A stretch of DNA of 64,000 nucleotides from Cepaea nemoralis (taxonomy: Eukaryota; Mollusca; Gastropoda; Stylommatophora; Helicidae): the NCBI GenBank assembly GCA_014155875.1, contig JACEFZ010006262.1, positions 62,001 through 126,000 on the forward strand, in the 5' to 3' direction. The translations under genes and the position numbers were made by a program. Positions 1-64,000 of the stretch are shown one piece after another (positions within the stretch are counted from its first letter, which is position 1; each line of letters opens with the position of its first letter). Under the pieces are notes generated by a model, which did no database searches, had not been told where the DNA came from, and saw nothing but the letters and a program-made list of their open reading frames with translations.

Positions 1-686
1 TGATATAGAATTAACATCAGAGTATGGTAACCAGAAGGAATATACCAACAGGGTGATGCCAACCAAAGAGATTAATAACAACTCTCCATAACAGTAAACG
101 AGGTGTGCTCACAAAGGGAAACAACTCGTGGTCCGACATAAGATGAGGTAAGGGGGACTATAACATACATGAAGTATATTCGAACCATGACCACAACATT
201 GACATAGCGTGCTCATAAAGAATCGAGTAGTGTGCATTAAATAGAGACGAGGGGAACCACGTCTGAATAGAGAGAAAATTTAAGAATGCTGTAAGAGGAA
301 GTTGTAGCCTTATTTGAGGCATAAACCAATGGAGAATCCTTAAACCAGCATAGCCACAATAACTATGAGATGAGAATGCACAGACAATCGATTGAGAAAT
401 ATGAACAGAATGTAATGTCACGGAGTGGTGGTTGAATAATATAACGAGGTATGACAAGTAGACCCAACCAGAACATTTGTCAGACCACGACAAAACCTTG
501 AGAGAAACCTCAATACTGAAAAAGAGAGAACAATGTTTGAAGTTAATCTCGAAAAAGATCAGAGTAAAAAGGGACGCAAACGCATACTTATGATCATATA
601 ATCCCCTGACAAGGTTAGAAAGAGGAAACAAGAGTAACAACAACAGAATGTGTCACATTTCCAAGAGTAAGTGCCACATTGGTTGT
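1..686 (+). other. Uncharacterised internal region of an LTR element
   Basis: This A-rich stretch lies directly upstream of a polypurine tract and an LTR, so by position it should be the 3' internal part of an LTR retroelement whose body lies left of the window. I could not recognise an integrase, envelope or other domain in any frame. The 161-codon open frame on the minus strand (158-643) is hydrophobic, unlike any protein I know, and runs against the inferred orientation. The stretch may be 3' untranslated or heavily decayed coding sequence. Confidence 0.35.
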
Positions 687-699
687 GCGGGGGGGAGAA
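687..699 (+). other. Putative polypurine tract of LTR element
   Basis: A G-rich run followed by AGAA ends immediately before the TGTCA that opens the LTR at 700. This is the usual place for the plus-strand primer of an LTR retrotransposon. Confidence 0.5.
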
Positions 700-1316
700 T
701 GTCATGGTCTTATATGACATGTGTAAGGAAGAATGTAAGTGCCGGTATGTAAGCGAGAGTCAGTGTAAGCATGACTGAGGTAAAGGGCAGTAAGAGACGC
801 CACGGCTTGGCTAGCGGACGGTCAGGCAAGAATCCCGTGAATAGAGCCACGTGATGTGGGAAGGTCAACCAGGAGAGAGGCAGTGTGTGTGAGGCAGCGA
901 ATAGAGACGGACGTGTGGAGATCTAGAGAACGCTAGAACGATAGAACGATAGTAGTTGTGACGGATAAATGGAGATGAACGTTGTGTAGTGATATTCGAG
1001 GAATGTACTAACTGTGATATGTGCGGGATGATGTGAAGTTGTGATTGTGAATGATCATGCGGGCGACAGTGTAAAGATCGCCATTGTGAGCTAGCGCGTG
1101 GCTGTTGGTGGTGAACGATTGTTTGAGCGTGAAGTGCGACTATGGTGTCAGCCTGTAATATATATTGTAATAAATGATTGTTCAGGAGATAGCTCCTGCC
1201 AGTTTCCGATTGCATTCATGTGTTCTTAGTAGATGTGTTGTAGATGTTGTAATTTGCCTGCCAAAGTCCAGCGAGCTAGACAGAGCTACTAAATAGGACT
1301 CTGACACCAGTCTTCT
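700..1316 (+). repeat. 3' LTR of an LTR retrotransposon (617 bp)
   Basis: The segment opens with TGTCA and closes with TGACA, a perfect 5-bp terminal inverted repeat. A polypurine tract precedes it. Near 1157-1178 there is a TATA-like AT stretch followed by AATAAA, placed as expected for an R/U5 boundary. The partner LTR is outside the window, so neither the pair nor the target duplication can be checked, and a solo LTR is also possible. Confidence 0.55.
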
Positions 1317-1470
1317 TTCTACTTGTTTAAAATATGTTCTCTGAATAAACATTGTATACGATCTGGGGGTAATGCATACCCCTTGTCTCACAACTGTAAA
1401 GCAATACTTCTAGAGCTCTCAACTGTATTTGTCAACCCGGCGCTCACACGACTAGACGGGTTGGTCGTTG

Positions 1471-1740
1471 AGTGTCAGCAGCAGAGGTGGTCAACTGAAT
1501 TCACGGACATACGTCATCCATATTCACTGCTACAAAACGCACAGCTGAGCGAGCTCACAGCAGATCTGCAGTCGTCAGAAGCAGCCACATTTCTCTCCCC
1601 CTCCGCCCCAATCCCGTTCCCTTCGACGAGTACCTCCAGTCCATTACGTCCCTCACACTTCCCGGAGGAAATTCTTCCCGTTTGGCCTTCTCCTGTCGTG
1701 CGCTCACATCCCGATATCCAGCTTACAGCTTAAAACTAGC
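1471..1740 (+). repeat. Partial copy of the U2-headed dispersed repeat (body only)
   Basis: This matches, with clear divergence, the body of the repeats at 28228-28800 and 34594-35165. Shared landmarks in order are a cagcagaggtggtca motif, a cggacatacgtcatcc motif, a gtcgtcagaagcag motif, a tccattacgt motif and a ctcctgtcgtgcgctcacatcc motif. The U2-like head is not present. The reverse complement of the bases just before the AT microsatellite resembles the start of the tRNA-headed SINE at 30352-30424. Confidence 0.6.
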
Positions 1741-1767
1741 CCCATTATCCATTTGCCCATGCTGACC

Positions 1768-1771
<4 letters not shown>

Positions 1772-1828
<57 letters not shown>
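1772..1828. repeat. (AT)n microsatellite
   Basis: About 57 bp of pure AT dinucleotide repeat, at the left edge of the RTE-type LINE relic. Confidence 0.95.
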
Positions 1829-1835
<7 letters not shown>

Positions 1836-1845
1836 CTTTTATGAC

Positions 1846-2214
1846 GAAATAGAAATGGTGATGGCTCAAATTGGATCACAAGAAATAAAAATAATACTTG
1901 GTGATTTTAATGCAAAAGTAGGAAAGGGAAAAATGGAGGATGTAGTGGGGAATTATGGTTTAGGTACAAGAAATGAAAGAGGGGAAAAGCTAATAGAATG
2001 GGCAAATATCAATGATATGATAATTGGAAACACATGGTTTAAACACCATAAAAGACGACTGTACACATGGAAAAGCCCTGAGAAGAAAATACGCAACCAA
2101 ATTGACTACAAACTAATTAATAAAAGATTTAGAAATGCTTTAATTAATGTAAAGACAATGCCTGGTGCTGACTGTAATAGTGATCATGTACCACTATGTG
2201 GACAAATAAAAGTA
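1846..2214 (+). pseudogene. RTE-type LINE endonuclease fragment
   Basis: This encodes the second half of an apurinic-like endonuclease. A GDFN motif (about residue 17 of the 1855 open frame) is followed by a lysine-rich segment, then a QIDY motif and a SDHVP motif, which correspond to the catalytic Asn, Asp and His blocks of LINE endonucleases. The N-terminal part, including the first catalytic residues, is missing: the copy starts beside an AT microsatellite. At its 3' side the frame runs into the ATA-rich tail of the nested LINE. The continuation of the same polyprotein resumes at 5094. Confidence 0.8.
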
Positions 2215-2215
2215 A

Positions 2216-5093
2216 TAATAATAATAATAATAATAAGTCTTTATTTTCAAAGGGTTAAGAATTGGGCACGCAGGCCCGTCTGACATTCTGCCCTTCTTCT
2301 CTATTTCCTCTCATACATTCTTTCATTCAACATCACTTATGAAGCAACTTTTGACAACAAAAGAACATTAAAACGCATGAAAAATAATCAATAACAAATG
2401 ACTCACTGAGGCAGTGTTTAACATGGGCATTATAAATACCTAAGGAGGGTGTAACGTGCCATACATAAGGGAATGTTTTTTGGCTAGTTGTCGTTTGAGA
2501 TAAGTTACCATTATTGTCTTTTTTGTGTTATTTGTTATGGGGGAATGTAGTCTGTACTAAGGTAGTGTTCAAACAGGTTGCGAATGTATGAATCATGATT
2601 GGTGGTGTCTTTGATTTCTTGTGGAAGATTGTTCCACAACTGAGCGGCAGAGTATGCTAAGCTTGTTTTATATAAGTCTATCCTAGGTTTAGGGACATGA
2701 AGTATATTTAGTCGTTCGCTATGTCTAGCGTTATATTTAAACAATGGCCAAAGGTAGCTTGGAGCATTTTGAAATAGGATTTTGTGAATTAGTTTGGTCT
2801 TATTAACAAGCAGGCGCTTGTGGAGTGGCAGTAACCGGAGACGTTTATATAGGTTAGAATTGTCGGTAAGCTTTTCACCATTAATTAAACGCACTGCCCT
2901 TTTCTGGAGTGAATATAGGCGTTTTGTTATTGATTTGGAGCATCCATCCCAGACTGTGGAGCAGTAATCAATATGTGTTTGTATATGAGAAGTATAGAAT
3001 ATCTTTCTTGTGTTTTCGTCAAGGAAATTTTTAATTTTGGCAAGTTGGTATACTTTTTTGGCTATTTGTTTAACTAGAGCATGAACATGTGAGTTAAAAG
3101 TTAGATTTTGATCTATGATAACACCCAGTGTCTTGTGCTCGGTGACACTTTCTACAGGCGTGCTGCCAATGTGCAGCTGAAGAGTTCTCTGCGAGTTTAG
3201 AGTGTGAAGTCTTTGCCTGGTTCCTATTAACATAGACTTTGTTTTAGTAATGTTAATTTGCATGCGGTTTGCATGACTCCAGTTAACTACACTATTTATT
3301 TCCTGTTGCAAGGATAATTCTAGCACATTACGATCAACAGCGTTCGTATATACTGTGCAGTCATCAGCAAATAGATCGCAGGACGACGACAGATTTAATG
3401 GAAGATCATTTATATAAATGGCAAATAATAGAGGGCCAAGAATAGACCCCTGAGGTACTCCAATACTAATGGTAATGGCTTGAGATAAAACTTTATTGTG
3501 TGATACTACTTGCTTTCTGTCTAATAAGAATGATTTTATTAATGTCACTATATTAAAACTTACTTTCATTGTTTCTAGTTTTTTAATTAGAATAGTATGA
3601 TCTATCATATCGAATGCTTTCCTAAAGTCTATAAACACCGCTCCACATAGAGTATTGTTGTTAATATTTTGATGCCAGTTTTCTATCATGTTTGTTAGTG
3701 CCGTATGGCAAGAATATTTTGGCCGAAATCCTGACTGACTGTCAACTATCAGTTTATGGCGAACTAAGTGATCTAGTGTTGTTTTGTGGATGTGCTTTTC
3801 TAGCGGTTTGGATAATGAGGATAATATGGAAATTGGTCTATAATTACTCATGAGACGATCGTCTAGAGGACCAGCTTTTAAATGAGGATACACTTTAGCG
3901 ATTTTAAAGGCTGATGGGAAGTGACCTCTGGTTATACATTGATTATATATAAAAGTTAGTGACTCGCAGATCGCCGGTGCAGCATGGCGAAGGATCCGAC
4001 TACTAATTCCATCTAGTCCTGATGAGTTATTGTTTTTTAGATTACGGAGATGAGTAAATACTTCAATTGTCGTCATTAGCGGTATGTTGGAGGAAATGTG
4101 CCCATAGCATTTGTTCTCACAGAATGATGATAATAAAGATATGTCATGAGGCGCATCTGGTATTGCAGCCTTCAGTTGGTTTATGTCGGACTGAAAGTAT
4201 CTACTGAATTGATCACATGTAACCTGATTTGATGGTAATGATTGTGATGATTTGTGTTTGTTTGTCAAGGTATTAATTGCTTTCCATATGTCTTTAGTGT
4301 TGGTTTTATCTATTACTATGTTCTTAAAATAGTTTTTCTTTTCCTTCCGAATAACATATTGAACTTTGTTTCTCAGACTACGGTACATAGTTAGATCTCT
4401 ATTTTTGTGAGCCCTGTCGCGATCTCTCATAAGTTCAACTACCTCCTGTGTGATCCACGGGGGCTTTGTGTGATGTTTAACACGAACTTCCTTAAATGGA
4501 ACATGTTTATCAAATATACTTAGAAAGGTCTTTAGCCAGTGGTCCAGAGCATCGTCTGGGTCAGGAAGCTGGTAAACATAATCTAGAGATGAGTTGACCA
4601 AATCTTGTAAGAAGACGTCTCGATTGAAATTTTTGTAATTTCTATATTTTATACTTATATGTTTGTGTTTGGGAGTTTTGGTGCCCCTTTTCGACCACGT
4701 GCAACATACTGGATAGTGATCGCTCATTGCATTGATAGGTACACTACATTCTGTGATGTTATCAGCACACGTAGTATAAATATGATCTATAAGTGTTGCA
4801 GATGATTTAGTGATTCTAGTGGCTTGTTTGACTAACTGTTGGAAATTATATGACTCTATTATGTTTTCCCATGTTTTGTTTTATTTGTTAGCGTCTATGT
4901 TGAAGTCACCTAGCAATATTATTTCCCTAGCATTACTAAAGACTACATCCATCATAGTGGTGAATTTTTCATACCAGATATTTCCTGCACTGGGGTTTCG
5001 ATAAAGATAGCCAACTACTAGCGGTATGCAATTTTAAAGTTTAACCTCTATCCATACACACTCAATCTCACAGGTTTCAAAGTCTAGCCTGCG
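2216..5093 (-). mobile_element. Nested CR1/Jockey-like LINE
   Basis: This 2.9-kb LINE is inserted opposite to the surrounding RTE relic and interrupts it between endonuclease and reverse transcriptase. The 3' end (left side) carries an AATAAA-like motif and a (TTA)n tail. The 5' end is truncated inside the endonuclease near 5093. I did not find a convincing target-site duplication. A second copy of the family, more strongly truncated, is at 28977-30148, and a 66-bp scrap is at 28672-28737. Confidence 0.85.
2535..5060 (-). pseudogene. CR1/Jockey-like LINE ORF2 (partial endonuclease, RT)
   Basis: The main open frame (4727-2535, 730 aa) begins at the end of the endonuclease (SDHYPV motif) and runs through a complete reverse transcriptase. 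Visible motifs are the SNYRPIS block, SGFRP, a DFRKAFD block, GVPQGSILGP and a FADD catalytic box near 3360-3375. The C-terminus contains the VWDGCSK and LQKRAVRLI motifs common in CR1/Jockey-group proteins. Upstream, the same strand still encodes a GDFN block near 4898-4920 and an ATLIDHIYT motif, broken by at least two in-frame stops. The RT part looks fairly recent; the endonuclease part is decayed and 5'-truncated. Exact clade (CR1, Crack, Daphne, Jockey) is not resolved. Confidence 0.85.
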
Positions 5094-7171
5094 GTGGGCG
5101 TTAAGCGATATAAGAACATGAGACTTAATAAAGAGGTTCTGAAAAAAGATAAAGAAATGCAAGAACAATACAGAGTGACTGTGAAAAATAGGTACAAAGC
5201 AATAGCTAAAATACTGAATATAAATGAACAATGGGAAATGTTAAGGGACTCCATTCATCAAACTAGCAAAGAAGTATTACCGGAGAGAGGCAAAATAGCT
5301 AAGAAAAAATGGATGAATGAAGAAATCTTAAAACTGATGGACAAAAGAAAACAGAGTAAAAATGACAAACAAGAATACACTAAGATAAATAAAGAAATAA
5401 AAGATAAATGTGGGAAGGCTAAAGAAAGTTGGTTAAACGAGCAATGCAAAAAAATTGAATTAAATTCCATTAAAGATACAAAAAATATGCACATACAAAT
5501 CAGTGAGCTTACAGGAAGAAAAATAAGAATAAATACAGGGTGTTTGAAATCAAAAACAGGAAAGATATTATTAGAGGAAGGTGCTATAATGAAGAGGTGG
5601 AATGTGTATATAAGAGAATTATATGATGGAGAAAGGGAAAAATTAACAGAAGATAGTAACTTAGAAGGTCCACCTATTCTGAAAGAAGAAGTCGCTGACG
5701 CTATGAAACGTATGAAGAAAGGAAAAACAGCTGGGCCAGATGAAATCACAATAGAAGAATTAGAAGTATTGGGAGAATTTGGAGTAGATATATTAACCGA
5801 AATGTTGAATGATATTTACAGCAGTGGATATTTACTTAGTGATATGCTGAGATCTGTATGTATAGCTATACCGAAAAGACCAGGAGCAAATGATTGTGAA
5901 GATTTTCGTACAATTAACCTTATAAACCATATCACTAAGCTTCTACTCAGAATCATAATGAGAAGAACCAAAAAGAAAATAAAAATGGAAATTGGTGAAG
6001 AACAGTATGGATTTGTGGAAGGAAAGGGCACAAACAATGCATTTTATACATTACGGACATTAATAGAAAGGTCAATAGAGAAACAGAGAGACATATATTT
6101 GTGCTTCATAGATTATACTAAGGCATTTGATAAAGTAAAACATGATGAACTGATTAAAATGTTGGAAGATATCAAAATTGATGGAAAAGATTTAAGAATA
6201 ATAAAGAATGTTTACTGGAACCAAGTAGCAGCAATTAAAATGGGAAATAAAGAGGGTAGTTACGAACAGATAAAGCTAGGAGTACAATAAGGGTGTGTCT
6301 TGTCACCAGATCTTTTCTCCCTGTATAGCGAAGTAATAATGAGAGAAATCAAAGAGATGCCAGGAATACTAGTTGGAGGTTATAATATAAATAATATACG
6401 CTATTCAGATGACACAGTATTGGTGGCGGACAATTCAACAGACCTACAACAATTATTAGACGTTGTAGTAACAGAGAGTGCAAGGAAAGGACTCTCCTTC
6501 AATATCAAGAAAACAGTAACAATGGTAATATCAAAGAAAATGGTGACACCAAAATCTGACATAGAAATAGAAGGGAAAATCCTTAACCAAGTGGATAATT
6601 TTAGATACCTAGGGGCATTTATAACATCAGATGGAAGATGTACAACAGAGATTAGGAGCAGAATAGGGCAGGCAAAAGCCGCATTCCAGAAAATGAAGAG
6701 TATCTTATGCAATAAGTCGCTATCACTGAATATAAGAAAGAGAGTGCTGAAATGCTATGTAGAACCAGTTTTGATGTATGGCAGTGAATCTTGGAATGTA
6801 AATGAACAAATTAAGAAGAAATTAGAAGCAACAGAGATGTGGTTCCTGAGACGAATGTTGCGAATTACTTAGACTGCCAGAGTAACTAACGACAACTGCC
6901 TGAAACAGGCTAATGAAACTAGAACATTATATACAACAATAAGACAGAGATAAACATCTTTCTTCGGTCATTGATGAGAAGAGAGGCATTGGAGAACCTC
7001 GTAAGAACTGGAAAGATCGAGGGGAAGAGAGGCAGAGGTAGACCAAGAGAAATGATGCTGGATGGATTGAGACGGTGGCATGGAGGAGTGTCTGCAGCAG
7101 AGTTGATCCAGAAGACTAGAGACCGAGATCTATGGAGAGCCATGAACGCCTACGCCAGCCGGCACGGTACT

Positions 7172-7174
<3 letters not shown>
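5094..7174 (+). pseudogene. RTE-type LINE reverse transcriptase and C-terminus
   Basis: The first open block (5094-6290) has the linker, the KTAGPDEI block, a PKRPGANDCEDFR block and a CFIDYTKAFDK box. It ends at a TAA inside what should be the RQGC motif. The second block (6300-6872) has the catalytic YSDD box (usually YADD) and the LYGSESW region. A third block (6971-7174) is the typical C-terminal tail with FGH, GKIEGKRGRGRP and a final WRAMNAYA segment. Stops at about 6288, 6870 and 6951 break it. The change inside RQGC fits two transitions at a CpG-rich site. It cannot encode an active enzyme. Confidence 0.85.

Positions 7175-7221
<47 letters not shown>
7172..7221 (+). repeat. (GAT)n LINE tail microsatellite
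   Basis: About 50 bp of GAT repeats directly after the RTE-type C-terminal stop. It is best read as the element's 3' tail. Confidence 0.9.
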
Positions 7222-7223
<2 letters not shown>

Positions 7224-7443
7224 ACATATACTGTTGCATGTTGCATTGTCTAGTTAGTTGGTCTGTCTAGTTAGTTAGTCGAGGTTCTAACTTCACGGCA
7301 ACGGGTCATCCCCTTTATGCTCCATTCCTGTGCCAGTGAATATCACACGAAATGCTACCAACTGTCCAATGTGAAAAGTGGAACAGACAGGAGTCTCAGA
7401 GTCGTTCGTCGCTGTTCATTCACATTCGCACTGCGAGCGCTAA
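7222..7443. other. Unassigned spacer
   Basis: This is non-coding sequence with a short tandem duplication of a gtctagttagtt motif near 7247-7281. I recognise no gene or element in it. Confidence 0.5.
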
Positions 7444-7492
7444 CAAGACAAGTCGACTTAACCAGTCAAGAAGTCTGATACGCGGGGGAAAA

Positions 7493-8196
7493 TGTCACGT
7501 CGCAAGTCCAACAACAAGAAACACGCGGTAGCCAAGATGTGCAGCGTGGGAGCCGACAAGAAGAAGAACGTGGAGAGCCTGCCGAAAATCGACAACCCAC
7601 AACATACAAGAGCCAAATCTACGGAGAAGTAGAGAGAGGAGAAAGACACCAGAGTCAGAAACACCGACTCACCGAAAAGCAAGTGGATTGTCAAGCGTAT
7701 TCAAGTGGAGCTATCAGACGAATAAATCATGAAGCAGCTTCGTGAAGAGAATCAACACATCTGATTCTTGAAGGCGGAACGGCTCCTCACCTACTCCAAG
7801 ATTCCTACAACCTTGGCGGTGGTAACGACAGAGGGCAGCGAGATGCCAACCACAATATCAATCAACAAGAGAATGCAGCAGCCAGAGATATTCATCCCAA
7901 GGATCACCAAATGTTCCAGATGTCAGAGGGCTAGCCACAGCAGAACAGCATGTCGCAGTAAGACGGAAATCTGCCGTTACTGCGCCGATCACCACGCCTT
8001 CAAGGAGTGTCTGCTAGCCAAGCTGGACACAGACTTCAGAGGACCAAATAACAAACCAAAGTGCGCCAACTGCCTGGGCAAGCATGGAACAAGATATTTG
8101 GGCTGTCCGTACTTGCAACGACACAGAGACGTGCTAAAATTTGCCATCAACACAAAGACACCATACAACGAAGCTGTTTTCATGTGTTCCTTGTAG
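7493..8196 (+). pseudogene. Degenerate Tx1-type LINE ORF1 (zinc-knuckle) fragment
   Basis: This is a diverged copy of the ORF1 at 61020-62490. It starts with a similar basic N-terminus after a gatacgcggggga leader that is also seen before the 61-kb copy. It retains the block leading to three cysteine-rich knuckles: CSRCQRASHSRTAC, CRYCADHHAFKEC and CANCLGKHGTRYLGC. The frame is interrupted by stops around 7630 and 7760 and shifts between frames. It ends abruptly at 8196, where an RTE-type minus-strand fragment starts. No ORF2 follows. Confidence 0.75.
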
Positions 8197-8570
8197 AACA
8201 TGCTCATTGGTTTTTCTGTCTTTCCATTACATTGTTGTCATCTTTCTCAGAAACTACGTCTCCACTGCCGTCAGAGGTTTGCCAGCTTTTCTGCTTACAG
8301 TAAATCATTCATATCCATATAATTGTATACGATCTATGTAGCACTTTAACATTCTTTTTCTCATTGCAATTGACATGGATTACTGATGAAATCTTAACAT
8401 ATTTTTATTGGTCAGTGTTTCCCATCATGCATCTTTGCCATTGTGATGCTTGATCTAATGTCTTTAAAACACCTCCAATAAGATGTTATGGCAGTTCCAA
8501 GATAATTGCACCGATTCACTCTATGAACTGACGAGAGATAGTTGTACCGATTCACTCTATGAATTGATCA
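8197..8570 (-). pseudogene. RTE-type LINE C-terminal fragment
   Basis: Read on the minus strand, this matches the C-terminal third of the RT of the 9458-11512 LINE, with the same order of landmarks (fingers near the second Cys/Trp block, then the LFLRRM-like segment). It is decayed by many stops and small gaps. It joins a noncoding module on its right side, an arrangement repeated at 13795 and 17790. Confidence 0.6.
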
Positions 8571-9446
8571 AATATGATTTTCTGTGAATTTTTTAAATGT
8601 TTATTTATTTTTTGTTAGAAATTTAGCATTATAGATTTGATTGCAATTTCTTTCATAGTATTATATCCTTGTGCAACAGCTAAAGGTGAGTTTTTAAAAT
8701 ATGTCACTAGCAGTGTTTTTTAGGTACAATATTCCTTTTTCTTTATATTTCCTACCGATCTGACTGCTACTACTAACCCTAATTATCCTAATAAAAACAA
8801 AATAGTATGCACATGATAATAAATCATAAAATTATGCTTCGCATATTAATTTTCTTAATTTAAAAAAAAAAATTAAAAAAACAAAACAAAATTGAGCATA
8901 CCCAGATTATTATAACAATGATTAATTTGGTTGTGTTTATTCAGAATTTCGTGTCGAGTAAGACCATAGTCTGCTCTTGCAAAAGATAGGTGCTGAAGAC
9001 GGAGGCAGCCAGTCAGGAGGCGAACCACAGAAATCAGGCTGCCACGCAACTACGCGTAATGAAATATGTCGACTACTGATATATGTTATTGTGCTCGCCC
9101 TGATTTGGACCCCAGGCAGGTGCAGTGGCGGGCCCTATACCTCGTAAGGTTCTAACCACAGCTACTAGAGGTCCTTTTCAGATGTCATGTGGAGCCAGGG
9201 GGTCTGACATATCCAGGCGAACCTTCTGGAACACACAAAATTAAATTAAGAAAAGGGACATAACGACTTAACTTATTAAGGGACATTAATAATCTAAAAA
9301 TATTTCGAAAACTTACAGATTTAGTACTTACGAATTAATATATATTTAATTTCATTTGCTGTCATTTACAAATATTTATTTTCTTATATAAGAAAAAGAA
9401 AATGATCCTAGTGTGTGTAAGCAAATAATTGTATTGTTTAGTTTTC
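8571..9446. repeat. Dispersed noncoding module, copy 1 (left part)
   Basis: AT-rich sequence shared with 11980-12195, 14410-15190, 18170-18370 plus 19377-19657, and 27606-28055. Shared landmarks are an agaaatttagcattatagatt motif, a gatctgactgctac motif, a cataacgacttaac motif followed by attaagggacat, and a tttttataatctgc motif. This copy holds an extra unrelated stretch at about 8940-9235 with no recognisable coding content. The right part of the copy continues beyond the LINE, from 11513. Confidence 0.65.
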
Positions 9447-9457
9447 TCTCTGCAAAT
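9447..9457. repeat. Left target-site duplication of RTE LINE
   Basis: The 11-mer tctctgcaaat is repeated exactly at 11513-11523 and flanks the LINE insertion. Confidence 0.75.
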
Positions 9458-11512
9458 CCATCCATCAAGTGCCATACCGGTAAGCGTGGGTGGTCATGTT
9501 CTGCCATCTCACTCGATCACCAGAGTCGTGGATCAGCTCCGTGTTTCTGTCTCGACCATGCCACAAGGCCAAGCCATCCAGGTACTTGCTTCTAGGTCTT
9601 CCCCTTGGTCTGTTCCCCTCGATCTTACCAGTTGTCACCAAATTCCCCAATCCATTTCTTCTCATAACATGCCCAAAAAATTTTGACTGTCTACGTCTAA
9701 TTTCTCTAATCAATTTACGATCTTCATTTGTTTCTTGAAGGACTTTTTCATTGGTCTTTCTGGCTCTCCATGGTATTCTTTGCATTTTCCTCAGAAACCA
9801 CATCTCTACAGCCATCAGATGTTTTTCAGCCTGACTGCTCATTGTCCACGCTTCACATCCATACAAAAGTACAGGTTCAATGTAGCATCTCAACACTCTT
9901 TTTCTCGTTTCAATTGACATCTTTTTATTGGTCAATATGTTTTTCATCTTGCTAAAGGCTACTTTTGCCATGGCGATTCTTGTTCTAATCTCTTCAAGGC
10001 ATCTCCCATCAGATGTTATTACTGTTCCGAGATAATTGTACCTGCTCACTTGTTGAAGAATATTCCCATTTACTTGTATATTACATTGTGGTATTTCGTC
10101 CTTCCTAGTGACGACCATAATCTGTGTCTTTTTACAATTTAATTCTAACCCTAGTTGTTCACTGTGTGTAACAATCGCATCTACTAAATTTTGCAGGTCC
10201 TGTTCATTGTCTGCAATCAAGACTGTATCATCTGCATATCTAATGTTATTGATGCATCGTCCCCCAATGTTGATTCCTTCCATATCTTCAATATTTCTGA
10301 AAATACTTTCACTGTACAGGGAAAACAGATCTGGAGACATTACACATCCCTGTCTCACACCCCTTTTAATAGGCTGATATTGGCTTACTTCATTATCAAC
10401 TCTTATGGCAGCTTGTTGTTTCCAATATATGTTTTTTACAAGTCTAAGATCTTTTCCATCAATTTGTAGATCTTCAAGCATCCTTATCATGTTGACATGT
10501 CTCACTTTATCAAAAGCCTTTGTGTAGTCAATAAAGCAAAGGTGTAGATCTGTGTTTACTTCTATAGAACGTTCGATTATGTTTCTCAGTATATACACAG
10601 CATTTACTGTACCCTTGCATTCCACAAACCCACATTGTTCTTCTCCTATTTCAGGTTGTATTTTCCTCCTAACTCTTTGCATGATAATTCTTAGCAAAAT
10701 CTTCGTGATGTGACTCATTATACTAATTGTTCGATGTTGATCACATTCCAAGGCTCCTGATTTCTTTGGGATTGCAATAAATACAGAATTACATAACTCC
10801 TGAGGTATATTTCCAGTATCATATATTGTATTAAGCAGACTGGTAACTTGATCTATTCCATATTCTTCTAAAGCATTAATCATTTCTGTTGTGACGCTGT
10901 CTGAACCGGGGGTCTTGCCAGATTTTATATGGTTAAGAGCATTCTGAACCTCCATCTTCAAAATTGCTGGTCCTTCATTATTATTTTGAACATCATACTG
11001 TTCGTCTCTGTTATCGTCATACAGGTTTTTCACGTAATCTGACCATTCATGTAATATCTGATCTTTTTCTATTATGACTCTTCCATCTTTTGTCTTTAGG
11101 CAGCCTGCTGATGTACGTGTTCTTTGATTAGTAAGCACTTGAATTCTTTTGTGCATTAGTTTCGCATTGTTACTGTTGTGTTGTTTTTCAATTCCTCTGC
11201 AATTTTTCTCAAGCCATGTTTCTTTTGCCTCCTTACATAAGGTTCTCACGTTTCTGTGAATTTCTTCATATTTGGAAGGATTATTTTTGTTCTGTCTTCT
11301 TGTTTCCATTAGTTGTAAAATTTCTTCAGTCATCCATGTCTTACGGCCCACTTTCTTTACTTTTGGAATAGTTTTTTCTGCTGCGCAACTGATTGAATTC
11401 TTCATCGTTTCCCATTGATCATCTACATCTTGAAACAGGATCTCTAGATCAGACAATATATCAAATTTGTTCTTTACTTCTATGTTAAAATTATCTTGTA
11501 TTTCTTTGTATT
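9458..11512 (-). mobile_element. 5'-truncated RTE-type LINE with target duplication
   Basis: A 2.05-kb LINE is inserted into the dispersed noncoding module. It is flanked by an 11-bp duplication (9447-9457 and 11513-11523). On the minus strand it starts in the linker between endonuclease and RT and ends in a short GATG-type tail just left of 9465. Its reading frame is unbroken, so it is the youngest RTE-type copy in the window, but it lacks the endonuclease and could not move by itself. Confidence 0.85.
9465..11456 (-). CDS. RTE-type reverse transcriptase (partial ORF2, no endonuclease)
   Basis: An uninterrupted 663-codon frame. The N-terminal about 130 residues are a basic helical linker. 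The RT follows, with GKTPGSDSVTTEM, PKKSGALECDQHR, a CFIDYTKAFDK box, RQGCVMSPDLFS and a catalytic YADD box at about 10228-10239. The C-terminus has the CEAW, FGHVMRR, GKIEGNRPRGRP and final WQNMTTHAYR segments seen in the 5094-7174 relic. The frame is open upstream of the listed start and there is no ATG there. The element is simply 5'-truncated, so the start codon given is not real. Expression is not expected except from a neighbouring promoter. Confidence 0.85.
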   Translation of the reverse strand: MSDLEILFQDVDDQWETMKNSISCAAEKTIPKVKKVGRKTWMTEEILQLMETRRQNKNNPSKYEEIHRNVRTLCKEAKETWLEKNCRGIEKQHNSNNAKLMHKRIQVLTNQRTRTSAGCLKTKDGRVIIEKDQILHEWSDYVKNLYDDNRDEQYDVQNNNEGPAILKMEVQNALNHIKSGKTPGSDSVTTEMINALEEYGIDQVTSLLNTIYDTGNIPQELCNSVFIAIPKKSGALECDQHRTISIMSHITKILLRIIMQRVRRKIQPEIGEEQCGFVECKGTVNAVYILRNIIERSIEVNTDLHLCFIDYTKAFDKVRHVNMIRMLEDLQIDGKDLRLVKNIYWKQQAAIRVDNEVSQYQPIKRGVRQGCVMSPDLFSLYSESIFRNIEDMEGINIGGRCINNIRYADDTVLIADNEQDLQNLVDAIVTHSEQLGLELNCKKTQIMVVTRKDEIPQCNIQVNGNILQQVSRYNYLGTVITSDGRCLEEIRTRIAMAKVAFSKMKNILTNKKMSIETRKRVLRCYIEPVLLYGCEAWTMSSQAEKHLMAVEMWFLRKMQRIPWRARKTNEKVLQETNEDRKLIREIRRRQSKFFGHVMRRNGLGNLVTTGKIEGNRPRGRPRSKYLDGLALWHGRDRNTELIHDSGDRVRWQNMTTHAYRYGT

Positions 11513-11523
11513 TCTCTGCAAAT
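11513..11523. repeat. Right target-site duplication of RTE LINE
   Basis: Exact copy of the 11-mer at 9447-9457. Confidence 0.75.
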
Positions 11524-11970
11524 ACATTTTTATAATCTTCTTTTATTGCTTCTATATAATTATATATATGTTTTATTATACCAGACTTAATAAGCGTTCT
11601 TCATACTGGCTATTAGGAAATATTTTTGGCAGGCCATTTACAGGCCATAAAGTGTTACCAACCATCAGTAGGGGTCAAGGGTCGGTATAGGATGCCAAAC
11701 ATTTGTTGCGGTACCTGGGCGAAGTACCCGATCGTCTGCTCCTATGGCTTCACTTTCACAATGTATAGAAACTGGTAGTGCTACTGATACAGATCAGCAC
11801 ATTCCCAGCTGAGAATGAACTCAATGTCTCCAACGGGAAGAGGACAGACGTGCCCAACAGTTGGCCAACAAGGCGATGAACACCAATGGTCGTCTCATAT
11901 CAAAGGAGGATAAGTGAATTAATCGTTTACTTAAATAATAAATGTAATAAACTATTTGTTTTAAAATAAG
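11524..11970. repeat. Dispersed module, copy 1 (right part) and unassigned spacer
   Basis: The first 130 bp continue the module interrupted by the LINE and include the ggcaggccatttacaggcc landmark near 11630. The remaining 300 bp show no gene. A stretch near 11905-11960 recurs near 16285-16345. Confidence 0.5.
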
Positions 11971-12990
11971 TTTCGTTCTATGAACTAACGAGATATACTT
12001 GTGCTGATCACTCTATGAATTGACGAAGCATAATTTTTCAAAGCATTTATTTGTCAGAAATTTAGCATTATAGATTTTACTGCCGTTACCTTCATTGGAT
12101 TATACTTTGTACAAACACTAAACATGATGTTTTAAAATGTATGGCACTAGCAGTGTTTATTCGGGACAATATTTCTTTTCCTTTATATTCTCTACCCATC
12201 TGACTGCTACTCATCTCATCTCATTTTGTTCCTCTTGCACCTTGCTGTGTCGAAGTGAAGTATAAACAGTGGAAGACTGCCCGCGTATGGGCTTCATGTA
12301 TCTATATTCCCATGGACTCATATTTTATTCCATCGTTTACGTGGTCGGCCTCTTCCTCTCCTTTCAGCTGGTCTAATAATATCCAGCCCTGCTATAACCC
12401 TCACTTTAGCATTGAGACTGCTACTGCTAACATAATTAACTAACAATTATTATTCAAATAAGAAAGAATATTATAATGGCATTTCCATTGTTTATTTCCT
12501 TACTTTTTTTCTTTTATTAGAGCATAGCCAGATTATCATAACAACAGGCTAGCATAATTTTTAAGTGATCACCAAATTTATAACAACTTCGGGGGAGACT
12601 ACATAAATAAACCGAACACACATAACTAAATTAAGACATGGGACATAACAATTTATAATGATAAGGGACGTTATTCAAACTAAACATACATCATTGTTAA
12701 TATGCAAATCACTTTCCTAATATTTCTGTAAATCCATATGAAATCAACTTATGTTGTCATTTATAAATTCTTTAAGTTATATTCGTAAAATATAAATATG
12801 CATATCATATGTACGAAAATAATTATAATATATAGTTGTCTCTTTTGCACAATACATTTTTATAATCTACTTTTATAGCTTCGTTATAATAAAATATAAT
12901 GTTGTTGTTCCCATAGTGCATGTACTGTGTGTGTGTCGAAGAACCTTATATTGTTTGGCAGGCCGTTGAGAGGCTAATAAGTTTCATATT
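11971..12990. repeat. Dispersed noncoding module, copy 2
   Basis: This copy has the same landmarks as copy 1 in the same order: the agaaatttagcattatagatt motif near 12055, a gggacataac motif near 12640, and a ggcaggccgttgagaggc motif near 12957. It is interrupted by a minus-strand LINE C-terminal fragment at about 12195-12445. Confidence 0.6.
12195..12445 (-). pseudogene. LINE C-terminal fragment (family of 17044-17400)
   Basis: On the minus strand this matches the plus-strand fragments at 17044-17400 and 30690-31092. It shares the GRGRPRKRW-like basic block, the SMGI-YEAH block and the closing segment, followed by an ATGAG-type tail (plus-strand catctcatctcatt near 12210). Many differences and stops; not functional. 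Confidence 0.65.
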
Positions 12991-13790
12991 CTGCTACTCG
13001 GACCTACGCAATCCATTTGGACTTATGGGAAATCCATGCGTAGAAAACAGCACCAGAAATCTCTGGGCGTGAGATGCAGCCCCTTCCTCGGCGAGTGCTT
13101 CGCTTTTGTACAATCACAAGGAATAACACCATCCTGTGCCATACATCGGGCGCTGTTACGTCAGCTATTTCTCCCCACGATGCTTGATTCAAAAGTGGAA
13201 GGTCATGATGACCATGTATAAGGTCCTTTACTGAACATCGTCTTTCATCATGTCCACCATTTCCCATCCGAAAAGATTGTTGATCTTACGACAGTTTACA
13301 ATCGTTGCGCATTTTGCTGGTATATTTGTTTTAATATCCAAGACACACAGTAGATTTCACAGTGTCTGGCATATTTGGCTGCAACTATTCAAGTCGCTGA
13401 AGTCACACAACAAGCAAATCGACGAACAATTCAAAAATATACAATACACATATTCCCACAGTATTTTAAAGTGTCTACCATATTGGTAATTTTCACCTGA
13501 ATACCAAGATGTTTTGTTTACACAACAATAGTTTGAGCGTACGAATCGCATCTGCTTCAGCATATGTTTATATTTATTACCAAATCTTAGCAGCACTAAA
13601 ACAAAAACGAAGAGAATGCAGCCAAAGACAGGTAATGATCTCTGATCATTGCTTTGATAGGGAAGAAAACAGCAGCCAGACCATTGCCAAGATAAGCAAA
13701 GAAATGGGGGTCTCAGTATCGAAGCTATGAAGCTAAGCCTTACCACTTTCTATGTTAGTTGATTTGTTAGTCATCATCATGTGCCATGCC
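12991..13790. repeat. Segmentally duplicated spacer (copy at 35690-36294)
   Basis: From about 13100 onward this stretch is clearly homologous to 35690-36294, and parts recur at 16515-16565 and 17417-17790. The left part still encodes a short LINE-like C-terminal tail (VQSQGITPSCAIHRALLRQL) matching WIDDIIEIVRSQGMTLSCATH at 35.7 kb. The similarity crosses the LINE 3' end at about 13780, so the copies arose by duplication of a larger segment. No gene is present. Confidence 0.65.
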
Positions 13791-13794
13791 GAAT

Positions 13795-14400
13795 AAGCAT
13801 GGGTGGTCATGTTTCGCCACCTCACACTATTACCAGTCGTGAAGCAGGTCTGTGTCCTTGTCTCGATTATGTCATGTGATCAAACCATCGATATATGTAT
13901 CTCTCTGCCTTCCCCTTGTTCCTTTCCCTCAATCTTTCCAACTATTACTAATTTTGTTAGTTTAGTTCCATTGATTGCTTGCCCAAATAATCTTGACTGC
14001 CAACTATTAATTTCTTTTATCTGTTTACTGTTTTCATTTGTTCTTTGTAGGACTTGCTTATTTGGTTTTCTGTCTTTCCATTATTTTCTTTGAATTTTCC
14101 TCAGACACTACATCTCCACTACCATCAGATGTTTGCCAGCTTTTCTGCTTATTGTACACAATTCATATCTTATCATTGTATACGATAATTGCATCATTTC
14201 AACACTCTTTTTCTCGTTTCAGCTGATATCTTTTGATTGGTCAGTATGTTTTTCACCAGGCATCTTCGTCGTAGCGATGCTTGATCTAAAATCCTTTATG
14301 CCCCTCCCAGGAGATATTATGGCAGTTCTGAGATATTTATACCGATATAATCTTTGAATTGACGAGATATAGTTGTATCGATTCACTCTATGAATTGATT
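13795..14400 (-). pseudogene. RTE-type LINE C-terminal fragment
   Basis: A minus-strand match to the last about 200 codons of the RTE-type ORF2, including the 3' end with a catcatcat tail on the left. It is heavily mutated. Its 3' end near 13781-13810 is the undisturbed equivalent of the site where the Gmr1-type element inserted between 36299 and 45090. Confidence 0.7.
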
Positions 14401-14409
14401 AAACAATTT

Positions 14410-15188
14410 CTGTGCATTTTTTTTCTTTTGTTGTTTGTTAGAAATTTACCGCTATAGATTTTACTGCAGTTTCTTTCATGTGATTATATTCTTGTGCAAA
14501 CACCTAAACGTGATCTTTTAGAAATTTGTCTCTAGCAGTGTTTATTAGGTACAATATCCCTTTTCTTTATATTTACTACCGATCTGACTGCTACTATAAC
14601 TATGGTTATCGTAATCAAAACAAAATATTATGCAAATGATAATAAATCATAAAACGGTGCTTCGCTTATTTATTTTCTTATTCATATTTTTTTTTTTAAT
14701 TTAAAGCATGCCCAGATTATCATAACAACAAGATAGCATCATTGTTGAGCCGACATCGAATTTATTAACAATTCTCTTCAAACAACTTCGGGAGAGACCA
14801 CATAAACAACGAAATTAAGGTAAGGGACATAACGACTTAACATATTAAGGGACATTACTTGGTCTAAAAATAGTTTATTTACAATTCTGGGAATCACATG
14901 TTAATATATCATAAATTTCATGTTTTCAAATCAACCTTTACTGCCAATACTTAATACGTATTATATGGTTGAGAAAAATAAACAGCTTAATAGCACAAAT
15001 CATTATATTATTAAGCTCTATTTCTGCACAAAATTCATTTTTATAATCTGCTTTCCTGGCTGCCTATGATAATAAATAAAACTATAAGTACGCAGATTTG
15101 ATGTAATGTAGATATAATCGATAAATATATTTTTGGCACGCCTTTGAAAGGCCATCGATCACTTGTTTTCAGTCCACGTTACTTCACG
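14410..15188. repeat. Dispersed noncoding module, copy 3 (most complete)
   Basis: This is the cleanest copy. It contains in order the agaaatttaccgctatagatt motif, the gatctgactgctac motif, an A/T-run near 14685-14700, the aacttcgggagagaccacataaac motif, the cataacgacttaac motif near 14828, the tttttataatctgc motif near 15041 and a ggcacgcctttgaaaggcc motif near 15136. No coding content. The right edge abuts a U2-like head. Confidence 0.7.
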
Positions 15189-15330
15189 ACCTTTTGTCTT
15201 AGATCAACGTGTGGATTTATCTGTACTTGATCTGGCCAGGGTGCAGAGACGGTCATTCAAACCCGAATCACCAAAGCACTGTCTACTAACAATGGCAGAC
15301 GGGCCTCTTAGTTGACCATTAATAGATAGA
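15189..15330 (+). repeat. U2-like-headed short repeat (diverged)
   Basis: The start (15189-15245) resembles the first about 45 nt of U2 snRNA through the agatcaa and gtatctg-like blocks. It continues with the tgatctggccagg junction shared with copies at 28059, 28228, 34594 and 63780. It is the most diverged of the five. Confidence 0.5.
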
Positions 15331-15384
15331 GATAAAATGACTGAGTCAAAGAACATATCAATCATAAACAAAACAGCAAACACC

Positions 15385-15585
15385 ATCGTAATGTTTTGGC
15401 GCTCATGAACTAGGGGTAAGGATTAGAGGCTAGAGGACGCACTAGACAACATAAACATTAAAATCTATAGTTACAGACTGGGTTTCGAACCTGTCACCTC
15501 CAAATGACGACAGCGTCTCGCTGCTTCTCTAATCTCCTATTCTTACCCCTACTTCCATGAGTGCCAAAACAATACGTATGTATTT
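15385..15585. mobile_element. Palindromic MITE-like element
   Basis: Bases 15385-15430 and 15535-15585 form an imperfect inverted repeat of roughly 45 bp whose outer part is a gttttggc / gccaaaac pair. The 100 bp between them carry a box-B-like gtttcgaacct motif on the minus strand. No transposase is present and no clear target duplication was found. Confidence 0.5.
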
Positions 15586-15851
15586 ATTACTTCATTGTCT
15601 TGACGGCCTCAAAGGGTTCCCCAAATGATATTTATATGTAATATGTGTCCATTAGAACGGACCAATATTAAAGTGTTATTAATAATCAGTTTTTTTTTTC
15701 TTCAACAGGGCTAATAATTATATTAAGAATTAAATGTAAGTGTTGCGCAATTTATTGCATGACGGATTGTGCTACATCTTGTCAGGCACACGCTGTAGAC
15801 GTCACTCAACATAAAACAAAGCGAAACAATGAATCTTTCAAGCTGATATAT

Positions 15852-16167
15852 ACCAAACACATATTCCCACAGTCATGTATACAACACACATATTCCTACA
15901 GTCATGTATACAACACACATATTCCCACAGTCATGTATACAACACACATATTCCCACAGTCATGTATACAACACACATATTCCCACAGTCATGTATACAA
16001 CACACATATTCCCACAGTCATGTATACAACACACATATTCCCACAGTCATGTATACAACACACATATTCCCACAGTCATGTATACAACACACATATTCCC
16101 ACAGTCACGTATACAACACACATATTCCCACAGTCATGTATACAACACACATATTCCCACAGTCATG
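15852..16167. repeat. 29-bp minisatellite, about 11 copies
   Basis: Perfect or near-perfect tandem copies of a 29-bp unit containing catattcccacagtcatgta. A single unexpanded relative of the unit is present near 13440 and 36045. All three frames stay open through it, which produces spurious His/Tyr/Ser-rich reading frames. There are no spacers, so it is not a CRISPR array. Confidence 0.95.
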
Positions 16168-16690
16168 CATGTTATCTACCTTGGTAAAATTAAAATGATT
16201 ATCAATGTTTTGTTTAATTGCACGCCAATGGTGTGGGCATACGAATATAATCTGCTCCTTCCATCCAGGCGACGAACCCCATCCGATGCAATAAGGATGA
16301 ATAAATTAATCGTTTGCTTACATAATTAATGTTATAAACTATTTAAAAATATATACACACACAAATGGCACAATAGACGGAGAAATCGAATGAAGATGTT
16401 AAAAAGCACGTGCGCGTATATATCAACTACCACATACACTGAAACATCGTAATATGCCAGTGTCAGCAAAACGACAGATAATACATAGCACAATCACACA
16501 CACCCTGCGCTACGATGGCTTCGCAATACGAATCGCAACTGCTTCAGTGTATGTTTTTCATTATTATCATATCTGAGCAGTTAACTGGCATGCCAGATCA
16601 CAGGCTCCCTAAAAGATTTTTTTACGGCGAGTTGCGTTGTAGTAAACGCTCCCAAGGCGGTCAGAGGAAATACTTTAAAGGCACTGAAAA
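16168..16690. other. Unassigned spacer with short duplicated patches
   Basis: Patches at about 16285-16345 and 16525-16565 match 11905-11960 and 13540-13575. I see nothing else recognisable. Confidence 0.45.
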
Positions 16691-16985
16691 TCTCACTGAA
16701 TGCTTTTGGAATTCATCATGACACCTGGCAGAATACAGCCAGAGACCGAAATTCGGGGTGTGCATCATTCCGCAAGAGTGCAGTCACGTGTGAGGCAACC
16801 AGGACTGCAAGAGCTGTGAAGAAAATGCAGGACAGAAAAACCACTGCAGGAAATCCTCCTCCAGAAATGTCAAGCATTCTTTGTCCACATTGTCAAAGAA
16901 CATTTCGAGCCACAATAGGCCTTATCAGCAATCTTAGAACTCACGGCTCCCTATTTCAACCCCGCTGGATGAAATGAATGGTTAT
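16690..16985 (+). pseudogene. LINE ORF2 C-terminal zinc-finger fragment
   Basis: This encodes the end of an RTE-superfamily-like ORF2. A HDTW-type block is followed by a basic helix and a CPHC...IGLIS.LRTH C2H2-like finger. The first zinc-binding His of the finger is Asn here. A paralogous copy at 22895-23165 keeps the His but has a small deletion after the second Cys. It is 5'-truncated and broken. Confidence 0.65.
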
Positions 16986-17043
16986 CATCATTCTTGATGG
17001 AAAAATAACAACATCTGAGCAGTACTAAACAAACAAATACAAA

Positions 17044-17400
17044 TAAGAAAATGCACTCAATGATAGAGATTCCTGAGAAGAATACTCAACGTATCAAGAA
17101 GAGATAAGATCAGAAACGAAGAAATCAGAACTAAAGTGGGGGTTAAAGCAGCAGTAGATTTTATTAGAAAGCAGCAAGTCAAATGGTTTGGCCATGCAAG
17201 TAGGTAACCAGTCAACAGCATACCACAACAAGCAATGATGCACAGACCAGATGGAAACAGAGGAAGAGGCCGACCACGTAAACGTTGGACGGAGGGAATA
17301 GCAGAGTCCATGGGAATATCGATATATGAAGCCCATAATCGGGCACTCTCGGGATGTTTATACTTTACCTCGACACCGCAAGATACAAGAGGAACATGAT
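17044..17400 (+). pseudogene. LINE C-terminal fragment with ATGAG tail
   Basis: This translates to an RFLRRILNVSRRD-like segment, a WFGHASR block, RGRGRPRKRW and a final SMGISIYEAHN block. That is the C-terminal region of an RTE-superfamily ORF2. One stop lies just after ASR. The end is a gatgagatgagatg tail. A closer relative is at 30690-31092 and an inverted one at 12195-12445. Confidence 0.7.
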
Positions 17401-17499
17401 GAGATGAGATGAGATAGGGATTTATCCATGACCATTGCTTTGATAAGGAAAGAAAACAGCACCCGCACATTGCCTAGATAAGCAAAGACATGAGGGTTT

Positions 17500-17700
17500 C
17501 GTGACGAAGTGGTTACGTCGCCTGAGTCGCTCATGAAGGTCGCCAGTTCGAAACCGAACTAATTCGGTTCACTGGAACAATTTTCACTGAGTTGAAGCTA
17601 TGGAGTTAGTGCCCATGAAGTTTATCTTCTAAAGGAAGTTTTAGTCAAGCAAATTGAGTCCTGTCTAAATGCATCCTTACAATATCGTTATCTTTTGAAA
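17500..17700 (+). mobile_element. tRNA-headed SINE
   Basis: Bases 17500-17560 have a box-A-like tgacgaagtggtta motif and a box-B agttcgaaacc motif (17545-17555), separated as in tRNA genes. A non-tRNA body follows. No full cloverleaf is evident, so this is a SINE head and not a tRNA gene. Boundaries are approximate. Confidence 0.5.
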
Positions 17701-17769
17701 CACATTGTCAGTGGTAACTCTATAAAGCTAAGCCTTACTACTTTTTAATTCTGTTGATTTGTTTGTCAT

Positions 17770-18170
17770 CATCATTTGTCATGTAGATAATCATGTTCGG
17801 CCATGTCTCGCCATCTCAAACCATCACAAGAATCTTGTGCCATATTTTGTGTTCTGGTCTCGATTTTGTCACGTGATCTAACCATCCAGATATTTATCTT
17901 CCTGTCCTCCTTCTGTTTTTTCCACAACAATGTTATAGGCCTTATTGTTGTTGTTGTTGTTTTTTTTTGTCTGTCCATGATATTCTTTACATTTTCCTCA
18001 GAAATTAAATCTTCACTGTCATCCGATTGTTGCCAGCTATTCTGATTCTGTACACGATTCACATCCATATAATTGTACACAATCTATGTAGCAGTTCAAC
18101 ACTTTTTTCTCGTTGCAATTGACATCTTCTTATCGGTCATTATGTTTTCCGTGAAGCAAAATGTAAAAGA
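17770..18170 (-). pseudogene. RTE-type LINE C-terminal fragment
   Basis: This is equivalent to 13795-14400 and 8197-8570, including a catcatcat tail on the left and the same join to the noncoding module on the right. It is heavily degraded. Confidence 0.6.
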
Positions 18171-18375
18171 CTGGTACTACTAACGGTAATTATCGTAATT
18201 AAAACCAAATACTATGCACATGATAAGAAATCATAAAATGGCACTTCGCTTGTTTATGGCCTTATTTTTTTAAAATTAAGATTATCCAGATTATCATAAC
18301 AGCAGGCTAGCATAATTGTTAAATGGTCACATAATTTATCAACAATTCTGTTCAAGCGACTTCGGAGAACAAGAG
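18171..18375. repeat. Dispersed noncoding module, copy 4 (left part)
   Basis: This part carries the aatcataaaatggcacttcgct and pyrimidine-flanked attatcataacagcaggctagcat landmarks of copies 1 to 3. The copy is split by the Nimb/I-like LINE fragment and later by the Helitron. Its remaining parts are 19377-19657 and 22401-22580. Confidence 0.6.
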
Positions 18376-19376
18376 ATACCGCATGCAGGGCGATGCGCTA
18401 CGTTCTTGATTTTCCAACCATGAGGGACAGAATACAATTTTATCAAGCAGATGTCTATCTCAGAGTCATCGCAAACACACAACATCCACTGCACAGCGAG
18501 ATTAAGAAGGTAAAGGGCAGAAGGCTAAGAAGAGGACAGTCATGGATGGGTCAAGCCGAAGACATTCTTCAGTTGGTGTGTTTACTTGAGGACATAGAAC
18601 CTGGCGAGGAGTGGGTACATGTGTCAACAGAGTTCTGTACATCCTTTTCAGTGTGAATCCAACTAGACAGGAGATGCAAACAAAAATATCCTGCTGCTGT
18701 GGAGGCGGAAGTGAAGGCTCTGATCTTCGAGAATGCATTTGAGGATGATGCTGTCATTTACACAGATGGGTCGGTCGTCCGAGGAGTGAGAAGTTCATGG
18801 GCCTTACGGCTCAGGCCAGAGGGAAAAGTGTGAAGGAAGAGTGGCGCTTTTGCTTTGACCACACGCAGTCTGACTATGGAAGTCATGGCAGTAAGTAATG
18901 AAATAACATGTCTCGAGACACAGACATGCAATCGAACATGTGTCCTTAGTGACTCAATGAGTATACTCGGGATGATAGAGATGGGGTGGGTCCGAAGACA
19001 GTGGTTGCTGTCTCTGGGGCGGTCTCGGCTGGCAAATATTAGTTTCATCTTCGTACCATGGCATGCGGGTGTACAAGGGAATGAGCAGGCTGACAGGAAT
19101 GCAGGTAGGGTTACTGAGCCATGGACCAGGGCGACATTCTGAATGCTCTACGAGAAGTAAGTCGTTTACGAGAACCAAACGATGACTGGGAATCTGTAAC
19201 CATGGTCAGGCTGCAAGAACAGCAAGTTAAAAGAGGTGTGGCCAAACAAGAACCAGAGAACCCAATAAGAGTAATAAACCAACACAGAACTGGTGTCGTG
19301 AGCAGCTATACGCTGAGGGATTTACTGAGGAGGGGATCCGAGCAATTATGGACTGAATGGTTCGATGTGCAATGAG
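18376..19376 (+). pseudogene. Nimb/I-like LINE fragment: RT end plus RNase H
   Basis: The first part (about 18393-18656) matches the RT C-terminus of I-superfamily elements (AMRYVLDFPTMRDR, HPLHSEI, WVHV blocks). Then an RNase H domain is visible across frames: a YTDGS box near 18757, MEVMAV (catalytic Glu) near 18876, a VLSDS box near 18943, and WHAGVQGNEQADRNAG near 19060-19105. All four acidic motifs are recognisable, but frameshifts and stops separate them. Only LINEs of the I superfamily carry RNase H in this way. The fragment is inserted in module copy 4. The clade name (Nimb versus I) is a guess. Confidence 0.7.
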
Positions 19377-19657
19377 GATGATCTTTCGACTACCTAACTA
19401 GCTGGCTTCGGGGGAAACCACGTAAAGAATAGTAAAAAACACAATTAAATTAAGGCATTGGGCATAACGACTTAACATATTAAGTGAAATTACCTAATCT
19501 AAAAATATTTCTAACATTTGAAGTTCTGGCAATTACTTTGTAAGTGTTTCGTTACTTTCATTTGTAAATCAACCTTTACTGCCATTCCCCAATATAATAA
19601 GTCATACATGTCAAAGAAAAATAAACAGTGTATTCGCAAAAGTAATTTTATTATTTA
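19377..19657. repeat. Dispersed noncoding module, copy 4 (middle part)
   Basis: Contains the cttcgggggaaaccacgtaaa and cataacgacttaacatattaag motifs. It ends at the Helitron insertion point, and the sequence resumes at 22401. Confidence 0.65.
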
Positions 19658-19751
19658 CTAGCTGACCCGGCCCGGCTTCGCCCAGTCCCTGGTGGGGAGC
19701 ATCTCATTTAATTCATATAAGTAGTCATATAAGTTCTCGTTCCCGTTACCG

Positions 19752-20262
<511 letters not shown>

Positions 20263-20365
20263 TTATTGGTTGCAGTTAGAACAACCTTAGATAAACGAAG
20301 ACCAACTTACAAAAAGCATTAGAAAGAGCACTTGAAAGATCTTTACATCTTCCCCAACAATTAAC

Positions 20366-21758
20366 TTGGGTAAATGGAGCGGCGGCAGCAGCATCAGCAG
20401 AAGAAGGAAAAGGAGGAGTAGGAGCTGGGAGGAGGAAGAGGGAGGTGGAGGAGGGAGGAGTAGGAGGGAGGAAGAGATAGGCGGAGAGAGGAGGAGGAGG
20501 GAAGAGGAGGGAGGAGGAAGGAGAATTAGGAGGAGGAGAGAAGGAGGATAGGAGGTAGGAGAGAGGAGGAGGAGGTTAGGAGAAGGAGGGAAGAGGAGCA
20601 GGAGGAAGGGAGGAGGAGGATTAGTGATGAATAGGAGGAGGAGTAGACAGGGATTAGGAGAGGAGAGAGGAGGAGGAGGCTAGGAGCAGGGAGGGGAGGG
20701 AGGAGGAAGGATGAGGAGGATGAGGAGGCAGGAGGAGGAGCAGGCAGGAGCGAGGAGGTGGAGTGTAGGAGGAAGGAAGAGGGAGGGGGAGGATGAGGGA
20801 GGAGGAAGAGGAGGAGGAAGGAGAAGGAGGAGGAGGGAGAAGGAGGGGAGAAGGAGGGAGGAGAAGAACGCCAGGGGAGTAATAGGGAGGAGGAGGAGGG
20901 AGATGAGGAGGAGGGATGGGAGGAGGAGGAGAGGATGAGGAGGAGCGATGAGGCGGAGGAAGGAGGTGGAGGGAGGAGGCGGAGGGAGGAGGAGGGAGGA
21001 GGAAGGGGGAGAAGGATGAGGGAGGAGAAGGAGGGGAAGGATGAGGAGGGAGGAGGAGGAAGAGGGAGGAGGAGGAGGGAGGAGGAGGGAGGTGGAGAGA
21101 GGAGGAGGGGGAGGAGGTAGGAGGAGGAGGGATGAGGGGAAGGACGTAGGAGGAGGAGGGAGGAGGAGCGAGGAGGAAGGAAGAGGAGTGATTAGGAGGA
21201 GGGAGGAGGGAGGAGGAGGGAGGAGGAAGAGGGAGAAGGAGGAGGGAGGAGAAGGAGGAGGGAGGAGGAGGAGGGAGGAGGAGGAGGAAGAGGGAGGAGG
21301 AAGAGGGAGGAGGAGGGATGTGGAGGGAGGTAAAGGGAGGAGGAGGGAGGAGGAGAGAGGATGAGGAGGGAGGAGGAGAGAGGATGAGGAGGGAGGAGGA
21401 GAAGGGAGGAGGAGGGATGAGGAGGATGGAGGAGGAGAGGGAGGAGGAGGGAGGAGGAGGGGGAGGAGGTAGGAGGCTGAGGGAGGAAGAGGGAGGAGAA
21501 GGGGGAGGAGGGAGGATGAGGGGGAGGATGTAGAATTAGAAGGAGAGAGGAGGAGGGAGTGGGAGGAGAGAGGAGGAGAAGGGAGGAGGAAGGAAGAGGA
21601 GTGATTAGGAGGAGGGAGGAGAGCGAGGAGGTAGGAGGAAGAGGGAGGAGGAGGAGGAGGAAGGAGGAGGAGGAGAAAGAGGGAGGAGGAGGGAGAGGAG
21701 GAGGGGAGGGGAAGAGGAAGAGGGTAGGAAGGAGGAGGGGAGAGGAGGAGGAGGATTT
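20366..21758. repeat. 1.4-kb polypurine tract, GGA-rich
   Basis: The plus strand is almost entirely A and G for about 1,390 bases, built from GGA/GGAGG motifs with rare pyrimidines. Mirror-symmetric blocks are frequent, a composition prone to triplex (H-DNA) or G-rich structure. The 366-codon Ser/Pro/Leu frame on the opposite strand is a composition artefact. The tract lies inside the Helitron. Confidence 0.95.
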
Positions 21759-22400
21759 TAACGCATATGCCTGTAGACAACTGCAGCGAAAAGGTGGGTC
21801 TGTCTATCTATCTGACCCGGCGTGGCTTTGCCCATCTCCTGGCGGGTAGCGTCTCATTAAATTCATACAACAAAAAAAGTAACTTAAAAGAATGTCCTTC
21901 CACACACCATCCATTATTTTTAATGAACACTCTTTCTTATCACCTGCATGACTACAGTAACTTCTTAAGCATAAAAAGATGAGTTACAATGTTATGCATT
22001 GTGCATTATTTTTATGAAAACTTTGAAAATGCCTTAAAGATTGTATCATTATTTATTATAACTCATATGCCGGTATATAACTATAGACACAGAGTTTATA
22101 AATCTTTGAAAACGATGCAACAATATGACTATAAGTTATACAGAAAAGTTATTAAAAGTTATGCCCCTTGAAATAACTTTTACAGAGTTAAGTCCCCTTG
22201 CTGTATAGAAATTATAATGAAAAATGGACAATTAAATAATATTTAGTAAGCAGCCGATTTCACACTAAAAAAATATCACAGTTGGCTGCGCTGAATGAAA
22301 GGAAGACGTGTAGAAAATTTCATCTCAATCGGATGGGCCGTTCGCGAACGCATAAAGGACATACGGACATACAGACTGAAATTGCCTTTTATTGATAAGA

Positions 22401-22580
22401 TTTACATTTTTGCACAATACATCTTTATGATCTGCATTCCTGGTTTTCTAGAATAATATATATGTCACCTTAGTATCCAATATGTTAGTAATTGATAAAA
22501 CAATGGTTATATTTTTTGGCAGGTCGTTAAAAGGCCAAACAATCAAAGGTTAGATCAAAGTGTAGTGTTATGTCACGGTA
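22401..22580. repeat. Dispersed noncoding module, copy 4 (right part)
   Basis: Continues the module after the Helitron, with a gcacaatacatctttatgatctgc motif near 22415 and a ggcaggtcgttaaaaggcc motif near 22519. Confidence 0.65.
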
Positions 22581-23165
22581 GGGTGGCTCCAAGGAATATT
22601 CACACCGCGCCGAATATCAAGGTGAATGGTCATAGACTAAGTGGTGTGGACAAATTCACCTATCTTGGCAGCACTGTGTCACAAGCTGCCACAATTGACG
22701 ATGAAGTGAATGCAAGAATCTCCAAGGAGAGCGCGGCCTTTGGGCAGACCGTACAAGAATGTATGGGACAGAAATGGAATAAGCCTGCAAACAAATCTGA
22801 ACGTTTACAAAGCAGTTGAATTATCCACACTGCTATATGCTTGTAAAATCTGGACTGTTCATCAGCGACACGCTAGGAAATTAAACCTTTTAAAGCTTTT
22901 GGAATTCATCATGACACATGGAAGACTGCTGCCAAAGACCGAAATTTGAGGCGTACATCATTACGCAAGGGTGCAGTCATTTGTGAAGCAACCAGGACTG
23001 CAAAGGCTGTTAAAACAAAGCTGGACAGATAAACCATATGCAGGAGATCCTCCTCCTGGAACGTCTAGCATTCTTTGCCCACATTGTCAAAGCCAAAATA
23101 GGCCTTATCAGCCATCTTAGAACTCACGGCTGCGTACTTTCAACCCCAATGGATGTATTGAATGG
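22565..23165 (+). pseudogene. LINE ORF2 C-terminal region (RTE-superfamily-like)
   Basis: Across two frames this encodes NIKVNGHRLSGVDKFTYLGS, then a TIDDEVNARISKES block, a LSTLLYACKIWT segment, and at the end a CPHC zinc-finger motif with IGLISHLRTHG. This is the RT thumb to C-terminus of the LINE family also seen at 16690-16985 and, more distantly, 24079-27605. Small deletions and stops make it nonfunctional. Confidence 0.7.
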
Positions 23166-23189
23166 TCATCATCATTCTTGATGGACAAA

Positions 23190-24060
23190 CAACAGAGTAG
23201 CAGGGTAGGGGTATTCGCCTATCAAAGGAGAGGTAAGGCGCCTCCTTCCCTCCACTAGCCTACGGGACACCCTTGGGCAAGGTGGAGTACTCGTCTAGCC
23301 CACCAGACAGGGTAATGTGAAGCCATGGGAGCAGGTTGTGGATCGGACTTAGGAGCAGCCGACAGATAGTTGTTGGTTATTTTGTCAAGTCAGTGACGGA
23401 GGGCACAGGATCTCTCAATGTAGACAATGACTACGGTCATCTGATCAGTTGTGATCACTGCCAGGAAGGAATAATGGTAGACTTCCCTCCTTATTGATTC
23501 CCGGGTAGTTGAAGCTCGTCAGCCTTGGTTGGTATCTCTTCTAAGAGGGGAAACTCTGTCTTCAAACCTGCGCTGCCTTGCGGGTATAGCCAGATGGGAA
23601 AGGCTTCGGGAGTAAACCAGAGGACATATCCGGAGATGGAGTCCCTAAGGCAGTTCCATGTTGTAAATAACATAGTTTTGGCGACTCCTGCGACGCCACC
23701 GATGCCAAGTTGCATCGACTACTGCCTTTCCTTAGGTCAACATCGGCGACGTGGAAAGGGGGATCTTGCTACTGGGCAACAGCTGGTTCTTCGCATTTCA
23801 TTGCCCAGGCTTGTGGCCTGGAGAGGTCACTTCAGCCACGCGTAACAGCCGTGACGTAACTCAAGAAGCAGCAGTTACAGGTTATAAGTCTTAATGCTCG
23901 ATTGGCGTAGAGCAAGGCGCCAGGGTTTGCTTCCGGCGGTGAGAGAGATCATCGTATCTCACAAGGAAGCTACCGCCCGCGTAAGTTGGGCAACCGCACC
24001 CCCCTCCCAATCAATAAAGTTCTGTCTCGCTACGGTTCATCTGCTCCTGAGGGTGTGTGG
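23190..24060 (+). other. Probable 5' UTR of the following LINE
   Basis: About 870 bp without a convincing frame, of higher GC than the surroundings. It runs directly into the start of the endonuclease frame near 24079. The placement suggests the untranslated leader of the LINE, but I have no second copy in the window to confirm the boundary. Confidence 0.4.
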
Positions 24061-24078
24061 AACATAGGGAGAAAATCC

Positions 24079-27000
24079 TGACACATGGACCGCAATTTAT
24101 ACACCAAGCAACGGAAAAAAAGAATCAACAGGCTGGGAACATGGATTGTAAGAACAATGACCCATGGCATATCAGACGATCTAAACGAGATTGTCGATTC
24201 CAGCAAAACAGCATTGATAACCAACACACTACTCAGACTGGGGATAGACACTATCGCCCTGTAAGAGGTCCGACTCTCAGAATCTGGAAGCATCAAGGAG
24301 AGGGATTTCACTTTCTACTGGCATGTTAAGCCGTGCGGGGAGACAAGGGAGCATGGAGTTGGCTTCGCTGTCAGAAACAAGCTGCTCAAGTCCATCATAC
24401 CATTATGTTATGGCACTGAAAGAATACTGATGCTCCAACTCAAGACAGAGGCAGGCGTAGATAGTATTATAAGCGTCTACGCTCCAACAATAACCGCAGC
24501 ACCAGAATCTAAGGATAAGTTTTATGACGACATTAGCAAAGTGTTCAGTGAAACAATAGAGGAGCAACACCTTTTCATCATGGGAGATTTCAACGCCAGG
24601 GTTGACTCCGACCACAAATCTTGGCCTGTATGTCAAGGACAGTTTGGCGTTAGGAAAACAATGACAATGGACAACGTCTCTTAGAATTGTGCAGCCATCA
24701 TAATCTGTGCGTGACCACCACCTTCTTCAACACAAACCCACAACACAAGGTGTCATGAAGGCACCCCAGATCAAAGAACTGCACCAACTCGACCTGGTAC
24801 TCACTACACGCCACAATCTACGCAATATACGGCTAACTCGCAGCTATCATAGTACCGACTGCGACACCGACCATTCACTCGTCTCCAGCAAGGTGAAGAT
24901 AAAGCTTAAGAGAATCTACAGAAAGAGAACAGAAGGAAGACCACGCATCATCATCAGCGACACCCAAAATCAAGAGAAAATCAATAAATTGAATAAAAAA
25001 GAACTGGCACCAACTCGACCTGGTACTCACTACACGCCACAATCTACGCAATATACGGCTAACTCGCAGCTATCATAGTACCGACTGCGACACCGACCAT
25101 TCACTCGTCTCCAGCAAGGTGAAGATAAAGCTTAAGAGAATCTACAGAAAGAGAACAGAAGGAAGACCACGCATCATCATCAGCGACACCCAAAATCAAG
25201 AGAAAATCAGTAAATTGAATAAAAAAGAACTGGCACCAACTCGACCTGGTACTCACTACACGCCACAATCTACGCAATATACGGCTAACTCGCAGCTATC
25301 ATAGTACCGACTGCGACACCGACCATTCACTCGTCTCCAGCAAGGTGAAGATAAAGCTTAAGAGAATCTACAGAAAGAGAACAGAAGGAAGACCACGCAT
25401 CATCATCAGCGACACCCAAAATCAAGAGAAAATCAATAAATTGAATAAAAAAGAACTGGCACCAACTCGACCTGGTACTCACTACACGCCACAATCTACG
25501 CAATATACGGCTAACTCGCAGCTATCATAGTACCGACTGCGACACCGACCATTCACTCGTCTCCAGCAAGGTGAAGATAAAGCTTAAGAGAATCTACAGA
25601 AAGAGAACAGAAGGAAGACCACGCATCATCATCAGTGACACCCAAAATCAATAGAAAATCAATAAATTCACCCAGGCTATGGCGGAGGCTCTGCCTGGCC
25701 CCACAAATGGAACTGCCATCGAGAGATGGAGTCATTTGCGCGACACCATCTATAACACATCTCTATAAACATTTGGCAAGAAGCAAACAAAGTCAGGCGA
25801 CTGGTTTGAAGCACACTCTGAATAGATGCTCCCAGTTGTGGAGATAAAGAGACATGCATGTTCAGTGTGCATTAAACATCCCCATCAGAGAAAACATTGC
25901 AGGCACTGCGAACGGCCAGAAATAGAGTACAATAGACCGCTAGATATTGTGCGAACAGGTACTGGCTACAGCTCTCTGCTCAATTTCAAACTTGTGCAGA
26001 CACTGGAGATATAAGAAGAATATACGAGGGCATTAAGCAAGCTGTCGGCTCATCAAGAAATAAGATGGTCTGCTTAGATCAACAGAGGGGGTAATTATAA
26101 AAGATCGTGCGAAACAAATGGATCGCTGGGTAGAACACTTCTCAGAGATATATTCAGTGGAGAACACTGTCGGGGAAGAAGCTCTAGAAGCCCTTGAACA
26201 ACAGCTTACCATGCATGCCCTAGATAACGAACTGTGCCTCACAGAAATCAGTGAAGCACTAGACACTCTCAAACCCGGCAAGGTCCCAGGTAAAGATTGT
26301 ATTCTACCTGAAATTTTAAAATGTAGCAAAGAAACAATAATCCCAGAACTGTAGGCAATACTACAGCTCTGCTGGAGAAAAAAAAAATCAATATCCCAAA
26401 ATATGAGGGACGCAAACATTGTTACTATTTATAAAAACAAAGGTGACAGAAGCGACTGCAACATCTATCGTGCCATTGCCATCCTCAGCATTACAGGCAA
26501 GATTTTCGCTCGAGTCATCCTAAAATGATTACACATTCTTGCTGAAAGATTCTACCCCGAATCACAGTGCGGATTTATACCCAACAGGTCCACCATAGAC
26601 ATGATTTTCTCACTCAGGCAACTCCAAGCGAAATGCAGAGAACAGAGGAAGCCATTACATAATGCCTTCATCGACCTCACAAGGGCATTTGACCTCGTTA
26701 GCAGAGACGGCCTTTTTAAGATCGTTGAGAATATAGGATGTCCACCCATCATGCTAAGTCTCGTGAAATCATTTCACGAACACATGCAGTGGACCCTTTA
26801 TTTCGATGGTTCAACATCCCAGTCATTCAGCATCAGCAGTGGAGTAAAGCAGGGCTGCGTGTTTACTCCTACACTTTTTGGTATCTTCTTGGCCCTTCTC
26901 TTAAGACAGGCATTGGGGACTGCCACTGAAGGCATACACCTCCATACAAGATCAGATGGCAAACATTTTAACCCATCAAGACTCAAGGCAAAGACCAAAA

Positions 27001-27605
27001 TAAAATCAAGATGTATAAGAGAACTACTTTTTGCAGACGATGCAGCACTGACTACTCATGCAGCAGAAGATCTGCAACGCCACATAGATCGTTTTGCAGC
27101 CGCCTGCAGAAACTTAGGGCTCACCATCAGCCTAAATAAAACACAGATGATGGAACAAGATGCTGTTGCACCTTCATCAATTACAATTTCTGATTACGAA
27201 CTGAAGGCTGTCCATGAGTTTGCGTATTTGGAGTCGATAATATCAGATAATCTTTCCTTAGAGACAGAAATGGACAGATGAATTGAAAAGGCAGCTACAA
27301 CACTTTCCAGGCTAATTAAGAGAGTTTGGGAGAACAATAGACTAACAAAGCGTACAAAAGGTCAAGTATATAAAGCATGTGTTGTTAGCACTCTATTTTA
27401 TGGGTCTGAATGCTGGACCTTGTACTCACGACAGGAAAGAATGTTGAATTCCTTCCACATGAGATGTTTGAGACGTATCCTGGGCATATCGTGGAAGGAT
27501 CATATAACAAACAATCATGCGCTTGAAAGAGCGGATATTACCTCAGTGCACTCTCTCCTCAAATAGAGACGCCTCCGATGGCTGGGCCACGTGTCTAGAA
27601 TCAAG
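24079..27605 (+). pseudogene. RTE-superfamily-like LINE (EN and RT), broken
   Basis: The endonuclease half starts with a RINRLGTWIVRTM-like N-terminus and has a GVGFAVRNKL block and the GDFNARV box near 24589. The RT half (from 26118) has KVPGKD, FIPNRSTIDMIF, a HNAFIDLTRAFD box, SSGVKQGCVF and a LFADDAAL box near 27025, followed by the FYGSECWT and RCLRRILGISW segments. The start of the listed span is where the frame begins, and the real ATG is uncertain. Stops lie near 26352, 26525, 27280 and 27563. A four-fold 226-bp repeat destroys the region between EN and RT. Proteins of this type are often labelled craniofacial development protein 2-like in databases. Confidence 0.8.
24776..25674 (+). 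repeat. 226-bp tandem repeat, about four copies
   Basis: The unit recurs with exact 226-bp spacing (landmark gtgaagataaagcttaagag at 24893, 25119, 25345 and 25571). Copies differ by only one or two bases, so the amplification is recent compared with the decay of the LINE around it. The unit length is not a multiple of three. It comprises the end of the endonuclease and the start of the linker. Confidence 0.9.
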
Positions 27606-28055
27606 GATGAATTTATATACAATTCTGTTCAAACAACTTCTGGAGAAAGCATGTAAACAAAAGAAATAAACAAAATTCACTTAAGGCATGGGACATAACG
27701 ACTTAACATATTAAGGGACATAACTAATCTAACAATATTTCAAGTATTTACAGTTCTGGAAATCACTTTGTTAAGTTTTCGTTTATTTCATTTATATATC
27801 AGTCTTTACTGCCATTATTAATATTTCTAGTTATATGCTACAGAAAAATGAATAGCGTAATAACACAAGTAATTGTATTATTTTGTCACCATTTATTTTT
27901 TGCACAATACATTTTTATAATCTGCTTTCCTGTCTTTTCTGGAATTATATTTATCACTTTAGTACCTAATTCTGAAATGATAGAAGTCTTCGTCCTATTA
28001 TTATATTTTTGGCAGGCCCTTGAAAGGCCAAATAATCTTCAACTATATTCTGTCT
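27606..28055. repeat. Dispersed noncoding module, copy 5
   Basis: Contains the aacttctggagaaagcatgtaaac, cataacgacttaacatattaaggg, gcacaatacatttttataatctgc and ggcaggcccttgaaaggcc landmarks in the same order as the other copies. No coding content. Confidence 0.7.
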
Positions 28056-28058
28056 CAA

Positions 28059-28205
28059 CCTATTGGTTAATATCAAGGTGTAATATTTGCACTTCATCTG
28101 ATCAGGGCCACATATAGAGGTGGTCATCCGAATGGCACGCAGGGACGTGAGGACCTGATGGGACGCCTCTAAACCACCGAGCCCTTATTCCACATTTAAA
28201 AACAA
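28059..28205 (+). repeat. U2-like-headed short repeat
   Basis: A diverged U2-like head (to about 28105) followed by the shared agaggtggtcatc and gaatggcacgcagggacgtg body and an A-rich end near 28195-28210. The whole unit is about 145 bp, suggesting the full length of a short SINE-like element. Confidence 0.5.
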
Positions 28206-28227
28206 AAACAGTGCTTTCCTTCAAATG

Positions 28228-28800
28228 ATCGACATTTGGGCTAAGAATAAAGTTGAGTTATCTGCACTTGATTTGGCCAGGGTCAGCAGCGGAGGTGGTC
28301 ATTTGAATGACACACGGGGATGTGGAAGTTTTTATACACCGACATACGTCATCCATGCTCACTGCTACAAAACCCACCTCACAGCAGGTTTGCAGTGGTG
28401 AGAAGCAGCCACATTTATCTCACCCCCACCCCCATCCCGTCCCTCTCTAAGAGTACCTCGCGTCCATTACGTACCTCACACTTCCAGGAGTAGGGTATTC
28501 CCGTGTGTCCTTCTCCTGTCGTGCGCTCACATCCTGATTTGTAGTTTAAAGACACTTTAATCGCTGTTGTCCGTTACCCAACGCGTGTGGACGTGTCATG
28601 AGAAAGGGAGCGCTGCAGTATGTCGTCACAACGGAAACGTTGGAGCAGAGGAGAGGCAGAGGGAAATGAACGAACGAACGAACAAACTTTATTTTTAAAG
28701 GGTTAAGAATTGGTTACCCAGGCCCGTCTAAAGTATGACGATACTGGGCGGTATGGCATCATGGCATGGAGAAATATCAACATCAGAAAGGAGCGGCAGC
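28228..28800 (+). repeat. U2-like-headed repeat, long form
   Basis: The head (28228-28275) resembles the 5' end of U2 snRNA and is followed by the body shared with 34594-35165 and 1471-1740. A 66-bp scrap of CR1/Jockey-like LINE 3' end, in inverted orientation with a (GAAC)n edge, is inserted at 28672-28737. The body resumes after it (acatggagaaa-like motif near 28765). Confidence 0.55.
28672..28737 (-). mobile_element. Very short CR1/Jockey-like LINE 3' end
   Basis: On the minus strand it reads as the last 50 bp of the family (acgggcctgggtaacc, cttaacccttt, aataaag) followed by a (GTTC)n tail. It is an extreme 5' truncation. Confidence 0.7.
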
Positions 28801-28976
28801 ACACGAGACACACGGCTGTGCACAGTCATTATCATCTTCGCCAGATTTTGGGATATTGAAACCGAAGTTCGAATCATAAAATATAGTAAACATAACAATT
28901 GATCGCTATTAATTTTAATTGGTTATTTAAATGTATTTGATATAAGAATCTGGTTCATATTGTTGCAGGTTTGACG

Positions 28977-30148
28977 TTGTGTATATACAAACGCTATTGA
29001 TCGTAATGTGCTAGAATTATCCTTGCAACAGGAAATAAATAGTGTAGTTAACTGGAGTCATGCAGACCGCATGCAAATTAACATTTCTAAAACAAAATCT
29101 ATGTTAATAGGAACCAGGCAAAGACGTCACACTCTAAACTCTCAGAGAACTCTTCAGCTGCACATTGGTAGCACGCCTATAGAAAGTGTAACCGAGCACA
29201 AGGAACTGAGTCTTATCATAGATCAAAATGTATCCTTTAATTCCCATGAACATGCTCTAGTTAAACAAATAGCCAAAAATGTATACCAACTTTCCAAAAT
29301 TAAAAACTTCCTCAACGAAAACACAAGAAAGATATTCTATACCTTCCACATGCAAACACATATTGATTATTGCTCCACAATCTGGGATGGATGCTCCAAA
29401 TCAATAACAAAACGCATTTACTCACTTCAGAAAAGGGCAGTGCGTCTAATCAATGGTGATAAGTGTACAGACAATTCTAACTTACATGAACGTCTTCAGT
29501 TACTACCACTCCACAAACGCCTACTTTTTAATAAGGCTAAACTAACTCACAAAATCCTATTTCAAAATGCCCCAAGCTACATTTGGCCATTGTTTAAATA
29601 TAACGAAAGACATAGCGAACGACTAAATATACTTCATGTCCCTAAACCTAGGATAGACTTATATAAAACAAGCTTAGCATACTCTGCCACTCAGTTGTGG
29701 AATAATCTTCAACGGGAAATCAAAGACACCACCAATCATTATACATACAGTCGCAACCTGTTTGAACACTACCTCAGGACAGACTACATGCCCCCTTAAA
29801 AAAAAAAACAGCAACAAAAATAATAATAATGGTAAATTATCTCGAAAGACAACTAGCCAGAAAAAAAACAAAAACATTTCTATATGTGTGGCACGTTACA
29901 CCCACCTTGGGTATTTATTATGCCCATGTTAAACGTTGCCTCAGTGAGTCATGTATTATTGATTATTTTTCATGCGTTTTAATGCTTATTGTTCTTTTGT
30001 TGGCAAAGAATTGCTTCATAAGAGATGTTGAATGAAAGAATGTATGAGAGGAAATAGAGAAGAAGGGCAGAATGTCAGACGGGCCTGCGTGCCCAATTCG
30101 TAACCCTTGGAAAATAAAGATTTTCGTTCGTTCGTTCGTTCGTTCATT
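28977..30148 (+). mobile_element. 5'-truncated CR1/Jockey-like LINE
   Basis: Second copy of the family at 2216-5093, beginning just after the RT catalytic box and ending with a gggcctgcgtgcccaa motif, aataaag and a (TTCG)n tail near 30121-30146. The tail unit differs from the (TTA)n tail of the other copy. Confidence 0.85.
28981..29799 (+). pseudogene. CR1/Jockey-like ORF2 C-terminal part
   Basis: An uninterrupted frame covering the RT thumb and C-terminus (VYTNAIDRNVLELSLQQ to the DYMPP end). It is very similar to the C-terminal 270 residues of the frame at 4727-2535. It lacks endonuclease and the RT catalytic core, so it is a dead-on-arrival insertion despite the open frame. Confidence 0.85.
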
Positions 30149-30351
30149 GCGCTCGCTAGCTTTGAACTCAAACGCAGTACATAAACTCTACTTTTACTAA
30201 TACTGGGCTGAATTTTGCATGTGGTTAGCTTTATCTTTTTACCAGTGCCCCTCTCCATCAAGTGAACGCACTCCGACATCAGAAGTACTTGTAATTTAAG
30301 TCCCAAAGTCAAGGACGAGATGTCAACATTTTAGTCCAACAGTCCTGTGTA

Positions 30352-30424
30352 GGGGTCGAACCTCAGCAACAGCACACCAGATGCTTTAGACCGAGCGCTC
30401 TTATCCATTCGCCCATGCTGACCT
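30352..30424 (-). mobile_element. tRNA-headed SINE (head)
   Basis: On the minus strand this has a GGTCAGCATGGGCGAATGGA start with a box-A-like stretch and a GGTTCGACCCC box B. The gaatggataagagcg block resembles arginine tRNAs. It is imperfect as a cloverleaf and is followed by non-tRNA sequence, so I call it a SINE head. Confidence 0.5.
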
Positions 30425-30499
30425 AAACAATATATTTATATTTCGTATTATGTTACTTTGTCTACATTCTCTTGTTTATTTCTAACTCTCACCTGTCAT

Positions 30500-30665
30500 C
30501 GTCTGCTGTTTATTGATATAAGGAAGAACACCTGTTGACTTTACAAGTGGCTTTCCATTCACATTTATGTTCAAAAGTGGCTTGATGCTCTCTGTGTTAA
30601 AACCATTGCTTTTATTTACTTTAATTTTATATCCAGCCAATTTGATCACCTAATGTTCACAATAA
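30500..30665 (-). pseudogene. LINE RT thumb fragment
   Basis: The minus strand reads as a short RT-like segment (GYKIKVNKSNG, then ININVNGKPLVKSTGV). Such a block usually precedes the YLG motif of RTE-superfamily RTs. It lies head to head with the C-terminal fragment at 30690. Confidence 0.45.
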
Positions 30666-30689
30666 CGTACCAAATCTATGCTACCAATG

Positions 30690-31092
30690 CCAAACCTGGA
30701 TAATGACAGAAAAAGAGAAAAGACAATCACAACAACAGAAATGAGATTCCTGAGAAGAATACTCAACGTATCAAGAAGAGATACGATCAGAAATGAAGAA
30801 ATCAGGACTAAAGTGGGGATTAAAGTAGCACTAGATCTTATTAGAAAGCAGCAAGTCACATGGTTTAGCCATGCAAGTAGGTTACCAGTCAACAGCATAC
30901 CACAACAAGCAATGGTGTACAGACCAGATGGATACAGAGGAAGAGGCCGACCACGTAAACGTTGGACGGAGTGAATAGCAGAGTCCATGGAAATATCGAT
31001 ATATGAAGCCCATAATTGGGCACTTGCATGATGTTTATACTTCACCTCGACACCGCAAGGTACAAGAGGAACATGATGAGATGAGATGAGAA
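30690..31092 (+). pseudogene. LINE C-terminal fragment with ATGAG tail
   Basis: A paralogue of 17044-17400 with fewer defects: RFLRRILNVSRRD, WFSHASRLP, GRGRPRKRWTE, one stop, then SMEISIYEAHN and a gatgagatgagatgag tail. It is 5'-truncated at about 30690. Confidence 0.7.
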
Positions 31093-31186
31093 TGTCTACA
31101 ATTAACTCCGCTATGGTTCTGTTAATAAAACAATCGTCAGTGTTCAATTTTCACTGTTTATTGCTACTCCTCCAATATGGAGTTAA

Positions 31187-31318
31187 GAGGTCTTCTTGGC
31201 GGCTGGGTTAATGCGCATAGGTTTAAATTTCTGGTGACTGACGGCGGTTCAATCCATACACCGATCAACTGGACTTGGAGATTGACTTCTCGTTCAGACA
31301 GCAATGGCAAACTTTAAT
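31187..31318 (+). mobile_element. tRNA-headed SINE
   Basis: The head (31187-31260) has a tggcggctgggttaatgcg box A and a ggttcaatcc box B. Downstream, cgttcagacagcaatggcaa matches the 57.7-kb SINE except for one base, although the two tRNA heads differ. No clear target duplication was found. Confidence 0.6.
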
Positions 31319-31338
31319 TAAAAGACAGCAGGTGGAAG

Positions 31339-31572
31339 GTTAGTATATTTGTACCAGAAAAGTCTCCAAGACACCCGGTGGGCAGTTGGTATATTTGTAC
31401 CACAAAAACCCCCAAGACACCCGGTGGATAGTTGGTATATGTGTACAACAAAAGTCTCCAGGACACCCAGTGGATAGTTGTTGTATTAGTACCAGAAAAG
31501 TCTCCAAGACACCAGGTGGAAAGTTGGTATATATGTACCACAAAAGTCTTCAAGACACCCGGTGGACAGTGT
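31339..31572. repeat. 46-bp minisatellite, about five copies
   Basis: Tandem units spaced by 46 bp (gttggtatat landmark at 31385 and 31431), each with a gtaccacaaaagtct-like block and an aagacacccggtgg-like block. Diverged units of the same family recur at 33545-33672. Confidence 0.85.
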
Positions 31573-31703
31573 CGTGTCTTACTTTAAAGTGTCGTCCCTG
31601 GAGTGAGGGGAGTCAACACCCACATTATAATTTTTTTCCCCTATCAATATCCTGGAGAATCCACCAGCTTCCGTCCAACACACTCCTTCGGTTCATGGAC
31701 ACC

Positions 31704-31812
<109 letters not shown>

Positions 31813-33540
31813 TACTATGCCCCCTCTCATACTTCCCCAACGCAACATATTCAACAACTCTTGCTTCTAAAAATTAATAAAGATTAATTTATTAAAAGAA
31901 AAGTGTAACGTATATGAGACGTGTATGCGAAGAAAATGTGTGTCGTGTGTTCTAATGTAAATGTATAGGTCAGACCACAGAGTTCATGATCAGAGTCCAC
32001 TCATCATGGCAAGGACTACACGACATCACAAGAATCAGCACAATGGACCTCACCAAATGCCGTGTCCTTCCCTCTAGACATGTCCTCCTCCAGGAGCTCT
32101 GATAACCATGAGATCTGATTCCCATTCAAATCTACAGTCCGGGAACGATACTATTTGTTCCTTTAAAAAAAACTGTTCCTAATAGTTTGTAGAAACTGAG
32201 TCCACACAATTCCTGATTTTTCCTTCTTGCGAAATGTTCTGCAGTTCTCACTCTAAAACAGTCATTGTATCTAGACTAAAATAGATTTCTTTATTTTCTA
32301 GATATTGTCTGAAAGTTATGATTTCCTTGATACGTGGAACAACCACTCTCTAATGTTTTGGTTTCATATAATGTGAACATCAGTCCCTACTGATCTAGTA
32401 ATAAGTGGACTGAACATCCATCACCACTGGTGTGTTCACGAATGGTATGACTCAAAACTCATTACTATGTTGCTATCCATAGTGTGAAATCTTCTTAGTA
32501 ATGTTATCAGTATTTATCATGTGGGATACTTATACCATTCAGCTCCACCGAGCAATGTTTATCAACTTCTTCTAGCATAGGCTCATTGAGAAAGTTGCTG
32601 GCCAATCCTCCTGCACCAAAAATTATCCGGTATCTGATTTTTCAATGGTTCTGTGTTCTTCATCCCAACCAGAGGGAACCTGTAAAATATATAATACAAC
32701 TGGTGATAGCCTCCCCGTCACTGATCTTTATTAGATGATCGTGGGCAATCGGCCTCGCTCAGAAAAATACAGTGAACCTAACTCTGTCAGGGACAGATGA
32801 ACTTAACACATAGGTTTTCATCAGGCCAAAACAAGACACACACAAAAAAAACAGCGTGCGGAAACCCCCCCCCCCCCCCAACCAGGGAGCACCCACTGGA
32901 AGATCCCAATTATCCCCCATTACTCAATTCTCAACAAGTAGAGCTTATCAACACTTCACTACTCTATTGTCAACTAACACAGCTAATTATCACTTCACTA
33001 CTCTAGCTAGTTTCAACCATGCTACTGCCTAAATTAAGTAGGACTAATTATACAATATGAACTACCTTAGGCAACACCGCAGTTCTATCAAATCACATCT
33101 ACATTTGCCATGACAGGCACGTGTAAAATTAAATTCACTTAATTCGCACACGGTAGACATTATTTCAATCCATAACTGCAGTGCCAAAGCACGTCCGCCT
33201 AAAATCAACTGTTTGAGTTACACTGTCTCCCCCAATCATGGTTTTTTGCAAACAGCCTTGAATTGTTCACGTGACGTTGTTGATGTCCTGCAGGTGTCCC
33301 AATGTTCCCAATAACAAGCCGACACTTTCTGTCATGTGGTGACAAGCAAAGCCGCCATTTCGTTTGATGTCGGGAAATTCTAAATGACAGACGGGACTGT
33401 TTTATCTCCCGAGCCGGGCACTTCTGCTTGGATCCGAACTGTTTTTACTGTATTGTTAAAAAAATTAAAATTGGGGCCCTGCAAACATGCCGTTAATAAG
33501 ATTGCCTGTATTATCCTCAACTGGTTAATCCACGGTGATT
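31813..33540. other. Spacer with no recognised gene
   Basis: 1.7 kb without a convincing frame. Notable points are a poly-C run near 32866-32879 and a two-fold repeat of a cacttcactactct motif near 32955 and 32991. The sequence has no obvious relative elsewhere in the window, so it may be the closest thing to unique host DNA here. Confidence 0.45.
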
Positions 33541-33544
33541 TTCA

Positions 33545-33672
33545 TGACAGACAGTTGGCATATTTGTTCCAGAAAGGTCTCGAAGACACCCAGTGGACAG
33601 TTGGCATATTTGTGCAGAAAGATCGTGCAATGACACCCAGTAAACAGTTGGTATATTTGTGCAGAAACATCT
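33545..33672. repeat. 46-bp-family minisatellite, about three diverged copies
   Basis: Shares the acagttggcatatttgt and gaagacacccagtgg blocks with the array at 31339-31572, 2 kb away. It abuts the eL34 relic. Confidence 0.75.
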
Positions 33673-33698
33673 TGCAAAGACAGCAATATGTTATGACT

Positions 33699-33960
33699 AT
33701 AAGACCATGCCCAGATCTGTGCGTCCCCACAAGCTCAGTGCCTTGAGCAAGCGACAGAGGACAGTTACTCGTGCTTATAGAGGACCTCTATGCCACAAGG
33801 CTGTCAGAGAACGAATCGTTGATGCTTTACACATTGAGGAGCAGAAGATAGTAGTAAGAATACATTCTCAAGGCACGCGAGGCTAGCTAGAAATACTAAG
33901 ACTTCTGTTGATTCAAATTAAAAGTAAAAATTGTATTGTAAACAAAGAAATAAAACAATA
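33699..33960 (+). pseudogene. RPL34: Ribosomal protein eL34 relic (C-terminal part)
   Basis: Bases 33702-33886 translate to a segment that follows eL34 closely: RSVRPHKLSALSKRQ, then TVTRAY, a VRERIVDA block and IEEQKIVVR, ending in a short divergent tail and a stop. eL34 is a large-subunit ribosomal protein with a zinc-binding CxxC pair in this region. Here the second Cys of the pair is replaced (CHKA). The N-terminal half is absent and minisatellite sequence abuts directly, so this is most simply a 5'-truncated retrocopy. AT-rich sequence with aataaa near 33948 follows. A terminal exon of a real gene is possible but less likely given the lost Cys. Confidence 0.75.
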
Positions 33961-34034
33961 ACGTTGAAACTTCTTATCGTAGCACAGCGGTATGTGCAAT
34001 CTCATATAAAAACTTAAGGAAGATAGATTTTGGG

Positions 34035-34440
34035 CTTCCTTTTGATGAGCATATCAACTACATTAACAATATTGCCTACACCACATGGATGGCTGGGCGT
34101 AATTATGACCCAGAAGACCACGTGCATGTGAAAAGAATTCTGGGTTTTCCAAACGTGGAAAAATCTGAACTTTTGGCTCGTCAGTTGCCCAGACAAACGT
34201 TTAAAGAAAACTGACAGCCAGCTAGCTATCAGAGAACTCTGTCCCTAGAGTACAGCATCCAAACTGTCCAACACTGAAGGAGGTCCATGGTCAAGGAGAG
34301 TGGCTCCTGCTTGACCTTTGGTGCTTCTGAAGCTATGACTGATGGCATCTGCATCCAGTCTCAAGGAAAGTTCCAGTTTCATGTTGAATATGAGAATGTA
34401 TTACCTGTCACAGTAACTAAGATTGAATCATTTTATTCAC
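34035..34440 (+). pseudogene. Cathepsin B-like relic (propeptide and start of mature enzyme)
   Basis: The first block (34035-34212) reads LPFDEHINYINN, TTWMAGRNY, VKRILGFPN. This is the layout of the cathepsin B propeptide (NYVN...TTWQAGHNF...LKRLCG in the family). After a stop and a frameshift, a second block (about 34287-34415) reads SGSCLTFGASEAMTDGICIQ, matching the region of the catalytic Cys and following helix of papain-family C1A peptidases. The usual GSCGSCWAFG signature is damaged. The rest of the enzyme, including the catalytic His and Asn, is missing. There are no introns between the two blocks, which favours a retrocopy. An A-rich stretch lies at 34528-34558. Confidence 0.7.
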
Positions 34441-34593
34441 ATTGTTTGTTACTGGCACTTACAGTGACTTTATGACAAATTACTTTGTATTGTGAACTGA
34501 CTGTTGCGCTGTTCTTTTGAGAAATAACACAAAAACAAAAAACAAAACAAAAAAAACTAAAACATATCCCAACAATAAAATCACCTTCAGATT

Positions 34594-35165
34594 ATCGGCC
34601 GTTTGGCTAAGATGAAAGTGTGGGTTTATCTGGACTTGATCTGGCCAAGGCGACCAGCAGAGGTGGCCATGTGAATGACACACAGGGACATGCCACCTAA
34701 ATGGGTGGCTCTGGGCCCTGTGGAACCACGCGCCCTTATAACAAACAAAATAATAAGTTTTGATACACGGACACATGCAATCCATTTTCACTGCTAGAAA
34801 CTCCAGCGCTGGGCGAGTTCACATCAGATATGCAGTCGTCAGAAGCAGTCACACTTCCCCCTCAACAAGTACCTCACGTCCATTACGTTTCTCACACTTC
34901 CCTGGGGAGGGACTCGCTGGTGTCCTTCTCCTGCCTTGCGCTCACATCCCGATTTCCAGCTTTAATCGCTGGTGGCTGTCATCCCACATTAAGTCTGTGG
35001 GCGTGCCATGAGACAGGGAACGCTGCAGTTTGTCGTCACAACGAGAAAGTCAAAGCTAAGGAGAGGCATAGGGAGACCAAGAGAGAAAATGTCGTGCAGT
35101 TTGACATCATCACATGGAGAAACATCAACATCAGAACAGACTGGCAATCACACGAGATAGAAGTA
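34594..35165 (+). repeat. U2-like-headed repeat, long form
   Basis: The best-preserved head: from 34594 it follows the U2 snRNA 5' end through tcggcc, tttggctaagat and a tatctg block, then shifts to tgatctggcca and a body. The first about 150 bp end in an A-rich patch near 34740-34756. The remaining about 400 bp match 28320-28800 and 1471-1740. It may be a short U2-headed SINE fused to a second repeat, or one long element. Confidence 0.6.
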
Positions 35166-35439
35166 TGTACACAGACAAGATAACCTACGCCACATGGCAT
35201 GGACTATAAGAAGAAGTGAGATAAATGATTAAAATTTCTCACAACGCATATTCCTTCAATTGCTGCCAATCTAATTTACAGGTATCTCTGTTGCTCACCT
35301 GGACGCAATCCCCTTACCCTACTGTTATTTTGCTACGGTTATCTTGTGATTGACCCTCCTCCACCCCTACACTTTTCAATTCACACCAGCCCTATGCTTC
35401 TCATGCTTGGACATCATCCAAATCACACACAAAATTAAT

Positions 35440-35815
35440 ATCTACGAGATGAGTGAGATCCAGAAGAGCTGCCAACTTAACTTTACGATATCCGATATCG
35501 AGAAAGAAATTGTGTTATCAGACAGACAGTTGGATCAACACCTTGAGAAGCTTATACTGAAATGTAGAAGATCAAATGGATAGGTCATCTCGTTAGAAAT
35601 CAATACAATCAGTTACTAGCACTTGCGATACACCAAAAAAGATCTGATATGAGAGCTAGAGGACACGCATGGGGGAGGGGGGGGGGCATGGATTGACGAC
35701 ATCATTGAGATTGTACGATCACAAGGAATGACACTATCCTGTGCCACACATCGGGCGCTGGAACATCAACTATTTCTCCCCACGAAAGTGAAAGGTGATT
35801 ATGATCAAGTATAAG
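35440..35815 (+). pseudogene. LINE C-terminal fragment
   Basis: Pieces of a LINE tail can be read across frames: KWIGHLVRN, then KRSDMRARG, and WIDDIIEIVRSQGMTLSCATH. The same last block is found at about 13100-13200. A G-run near 35676-35688 has expanded inside it. No catalytic region. Confidence 0.55.
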
Positions 35816-36294
35816 TTCCTTTCCGTCGTCTTTCATCATGTCCATACACACCCTCCTTCCCATGCGAAAAGATTGTCGATCTTACGACAGTTTACATTCG
35901 TCACGTATTTTGCTGGTATATGTTTTTAATATCGAAGACACAATCAGTAGATTGCACAGTGTCTGGCATATTTCGCTGCATCTATTCAAGTCGCGGAAGT
36001 CACACAACAAGCAAATCGACGAATCCTTCAAAAATATACAATACACATATTCCCACAGTATTTTAAAGTGTCTACCATATTGGTAATTTTCAAATGGAAT
36101 ATCAAGACGTTTTGTTTACACAACAATGGTTTGAACATACTAATCGTATCTGCTTCAGCATGTTTTTCATTATTACCAAGTAAATAAAACAGCAACCAGA
36201 TCATTGCCCAGATAAGCAAAGAAATGGGAGTCTCCGTGTCGAAGTATACCACTTCCTATGTTAGTTGGTTTGTTAGTCTTCATCATGTGCCGTG
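35816..36294. repeat. Segmentally duplicated spacer (copy of 13200-13793)
   Basis: Homologous to 13200-13793 including a single unit of the 29-bp minisatellite motif near 36045. It ends in the RTE 3'-tail region into which the Gmr1-type element inserted. No gene. Confidence 0.65.
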
Positions 36295-36299
36295 CCGAT
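36295..36299. repeat. Target-site duplication ccgat (left)
   Basis: This 5-bp sequence abuts the LTR and is repeated at 45090-45094. The uninterrupted paralogue near 13790-13796 (tgccgaataagca) shows the pre-insertion state. Confidence 0.85.
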
Positions 36300-38389
36300 T
36301 GTAACAAGCTACGTGGAGGGTCCCAAATAGCCCGGTCACAATGTTTAATTAATCTTCTATAGCCCTGGCTGGGATAGGTCTTTACCTGCCAACCCTCCTC
36401 CGTTTTCCCTGGACTCACTGTCACGCTTCCTTTCGACCTAGGGACCTATTTCCTGCAGTGTTCTTCTGGCTGACACATAAATAACATGGCAGTCGTCAGA
36501 ACAACTTGGAAGTAATTTTATTAACCTAATCAAGAACAGCACAGGAACACATAAAGGCAGATAAACATATAGATCTACACAGACACTACACTGGTAAAGT
36601 TTTGACAGAGAGCCTCCAGTCACCACAGCCACAGATCCAGCTTCAGATACAGTCTGATCTGTCCAGACATATCTCACCAAAGATGTCAGAATCTCCTTCT
36701 TTCTCCAGCAACTGGTTGTAGATTCAACAGGCTTTTGTAGAATCCAAGCGACTGGTGTGTTGAGGACTTCTGTTCATTGCCACATGAATTAATTCGGCAC
36801 CAGGTCTTCACTGACCTATGAAAAGCTTTACGGTTGCAGATACGGTGAGGTGTTCGTGGAGGGATAATGGATGGGTGCCTTTTAATGTCTGGTATAAAAT
36901 GGGTATGCCAGAAAATCTCTCTTAGGCTCCCTCCATACAACAACTGCTCTCAGGCGTATGTTGTTGAAAAAAACCGGCAATGCACCAGTTATGCAAAATG
37001 TCCTTGCCTCAAGACCTGCACCTTGCCTCTGTCTCAGAGTTAAGCACACCAAACCTTGAGTTGGCCTCGTCGGACATATTGGCGTTAGCCTAGAAGCACT
37101 GGTGATAATGTCCGTTAGAAGACATATTCACTTCCCATAGAAGAGGACCCTGGAGATGACAAACAAAACCTGAGCGACTGGGCTGACTCATGTATCACAC
37201 AAATACACTATAATTAATACCTGAATGACTGGGCCTGACCTGTCAGGTGGCCCCTGGATTGACCACGTCCGGGCTTGAGGAGACTTCCAGCTGGACGAAG
37301 TCCTGTTGTCTTTTTGCCCACACGACACACTCTCCACATTCATACCAAGCCTTTATTATGATTTGGCACAATCATTTCCATGCTTCCCTCTCACTTACAA
37401 ACGCTGCCTTTCTCACAACTACGATCCTGTGGTGTGGTGTGCCCAGTCATCTGTGTGTTTCCCCTCGTTACTAAAAGTATAGTATTGGGGTTGTATGGCA
37501 CGCAGTGTAGTTCCCCACTCCCAGCAAGAATAGGAAAGAGGATACTACCCCTCCCGGCCGCTGCTCTTGTCTGAGCTGTCGCCGCAAGGTACTGGTAGTG
37601 CCTCACAGAACACATAGATTTAGAGGAATGCAGGTTCTCTCAATGAGATAGAGAAGTCCATTATCTTCCCGACATCATCCTATCAAGTAACAGACGAAAG
37701 AGATAGTCCTGTGTACTAGCCTCTTCTGGCTCAAGAAGATAGATCATAGATTGGTATAGCTATCCAATGATGATATTCCACAGAAAGATGACCAGATGCC
37801 CAATTCAAGCCGTAGACAGAAAGATAGCAACAGCTCATCTGACGCCAAGAACAAATGAAATCCTCTGGGGAGATATATTGTTCCGTTTCACTTCCCCGGC
37901 TATGCCAAGAACAAGACGCCCATTTAGATTGCCAACGGTCAACCAACTCTTCATTGGTTATGATTGGCTTTTCGCCAATTCATCTTCCCCTTTGAGACAA
38001 AATACATTTATAAGTCCAGGTCTGTCTGGACCACCCACAACCCAAGTTTACCTTTCAAAATGTCTTAGTAGTAGTTGCACTTCTGTCGTTATCTTTAATT
38101 AACTTTGACAAGTTGCAACTTGCAAACGGTACTTGTTTGCCCGGCCATCAATTGACCAGTAGCCGCACCAGTGCACATTTGACGCAAGGCGCGCCTTCGG
38201 GACTACCCGAAAGGAAAGACAAATATATACTCGCTCCATGTAAAGATTGTGGTATGAAGATAACCCAAAGAACCATCTTTCATGGAGAATTGAGCGAATA
38301 AAGAACTGAGAGCTTCCGAAAGCCGGTTCCCCTTGTTTACCAAGAATAACAGAATACATAAGGACATGGGCCACTGGCGTTTCGCTACA
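36300..38389 (-). repeat. 3' LTR of the Gmr1-type element (2,090 bp)
   Basis: Begins TGTAACAAGC and ends TTTCGCTACA on the plus strand. It is nearly identical to 43001-45089; differences seen include an A-run indel near 36970 and single changes near 37214, 37260, 37755, 38070 and 38150. The LTR contains no meaningful reading frame. Confidence 0.95.
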
Positions 38390-38402
38390 TAGGCCCCCTC
38401 TT
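38390..38402 (-). other. Polypurine tract of the Gmr1-type element
   Basis: On the minus strand AAGAGGGGGCCTA directly precedes the 3' LTR, as expected for the plus-strand primer. Confidence 0.75.
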
Positions 38403-41400
38403 AAGAAAGTCGAACCCTACGACTTTCTACTGTCAGTGGTCCTGTTCGAATGACCCCACCCTCACATTCAACCATAGGATGCCGTGATAGGAAATCTGCT
38501 CCCACATTCTCCCTTCCGGGGATGTATTCGACCGTGAACTGATACGGTTGTAAGAGCAATGACCATCTCATTAACCTCGCATTCAGTTTCTTAGAAGTTG
38601 CCAAGAACGTCAGAGGTTGATGGTCGGATTGCACTTTGAACTGGACTCCATACAGATAAGGTTGAAATTTCTGTACCGCCCACACTAGAGCTAGACATTC
38701 CCGTTCGACGGTGGAGTAATTCCGTTCGGCGGGTAACAGTTTTCGACTGGCATATGCCACCGGACACAGCACCGAAGGATTATCTCGCCCTTCCTGCAAC
38801 AGAGTTGCTCCAATCCCTATGTTACTCGCGTCGGTTCTCAGAACAAACGTTTTCTCCAAATTTGGGAGTTGCAGGACTGGCCTATCCACCAACGCCTGTT
38901 TCAGCTTCCCATAAGCTTCTTCACAGCTCGGGGTCCAGACTATAAGATCTGGTGATCCTTTCTTCAGGGTCTCAGTTAACGGCGCCGCAATTTCGTTGAA
39001 CTTCGGAATGAATTTCTGGTAAAACCCACACAAAGACAAGAAAGACCTAACATCTTTTTTGGATTTAGGACGGGGTGCGAGACGGACCTTCTCAATATTC
39101 TTTTCTTCCGGTACCAGTCCCCCTGGGGTAATAGTGTGTCCCAGAAATTCCAAGGATTGATAGCCAATCATGCATTTGGCCGGACGGGCGGTTAACCCCT
39201 CCTCTTTCAATCTTATGAAGATCTTTTCCAAGGATTTCAGGTGATCTTTCAGATTGTCAGACGCGATGAGAATATCATCCATAAACGAGACAACAGAAGG
39301 ATCCCTTAAAGGGTCTAATAACTTCCTCATCATGCGTGTGAACACACTGGGCGCATTGCTCAGCCCAAAAGGCATCACCTTAAATTCGTAATGGCCGCTC
39401 GGAGTACTGAAAGCGAGCATAGGCCGAACCTCAGGCTTCACAGGGATCTGATAATATCCCCGGCTTAAATCAATTTTTGAGAAGTACTTTGCCCTATTTA
39501 ATCTGGCAAACAGTTGATTTGTGTTTGGTAACGGCTCAACTTGGAATGTCGTACAACTGTTTAAATGCCTGTAATCAATACATAAGCGGTGCTCCCCGCT
39601 TGGCTTCCTCAACAAGACAACCCCGGCATTATAAGGAGAAGTCGAAGGAGTGATGATGTCATCGTCCAGAAGCTTCTGGATTTCAGTTTCCAGGGCCTTC
39701 TCTTTCGAAAAGGGTACTGGATATATTTTCTGGCGAACTGGGTCTTGGGTAGTCAGAGTCATATCAAACTCGACCAACCCTGTCCGCCCTGGCCGATCGG
39801 TAAGAATTTGCTGATGGGACTCTAACAACCGGATGACACGGTCTGTTTCTTCAGCCGACAGATCAGGATTTATATGGACATCCCTATAGGTTTCCCCAGG
39901 GTGTAATGGATAACCCCGATCCGCGTCTTCGCCCGATTCAGTTTCCATCGCGACCGCCATAGTCATGAGTGGGAGAGAAGTACCATCGGATCGTTCCTCA
40001 TATTTTTTTAGGAGGTTAATGTGGAAGATTTTAGATTTCCCCCTGATCCGGATAGCATAGTTGGTGCGGGACACAACCCTTTCCACCGGGAACGGCCCCT
40101 GCCAACCAATCTCGAGTTTATTGGAACCTACTGGAAGTAACAACAGAACCCGATCCCCCACCTTAAGAGACCTATCTTTCGTCCTTCTATTGTAGTAGGC
40201 CGCGTGTCTCTTTCTGGCCGCCCTCATATTCTGAGCTGCCAAAGCCCAACCCGTCTGGAGTTTTTTCTTTAACTCTTCGACGTATTTATAAGAGGATACA
40301 GCTTCTTCAGAAGTTTCCTCCTCTGTCCAACATCTCATTAAGGCTTCTAAGGGACCCTTGATTGGCCTCCCGAATAGTAGAGTGGCTGGTGGCAACCCGG
40401 TCGACCCATGGGGAACCTCCCGATAGGCGAACAAGGCGGCTGAGATATACTCATCCCATCTGTCTGGTTTCTCTTGAGCCAGCTTCCGAAGCATGGTCAT
40501 CAAGGTACCATTAAACCTCTCTACTTGCCCATTAGACTGAGGGTGGTATGGGCTTGTGTGAATGTGGTTAGTCTGGAAGATACGAAAGACTTCTTCCATC
40601 AGCTTACCACAGAACTGAGACCCATTGTCCGTTAGGATCTGGTTGGGAAATCCCAACCTAGTAAAGGTCTCCATCAGTGCATCAGCCACTCGCTTAGAGT
40701 CGATTGTGGCCAAAGGTATCGCCTCGCCCCACATGGAACAGCAATCCACCATCGTGAGAATGTACTTATTCCTCTTCCTAGTCCTAGGAAGAGGACCAAC
40801 AAGATCGATGGCAACTCTCTCGAAAGGAGAGTTCATAATGGGCATGTCTCCCAGGACTACCGGAGCTGTCCAGTGTTTTGGTGCCACACGCTGGCACTCT
40901 GGGCACGACTTGACGTACCTACGCACGTCTCCAGTCATCCCTGGCCAGTAGTAATGGCAGGAAATGCGCTGGAGAGTTGCCCCGACACCCATATGTCCAC
41001 TGAAAGAAATGGTGTGTCCCATATGAAGAAGCTGTTCCCGATAAGCCTTAGGAACTACCAGCTGTCCATGCTGGCGATCCTCCACTCCGGCTCTCCGGTA
41101 CAGTAACCGATTCTTCATATAATACTGACCCCGTCTTGGTGGGTCAGAACTTTTTGGCAACTGGTTGAAGCAAGGTTGCAAAGTAGCATCCTGGCTTTGA
41201 GCAGCTCGTAACTCCCCAGGCAAAGGATTCACGATCAAGGCCGGCGTCTGCTCATCCTCCGATTGAGATCTGGTTTGCATTGCCCCTACGTACATGGGTT
41301 CGGTTGGAATCCCTAGAAAGACGTAGCGACAACCCAAGATCATTGGGAAGATAGGATCTAGCAGAACGGCTGCCTGTATAGTGCCGGTAACATATTTTGA

Positions 41401-41433
41401 TTTGATGTCTACCTTCGCAATTGGAAGAGACAT
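38401..41433 (-). CDS. pol: Gmr1-type Pol: integrase, reverse transcriptase, RNase H
   Basis: An open frame of 1,010 codons. In order: the end of the protease (to about residue 40); an integrase with an HHCC zinc finger (H140, H147, C177, C180) and catalytic D210, D269 and E305 with canonical 35-residue spacing; a basic C-terminal integrase domain to about 480; reverse transcriptase with D655 and FMDD (D719, D720); RNase H with D868, E910, D937 and an ADFLSR end (D980). Integrase preceding RT is opposite to ordinary Ty3/Gypsy elements although the sequence motifs are Gypsy-like. The listed ATG is internal: the frame is open upstream to about 41478 and would join the protease if one base were skipped. 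All catalytic residues are present. Confidence 0.9.
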   Translation of the reverse strand: MSLPIAKVDIKSKYVTGTIQAAVLLDPIFPMILGCRYVFLGIPTEPMYVGAMQTRSQSEDEQTPALIVNPLPGELRAAQSQDATLQPCFNQLPKSSDPPRRGQYYMKNRLLYRRAGVEDRQHGQLVVPKAYREQLLHMGHTISFSGHMGVGATLQRISCHYYWPGMTGDVRRYVKSCPECQRVAPKHWTAPVVLGDMPIMNSPFERVAIDLVGPLPRTRKRNKYILTMVDCCSMWGEAIPLATIDSKRVADALMETFTRLGFPNQILTDNGSQFCGKLMEEVFRIFQTNHIHTSPYHPQSNGQVERFNGTLMTMLRKLAQEKPDRWDEYISAALFAYREVPHGSTGLPPATLLFGRPIKGPLEALMRCWTEEETSEEAVSSYKYVEELKKKLQTGWALAAQNMRAARKRHAAYYNRRTKDRSLKVGDRVLLLLPVGSNKLEIGWQGPFPVERVVSRTNYAIRIRGKSKIFHINLLKKYEERSDGTSLPLMTMAVAMETESGEDADRGYPLHPGETYRDVHINPDLSAEETDRVIRLLESHQQILTDRPGRTGLVEFDMTLTTQDPVRQKIYPVPFSKEKALETEIQKLLDDDIITPSTSPYNAGVVLLRKPSGEHRLCIDYRHLNSCTTFQVEPLPNTNQLFARLNRAKYFSKIDLSRGYYQIPVKPEVRPMLAFSTPSGHYEFKVMPFGLSNAPSVFTRMMRKLLDPLRDPSVVSFMDDILIASDNLKDHLKSLEKIFIRLKEEGLTARPAKCMIGYQSLEFLGHTITPGGLVPEEKNIEKVRLAPRPKSKKDVRSFLSLCGFYQKFIPKFNEIAAPLTETLKKGSPDLIVWTPSCEEAYGKLKQALVDRPVLQLPNLEKTFVLRTDASNIGIGATLLQEGRDNPSVLCPVAYASRKLLPAERNYSTVERECLALVWAVQKFQPYLYGVQFKVQSDHQPLTFLATSKKLNARLMRWSLLLQPYQFTVEYIPGRENVGADFLSRHPMVECEGGVIRTGPLTVESRRVRLS

Positions 41434-41464
41434 CGCTACCGCACTCTTTGTCGCCGTTTGAATC

Positions 41465-42796
41465 TCAATAGATTCTCCGGTTAGCTGCTCCTGGACTCAC
41501 TAAGTGTGATGAAATTACAGCCTCAAACTGCAGACCGGTGTCGTAGAGACACTCAACTGGTTGACCGTTCACAAGTACCGTTTCTACTACTGGTGGTTTT
41601 TCTAAATCTTTGTTCCCAAGATCCCTCCCTTCTACCTCCTTGTGAGACCCTTCCCCGGTTTCTACAAGACAAGCAGCATAGTGAGAGTCTTTCTGTTTAC
41701 GCCGGCAATCAACCGTATTGTGTGTGGGAGATTTGCAATAGGCGCACCACTTTTCACTCCACTTTCTTTTAGGAGATCCAGGTGGACTCTTACCAGAGGG
41801 TTTCTTACTAGGAACTTTATCGAAAGGATCCTCCTTCTTGGTGTGAGCTGTTTTAGGGTTCTTCTTCTTTCCAGACCATGTGTCTGGTGGTCGGGGATTG
41901 GGTTGTGACAATTCCCCATTATCTCCATGAGCTAGCACATACCTTTCCGCTAATGTATTTACCAAGTCTAACTTTTCTGCCCCATTTTCAAGCAAGAAGG
42001 TTTGCAATGGCTTAGGCATCATCCTCTTCATTTGGTCCACGACCACCAATTCTTCCAAACTTTCATAGTCGTTAGCAAATCCAGCTAATGACATCCACTT
42101 CAAAAGGTAAGACTTCAGTCTGACACTGTAGGCTGCGAACATCTCTCCTGGCTCTCTCTTCGACTTTCTGAACTGTTGTCGATAAGTATGAGCTGTCATC
42201 TGGAACCTTTTCAATAGTGCTTTCTCCAGAGCTTCATAGTCATTCTCCATACCAGGTGGCAACCTAGAATAGACCTCGTACGCGGTCCCCCTCAGGCCCT
42301 GTGAGAGTTTCAAGTTCCATTTCCCTCGTTCCAATCCCATAGCCAAAGCCATCGACCGAAATCTGTGAAGATACTGGTCGATCTTATCTTTGTGTTCATC
42401 GAACGGGAGCAATGGGAACTTCATTGCCTGGTATGGACCGCCACCAGAAGTTGTTGAGTCAGGGAGAACTGTGTCTCCCACTGCACCGTCTCTTTCCTTG
42501 GCAGTTTGAGCTTTCAGCTCCAACTCTCTCATACGGAACTCATGGTCTCTGACTGCCTGCTCGGCCTCCATCTTCCTAGCCTCAGCCTCCATCCTCTTAA
42601 CTTCAGCCTCCGCCTCAATCCTCTTGGCTTCGCGCACAGCCTGTCTGTAGTCTCTTTCCACCTCCTGCACATATTTCTGTAACTCCGCTCCATCATAACC
42701 CATTTCACGCCCTGTAGCCTGTACGTCAGCGACATTAAACCCAGCTGATGCCATCCTAAACTCAGAGGGTAAGGGAAGAGGTAATTGTCTATTCAC
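41465..42796 (-). CDS. gag: Gmr1-type Gag with protease active site
   Basis: 443 codons starting about 180 bp inside the primer-binding site. Residues 46-105 are a charged coiled-coil-like helix rich in Glu and Arg. About 120-290 form the capsid-like region; vertebrate SCAN domains are thought to derive from the capsid of a Gmr1-like element. A basic Pro/Lys-rich linker leads to one CCHC knuckle (C351, C354, H359, C364). The protease active site DTG is at 419-421. The frame stops at 41465, about 20 codons after the DTG, whereas the related element at 48-51 kb continues in one frame through this region. One extra base near 41480 would explain the difference. Confidence 0.85.
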   Translation of the reverse strand: MNRQLPLPLPSEFRMASAGFNVADVQATGREMGYDGAELQKYVQEVERDYRQAVREAKRIEAEAEVKRMEAEARKMEAEQAVRDHEFRMRELELKAQTAKERDGAVGDTVLPDSTTSGGGPYQAMKFPLLPFDEHKDKIDQYLHRFRSMALAMGLERGKWNLKLSQGLRGTAYEVYSRLPPGMENDYEALEKALLKRFQMTAHTYRQQFRKSKREPGEMFAAYSVRLKSYLLKWMSLAGFANDYESLEELVVVDQMKRMMPKPLQTFLLENGAEKLDLVNTLAERYVLAHGDNGELSQPNPRPPDTWSGKKKNPKTAHTKKEDPFDKVPSKKPSGKSPPGSPKRKWSEKWCAYCKSPTHNTVDCRRKQKDSHYAACLVETGEGSHKEVEGRDLGNKDLEKPPVVETVLVNGQPVECLYDTGLQFEAVISSHLVSPGAANRRIY

Positions 42797-42976
42797 CTGC
42801 CCTCACAAATACACAACAAGTTACATTACACGACCACAACACGTCGTATGTCGGTCAGTCTGTGTCAGGAAGAGTATAGACAATAGCCAGGCACGGTAGG
42901 CAGAACCTATTGATAGAAAACAAGGATATCTGTCCCCTATCACTAAATCAGCCAGAACTCCACCAGGATTTCAAAT

Positions 42977-42995
42977 ATCCCGGGACGAGCCCCCA
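42977..42995 (-). other. Primer-binding site, tRNA-Pro-like
   Basis: Inside the 5' LTR by 5 bp, the minus strand reads TGGGGGCTCGTCCCGGGAT, complementary to the 3' end of proline tRNA except for one additional base in the CCCGG stretch. The adjacent tcaaat continues the resemblance into the T-loop. Confidence 0.75.
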
Positions 42996-43000
42996 GAAAT

Positions 43001-45089
43001 TGTAACAAGCTACGTGGAGGGTCCCAAATAGCCCGGTCACAATGTTTAATTAATCTTCTATAGCCCTGGCTGGGATAGGTCTTTACCTGCCAACCCTCCT
43101 CCGTTTTCCCTGGACTCACTGTCACGCTTCCTTTCGACCTAGGGACCTATTTCCTGCAGTGTTCTTCTGGCTGACACATAAATAACATGGCAGTCGTCAG
43201 AACAACTTGGAAGTAATTTTATTAACCTAATCAAGAACAGCACAGGAACACATAAAGGCAGATAAACATATAGATCTACACAGACACTACACTGGTAAAG
43301 TTTTGACAGAGAGCCTCCAGTCACCACAGCCACAGATCCAGCTTCAGATACAGTCTGATCTGTCCAGACATATCTCACCAAAGATGTCAGAATCTCCTTC
43401 TTTCTCCAGCAACTGGTTGTAGATTCAACAGGCTTTTGTAGAATCCAAGCGACTGGTGTGTTGAGGACTTCTGTTCATTGCCACATGAATTAATTCGGCA
43501 CCAGGTCTTCACTGACCTATGAAAAGCTTTACGGTTGCAGATACGGTGAGGTGTTCGTGGAGGGATAATGGATGGGTGCCTTTTAATGTCTGGTATAAAA
43601 TGGGTATGCCAGAAAATCTCTCTTAGGCTCCCTCCATACAACAACTGCTCTCAGGCGTATGTTGTTGAAAAGACCGGCAATGCACCAGTTATGCAAAATG
43701 TCCTTGCCTCAAGACCTGCACCTTGCCTCTGTCTCAGAGTTAAGCACACCAAACCTTGAGTTGGCCTCGTCGGACATATTGGCGTTAGCCTAGAAGCACT
43801 GGTGATAATGTCCGTTAGAAGACATATTCACTTCCCATAGAAGAGGACCCTGGAGATGACAAACAAAACCTGAGCGACTGGGCTGACTCATGTATCACAC
43901 AAATACACTATATTTAATACCTGAATGACTGGGCCTGACCTGTCAGGTGGCCCCTGGATTGGCCACGTCCGGGCTTGAGGAGACTTCCAGCTGGACGAAG
44001 TCCTGTTGTCTTTTTGCCCACACGACACACTCTCCACATTCATACCAAGCCTTTATTATGATTTGGCACAATCATTTCCATGCTTCCCTCTCACTTACAA
44101 ACGCTGCCTTTCTCACAACTACGATCCTGTGGTGTGGTGTGCCCAGTCATCTGTGTGTTTCCCCTCGTTACTAAAAGTATAGTATTGGGGTTGTATGGCA
44201 CGCAGTGTAGTTCCCCACTCCCAGCAAGAATAGGAAAGAGGATACTACCCCTCCCGGCCGCTGCTCTTGTCTGAGCTGTCGCCGCAAGGTACTGGTAGTG
44301 CCTCACAGAACACATAGATTTAGAGGAATGCAGGTTCTCTCAATGAGATAGAGAAGTCCATTATCTTCCCGACATCATCCTATCAAGTAACAGACGAAAG
44401 AGATAGTCCTGTGTACTAGCCTCTTCTGGCTCAAGAAGATAGATCATAGATTACTATAGCTATCCAATGATGATATTCCACAGAAAGATGACCAGATGCC
44501 CAATTCAAGCCGTAGACAGAAAGATAGCAACAGCTCATCTGACGCCAAGAACAAATGAAATCCTCTGGGGAGATATATTGTTCCGTTTCACTTCCCCGGC
44601 TATGCCAAGAACAAGACGCCCATTTAGATTGCCAACGGTCAACCAACTCTTCATTGGTTATGATTGGCTTTTCGCCAATTCATCTTCCCCTTTGAGACAA
44701 AATACATTTATAAGTCCAGGTCTGTCTGGACCACCCACAACCCAAGTTTACCTTTCAAAATGTCTTAGTTGTAGTTGCACTTCTGTCGTTATCTTTAATT
44801 AACTTTGACAAGTTGCAACTTGCAAACGGTACTTGTTTGCCCGGCCATCAATTAACCAGTAGCCGCACCAGTGCACATTTGACGCAAGGCGCGCCTTCGG
44901 GACTACCCGAAAGGAAAGACAAATATATACTCGCTCCATGTAAAGATTGTGGTATGAAGATAACCCAAAGAACCATCTTTCATGGAGAATTGAGCGAATA
45001 AAGAACTGAGAGCTTCCGAAAGCCGGTTCCCCTTGTTTACCAAGAATAACAGAATACATAAGGACATGGGCCACTGGCGTTTCGCTACA
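43001..45089 (-). repeat. 5' LTR of the Gmr1-type element (2,089 bp)
   Basis: Nearly identical partner of 36300-38389, one base shorter. It should contain the promoter for gag-pol, but I could not place a TATA box with confidence. Confidence 0.95.
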
Positions 45090-45094
45090 CCGAT
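45090..45094. repeat. Target-site duplication ccgat (right)
   Basis: Exact repeat of 36295-36299. Confidence 0.85.
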
Positions 45095-45609
45095 AAGCAT
45101 GGGTGGTCATGTTTCGCCACCTCACACCATTACCTGTCATGAATCAGTGATGTGTCCTTGTCTCTATTATGTCACGTGATCAAGCCATCGATATATTTAT
45201 CTCTCTGTCTCTCCCGTGTTCCCTTCCCTCAATCTTTCCAACTGTTACTAATTTTGTTAGTTTATTGCCATTGATTACGTGCCCAAATAATATTGACTGC
45301 CAACTATTAATTTCTTTAAACAGTTTACTGTTTTTATTTGTTCCTTGTAGGCCTTGCTTTTTGGTTTTTCTGTCTTTCACACATATTCTTTGCATCTTCC
45401 TTGCCAGCTTTTCTGCTTACTGTACACAATTCATATGCTTATTATTGTATACGACAATTGTAACATTTCAACACTCTTTTTCTCGCTGCAGCTGACATCT
45501 TTTGATTGGTGGCTATCATCCCACATGTCCTGATGTGCACCAGGCATCTTCGTCATAGCTATGCTTGATCTAATGTTCTTATTACACCGTCCAGGAGATA
45601 TTATGGCAG
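45095..45609 (-). pseudogene. RTE-type LINE C-terminal fragment (host of two LTR insertions)
   Basis: Continuation of the fragment interrupted at 36299, and a close relative of 13797-14320. Its left edge is the Gmr1-type insertion. Its right edge, just after a tatggcag motif, is where the second LTR element begins. One short deletion is apparent near 45405 relative to the 14.1-kb copy. Confidence 0.65.
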
Positions 45610-47843
45610 TGTCACCGACCGTTAGGGTGTTTCTATTGAAATAGACAGAAATCCCTATCCAAGAGTTTGCCGACAGTCTCTAGAAATTATGGCTCGTTAC
45701 AAGAATGTCTAAAGGGATGGTCCCGATAGAAGAGACTGGGATTCACTTGGTAGACAAAGGCAGAAGGTGAAGAACACTCGTGTATGTAGGAAGACCTAAC
45801 ACGAATGTCTAGTTTATCTGTCGGTGATCCTTCGTCATTTGATGAAGCCCCCTGTTTTAAATACTTTCACGCACTCACGCGCACGCCTTGCGTTCAAATG
45901 ATCACGAAGGGAGTACGTGGGTACAAGTATAAAACAATAATACTCTTTAATAGTAAAAGAGATAATGAAAATTGTCGTTCAAGTGGTGAACTATGACAGT
46001 TACAATTATGTTACAGGTACAAAAATAAAACAGTTTTCTGATGCTTAGCTAGATCGCATATCATCATTCACACCATCCAGACAGTGACACACTCAGAACA
46101 CATGTAGAGACACAGAGTCACCTGAGACAATCTGATCTCTGTTAGGAATAGTGCTGGCTTTCAGTTGTATTATGTCTTGGAGTCGACCCTGGCATTTGAC
46201 AGGTGTACGATGCTCCTCCGGATTCCAGGTTCCGTCTCCACTAGTTGGTGGCTCAAAGTTTCGGTAACCGGACCGGTTAGGTGTCAGCAGTATCAGCAGC
46301 GAGGCTCCTTAAATCAAACAAACAGTTGCAGACTCCTTAGTGTCTTGACAATAACAATGTGTCTGAGTGTTGGTGTTGTGTGTCTGTTGTGTATGTGTCA
46401 GATGCAGAACAGGAATAAAACAATTCCTCTCTGCTATTCTGTATCAAAAGCAAAGGCCAATTGTTCTTATCAGTTTGGCTATACCTTGTATGACATGATG
46501 ATACAAGGTGAAAAAGGGTCCAGAAGTGGACACATTCTAAGACCACATGGTCCATTGGAATAGAACATGTAGACAAATCTTTGTTTGAAAAAAACATTAC
46601 AAAATGTACATGGTTGTAAAACTTGAAGTGACTCATATGCAATAATTACTGGTGTATTCGTTAACACCATGGTGAGGAAGTCCTGGGCAGCCAGGATGTT
46701 TCCCTAGATAGCTAAGGAAGGGCCAACAATAATTCAACCTAATCCCACATCAGTCATTAGGCATAAAGCAATCAAGTGTCGCCATGAGGTCGTGAGGTAT
46801 ACCCCACAGAATATACGAGCTAAAAGATAAGAAGAAGGCCAGCAGGCAAGCAAGGGGGCTGAGATATTCCAGGCATTGGGCTTTAGGAGGTCTCAGTTAT
46901 CCCTTGTTGAGTTATTTACTCCCCAAAATTCTGATTCCTCACCACATGGGATTTGCTTTGAACTTATGACCGTCAGTGTCATGTAGTTCGGCATGGCGGT
47001 GGATCAGGGGTAAGCAAATTTATGTTTGCATATATATCGCCTAGTAATATTGCTGGCATGTGAGAATCATGTTCCACATGTCTCTTCTACTTCTGCCCAC
47101 ATGGCAAAATCATGTTATCATATTTTCAACAAAATATACATGTAAATACATTCACAAAATGCATATGAAAATAATCAGTAAGGTTCATACATTATATCTA
47201 TATATATTTTTATCTATAAATATATCTAGGCCTCACATGTTTTCTCTCAATGTCTCCCCATTCAACTACCACGTTTCATAAATATACATGGTCGGGAAAG
47301 TTTTGGGTTTTCCCAGTATCAGAATATAAATGTGTACACACTTCTTACTATAATCATAATTATTATGTTACTACACTCACCCCCAGTCTTATTGCAGCAC
47401 TTAAGATAGGTTTTGGTATAATCTACCAAGGATGCAATTGGATATGGCAGCTCACTTCATGTAAGGTCTGCTTAGCACAGCAGCAATGGTCGTTGTCCAC
47501 CGGACGGAAGTTGTTAGTCACAATTTCCGGTGCAGCCGTACTAATAGCATATCGCTGTTTTCCCGTTGCTAGGGAGTGACGGACCTATATCCCCAGTCAT
47601 TAGACTTGATATTAATAAGGGTTGAAGACAGGGGATTTCCCTTGTGACATCATTTGATGATGACGTGGAAATGTGCTGTCCCCAATAGTACAGTGTGTAG
47701 TTTTAGTGCAGCAAATGTCTGCGTCGCCAATATGACGTCATTATTAGTAATTTAGCTGCCTACTGAATCCAGAATGTAAATAGTAATTCAGCTAACGTAA
47801 TATTGGGGGTATTTGCATAGTGATCTAGACTCATCCCGTCACA
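45610..47843 (-). repeat. 3' LTR of second Gmr1-type element (2.2 kb)
   Basis: On the plus strand it starts TGTCACCGACC, exactly where similarity to the LINE paralogue at 14.3 kb ends, and finishes GTCACA beside a polypurine tract. TGT...ACA ends and a length close to the first element's LTR support the call. The sequence differs from the first element's LTR. It contains no supported gene; the 132-codon and 109-codon open frames inside it are not recognisable. Its 5' partner is missing. Confidence 0.65.
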
Positions 47844-47857
47844 TATGCCCCTCCTAG
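47844..47857 (-). other. Polypurine tract of second Gmr1-type element
   Basis: Minus-strand AGGAGGGGCATA abuts the LTR, parallel to the tract at 38390-38402. Confidence 0.65.
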
Positions 47858-47912
47858 AGAAAAGTACGACTAGGTGAACTTTTGGGGTAGGTGAGCCTAG
47901 ATCGACTATGGC

Positions 47913-50900
47913 TTATTTTCCTCCTGAGTCCGTATGGTCATTGTCTTCATCCTCAGCAGTAGGGTGTCTGCTCAGGAAATCTGCTCCCACATTTTCTTTT
48001 CCGGGGATGTACTCCACATTGAATGTGTATGGTTGTAGGAGCAGTGACCATCTCATCAACCGAGTGTTTAACTTCTTGGAGGCAGCTAAGAACATCAGAG
48101 GTTGGTGGTCACTCTGAACCATGAATTTTGTTCCATATAAGTATGGTTGGAATTTCTGTACCGCCCATACTAGAGATAAACATTCCTTTTCGATGGTGGA
48201 ATAGTTCCGTTCAGCCTGGTTTAACTTTCGACTGGCGTATGCTACTGGGAAAAGGATGGTCGGGTTTTCTCGTCCTCCCTGCAACAGTGTTGCCCCAATG
48301 CCAACATTACTGGCATCCGTTCGCAAGGTAAATGTTTTGGTAAGATCTGGGAGTTGCAAGATGGGTCTTGCTGAAAGTCTGTCTTTAAGGATGGTGTACG
48401 CAGTCTCACAATCTGCAGTCCAGTTAACTTTCTCTGGGGCTCCCTTCTTTGTGGCATCTGTGAGAGGGGCTGCAACCATGTTGAAATTCTGGATATATTT
48501 TTGTAGAACCCACACAGAGACACAAAGGATTTTACATCTTTCTTGGTCTTGGGTCGCGGTGCGGCTTGTAGTTTTTCTACATTTTTCGGGTCAGGCGAGG
48601 TGTAACCCTGGACTATGGTATGTCCCAGAAATTCAAGTTTTTGAAATGCTAGCTGGCACTTGGTGGGCCGAGCCGTCAATCCTACTTCAGCTAATCTGGT
48701 TAACAGAACTTCCAATGAGGATAAATGTTCCTCAAAGGTATTGGAGGCAATGAGAATGTCGTCCATGAAGTTGGTAATGGATGGGTCTCTTAGAGGGTCC
48801 AAAAGCATTCTCATCATCCTGGTGAAAACGCTGGGTGCGTTACTAAGGCCAAATGGGAGCACGTTGAATTGGTAGTGTCCCATTGAGGTGCTGAATGCCA
48901 GGTAGGGTCGAACTTCTTGCTTCACGGGGATCTGGAAGTATCCTTTGCTCAAGACTATCTTAGAGAAATACTTGGCTTTACTCAGCTTGGCGAAGAGTTG
49001 CCCATGGTCTGGTAGCGGTTCTGCTTGGAACTCGGTTATACCATTCAGTTGGCGATAGTCGATGCAGAGCCGATGCTCCCCACTAGGTTTTCTAAGCAGC
49101 ACCACATTTGCACTGTACGGTGACTCAGAAGGTGAGATTATTCCTTCTTGAAGTAGCTGGTTGATCTCAATTCTGAGTGCCTCTTCCTTTGCATAGGGAA
49201 TGGGATACTGTTTCTGCCTAATAGGATCAGGGCTGGTCAGCTTCATATCAAATTCTATCAAGCTAGTGCGACCTGGTTTGTCGGTGAGGAGTGTTGCGTG
49301 AGATTGTAATACTTCCTCCAATTTTCCCTTTTGGGAAGTGGTCAGGTTAGGATTTATTTCCACATCCTGGTAGGTCTCCTGAAGTTGTAGGGGGTATTCC
49401 ACCGCTATGTTCTCCCCATTCTCTACTTCAGTTGCAACTGCCATTGCCAACAAATGCCTTGGGGATTCATTTGCTCTCACATAATATTTGCGAAGCAAAT
49501 TGATATGATACATTTTCTGCTTACCCTTGATGGCGATCCTGTAATTGGTACGGGACAGTTTCTCTACCACGGGGAACGGCCCCTGCCACCCAATCTCCAA
49601 CTTATTGTTTCCGCTAGGGAGTAGAAGTAAGACTTTGTCCCCTACCTCTAATGAACGATCCTTGGCCTTTTTATTGTAATACTGGGCATGTTTCGCTCGG
49701 GCTCTTCTAAGATTACTCGTCGCTAACTTCCATCCCATCTTCAACTTGTGTTTCAATTCTTCCACATACGTGGACGCATTTACTACTGTCTCGTCTGTTC
49801 TCTCCTCAGTCCATGTTCTCATGAGAGCTTCTAGAGGACCTTTGATGGGCCTACCAAAGAGGAGGGTTGCCGGCGGAAGGCCAGTGGAGCCATGAGGAAC
49901 TTCCCGGTAAGCAAATAGTGCTGCAGGTAGGTAATCATCCCAGACTTCTGGTTTTTCCTGTGCCAACTTCCTCAGGATAGACATCAATGTCCCGTTAAAC
50001 CTTTCCACCAGGCCGTTTGACTGTGGGTGGTATGGACTGGAATGTATGTGGCGAGTCTGGAAAATATGGAAGACTTCTTCCATCAATCTCCCTCTAAACT
50101 GAGAGCCGTTATCAGTGAGGATTTGGTTAGGGAATCCTAGCCGAGTGAAAATCGTGACCAGGGCCTCTGCCACTCTTTTAGAATCAATGGCTGGCAGGGC
50201 GATCGCTTCTCCCCACATGGAGCAGGTATCCACCAGAGTTAATATGTATTTGTTTCTCCTTTTAGTTCTAGGGAGAGGTCCAACAATGTCGACAGCCACT
50301 CGCTCGAAGGGGGTATTCATGATGGGCATTTCTCCTAACTTAACTGGGGCAGTCGTGTGTCTGGGTGCAACTCGCTGACACTCAGGACAAGATTTCACAT
50401 ACCTTTTGATGTCCCCATTCATTCCCGGCCAAAAATAATGACATGAAATGCGTTGATTAGTTGCACCACCACCCATATGCCCACTAAACGACAGTGTGTG
50501 GCCCATGTGTAGAACTTGTGGCCTATATGCTGCTGGTACTACAAGTTGACCATGTTCCTGTTCATTTTTACCGGCCCTACGATACAACAAATTTCCCTTC
50601 TTATAAAAGTCCCCTCTCTGCGGGGGGTTTCTAGCATTTGGAAGTTTCTTAAAACAGTGTGCTAGAGTCGGGTCCTGGTTCTGTGCAGCTCTAATCTCCC
50701 CTGGGAGTGGATTCAGGGGTAGATCAGGCTCAGAGGTTGCTGTAACTTGAGCCCTTGTCTGCACAGCAGCCACTATCATGGGGGTGACGGGTTCCCCCAA
50801 GTAGACATATCTACATCCTAGTATCATGTCATAGATGGAGTCAGCCATCACTGCTGCCGATATCGTACCCTTAACGAATTTAGAGTCAACTAATATTCTA

Positions 50901-51475
50901 GCGATCGGCAAGATCAGGGTAGATGAGCTTTTTGTCACGCCCTTTATTTCAATTGTGTCTTCGGTGATTTGATCAGGGTCTACCAGGTGAGATGCTACGA
51001 TGGCATCATATTGTAAACCCGTATCGTAAAGACACTCGACCCACTGTCCATTGACAGTGATCTGCTCTGTCACTGGAGGTCTTCTCCGTTCTTGAGGTGG
51101 CCTCTTAGCGATTTCCTTGTCTGTGGACAAGTATGCCGCAATCTTGGGATTAGGTTGGCGCCTACATTCTGACGTACTGTGGGAGTTATTCCTACAGTTC
51201 TTGCAGTAGGGTTGTCTAAAACCAGTTGCGGTGGGGTTGTTTGGTTGTGGCTGGGGTTGCCTCTTATCTGCTGGTTGGTTATTGTATCGGGGTTGTCCCA
51301 TGTTGGTTGGAGGTTGGTTCTTTTGAGGTTGGGGAGGTTGGTTCTTTTGAGGTTGGGGAGGTTGTGTTGAGACAGAGTCCCCATGGGCAGTCAGATACCT
51401 TTCAGCCAAGACTATCATTTCCTCTAGGTTTTGCGCCCCTTGTTCAACGATGAAAGTTTCCATCGGCTTCGACAT
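47913..51475 (-). pseudogene. pol: Second Gmr1-type Gag-Pol, damaged
   Basis: One frame (51475-48242) covers a gag remnant with a CCHC knuckle (C91, C94, H99, C104), a continuous protease (DTG at 151-153), integrase (HHCC; AVDIVGPL, LTDNGSQF, VERFNGT) and reverse transcriptase. RNase H and the end follow in another frame (48515-47913). The order is again protease, integrase, RT, RNase H. Three defects are visible. A one-base loss near 48505 separates RT from RNase H. The first RT catalytic Asp is Val in the SKIVLSKGY motif near 48950. Everything upstream of mid-gag, including the 5' LTR and primer site, is gone. Protein similarity to the first element is high, but they are clearly different lineages. 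Confidence 0.88.
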
Positions 51476-51479
51476 TCAC

Positions 51480-53990
51480 TATTTCCTGGTTGTTTATGAT
51501 AATATATATATCTTTAAGTAAGCAGAGTTTCAGATCGCCAGCCCGATTCACTTGACAGCCTTTTGGCTCCGCAGTAGTGCGCCTGGTCTGGTCGGGGGCC
51601 GGGTGATCCACACAACAAAAAAAAACCTCACATTAATCACTTTAAATGTGGGCCCGGTGGACCACTGTGGGCAATAGCTCACAGTGGGACTAAGGGTCCA
51701 CGCCAAAAACAGGGGAGGCGGGGAACCAGCTCGTCTGGGATGACTGCCAAACCCTAAATAAAAAAAATAAAAAAAAAATAATATTGGTTCAAATTTTTGT
51801 CCTGCCAGTGCCATCATTACTAAGGTTGGTCAGGAGAGCATTGATGGAATTGAACAATTAGTGGGAGGGTAGCGCGGGAAACAAAAATGTAAAGATTTCC
51901 CTTTCTCTTAGTCACCCCCTTTGAATCATGTGTGTGAGGGTTGAATGAATGAATAAATACAAAAACACATATGGTTATCAAACCAATAATACTGTAAAAA
52001 CTTATGCAAATACAAATGTTTGGTTAATTTTTATTTAAAAAAAAAAAAGAAAGAGAGAGCAAAGAGGGAAATATGAATAAACCCCTACATTTAGGGAAAA
52101 AAAAACAAGGAGGAAAATATAACCCACTCCTTTACTCCAAGTATTATTAAAACTGCAGTTTGCATGTGTATGTACCTGCTAGGCTATGTTAACACCATTC
52201 CAAAGAAAATCATCCTAGCAAATGGAATCACATATTGTAAAAATGTTTATCATTTTCATAACTATTATCACCATTGCTGTTTTTTTTTGCTGTCATTACC
52301 CCCAGTATGTCTCTTCTTGTCATTATTACTATTGCCATCATTAGTAATAAAACAAAAACCCCTTTCCCATGTGCCCCCCTCCCCTCGCCCATGGTTGTTG
52401 TTGCCTTTGCTGGTACCCACACCTGTTTGGTTCAAATATTTATCCTGCCTTTACCATCATTGCCCAGAGAGGGGGGTAATGGCATTGGTGGAGTGGAACC
52501 AAATTGGTGAGAGGGTGGCAAGGGAAACAAAATGTAAAGATTGTAAAAATTTGTGCTAATATTGCTGCTTGTTTACTTTCTACAATAAGTTTAAAAAAAA
52601 AAAAAGAGGAAGGGAAAAAATGAATAAACCCTTACAAATAAGACCAAAAGAAAAAAAAAAAATAAACAAGGAGAAAAAGATAACCAACTCCTTTTACTTC
52701 TGCTATTATTGAACATTGCATGTTGCAAGTATATGTAAAAATAAAAAAAATAAGCAAGGAGAAAAAAAAAAGATAACCAACTCCTTTTTACACCTACTAT
52801 ATTATTAAACAGGGCAGGATGCAATTGTTATTGTATGCACCAGCCATATTTTAACACTATTTCTAAGAAAATCATTTTAGCAAATGGAATCACATGTTTG
52901 GAAAATGTGATCATTATCAAAACAAATCCTACCATTGTGTTTATTAATAGCTATTAGCATTGCTGTCATCACCCTTAGTAGTTTTTTATTCCTTGTCATT
53001 ATTATTATAAGATGTATTTCATGTAAACACCATTCCTAAGGTAATCAATTTAACACATAAAATCACATGTTAAAACTATTATTTATTATCATTGAGTCTA
53101 TCACTAGTCTCAGCACTGTTATTGATATTCCTTGTCACTATGATATTTATTTATGTATTTGGTTGTTACTTTGCATTATTATCATGTAATCACTATTAAT
53201 ATATATGGCTTTGAAAACGCGTATACTATCACATCCCACTTTCCCACCCTTTTGATACTGTGATTGTTGTCTCTGCTGCCACCCTCACCGTTTTGTTTCA
53301 GTTCTGCACCGCCATGTTTATCATCACCGAGGGTGATGGTACTTGGTAGGAGTTTTTGGAGCTGACAGGAGAGCGGGGAGGCAGGGGAAATAATAACAGC
53401 CCGCTACCATCACGCTTTTGATTTAAAATATTTCCTTACAACAATGTCAATGGAGAAATGTTTAAATGTATAAAATATTTGTAATTTTTGCGCATATGTC
53501 ACCTACACGCCCACATGCAACGCTCTGTAAAAACACGCACACAAATACTGAACACACAGTACGCATGTAACAACACAAACAATACAAATGCAACAACTAC
53601 CCCTCCTGCATTGTAAACTAGGATACTCCTTGACAACCCCCCCTTCCCCCCCCCCACCTTCTCGATACTGTTGGTTTTGATGCTGCTGCTGCCTTCACCG
53701 GTCGGTTCTAACAAGTTTTACTGCCAAGTGGTGATTATGGTATTGGTGGGGTTGGAGCTGACAGGTGAAAGGGCGGCAGAGGGAAAATAACGGTATACTA
53801 CCGTCTTGTTGTGGTTTGTACTCGTTTTTCGTTACCCCCCATTTCAAATGTAAAAAGGTTGAAACAAATGTTGTAAAAATTTGCGCATATGTCACCTACA
53901 CTTCCACATGCAACGCTCTGTAACAACACGAACAATACAAATGCAAATGGTTCTTAACACTCAATAAAAGTTTAAAAAAAAAAAAAAATA
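51480..53990 (+). mobile_element. Keno-like Tx1 LINE, internally deleted (copy A)
   Basis: From 51552 this copy matches the 5' UTR of copy C (cagtagtgcgcctggtctgg motif, through the ccaaaaacaggggaggcggg motif to about 51755). It then jumps through an A-rich joint straight into the 3' UTR shared with copy B, ending in aataaaag, poly-A and taagatca. ORF1 and ORF2 are wholly absent. Immediately before the 5' UTR the sequence gccttttggct equals U2 snRNA positions just upstream of TAAGATCA, so both junctions point to a U2 target. Confidence 0.7.
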
Positions 53991-53995
53991 AGATC

Positions 53996-56900
53996 AGGGT
54001 CAGGGTCAACGTAGGGTCAGGGACAGCCATTCTCCAAATTTCCGACACGTGGACTATTTTTAGAACACACACAGACGCACAATGTAGAATTTCCACAGTT
54101 CAAGTTATAAACACCACACACTCATTTGTCATTGTGAACATACACGCACCACCTAACTACAATTATCAACCTCTATTTTATGAAAATTTAGACGACTTAC
54201 TAACACAGACATACAGGGGACAAAATATTGTTCTTGCCGGCGATTACAATTGTGTACTTGAAGATTTAGACGTGGTAGGTGGGGAGGTGGGAAAACAGCT
54301 GAGGAGAGCCGGCAGGGACAGCTTACATCAACTTGACACACTACGAAATATAATCGATACACACAACCTCACAGACGCATTCAGGCATACACACCCCGAC
54401 AGTAGAGAAACGACATACACAAACAAAACACACAACAGATCATCTAGATTAGACCGGATTTACACACCCGCAACACATCACATCATACAAACCAAACACC
54501 TACGGGAAACATTAGATTACACAGACCACAAAGCAATACTAGTACACATCAGCACAAACACGCACCCAAACAAAAGGTCACCTCACTGGAAGTTCAATAA
54601 TTTATTATTGGAACACACAGAATATGTAAAATATATGACACAGCTCATACACACGTACACAGACAATATACCGACTGAGAACATCACACAATACTGGGAC
54701 TTATTGAAAAACACCATACGAAGCAGAACACAACATCTAGCAACCATGATCCACAAAGACAGACTAAGACAGGAGCGCATCATACAGACAGCCATACGAC
54801 TAACAAAACAAACAGACAGAGATGCACATCACTTACACACATTAGAAGCACAACTAGAAGAACACCAACAACACAGATATCTGGGTGCTCTTCTCAGAAC
54901 AAAACTCAACACAATTACACAAGAGTCAGCTACGAGGCAATATTTAGCAATAGAACAGAACGTACAACGTAACAGACAAATAAGCAAAATATCAGACATG
55001 CAAGGAAACATGCAGACAGAAACACCACACATAGAGACTGCTTTCCAACAACACTACACACAACTATTCACAGCAGAGACAGTCGACACACAGATACAAG
55101 ACAACTTCTTACAGTACACAAAGAAATTATCTGACACAGACAAAGACACACTGGACACAGAACTGACACTGACAGACATAACAAAGGCACTAAGCACACT
55201 AAACAAAGACAAAACTCCAGGACCAGACGGTTTGACAGTAGAATTCTACCAACACTTCTTTCCTATTCTAGGCAATCTTCTCCTCAAAGTCTATCAGGAA
55301 GCCTTTGACAAAAAAAATCTTCCGGACAGCTGCAACATGTCTTACATTACACTCATATGCAAGGATAAAACTGACAAAACACAACTGAAGAACTACAGAC
55401 CAATTTCCTTACTCAACACAGACTACAAGATACTCGCCAAATCACTCACCAACAAACTTAAACCTTTCATGCCAACACTAATACACCCAGACCAACAGTG
55501 CAGTGTCAAAGACAGAAATATACACAAACACACACACCTCATTAGGGACATTATTAACTACACACATGGAAAAGACTGTCCATCCTCCATCTTATCCTTG
55601 GATCAAGAGAAGGCCTTCGACAGAATTTCCCACACTTACCTACATAGGACACTAGAACACTGTAACATAGGAGAGTACTACAGGCAGTGGATACAGATCT
55701 TGTACAAAAATCCTGAGAGCAGAGTGTTGGTGAACCATTCACTGACAGCTAGCTTCAGGCTCACGAGATCTGTAAGACAAGGATGTCCCTTATCACCACT
55801 CCTGTATGTGCTCACTCTAGAACCTTTATTAGAGAAGATAAGGCAAGACACTAGTATTAAAGGAACCTTCCTGCATGGGATAGGAGAGCAGAAGCTCATC
55901 GCCTATGCAGATGACACTGCCTTCTTTCCCACCAGCAACACATCAATAAGGAATATACTCCACACCTTTACCCATTTTGGAAAAGGCAGTGGAGCCAAAA
56001 TTAATGTACAGAAATCACAGATAATGGGCCTGGGAAAGTGGAAACAAAAGGCTGATTTCCCTCCAGATCTGAAACACATAGACACCATGAAGCTGTATGG
56101 GATCACATTTCCATGCGATCCCACAGAAACACACAGACAGACATGGCACGCACTTACCGAACAGATCACAGACATGTTACACAGGTATAGGTACAAGACA
56201 TCCACAATATTTGGTAGAAGCACAATAGTCAACACATACATATTACCCAAAATAATATATTTAGCGACAGTACTGGACCCTCCTAAACAGACCGTCACAA
56301 ACATAAACAAACAAATCAGACGCTTCATCTTCACCAACACGATACACAGCATTAAACACAAAACTCTCATACAAGACAGGAAACAAGGCGGGATTTCACT
56401 ACAGGACATCCAGACAAAAATACTGTCACTTAGAATCAGTCACATAGGTAAAATCATCAGACACCCAGAACAGAACAGACTAGCACTATACTACATAGGC
56501 CACAACATCAAACATCTCACACCTCTTAACAATGCAACTGCACACTACCAGGGAAGACTGCCAACATTCTATCAGACATGCATACAGGCAATAAAAGGAC
56601 ATGAACAGTTAATACAGCAAACAACACACACAATATACAAACATTTAGTTAGAGAACAAGCACCATCACTAAGACTTAGGATTAAAAGAGGACACAAATA
56701 CTTCATGACTGACTTCACATGCACCTTTTCAAACCTACACAACAAACACATAACACCAAAAGCTAGGGAGATCACATATAGACTGTTATACAGTATGACC
56801 CCCACAACACAGGTAGAAGCATACATATCCAAACAATGTCAATTATGTAGAAACAACACACAAGAGACAGAGGAACACATTTATTATACATGTCCAACAA

Positions 56901-57166
56901 TTACTGCCACACGCGCAACACTCAAACACCTCATACAAACACACACAGGCAAACAAACCGACATATATAAAGCAATTTTTCTCAATACTATACCAATGAC
57001 ATCTAAGGACATACATACAAAACTACTTGTAGCACTTTCTTACTACAGACAACTTATATGGACCTGCAGAAATTTTGCCAGATACAAACACCACACATAT
57101 AACACACATTTAGTTTCCTTTATGTACACGCACACAATATCACAACCATTTCCAGAGTTGGTATAA
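53996..57166 (+). CDS. Tx1-clade LINE ORF2, 5'-truncated (EN, RT, zinc knuckle)
   Basis: An open frame of about 1,056 codons. It lacks only the first part of the endonuclease, and the in-frame ATG at 54134 is not the native start. Counting from that ATG: endonuclease GDYN at 36-39, SRLDRIY (D107) and TDH (131-132); RT with the KTPGPDG, LKNYRPISLLN and DQEKAFDRISH blocks, RQGCPLSPLLY and YADD at 591-594; and a C-terminal CCHC-type knuckle (C902, C905, H915, C920). The knuckle, the L1-like RT and the U2 junctions together point to the sequence-specific Tx1 group. Composition is rich in ACA codons and differs from neighbouring elements. No stop or frameshift is seen. Confidence 0.85.
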   Translation, partial: RVRVNVGSGTAILQISDTWTIFRTHTDAQCRISTVQVINTTHSFVIVNIHAPPNYNYQPLFYENLDDLLTQTYRGQNIVLAGDYNCVLEDLDVVGGEVGKQLRRAGRDSLHQLDTLRNIIDTHNLTDAFRHTHPDSRETTYTNKTHNRSSRLDRIYTPATHHIIQTKHLRETLDYTDHKAILVHISTNTHPNKRSPHWKFNNLLLEHTEYVKYMTQLIHTYTDNIPTENITQYWDLLKNTIRSRTQHLATMIHKDRLRQERIIQTAIRLTKQTDRDAHHLHTLEAQLEEHQQHRYLGALLRTKLNTITQESATRQYLAIEQNVQRNRQISKISDMQGNMQTETPHIETAFQQHYTQLFTAETVDTQIQDNFLQYTKKLSDTDKDTLDTELTLTDITKALSTLNKDKTPGPDGLTVEFYQHFFPILGNLLLKVYQEAFDKKNLPDSCNMSYITLICKDKTDKTQLKNYRPISLLNTDYKILAKSLTNKLKPFMPTLIHPDQQCSVKDRNIHKHTHLIRDIINYTHGKDCPSSILSLDQEKAFDRISHTYLHRTLEHCNIGEYYRQWIQILYKNPESRVLVNHSLTASFRLTRSVRQGCPLSPLLYVLTLEPLLEKIRQDTSIKGTFLHGIGEQKLIAYADDTAFFPTSNTSIRNILHTFTHFGKGSGAKINVQKSQIMGLGKWKQKADFPPDLKHIDTMKLYGITFPCDPTETHRQTWHALTEQITDMLHRYRYKTSTIFGRSTIVNTYILPKIIYLATVLDPPKQTVTNINKQIRRFIFTNTIHSIKHKTLIQDRKQGGISLQDIQTKILSLRISHIGKIIRHPEQNRLALYYIGHNIKHLTPLNNATAHYQGRLPTFYQTCIQAIKGHEQLIQQTTHTIYKHLVREQAPSLRLRIKRGHKYFMTDFTCTFSNLHNKHITPKAREITYRLLYSMTPTTQVEAYISKQCQLCRNNTQETEEHIYYTCPTITATRATLKHLIQTHTGKQTDIYKAIFLNTIPMTSKDIHTKLLVALSYYRQLIWTCRNFARYKHHTYNTHLVSFMYTHTISQPFPELV

Positions 57167-57572
57167 ATGGTATACCAACTCCGGCAATTTTGGTAATTTT
57201 TGGTAATTTTGGTATACATGAGTGAGAGAAAGAAAGAAGAAACAGTGAATGAATGGTGAGTGGATGATTAAAAAGATCACATATGGTCAAAAGACCAATG
57301 GAATTCCCATTCCAATGTACTATTTATGAAATGTTTTGCTTTAAATGAACTTGTTGTGCTAAACTACCACCACAACTGAGATTATCATTTTAGTAAATAA
57401 AATCACATATCTATTATACTAATATTATTATTATTTTTATTATTATTTTATTATTATTATTATTATTATTTATTTTATTAATATTAGTATTACTATTACT
57501 ATCATTAACATTATTATTTTTTACTATCATCACAATACCCTTTTTATCCTTAGTATCATTAATTAAATAAGT

Positions 57573-57585
57573 ATTAATGATATCA
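57573..57585. repeat. SINE target-site duplication (left)
   Basis: attaatgatatca, identical to 57806-57818. Confidence 0.85.
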
Positions 57586-57805
57586 ACCGGTCTCTGTGGC
57601 TAAAGGTTGGCGAACACGGTTTGTGAGCCCGTATACCCGGGTTCGAAACACGGCGATGCTGGTTTTTCCGAAAAAAGGTATAGGGGCCGGTCGTTCAGAA
57701 AGCAATGGCAAACTACTGAACGTAACACTTGCCTAGTACATCAACAGCAGCTGAAAATGCTGGGTTTGACTGCAACGTCCCGTAAGGGATACGCAACACT
57801 TTAAA
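57586..57805 (+). mobile_element. tRNA-headed SINE with 13-bp target duplication
   Basis: The head (57586-57665) has box A tggctaaaggttgg (57597-57610) and box B ggttcgaaac (57640-57649). The body contains cgttcagaaagcaatggcaa, shared with the 31.2-kb SINE. It ends with a short tttaaa-type tail. Perfect flanking duplications show it moved by target-primed reverse transcription into the LINE 3' UTR. Confidence 0.85.
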
Positions 57806-57818
57806 ATTAATGATATCA
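57806..57818. repeat. SINE target-site duplication (right)
   Basis: attaatgatatca, identical to 57573-57585. Confidence 0.85.
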
Positions 57819-60640
57819 CCATATTAATTTACAACTTCATCCCCCATGTCCCCCCCCCCCCTTTTTTTTGTTTAAGGTTTGTTGCTTTTGCTACTACCCC
57901 CACTATTTTGTTTCAAACATTTGCCCTGCCTGTACCATCATTACAGTGGTCATAGGAACATTTGGTGCAGTGAAACCAATTGGTGAGAGAGTAGCGAGGA
58001 AACAACATGTAAAGACTTTCCCCTATCCTTGTAGTCAATACTTACCTTATCATCCTTAGTAGCATTGATTTTATAAGTATTATGGATATCATCACTATTT
58101 ATTTTACAAACTTCATCTCCCCTGCGCCCCCTGTTGCTTTTGGTTGCTACCCTTGCTGCTACCCCAACTGGTTGGTTCAAACATTTGTCCTGCCTGTACC
58201 ATCATTACCCTTTTCTTTGTATTCAGTATTTACCTTAGTATCCTTAGTATCATTAATGTTATAAGTATTAGTGATATCATCATTATTATTTTACAACTTC
58301 ATCTCCCCTAGCATGAGGCTTGGGTGGGGTGAAACCAGTTGAGGAGAGCAGTAGCGAGTGAGAAAATAATGTAAAGACTTCCCCCTTTCCTTTGTATTCA
58401 GTATTTACCTTATTATCCTTATTATCATCTTTATTAATTTACAACTTCATCTCCCCTAGTGCGCCCTTTTGCTTATGGTTTTGTTGCCTTTGCTACCACC
58501 CCCACTGGTCAGTTCAAACATTGCCCTGCCTGTACCATCATTAAGGGTGGTCAGGAGGGGCATTGGAGTGAAAGCGATTAGTGGGAGTGTGGCAAAGTAA
58601 ACAAAAATGTAAAGATTTCCCTTTCTCCTTGTCACCCCTTTTGAATCATGTGAGGGAGTGTTGAAGGAATAAATACAAAATCACATATGTTTACCAAATC
58701 AATAATACTGAAATAAATTTGTGCAAATACAAATGATTGAGGGAATGAGGGGGGGGGGGGGAAACCAACTCCCTGTACTACAACTATTATTAAAAACTAT
58801 ATTTGGCTTGTGTATGTACACTGCTATGCTATGTTAACACCATTCCAAAGAGAATCATCCTAGCAAATGGAAACCACAATTTGCAAAAATGTTTATCATT
58901 TTCATAACCATTATTACCATTGCTAGTTTTTTTTTATATTGGCTATTATTACCCTCAGTATGTCTCTTCTTGTCATTATTATTATTGTCATCATTAGTAA
59001 TAAACAAAATCCCTTTCCCATGTGCCCCCCATCCCCTTGCTCATGGTTTGTTGCTGCCTTTGCTGATACCCACACCGTTTTGGTTCAAATATCTATCCTG
59101 CCTTTACCATCATTGCCCAGAGAGGAGTGGTAGGGCATTGGTGGAGTGGAACCAGATTGATGAGAGGGTGGCAAGGGAAACACAAATGTAAAGATTGGAA
59201 AATGTTGTGCAAATACTGATGCTTGTTTTACTTTTTACAATAAGTTTTTTTAAAAAAAATAAATAAAAGGAAGGGAAAAAATGAATGAACCCTTACAAAT
59301 AAGACCAAAAAATAAGCAAGGAGAAAAAGATAACCAACTCCTTTTACTTACTGCTACTATTATTGAAAATTGCATGTAGCAAGAATATGTAAAAAAAAAA
59401 AAAAAAAAAAAATAAGCAAGGAGAAAAAAAAGATAACCAAATCCTTTTTACACCTACTATATTATTAAAGGGTGCAGGATGAAATTGTTATTGTATGTAC
59501 CTGCCATAATTTAACACAATTCTAAGAAAATCATTTTAGCAAATGGAATCACATGTTTGGAAAATGTGATCATTATCATAACAAATTTTATCATTGTGAT
59601 TATTAGCATAGCTGTTATCACCCTTAGTAGTGTTTATTCCTAGTACTTATTATTATAAGATGTATTTCATGTAAACACCATACCTAAGAAAATCATTTTA
59701 ACACATGAAATCACATGTTTAACTAGCATTATTATCATTGCTGTTATTATCATTGCCTTTAATTTTATCACCCTTAGCAGTTTTATTCCTTGTCATTATA
59801 ATATTATTCATGTATTTGGATGTTATTTGCATTATTATCATTGTAATCATTATTAATATCACATCCCCCTTTCCCACCTTTTGATACTGTGATTGTTATT
59901 ACTGCTGCCGCGCTCACCGTTTTGTTTCAGTTCTGCACCGCCATGTTTATCATCACCGAGGGTGATGGTACTTGGTAGGAGTTTTTGGAGCTGACAGGAG
60001 AGCGGGGCGGCAGGGGAAAAATTAACAGCCCGCTACCATCACGCTTTTGATTTAAAATATTTCCTTACAACAATGTCAATGGAGAAATGTTTAAATGTAT
60101 AAAATATTTGTAATTTTTGCGCATATGTCACCTACACGCCCACATGCAACGCTCTGTAAAAACACGCACACAAATACTGAACACACAGTACGCATGTAAC
60201 AACACAAACAATACAAATGCAACAACTACCCCTCCTGCATTGTAAACTAGGAAACTCCTTGACAACCCCCCCCCCCCCTTCCCTCCCCACCTTTTCGATA
60301 CTGTTCGTTTTGATGCTGCTGCTGTCTTCACCGGTCGGTTTTAACAAGTTTTTACTGCCCTTTTCCTCATTACCAAGTGGTGATGATGGTATTGGTGGGG
60401 TTGGAGCTGACAGGTGAAAGGGTGGCAGAAAGAAAATAATGGTATACTACCGTCTTGTTGTTGTTTGTACTCGTTTTCCGTTACCCTTCATTTCAAATGT
60501 AAAAATGTTGAAATAAATGTTGTAAAAATTTGCGCATATGTCACCTACACTTCCACATGCAACGCTCTGTAACAACACGAACAATACAAATGCAAAGTTT
60601 TCTTAACACTCAATAAAAGTTTAAAAAAAAAAAAAAAATA

Positions 60641-60960
60641 AGATCAAGTGTATTTGCTGGCCCCCGACAGTAGTGCGCTTGGTCTGGTCGGAGGCCGGGA
60701 TGATCATTCTCGGTCCCTTGGCTAAGATCAGACGCATTTGCTGCCCCCCCCCCCCCCCCAGTAGTGCGCCTGGTCTGGTCGGGGGCCGGGTGATCCAAAA
60801 AGAAAAAAAACCTCACATAAGCATCACTTTAAATGTGGGCCTGGTGGACCACTGTGGGCAATAGCTCACAGTGGGACTAAGGGTCCACGCCAAAAACAGG
60901 GGAGGCGGGGAACCAGCTAGTCTGGGATGACCGCCAAACCCCCCCCCCCCCCCCCCCCCC
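60641..60960 (+). promoter_or_regulatory. 5' UTR of Keno-like copy C with repeated U2/promoter units
   Basis: Two units of about 85-100 bp lie in tandem, each made of a U2-like aagatca block, a C-rich spacer, cagtagtgcgc and ggtctggtcgg motifs and a GC palindrome (gggggccggg). The second unit (about 60708-60795) has a longer U2 match with ctcgg, cttggctaagatca. The leader then follows copy A up to the ccaaaccc motif and a 24-base poly-C run. It is likely the internal promoter region of the LINE. Confidence 0.6.
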
Positions 60961-61019
60961 CAAAAAAAAATATCAAGCCAAGACGCCTTATAATTTCAAG
61001 CTACCTGATACGGGGGAGA

Positions 61020-62126
61020 ATGGTACGCAAAAACAACAATAAAAAGCCACAGCCAAGCAAGATGGGCAGCAAGGGAGCCGCCGAGCCTGCACAGAGGACG
61101 AATGTGGAGAACCTGCCTGCTAGCTGCACTAAAGGCCATTTAGATACAGTCAAATCAGGTGATGCTTTCACGAGAAAGACGGATGTCAGCCCACCACAGA
61201 CAAGAGCCAAGACAGCCGCGAAGAAGGAGGAGAAAGACACCAGAGTCGGTAACGCCGACCTCAAGACAGCCAGATGGGTTGTAAAACGTGTTCAAGTGGA
61301 GCTGTCAGATGACGAAATCATGAAACAGCTACATGAGGAAAACCTACACATGAGAATCCTGAAGGCACAGCGGATCTTGACATACTCAAAGATACCAACC
61401 TCACTGGCGGTGGTGACGACTGAGGGCAACGAGATTCCACACCAGGTGTCAATGAACAACATAACTCAACAGCCCGATTGGTATATACCAAGAATCAACC
61501 AATGCTCAAGATGCCAGAGGGCCGGCCACAGTCGAACAATCTGCCGCAGCAAGATTGAAATCTGCCGTTACTGTGCCGATTACCACGCATTCAGGGAGTG
61601 TCCGCTAGCAAAACAGGACACCGACTTCAGAGCACCCAATAACAAGAGGAAATGCGCCAACTGCATGGGCAATCATGGAGCGAGGTACCTGGGCTGTCCG
61701 TACCTCCAAAGACATAGAGATTTATTAAAGATCGCCATAACGACGAAAACACCATTCAAAGAAGCAATACGGAGGTGCGAGACAGCACCATGCATCTCGC
61801 AGGCGGAAAGATCAATGTTGCACAGCCAGATTGACGAATTAAAAAGTCAGATCAAGCTGCTCCTAACACCGTCACAAACCAGTGACAATGAAAAACTGCT
61901 TGCGGAAATGAAGGAGATACAGCAAAGCATCAAAAAAGAGATGGAGCGCATGGCCGAGTTGAAGAAGGAGAACGAAGAAATCTTACAAATTATCAAGACC
62001 GAAAGAGAATTGCACAGAGCTGAAATGAAACTAATGCAAAACAAGGTAGATGAACCTATTACGCCAGATGTAACTCAAACTGATGACGACAATCCACAAG
62101 AAAGAAGACAAGAAGATGCAAGATGA
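61020..62126 (+). CDS. Tx1-type LINE ORF1 (three zinc knuckles, coiled coil)
   Basis: 368 codons from the ATG at 61020. The frame is open further upstream, but only through the poly-C/poly-A leader. The N-terminus is basic and low-complexity. Residues 80-150 form a conserved globular block. Three knuckles follow: C162-C165-H170-C175, C182-C185-H189-C194 and C212-C215-H219-C226. About 265-360 is a Lys/Glu-rich coiled coil. Such ORF1 proteins bind the element RNA. The frame ends at 62126, where a second frame (62083-62490) continues a Lys/Gln-rich tail. The overlap looks like a frameshift in one longer ORF1, but two overlapping genes cannot be excluded. Confidence 0.8.
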   Translation: MVRKNNNKKPQPSKMGSKGAAEPAQRTNVENLPASCTKGHLDTVKSGDAFTRKTDVSPPQTRAKTAAKKEEKDTRVGNADLKTARWVVKRVQVELSDDEIMKQLHEENLHMRILKAQRILTYSKIPTSLAVVTTEGNEIPHQVSMNNITQQPDWYIPRINQCSRCQRAGHSRTICRSKIEICRYCADYHAFRECPLAKQDTDFRAPNNKRKCANCMGNHGARYLGCPYLQRHRDLLKIAITTKTPFKEAIRRCETAPCISQAERSMLHSQIDELKSQIKLLLTPSQTSDNEKLLAEMKEIQQSIKKEMERMAELKKENEEILQIIKTERELHRAEMKLMQNKVDEPITPDVTQTDDDNPQERRQEDAR

Positions 62127-62490
62127 AGCCAACACCATGCCCAAGCAAAAACAGCAAACTAAGGACGCCAGCCCAGCCATGATGCCCAAAAAGAGTCAGG
62201 GGAAACCAGAAATCAACCAGACTCAACAAGAAAGTACGAAGAAAACCTCCGACAAACCGAAAAACGCCTGGGGCGTATACAAGACACCAGGAACACACGA
62301 AGAACACAATGCGGAGTGGCAAGCTGCCCCAAGTCGGAAGAAAAGACAGCTGACAAAAGACATAACGGTGCCTAAAAGCAACCCCAGAGGGTACAGAGAA
62401 TATCAAATGGAAAAGAAGCGCACCACACACAAAACGAGAGAACAACGAGAAATCGAATGGGACACCCCATCAGACAAAGACTACCAATAA
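62083..62490 (+). CDS. ORF1 C-terminal extension in another frame
   Basis: 135 codons, very hydrophilic and rich in Lys, Gln, Pro and Thr, with a NAWGVYKTPG block. It overlaps the end of the zinc-knuckle frame by 44 bases. It has no recognised domain. The most economical reading is the disordered tail of ORF1 after a single-base shift. Confidence 0.5.
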   Translation: MTTIHKKEDKKMQDEANTMPKQKQQTKDASPAMMPKKSQGKPEINQTQQESTKKTSDKPKNAWGVYKTPGTHEEHNAEWQAAPSRKKRQLTKDITVPKSNPRGYREYQMEKKRTTHKTREQREIEWDTPSDKDYQ

Positions 62491-63724
62491 CCGTACAAGG
62501 AACCAGTATAATGACAGCACAGCAGACGAGCCAGAAGCCAACACTACCAGAAGAAACTGCCTAAAAATACACAAAGGGAAAACTTGCCGGCCAACGAATC
62601 CCCCTTGATGACGTCACAGACATAAGATACGCCAGCTTTTACTGGCACACAGAGAAACTAACAATCCACGCACCATGAACCACCGCTATTATAACCGATG
62701 CCACACGGGCTGGTTGAAACAAGGTGGAAAGTTTTGTTTTTTTTTCCAAATTGGAAGGAAGGAAGGAAGAGTTTCAACACATAACCCCAAATAAAAGTAA
62801 ACAAATAAAACAAATAAATAAATACGCAACAGAATAGATCAGATAAATAATTAACACAAATGAGATAAATATACAAACCAATAATCCAACCAGCTAGAAA
62901 AATAAAGGGATAAAGTGGGGGATTAAACAGAAAAATACAGATAATAAATTTTTACAAATGATGAGAATCAGGAAAACAGCGAAAAACTAGGTAGCAAATG
63001 GCACATCCCAGGTAGATAAATAAAGGGATAAAGTGGCGGATTAAATAGAATAATACAGATAATAAATGCACATACACACAAAATTACATACGATGAGAAT
63101 CAGTAAAACAGCGGGAGACTAGGTAGCAAAACGGCAGCCCGCCATCAATGTTTGTACCCGTTAATTGTCAATTTGTACCTTTTCTGTCCATGTTTTACGT
63201 ACCTAAATTCCCTTTTTTCGGACATCCACTGTTTTCCATTATGGTGGATGTCCTGGTTGCCATGAGAGGGGCGGTTGGCTGCGGGGTGACCTGGAGTGGT
63301 TTGGCTCCTTCCCGGAGGAGCCGGAAGGAGGGTGACGAGACGAGCGATCCCTCTTGGCAAGGGCACCATCAAGGACGGGGACAGAGAGACCAGGACAATG
63401 ACCAGTACCGAAATGCTAGGTCTACACGTGAGATGATCAACGGGAACAGGTTGACAACAGCAGGGACAACCGAACCAGGGACAGGATTTACAAAATACCC
63501 CCCCCCCCCCCCCCAAAAAAAAAAAAAAAACGGTATTGCCGAACAACCAGACCTCCCACCCAACGTCGCAGACATTGTCTGCGCACAATATAAGTCAGAT
63601 TTTACTGGCACATAAATATAGTAATAATCTACGCACCATGAACCACTGTTATTATAACCGATGCCGCACGGGCTGGTTGAAACAAGGTGGAAAGTTTGGT
63701 TTTTTTTACAAATTGGACGGACGG
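62491..63724 (+). repeat. Downstream of ORF1: duplicated LINE-like 3' ends
   Basis: No ORF2 follows ORF1. Instead a block at about 62600-62745 (cttttactggcaca, cgcaccatgaacca, gccacacgggctggttgaaac, then a T-run) is repeated at about 63585-63708. The first copy ends in (GGAA)n and the second in (GGAC)n, which looks like two 3' ends of one retroelement family with variable tails. Between them, 62880-63130 holds an internal duplication (aaataaagggataaagtg near 62900 and 63018). A perfect hairpin ggctcct / aggagcc lies near 63303-63322. A 155-codon frame at 63148-63615 is unsupported. Confidence 0.5.
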
Positions 63725-63860
63725 ATATTTTTGACAGGCCCTTGAAAGGCCAAATAATCTTCTTCTTTTTTGTTAATTTATCGGCCCTTTGGCTAAGATC
63801 AAAGCGTAGTATCTGAACTTCATTTGGCCAGGCTCTGCAGCAGAGGCGGTGTCACAAAAT
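63725..63860 (+). repeat. ggcaggcc landmark plus U2-like-headed repeat
   Basis: A gacaggcccttgaaaggccaa motif (63735-63755) precedes a U2-like head starting at 63780: tcggcc, tttggctaagatcaa and gtagtatctg are U2-identical blocks. The tggccagg junction and the cagcagaggcggt body start follow, then the copy is lost. Confidence 0.6.
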
Positions 63861-64000
63861 AAAACCGTGTGTTTAACCGGTTGATTATTATAGAGGATTT
63901 TTTGATTGAAAGGACTATCTGCCAGCGACAACTATTTTTACTAACAGAGAAAACAAATGGGTTGTCAAAATCCCAGGACAATATTTGTAGCTGCACGTGT
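63861..64000. other. Unassigned end of window
   Basis: 140 bp in which I recognise nothing. Confidence 0.4.

What the first reader, a model, noticed from the sequence alone, without database searches (positions are those of the whole stretch)
38401..42796. LTR retrotransposon with Gypsy-like proteins but integrase before reverse transcriptase (Gmr1 order)
Seen: in one 1,010-codon frame the HHCC finger and D,D35E integrase (residues 140-305) precede RT (FMDD at 718-720) and RNase H (D868 to D980). Protease is upstream, at the end of the gag frame. Known: Ty3/Gypsy elements normally place integrase last; the reversed order defines the Gmr1-like group, first recognised in deuterostomes. Inference: this is a young, nearly complete member. 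If the host is a mollusc, it extends the range of the group.
Basis: partly seen in the sequence, partly recalled or inferred. Interest (0 to 1): 0.88.

Follow-up and report, generated by a model that had tools for sequence, protein, structure and literature searches.

The report
Snail Gmr1-type LTR retrotransposon, integrase first
This is a recently inserted jumping gene of a known but unusual group (Gmr1-like), in which the enzyme that pastes the DNA into the genome is encoded before the enzyme that copies it; the host is probably a snail, and relatives with the same order are found in other molluscs and in echinoderms.

Summary
On the minus strand lies an 8.79-kb LTR retrotransposon: LTRs 36300-38389 and 43001-45089 (99.6% identical), a 5-bp target duplication, and an empty site in a paralogous repeat near 13.79 kb. 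In one 1,010-codon frame a Ty3/gypsy-type integrase precedes reverse transcriptase and RNase H. In RT and integrase trees it lies, with 100% bootstrap, on the side of one branch that holds all integrase-first rows tested; nothing points to Ty1/copia. A second, older copy (47.9-51.5 kb) has the same order. Gag has a SCAN-like capsid, a mark published for vertebrate Gmr1-like elements. It is a new family of the known Gmr1-like kind. Corrections: the protease is split between the gag and pol frames, while the 84%-identical relative and copy 2 read through it in one frame, so this copy is probably defective. A mollusc host does not take the group to a new branch: crustacean and annelid members are in print, and mollusc members sit unclassified in databases. 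The host is probably a heterobranch, perhaps land, snail. Mildly new: integrase-first order and SCAN-type capsid occur together in molluscs, echinoderms and a hemichordate, although a mollusc survey lists no Gmr1 clade.

The parts
43001..45089 (-). 5' LTR (2,089 bp), ends TGTA...TACA
   Evidence: blastn against the other LTR, 2,084/2,092 identical with 1 gap; ends read
36300..38389 (-). 3' LTR (2,090 bp)
45090..45094 (.). target site duplication, 5 bp, right side
   Evidence: CCGAT on both sides of the element
36295..36299 (.). target site duplication, 5 bp, left side
13780..13800 (.). paralogous empty site: the repeat into which the element jumped exists here without it
   Evidence: joined flanks align through the junction in a piece of 86% identity
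42977..42995 (-). putative primer binding site, 5 bases inside the 5' LTR; resembles the 3' end of animal tRNA-Pro (recalled, not tested)
   Evidence: position and sequence
41465..42754 (-). gag, from its first ATG (429 aa; the open frame starts at 42796)
   Evidence: alignment of the P0003 gag starts at 42754
41915..42430 (-). two-lobed capsid region of Gag (Gag residues 109-280)
   Evidence: AlphaFold2 model, mean pLDDT 75.1 overall and 79-96 per block of ten over residues 111-280; matches to Arc, PNMA2, Ty3 and retroviral capsids
41924..42187 (-). SCAN-like capsid C-terminal domain
   Evidence: PF02023 E 9.3e-7, 29.0 bits against a cut-off of 27
41705..41746 (-). CCHC zinc knuckle (nucleocapsid)
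   Evidence: C-x2-C-x4-H-x4-C read; columns C337, C340, H345, C350 invariant or nearly so in 20 rows
41317..41590 (-). aspartic protease, split: the DTG half is in the gag frame, the second half in the pol frame
   Evidence: three-frame translation; continuous in P0001 and in copy 2
38401..41433 (-). pol open frame: end of protease, integrase, RT, RNase H
40879..41055 (-). integrase H2C2 zinc finger
   Evidence: PF17921 1.7e-20
40540..40830 (-). integrase catalytic core (D,D35E)
   Evidence: PF00665 4.2e-13
40000..40128 (-). integrase C-terminal domain
   Evidence: PF22938 8.1e-4 and PF24626 2.5e-3, both under cut-off; Ty3 integrase aligns over query residues 10-370 of 376, this part included
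39130..39609 (-). reverse transcriptase
   Evidence: PF00078 1.9e-33; Ty3 RT-RNase H 1e-83
38542..38937 (-). RNase H
   Evidence: PF17917 2.1e-38, PF17919 3.5e-36
38390..38400 (-). purine-rich tract between the pol stop codon and the 3' LTR; no room for an env gene
   Evidence: sequence; 11 bases between pol and LTR
47946..51475 (-). second, older Gmr1-type copy: end of gag, protease, integrase, RT in one frame, RNase H in another; no LTRs found

Best explanation
A recently inserted member of a new family of the Gmr1-like group of Ty3/gypsy (Metaviridae) LTR retrotransposons, in the genome of a gastropod, most likely a heterobranch and perhaps a land snail. Expected life cycle (inferred from the anatomy and from what is known of Ty3-like elements): RNA from the LTR makes Gag and Gag-Pol; Gag assembles a particle through its SCAN-like capsid; a tRNA primes cDNA synthesis next to the 5' LTR; the purine tract primes the second strand; a Ty3-type integrase inserts the copy with a 5-bp target duplication. 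The integrase lies between protease and RT instead of after RNase H. The integrase-first elements examined form one group in both RT and integrase trees, so the order most likely reflects one old rearrangement inside Ty3/gypsy, inherited as a block, not an exchange with Ty1/copia. Shown: anatomy, order, grouping, insertion site. Inferred: life cycle and single origin. This copy's protease is split between frames, so it probably moved before that lesion arose or with helper proteins from an intact relative.
For: LTRs 2,084/2,092 identical, TSD, empty site. Domain order. RT and integrase both match Ty3 best among solved structures, 1e-83 and 2.9e-28. The order IN-RT-RH is seen in 220 of 229 homologues listed (111 of 120 in list 1, 109 of 109 new in list 2); the 9 others are 7 without a detected integrase, 1 RT-RH-IN, 1 RH-RT. 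Careful trees: integrase-first rows are one side of a branch, RT-RNase H 31 v 28 rows, 100/99; integrase 29 v 26 rows, 100/95; all of 200 bootstrap trees in each. Gag SCAN hit in the window and in 22 of 25 integrase-first relatives against 0 of 9 integrase-last gag pieces. Coding constraint: 230/160/520 differences at codon positions 1/2/3 over 815 codons between the two window copies. Nearest named rows in the trees are from Biomphalaria; a LINE in the window best matches Bradybaena similaris, 66%.
Against: The Gmr1 type element of cod and any vertebrate member could not be put in the trees, as no such sequence was to hand; membership rests on order, SCAN-type Gag and the shared clade. The integrase-first protein rows were found with integrase-first queries and chosen by hand. 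P0002 and P0022 were labelled integrase-last in the RT tree although no integrase was detected in them. The trees are not rooted, and many integrase-last rows have long branches. LTRs of 2.09 kb are longer than the 337-518 bp given for fish Gmr elements (PMC11117352, table passage). PMC11011659 reports that its metaviral capsid models detect no human SCAN proteins (passage), so the SCAN-capsid link is remote.
Confidence: 0.93

Rival explanations
1. Ordinary Ty3/gypsy element whose order looks reversed through an assembly error, or through a circular (one-LTR circle or tandem) copy read from another start point.
For: Contigs that look permuted exist: L032, L033 and L038, 3 of 43 loci, show RH-IN-RT.
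Against: In those contigs RNase H comes before integrase; here it follows RT, with LTR, putative primer site and purine tract at the right ends. The order recurs in copy 2 and in 220 of 229 listed database proteins from many species.
Confidence: 0.02
2. Gypsy-copia chimera: the order was gained by recombination with a Ty1/copia element that gave the integrase.
For: Ty1/copia elements have the same order (stated in PMC6238403, passage).
Against: The integrase carries the H2C2 finger and matches Ty3 and foamy virus integrase; no copia RT (RVT_2) or copia integrase family was hit. In the integrase tree the group lies beside Ty3/gypsy rows, but no Ty1/copia integrase was in that tree.
Confidence: 0.03
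3. The frame change in the protease is a programmed ribosomal frameshift of this family, not a lesion, so the copy is fully functional.
For: Both frames are otherwise open: gag 443 codons, pol 1,010 codons. Frameshifts between gag and pol are common in LTR elements (recalled).
Against: It falls inside the protease. P0001 (84% identical over RT-RNase H) and copy 2 run through the same stretch in one frame, and P0003 has gag and pol in one frame.
Confidence: 0.15

Closest known systems
Gmr1-like Ty3/gypsy group (Goodwin and Poulter 2002, seen only as a citation; described in passages of PMC6238403, PMC8220671, PMC3587641)
   Same: Ty3/gypsy proteins with integrase upstream of RT; SCAN-type capsid reported for vertebrate members
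   Different: A separate family; this copy has a split protease; gastropod rather than deuterostome, crustacean or annelid host
Gmr elements of tetraodontiform fish (PMC11117352, passages)
   Same: Same group name, no env, young copies reported
   Different: Consensus 6.1-6.5 kb with 337-518 bp LTRs and gag-pol of 1,506-1,634 aa, against 8.79 kb with 2.09-kb LTRs and two frames here
Unnamed database protein P0001 (ENA contig of 17,770 bases; 84% identical over RT-RNase H)
   Same: Same family or a sister family; same order
   Different: Protease in one frame; source organism not given
Biomphalaria proteins P0011, P0015, P0016 (57-60% identical)
   Same: Same clade (P0011, P0016 in the RT tree, P0016 in the integrase tree), same order
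   Different: No SCAN listed for them; P0011 and P0015 have no rve core listed, and P0015 lacks most of the core in the alignment
Ty3 of yeast
   Same: Closest solved RT-RNase H and integrase
   Different: Integrase after RNase H

Membership tests
Gmr1-like group | Integrase upstream of RT in pol | tested here: met
   copy 2
Gmr1-like group | RT and integrase of Ty3/gypsy type, not Ty1/copia | tested here: met
   Pfam families, Ty3 best among solved structures; no Ty1/copia rows in the trees
Gmr1-like group | Same group as other integrase-first elements in RT and integrase trees | tested here: met
   One side of a branch, 100/99 and 100/95 support, all of 200 bootstrap trees; trees unrooted
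Gmr1-like group | Clade with the type element Gmr1 of Atlantic cod | not testable with these tools
   No vertebrate member was among the 229 listed homologues by name; Emerson and Thomas 2011 and Goodwin and Poulter 2002 are not held
Gmr1-like group | SCAN-type capsid in Gag (published for vertebrate members: PMC4592553, PMC3424704, PMC4131045 passages) | tested here: met
   PF02023 9.3e-7, above cut-off; only weak matches to SCAN structures, by sequence E 0.21 and by fold Foldseek E 0.11
LTR retrotransposon (autonomous) | Two LTRs, TSD, primer site, purine tract | tested here: met
   LTRs and TSD shown; primer site and purine tract read by eye, the matching tRNA was not tested
LTR retrotransposon (autonomous) | All coding domains intact in this copy | tested here: not met
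   Protease split between frames
Ty1/copia | Copia-type RT (RVT_2) and copia-type integrase | tested here: not met
   RVT_1 and Integrase_H2C2 hit instead
Errantivirus or retrovirus | env gene after pol | tested here: not met
   11 bases between pol stop and 3' LTR

The most novel reading that the evidence does not exclude
Integrase-first order and SCAN-type capsid form one package that arose once in a Ty3/gypsy ancestor before the main bilaterian branches split, and has been passed on largely within animal lineages since. The SCAN domain of vertebrate transcription factors would then descend from a capsid type far older and wider than vertebrates, still carried by mollusc and echinoderm elements.
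Probability: 0.5. Interest if true: 0.5.

Novelty: new member of a known kind. Interest (0 to 1): 0.3.

Why it matters
It is a clean, recent example of the Ty3/gypsy group that changed the order of its enzymes, in a phylum where a large survey lists no such clade (PMC6238403, passages). The trees give a testable claim that the order arose once, and the Gag results tie that order, outside vertebrates too, to the capsid type from which the SCAN domain of vertebrate zinc-finger proteins is thought to come. For the window itself it is an ordinary young transposon insertion.

Tried and rejected
Ty1/copia origin, assembly error and circular permutation were considered and set aside. dN/dS between the two window copies could not be given: no usable dS came out of the first method (returned as -1) and the second method failed, so only codon-position counts are used. 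No LTRs were found around copy 2 by a loose blastn of 45.1-48.0 kb against 51.3-56.0 kb; one 16-base match, E 0.37. Rfam at gathering scores gave 0 hits and ARAGORN (bacterial code) 0 tRNAs in the window. One viral-contig scan gave 1 locus and one genome-contig scan 42 loci, the latter filed under bacteria and probably eukaryotic contamination (the inference is mine). Of these 43 loci: 28 RT-RH-IN, 1 RT-IN, 1 RT-IN-RH, 1 IN-RT-RH (L002), 3 RH-IN-RT, 9 without detected integrase; 24 of the 28 and L002 went into the trees. The protein rows of the trees were 31 chosen by hand of 229; P0011, P0097, P0002 and P0022 are not in the integrase tree because no integrase stretch of the required length was found in them. 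No SCAN chain is among the 50 rows shown of the second structural look, which says nothing for or against the fold. The window's own genome was not searched: the one attempt failed on wrong coordinates and was not repeated. Ty3's GenBank record is not in the collections. A last paper search was rejected for a slash in a term and not repeated.
Full report
What is there. On the minus strand, 36300-45089 is an LTR retrotransposon of 8,790 bases with both LTRs. The LTRs (43001-45089 and 36300-38389) match at 2,084 of 2,092 aligned positions with one gap. They begin TGTA and end TACA, and the element is flanked by a 5-bp duplication, CCGAT. The flanks belong to a repeat that also stands at 13.1-14.3 kb without the element; the joined flanks align through the junction, in a piece of 86% identity, so the insertion site is seen directly. 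With the mutation rate quoted in PMC8220671 (1.3e-8 per base and year, passage), 7 substitutions in about 2,090 bases would mean on the order of 0.1 million years. That rate is one used for another animal, so this is a rough guide only.

Coding parts. Internal DNA is 4,611 bases, with a 204-base leader before the open gag frame and 11 bases between the pol stop and the 3' LTR, so there is no env after pol. Pol (38401-41433, 1,010 codons) carries, in order, the end of the protease, the integrase zinc finger (127-185), integrase core (202-298), integrase C-terminal domain (436-478, two Pfam hits under cut-off), RT (609-768) and RNase H (833-964). Against solved structures the RT-RNase H part matches Ty3 best (1e-83), and so does the integrase part (2.9e-28 over query residues 10-370), followed by foamy virus integrase. 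No Ty1/copia RT or integrase family was hit.

Protease. In fact the DTG half lies in the gag frame and the other half in the pol frame. In P0001, 84% identical over RT-RNase H, and in copy 2 the same stretch is in one frame; P0003 has gag, protease and pol in one frame. The simplest reading is a lesion in this copy (or a base-calling error); a programmed frameshift is less likely.

Second copy. 47946-51475 holds the end of gag, protease, integrase and RT in one frame and RNase H in another, at 67% protein identity to the first over pol. Over 815 aligned codons the two copies differ at 230, 160 and 520 first, second and third positions: both descend from lineages in which this reordered frame was kept under selection. 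Two families with the same order in one window also speak against an assembly error.

Relatives. Of 229 distinct proteins listed by two searches, 220 have IN-RT-RH, 7 have no detected integrase, 1 is RT-RH-IN and 1 RH-RT. The lists are the best 120 of each search, hold near-copies and were made with integrase-first queries. Named sources include Biomphalaria, Littorina, Batillaria, Babylonia, Nucella, Crassostrea, Pecten, Pinctada, Penaeus, Patiria, Holothuria, sea urchins, Antedon, Amphiura and the hemichordate Glandiceps, besides a few plants and an alga without this order. As a set not chosen by order, though found with RT patterns from an alignment in which four of six rows are integrase-first, 43 contigs were fetched: 28 have RT-RH-IN, 1 IN-RT-RH, 3 RH-IN-RT (probably permuted), 1 RT-IN, 1 RT-IN-RH, 9 no integrase found.

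Trees. In careful trees the integrase-first rows are one side of a branch: RT-RNase H, 31 against 28 rows, support 100/99; integrase, 29 against 26 rows, 100/95; both in all of 200 bootstrap trees. The window element sits with P0001, copy 2, P0003 and P0020, then Biomphalaria. Among 21 named gastropod, bivalve and echinoderm rows, host class needs 3 changes on the RT tree against a least possible 2 and a shuffled mean of 10.3. Gastropods are one side of a branch (94/83), bivalves and echinoderms are not; Pinctada falls with echinoderm rows. That fits old, mostly lineage-bound descent but does not prove it. The trees are unrooted and lack vertebrate Gmr1 and Ty1/copia rows.

SCAN and order go together. 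PF02023 is found in 22 of 25 integrase-first relatives chosen by hand (E up to 0.001), in L002 at 4.9e-4 but below cut-off, and in 0 of 9 integrase-last gag pieces at E up to 0.1; the nine were chosen by hand as loci with a readable stretch upstream of RT. The database's own Pfam labels show SCAN in proteins named from Littorina, Crassostrea, Pecten, Patiria, Holothuria, Antedon and Glandiceps, and not in those named from Biomphalaria. Published passages derive SCAN from Gmr1-like gag and call the SCAN protein family vertebrate-specific (PMC3424704; PMC4592553), and find SCAN in over 50% of frog Gmr elements (PMC4131045). Against a close link, PMC11011659 reports that its metaviral capsid models detect no human SCAN proteins (passage). 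I found no statement on SCAN in mollusc or echinoderm elements in the held library (searches; listings and a few passages only).

Host. The LINE at 54134-57166 has as best hit a protein of Bradybaena similaris, 66% identical, a stylommatophoran land snail; of the other 119 listed hits none carries the name of a mollusc. With the placement next to Biomphalaria, also a heterobranch, this points to a heterobranch gastropod, perhaps a land snail. The genome itself was not searched.

Verdict. The claimed extension of range is weak: crustaceans and an annelid are in print (PMC3587641, PMC8220671, passages), PMC8556966 names Gmr1 among five clades present in several phyla, though its own annelid analysis did not find one (passages), and mollusc members are already in databases, though the mollusc survey (PMC6238403, passages) names no Gmr1 clade.

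Noticed in passing
window 54134-57166 (+): Long LINE frame with endonuclease and RT domains (1,010 codons); best named relative is from the land snail Bradybaena similaris, 66%.
   Followed up: partly
window 52121-53996 and 58763-60646: Direct repeat of about 1.9 kb at 87% identity on both sides of the LINE frame, with further matching pieces at 51569-52022 and 58512-60941 in a different order.
   Followed up: no
window 20411-21755: 1.3 kb of AGG-rich, strand-asymmetric tandem sequence, which also gives a 366-codon open frame without any Pfam hit.
   Followed up: no
window 24773-25668: Four tandem copies of a 226-bp unit, 99% alike.
   Followed up: no
window 2535-4727 (-), 9465-11456 (-), 5094-6290 (+): Three further frames with RVT_1 hits and no integrase hit, probably non-LTR elements.
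   Followed up: no
L002 1-5441: A contig filed under a bacterium (Candidatus Thiodubiliella) carries an integrase-first element with a weak SCAN hit, so it is probably DNA of an animal host.
   Followed up: partly
L032, L033, L038: Contigs with RH-IN-RT order, as expected from circular or tandem copies of an ordinary gypsy element; a picture of what a false integrase-first call could look like.
   Followed up: partly
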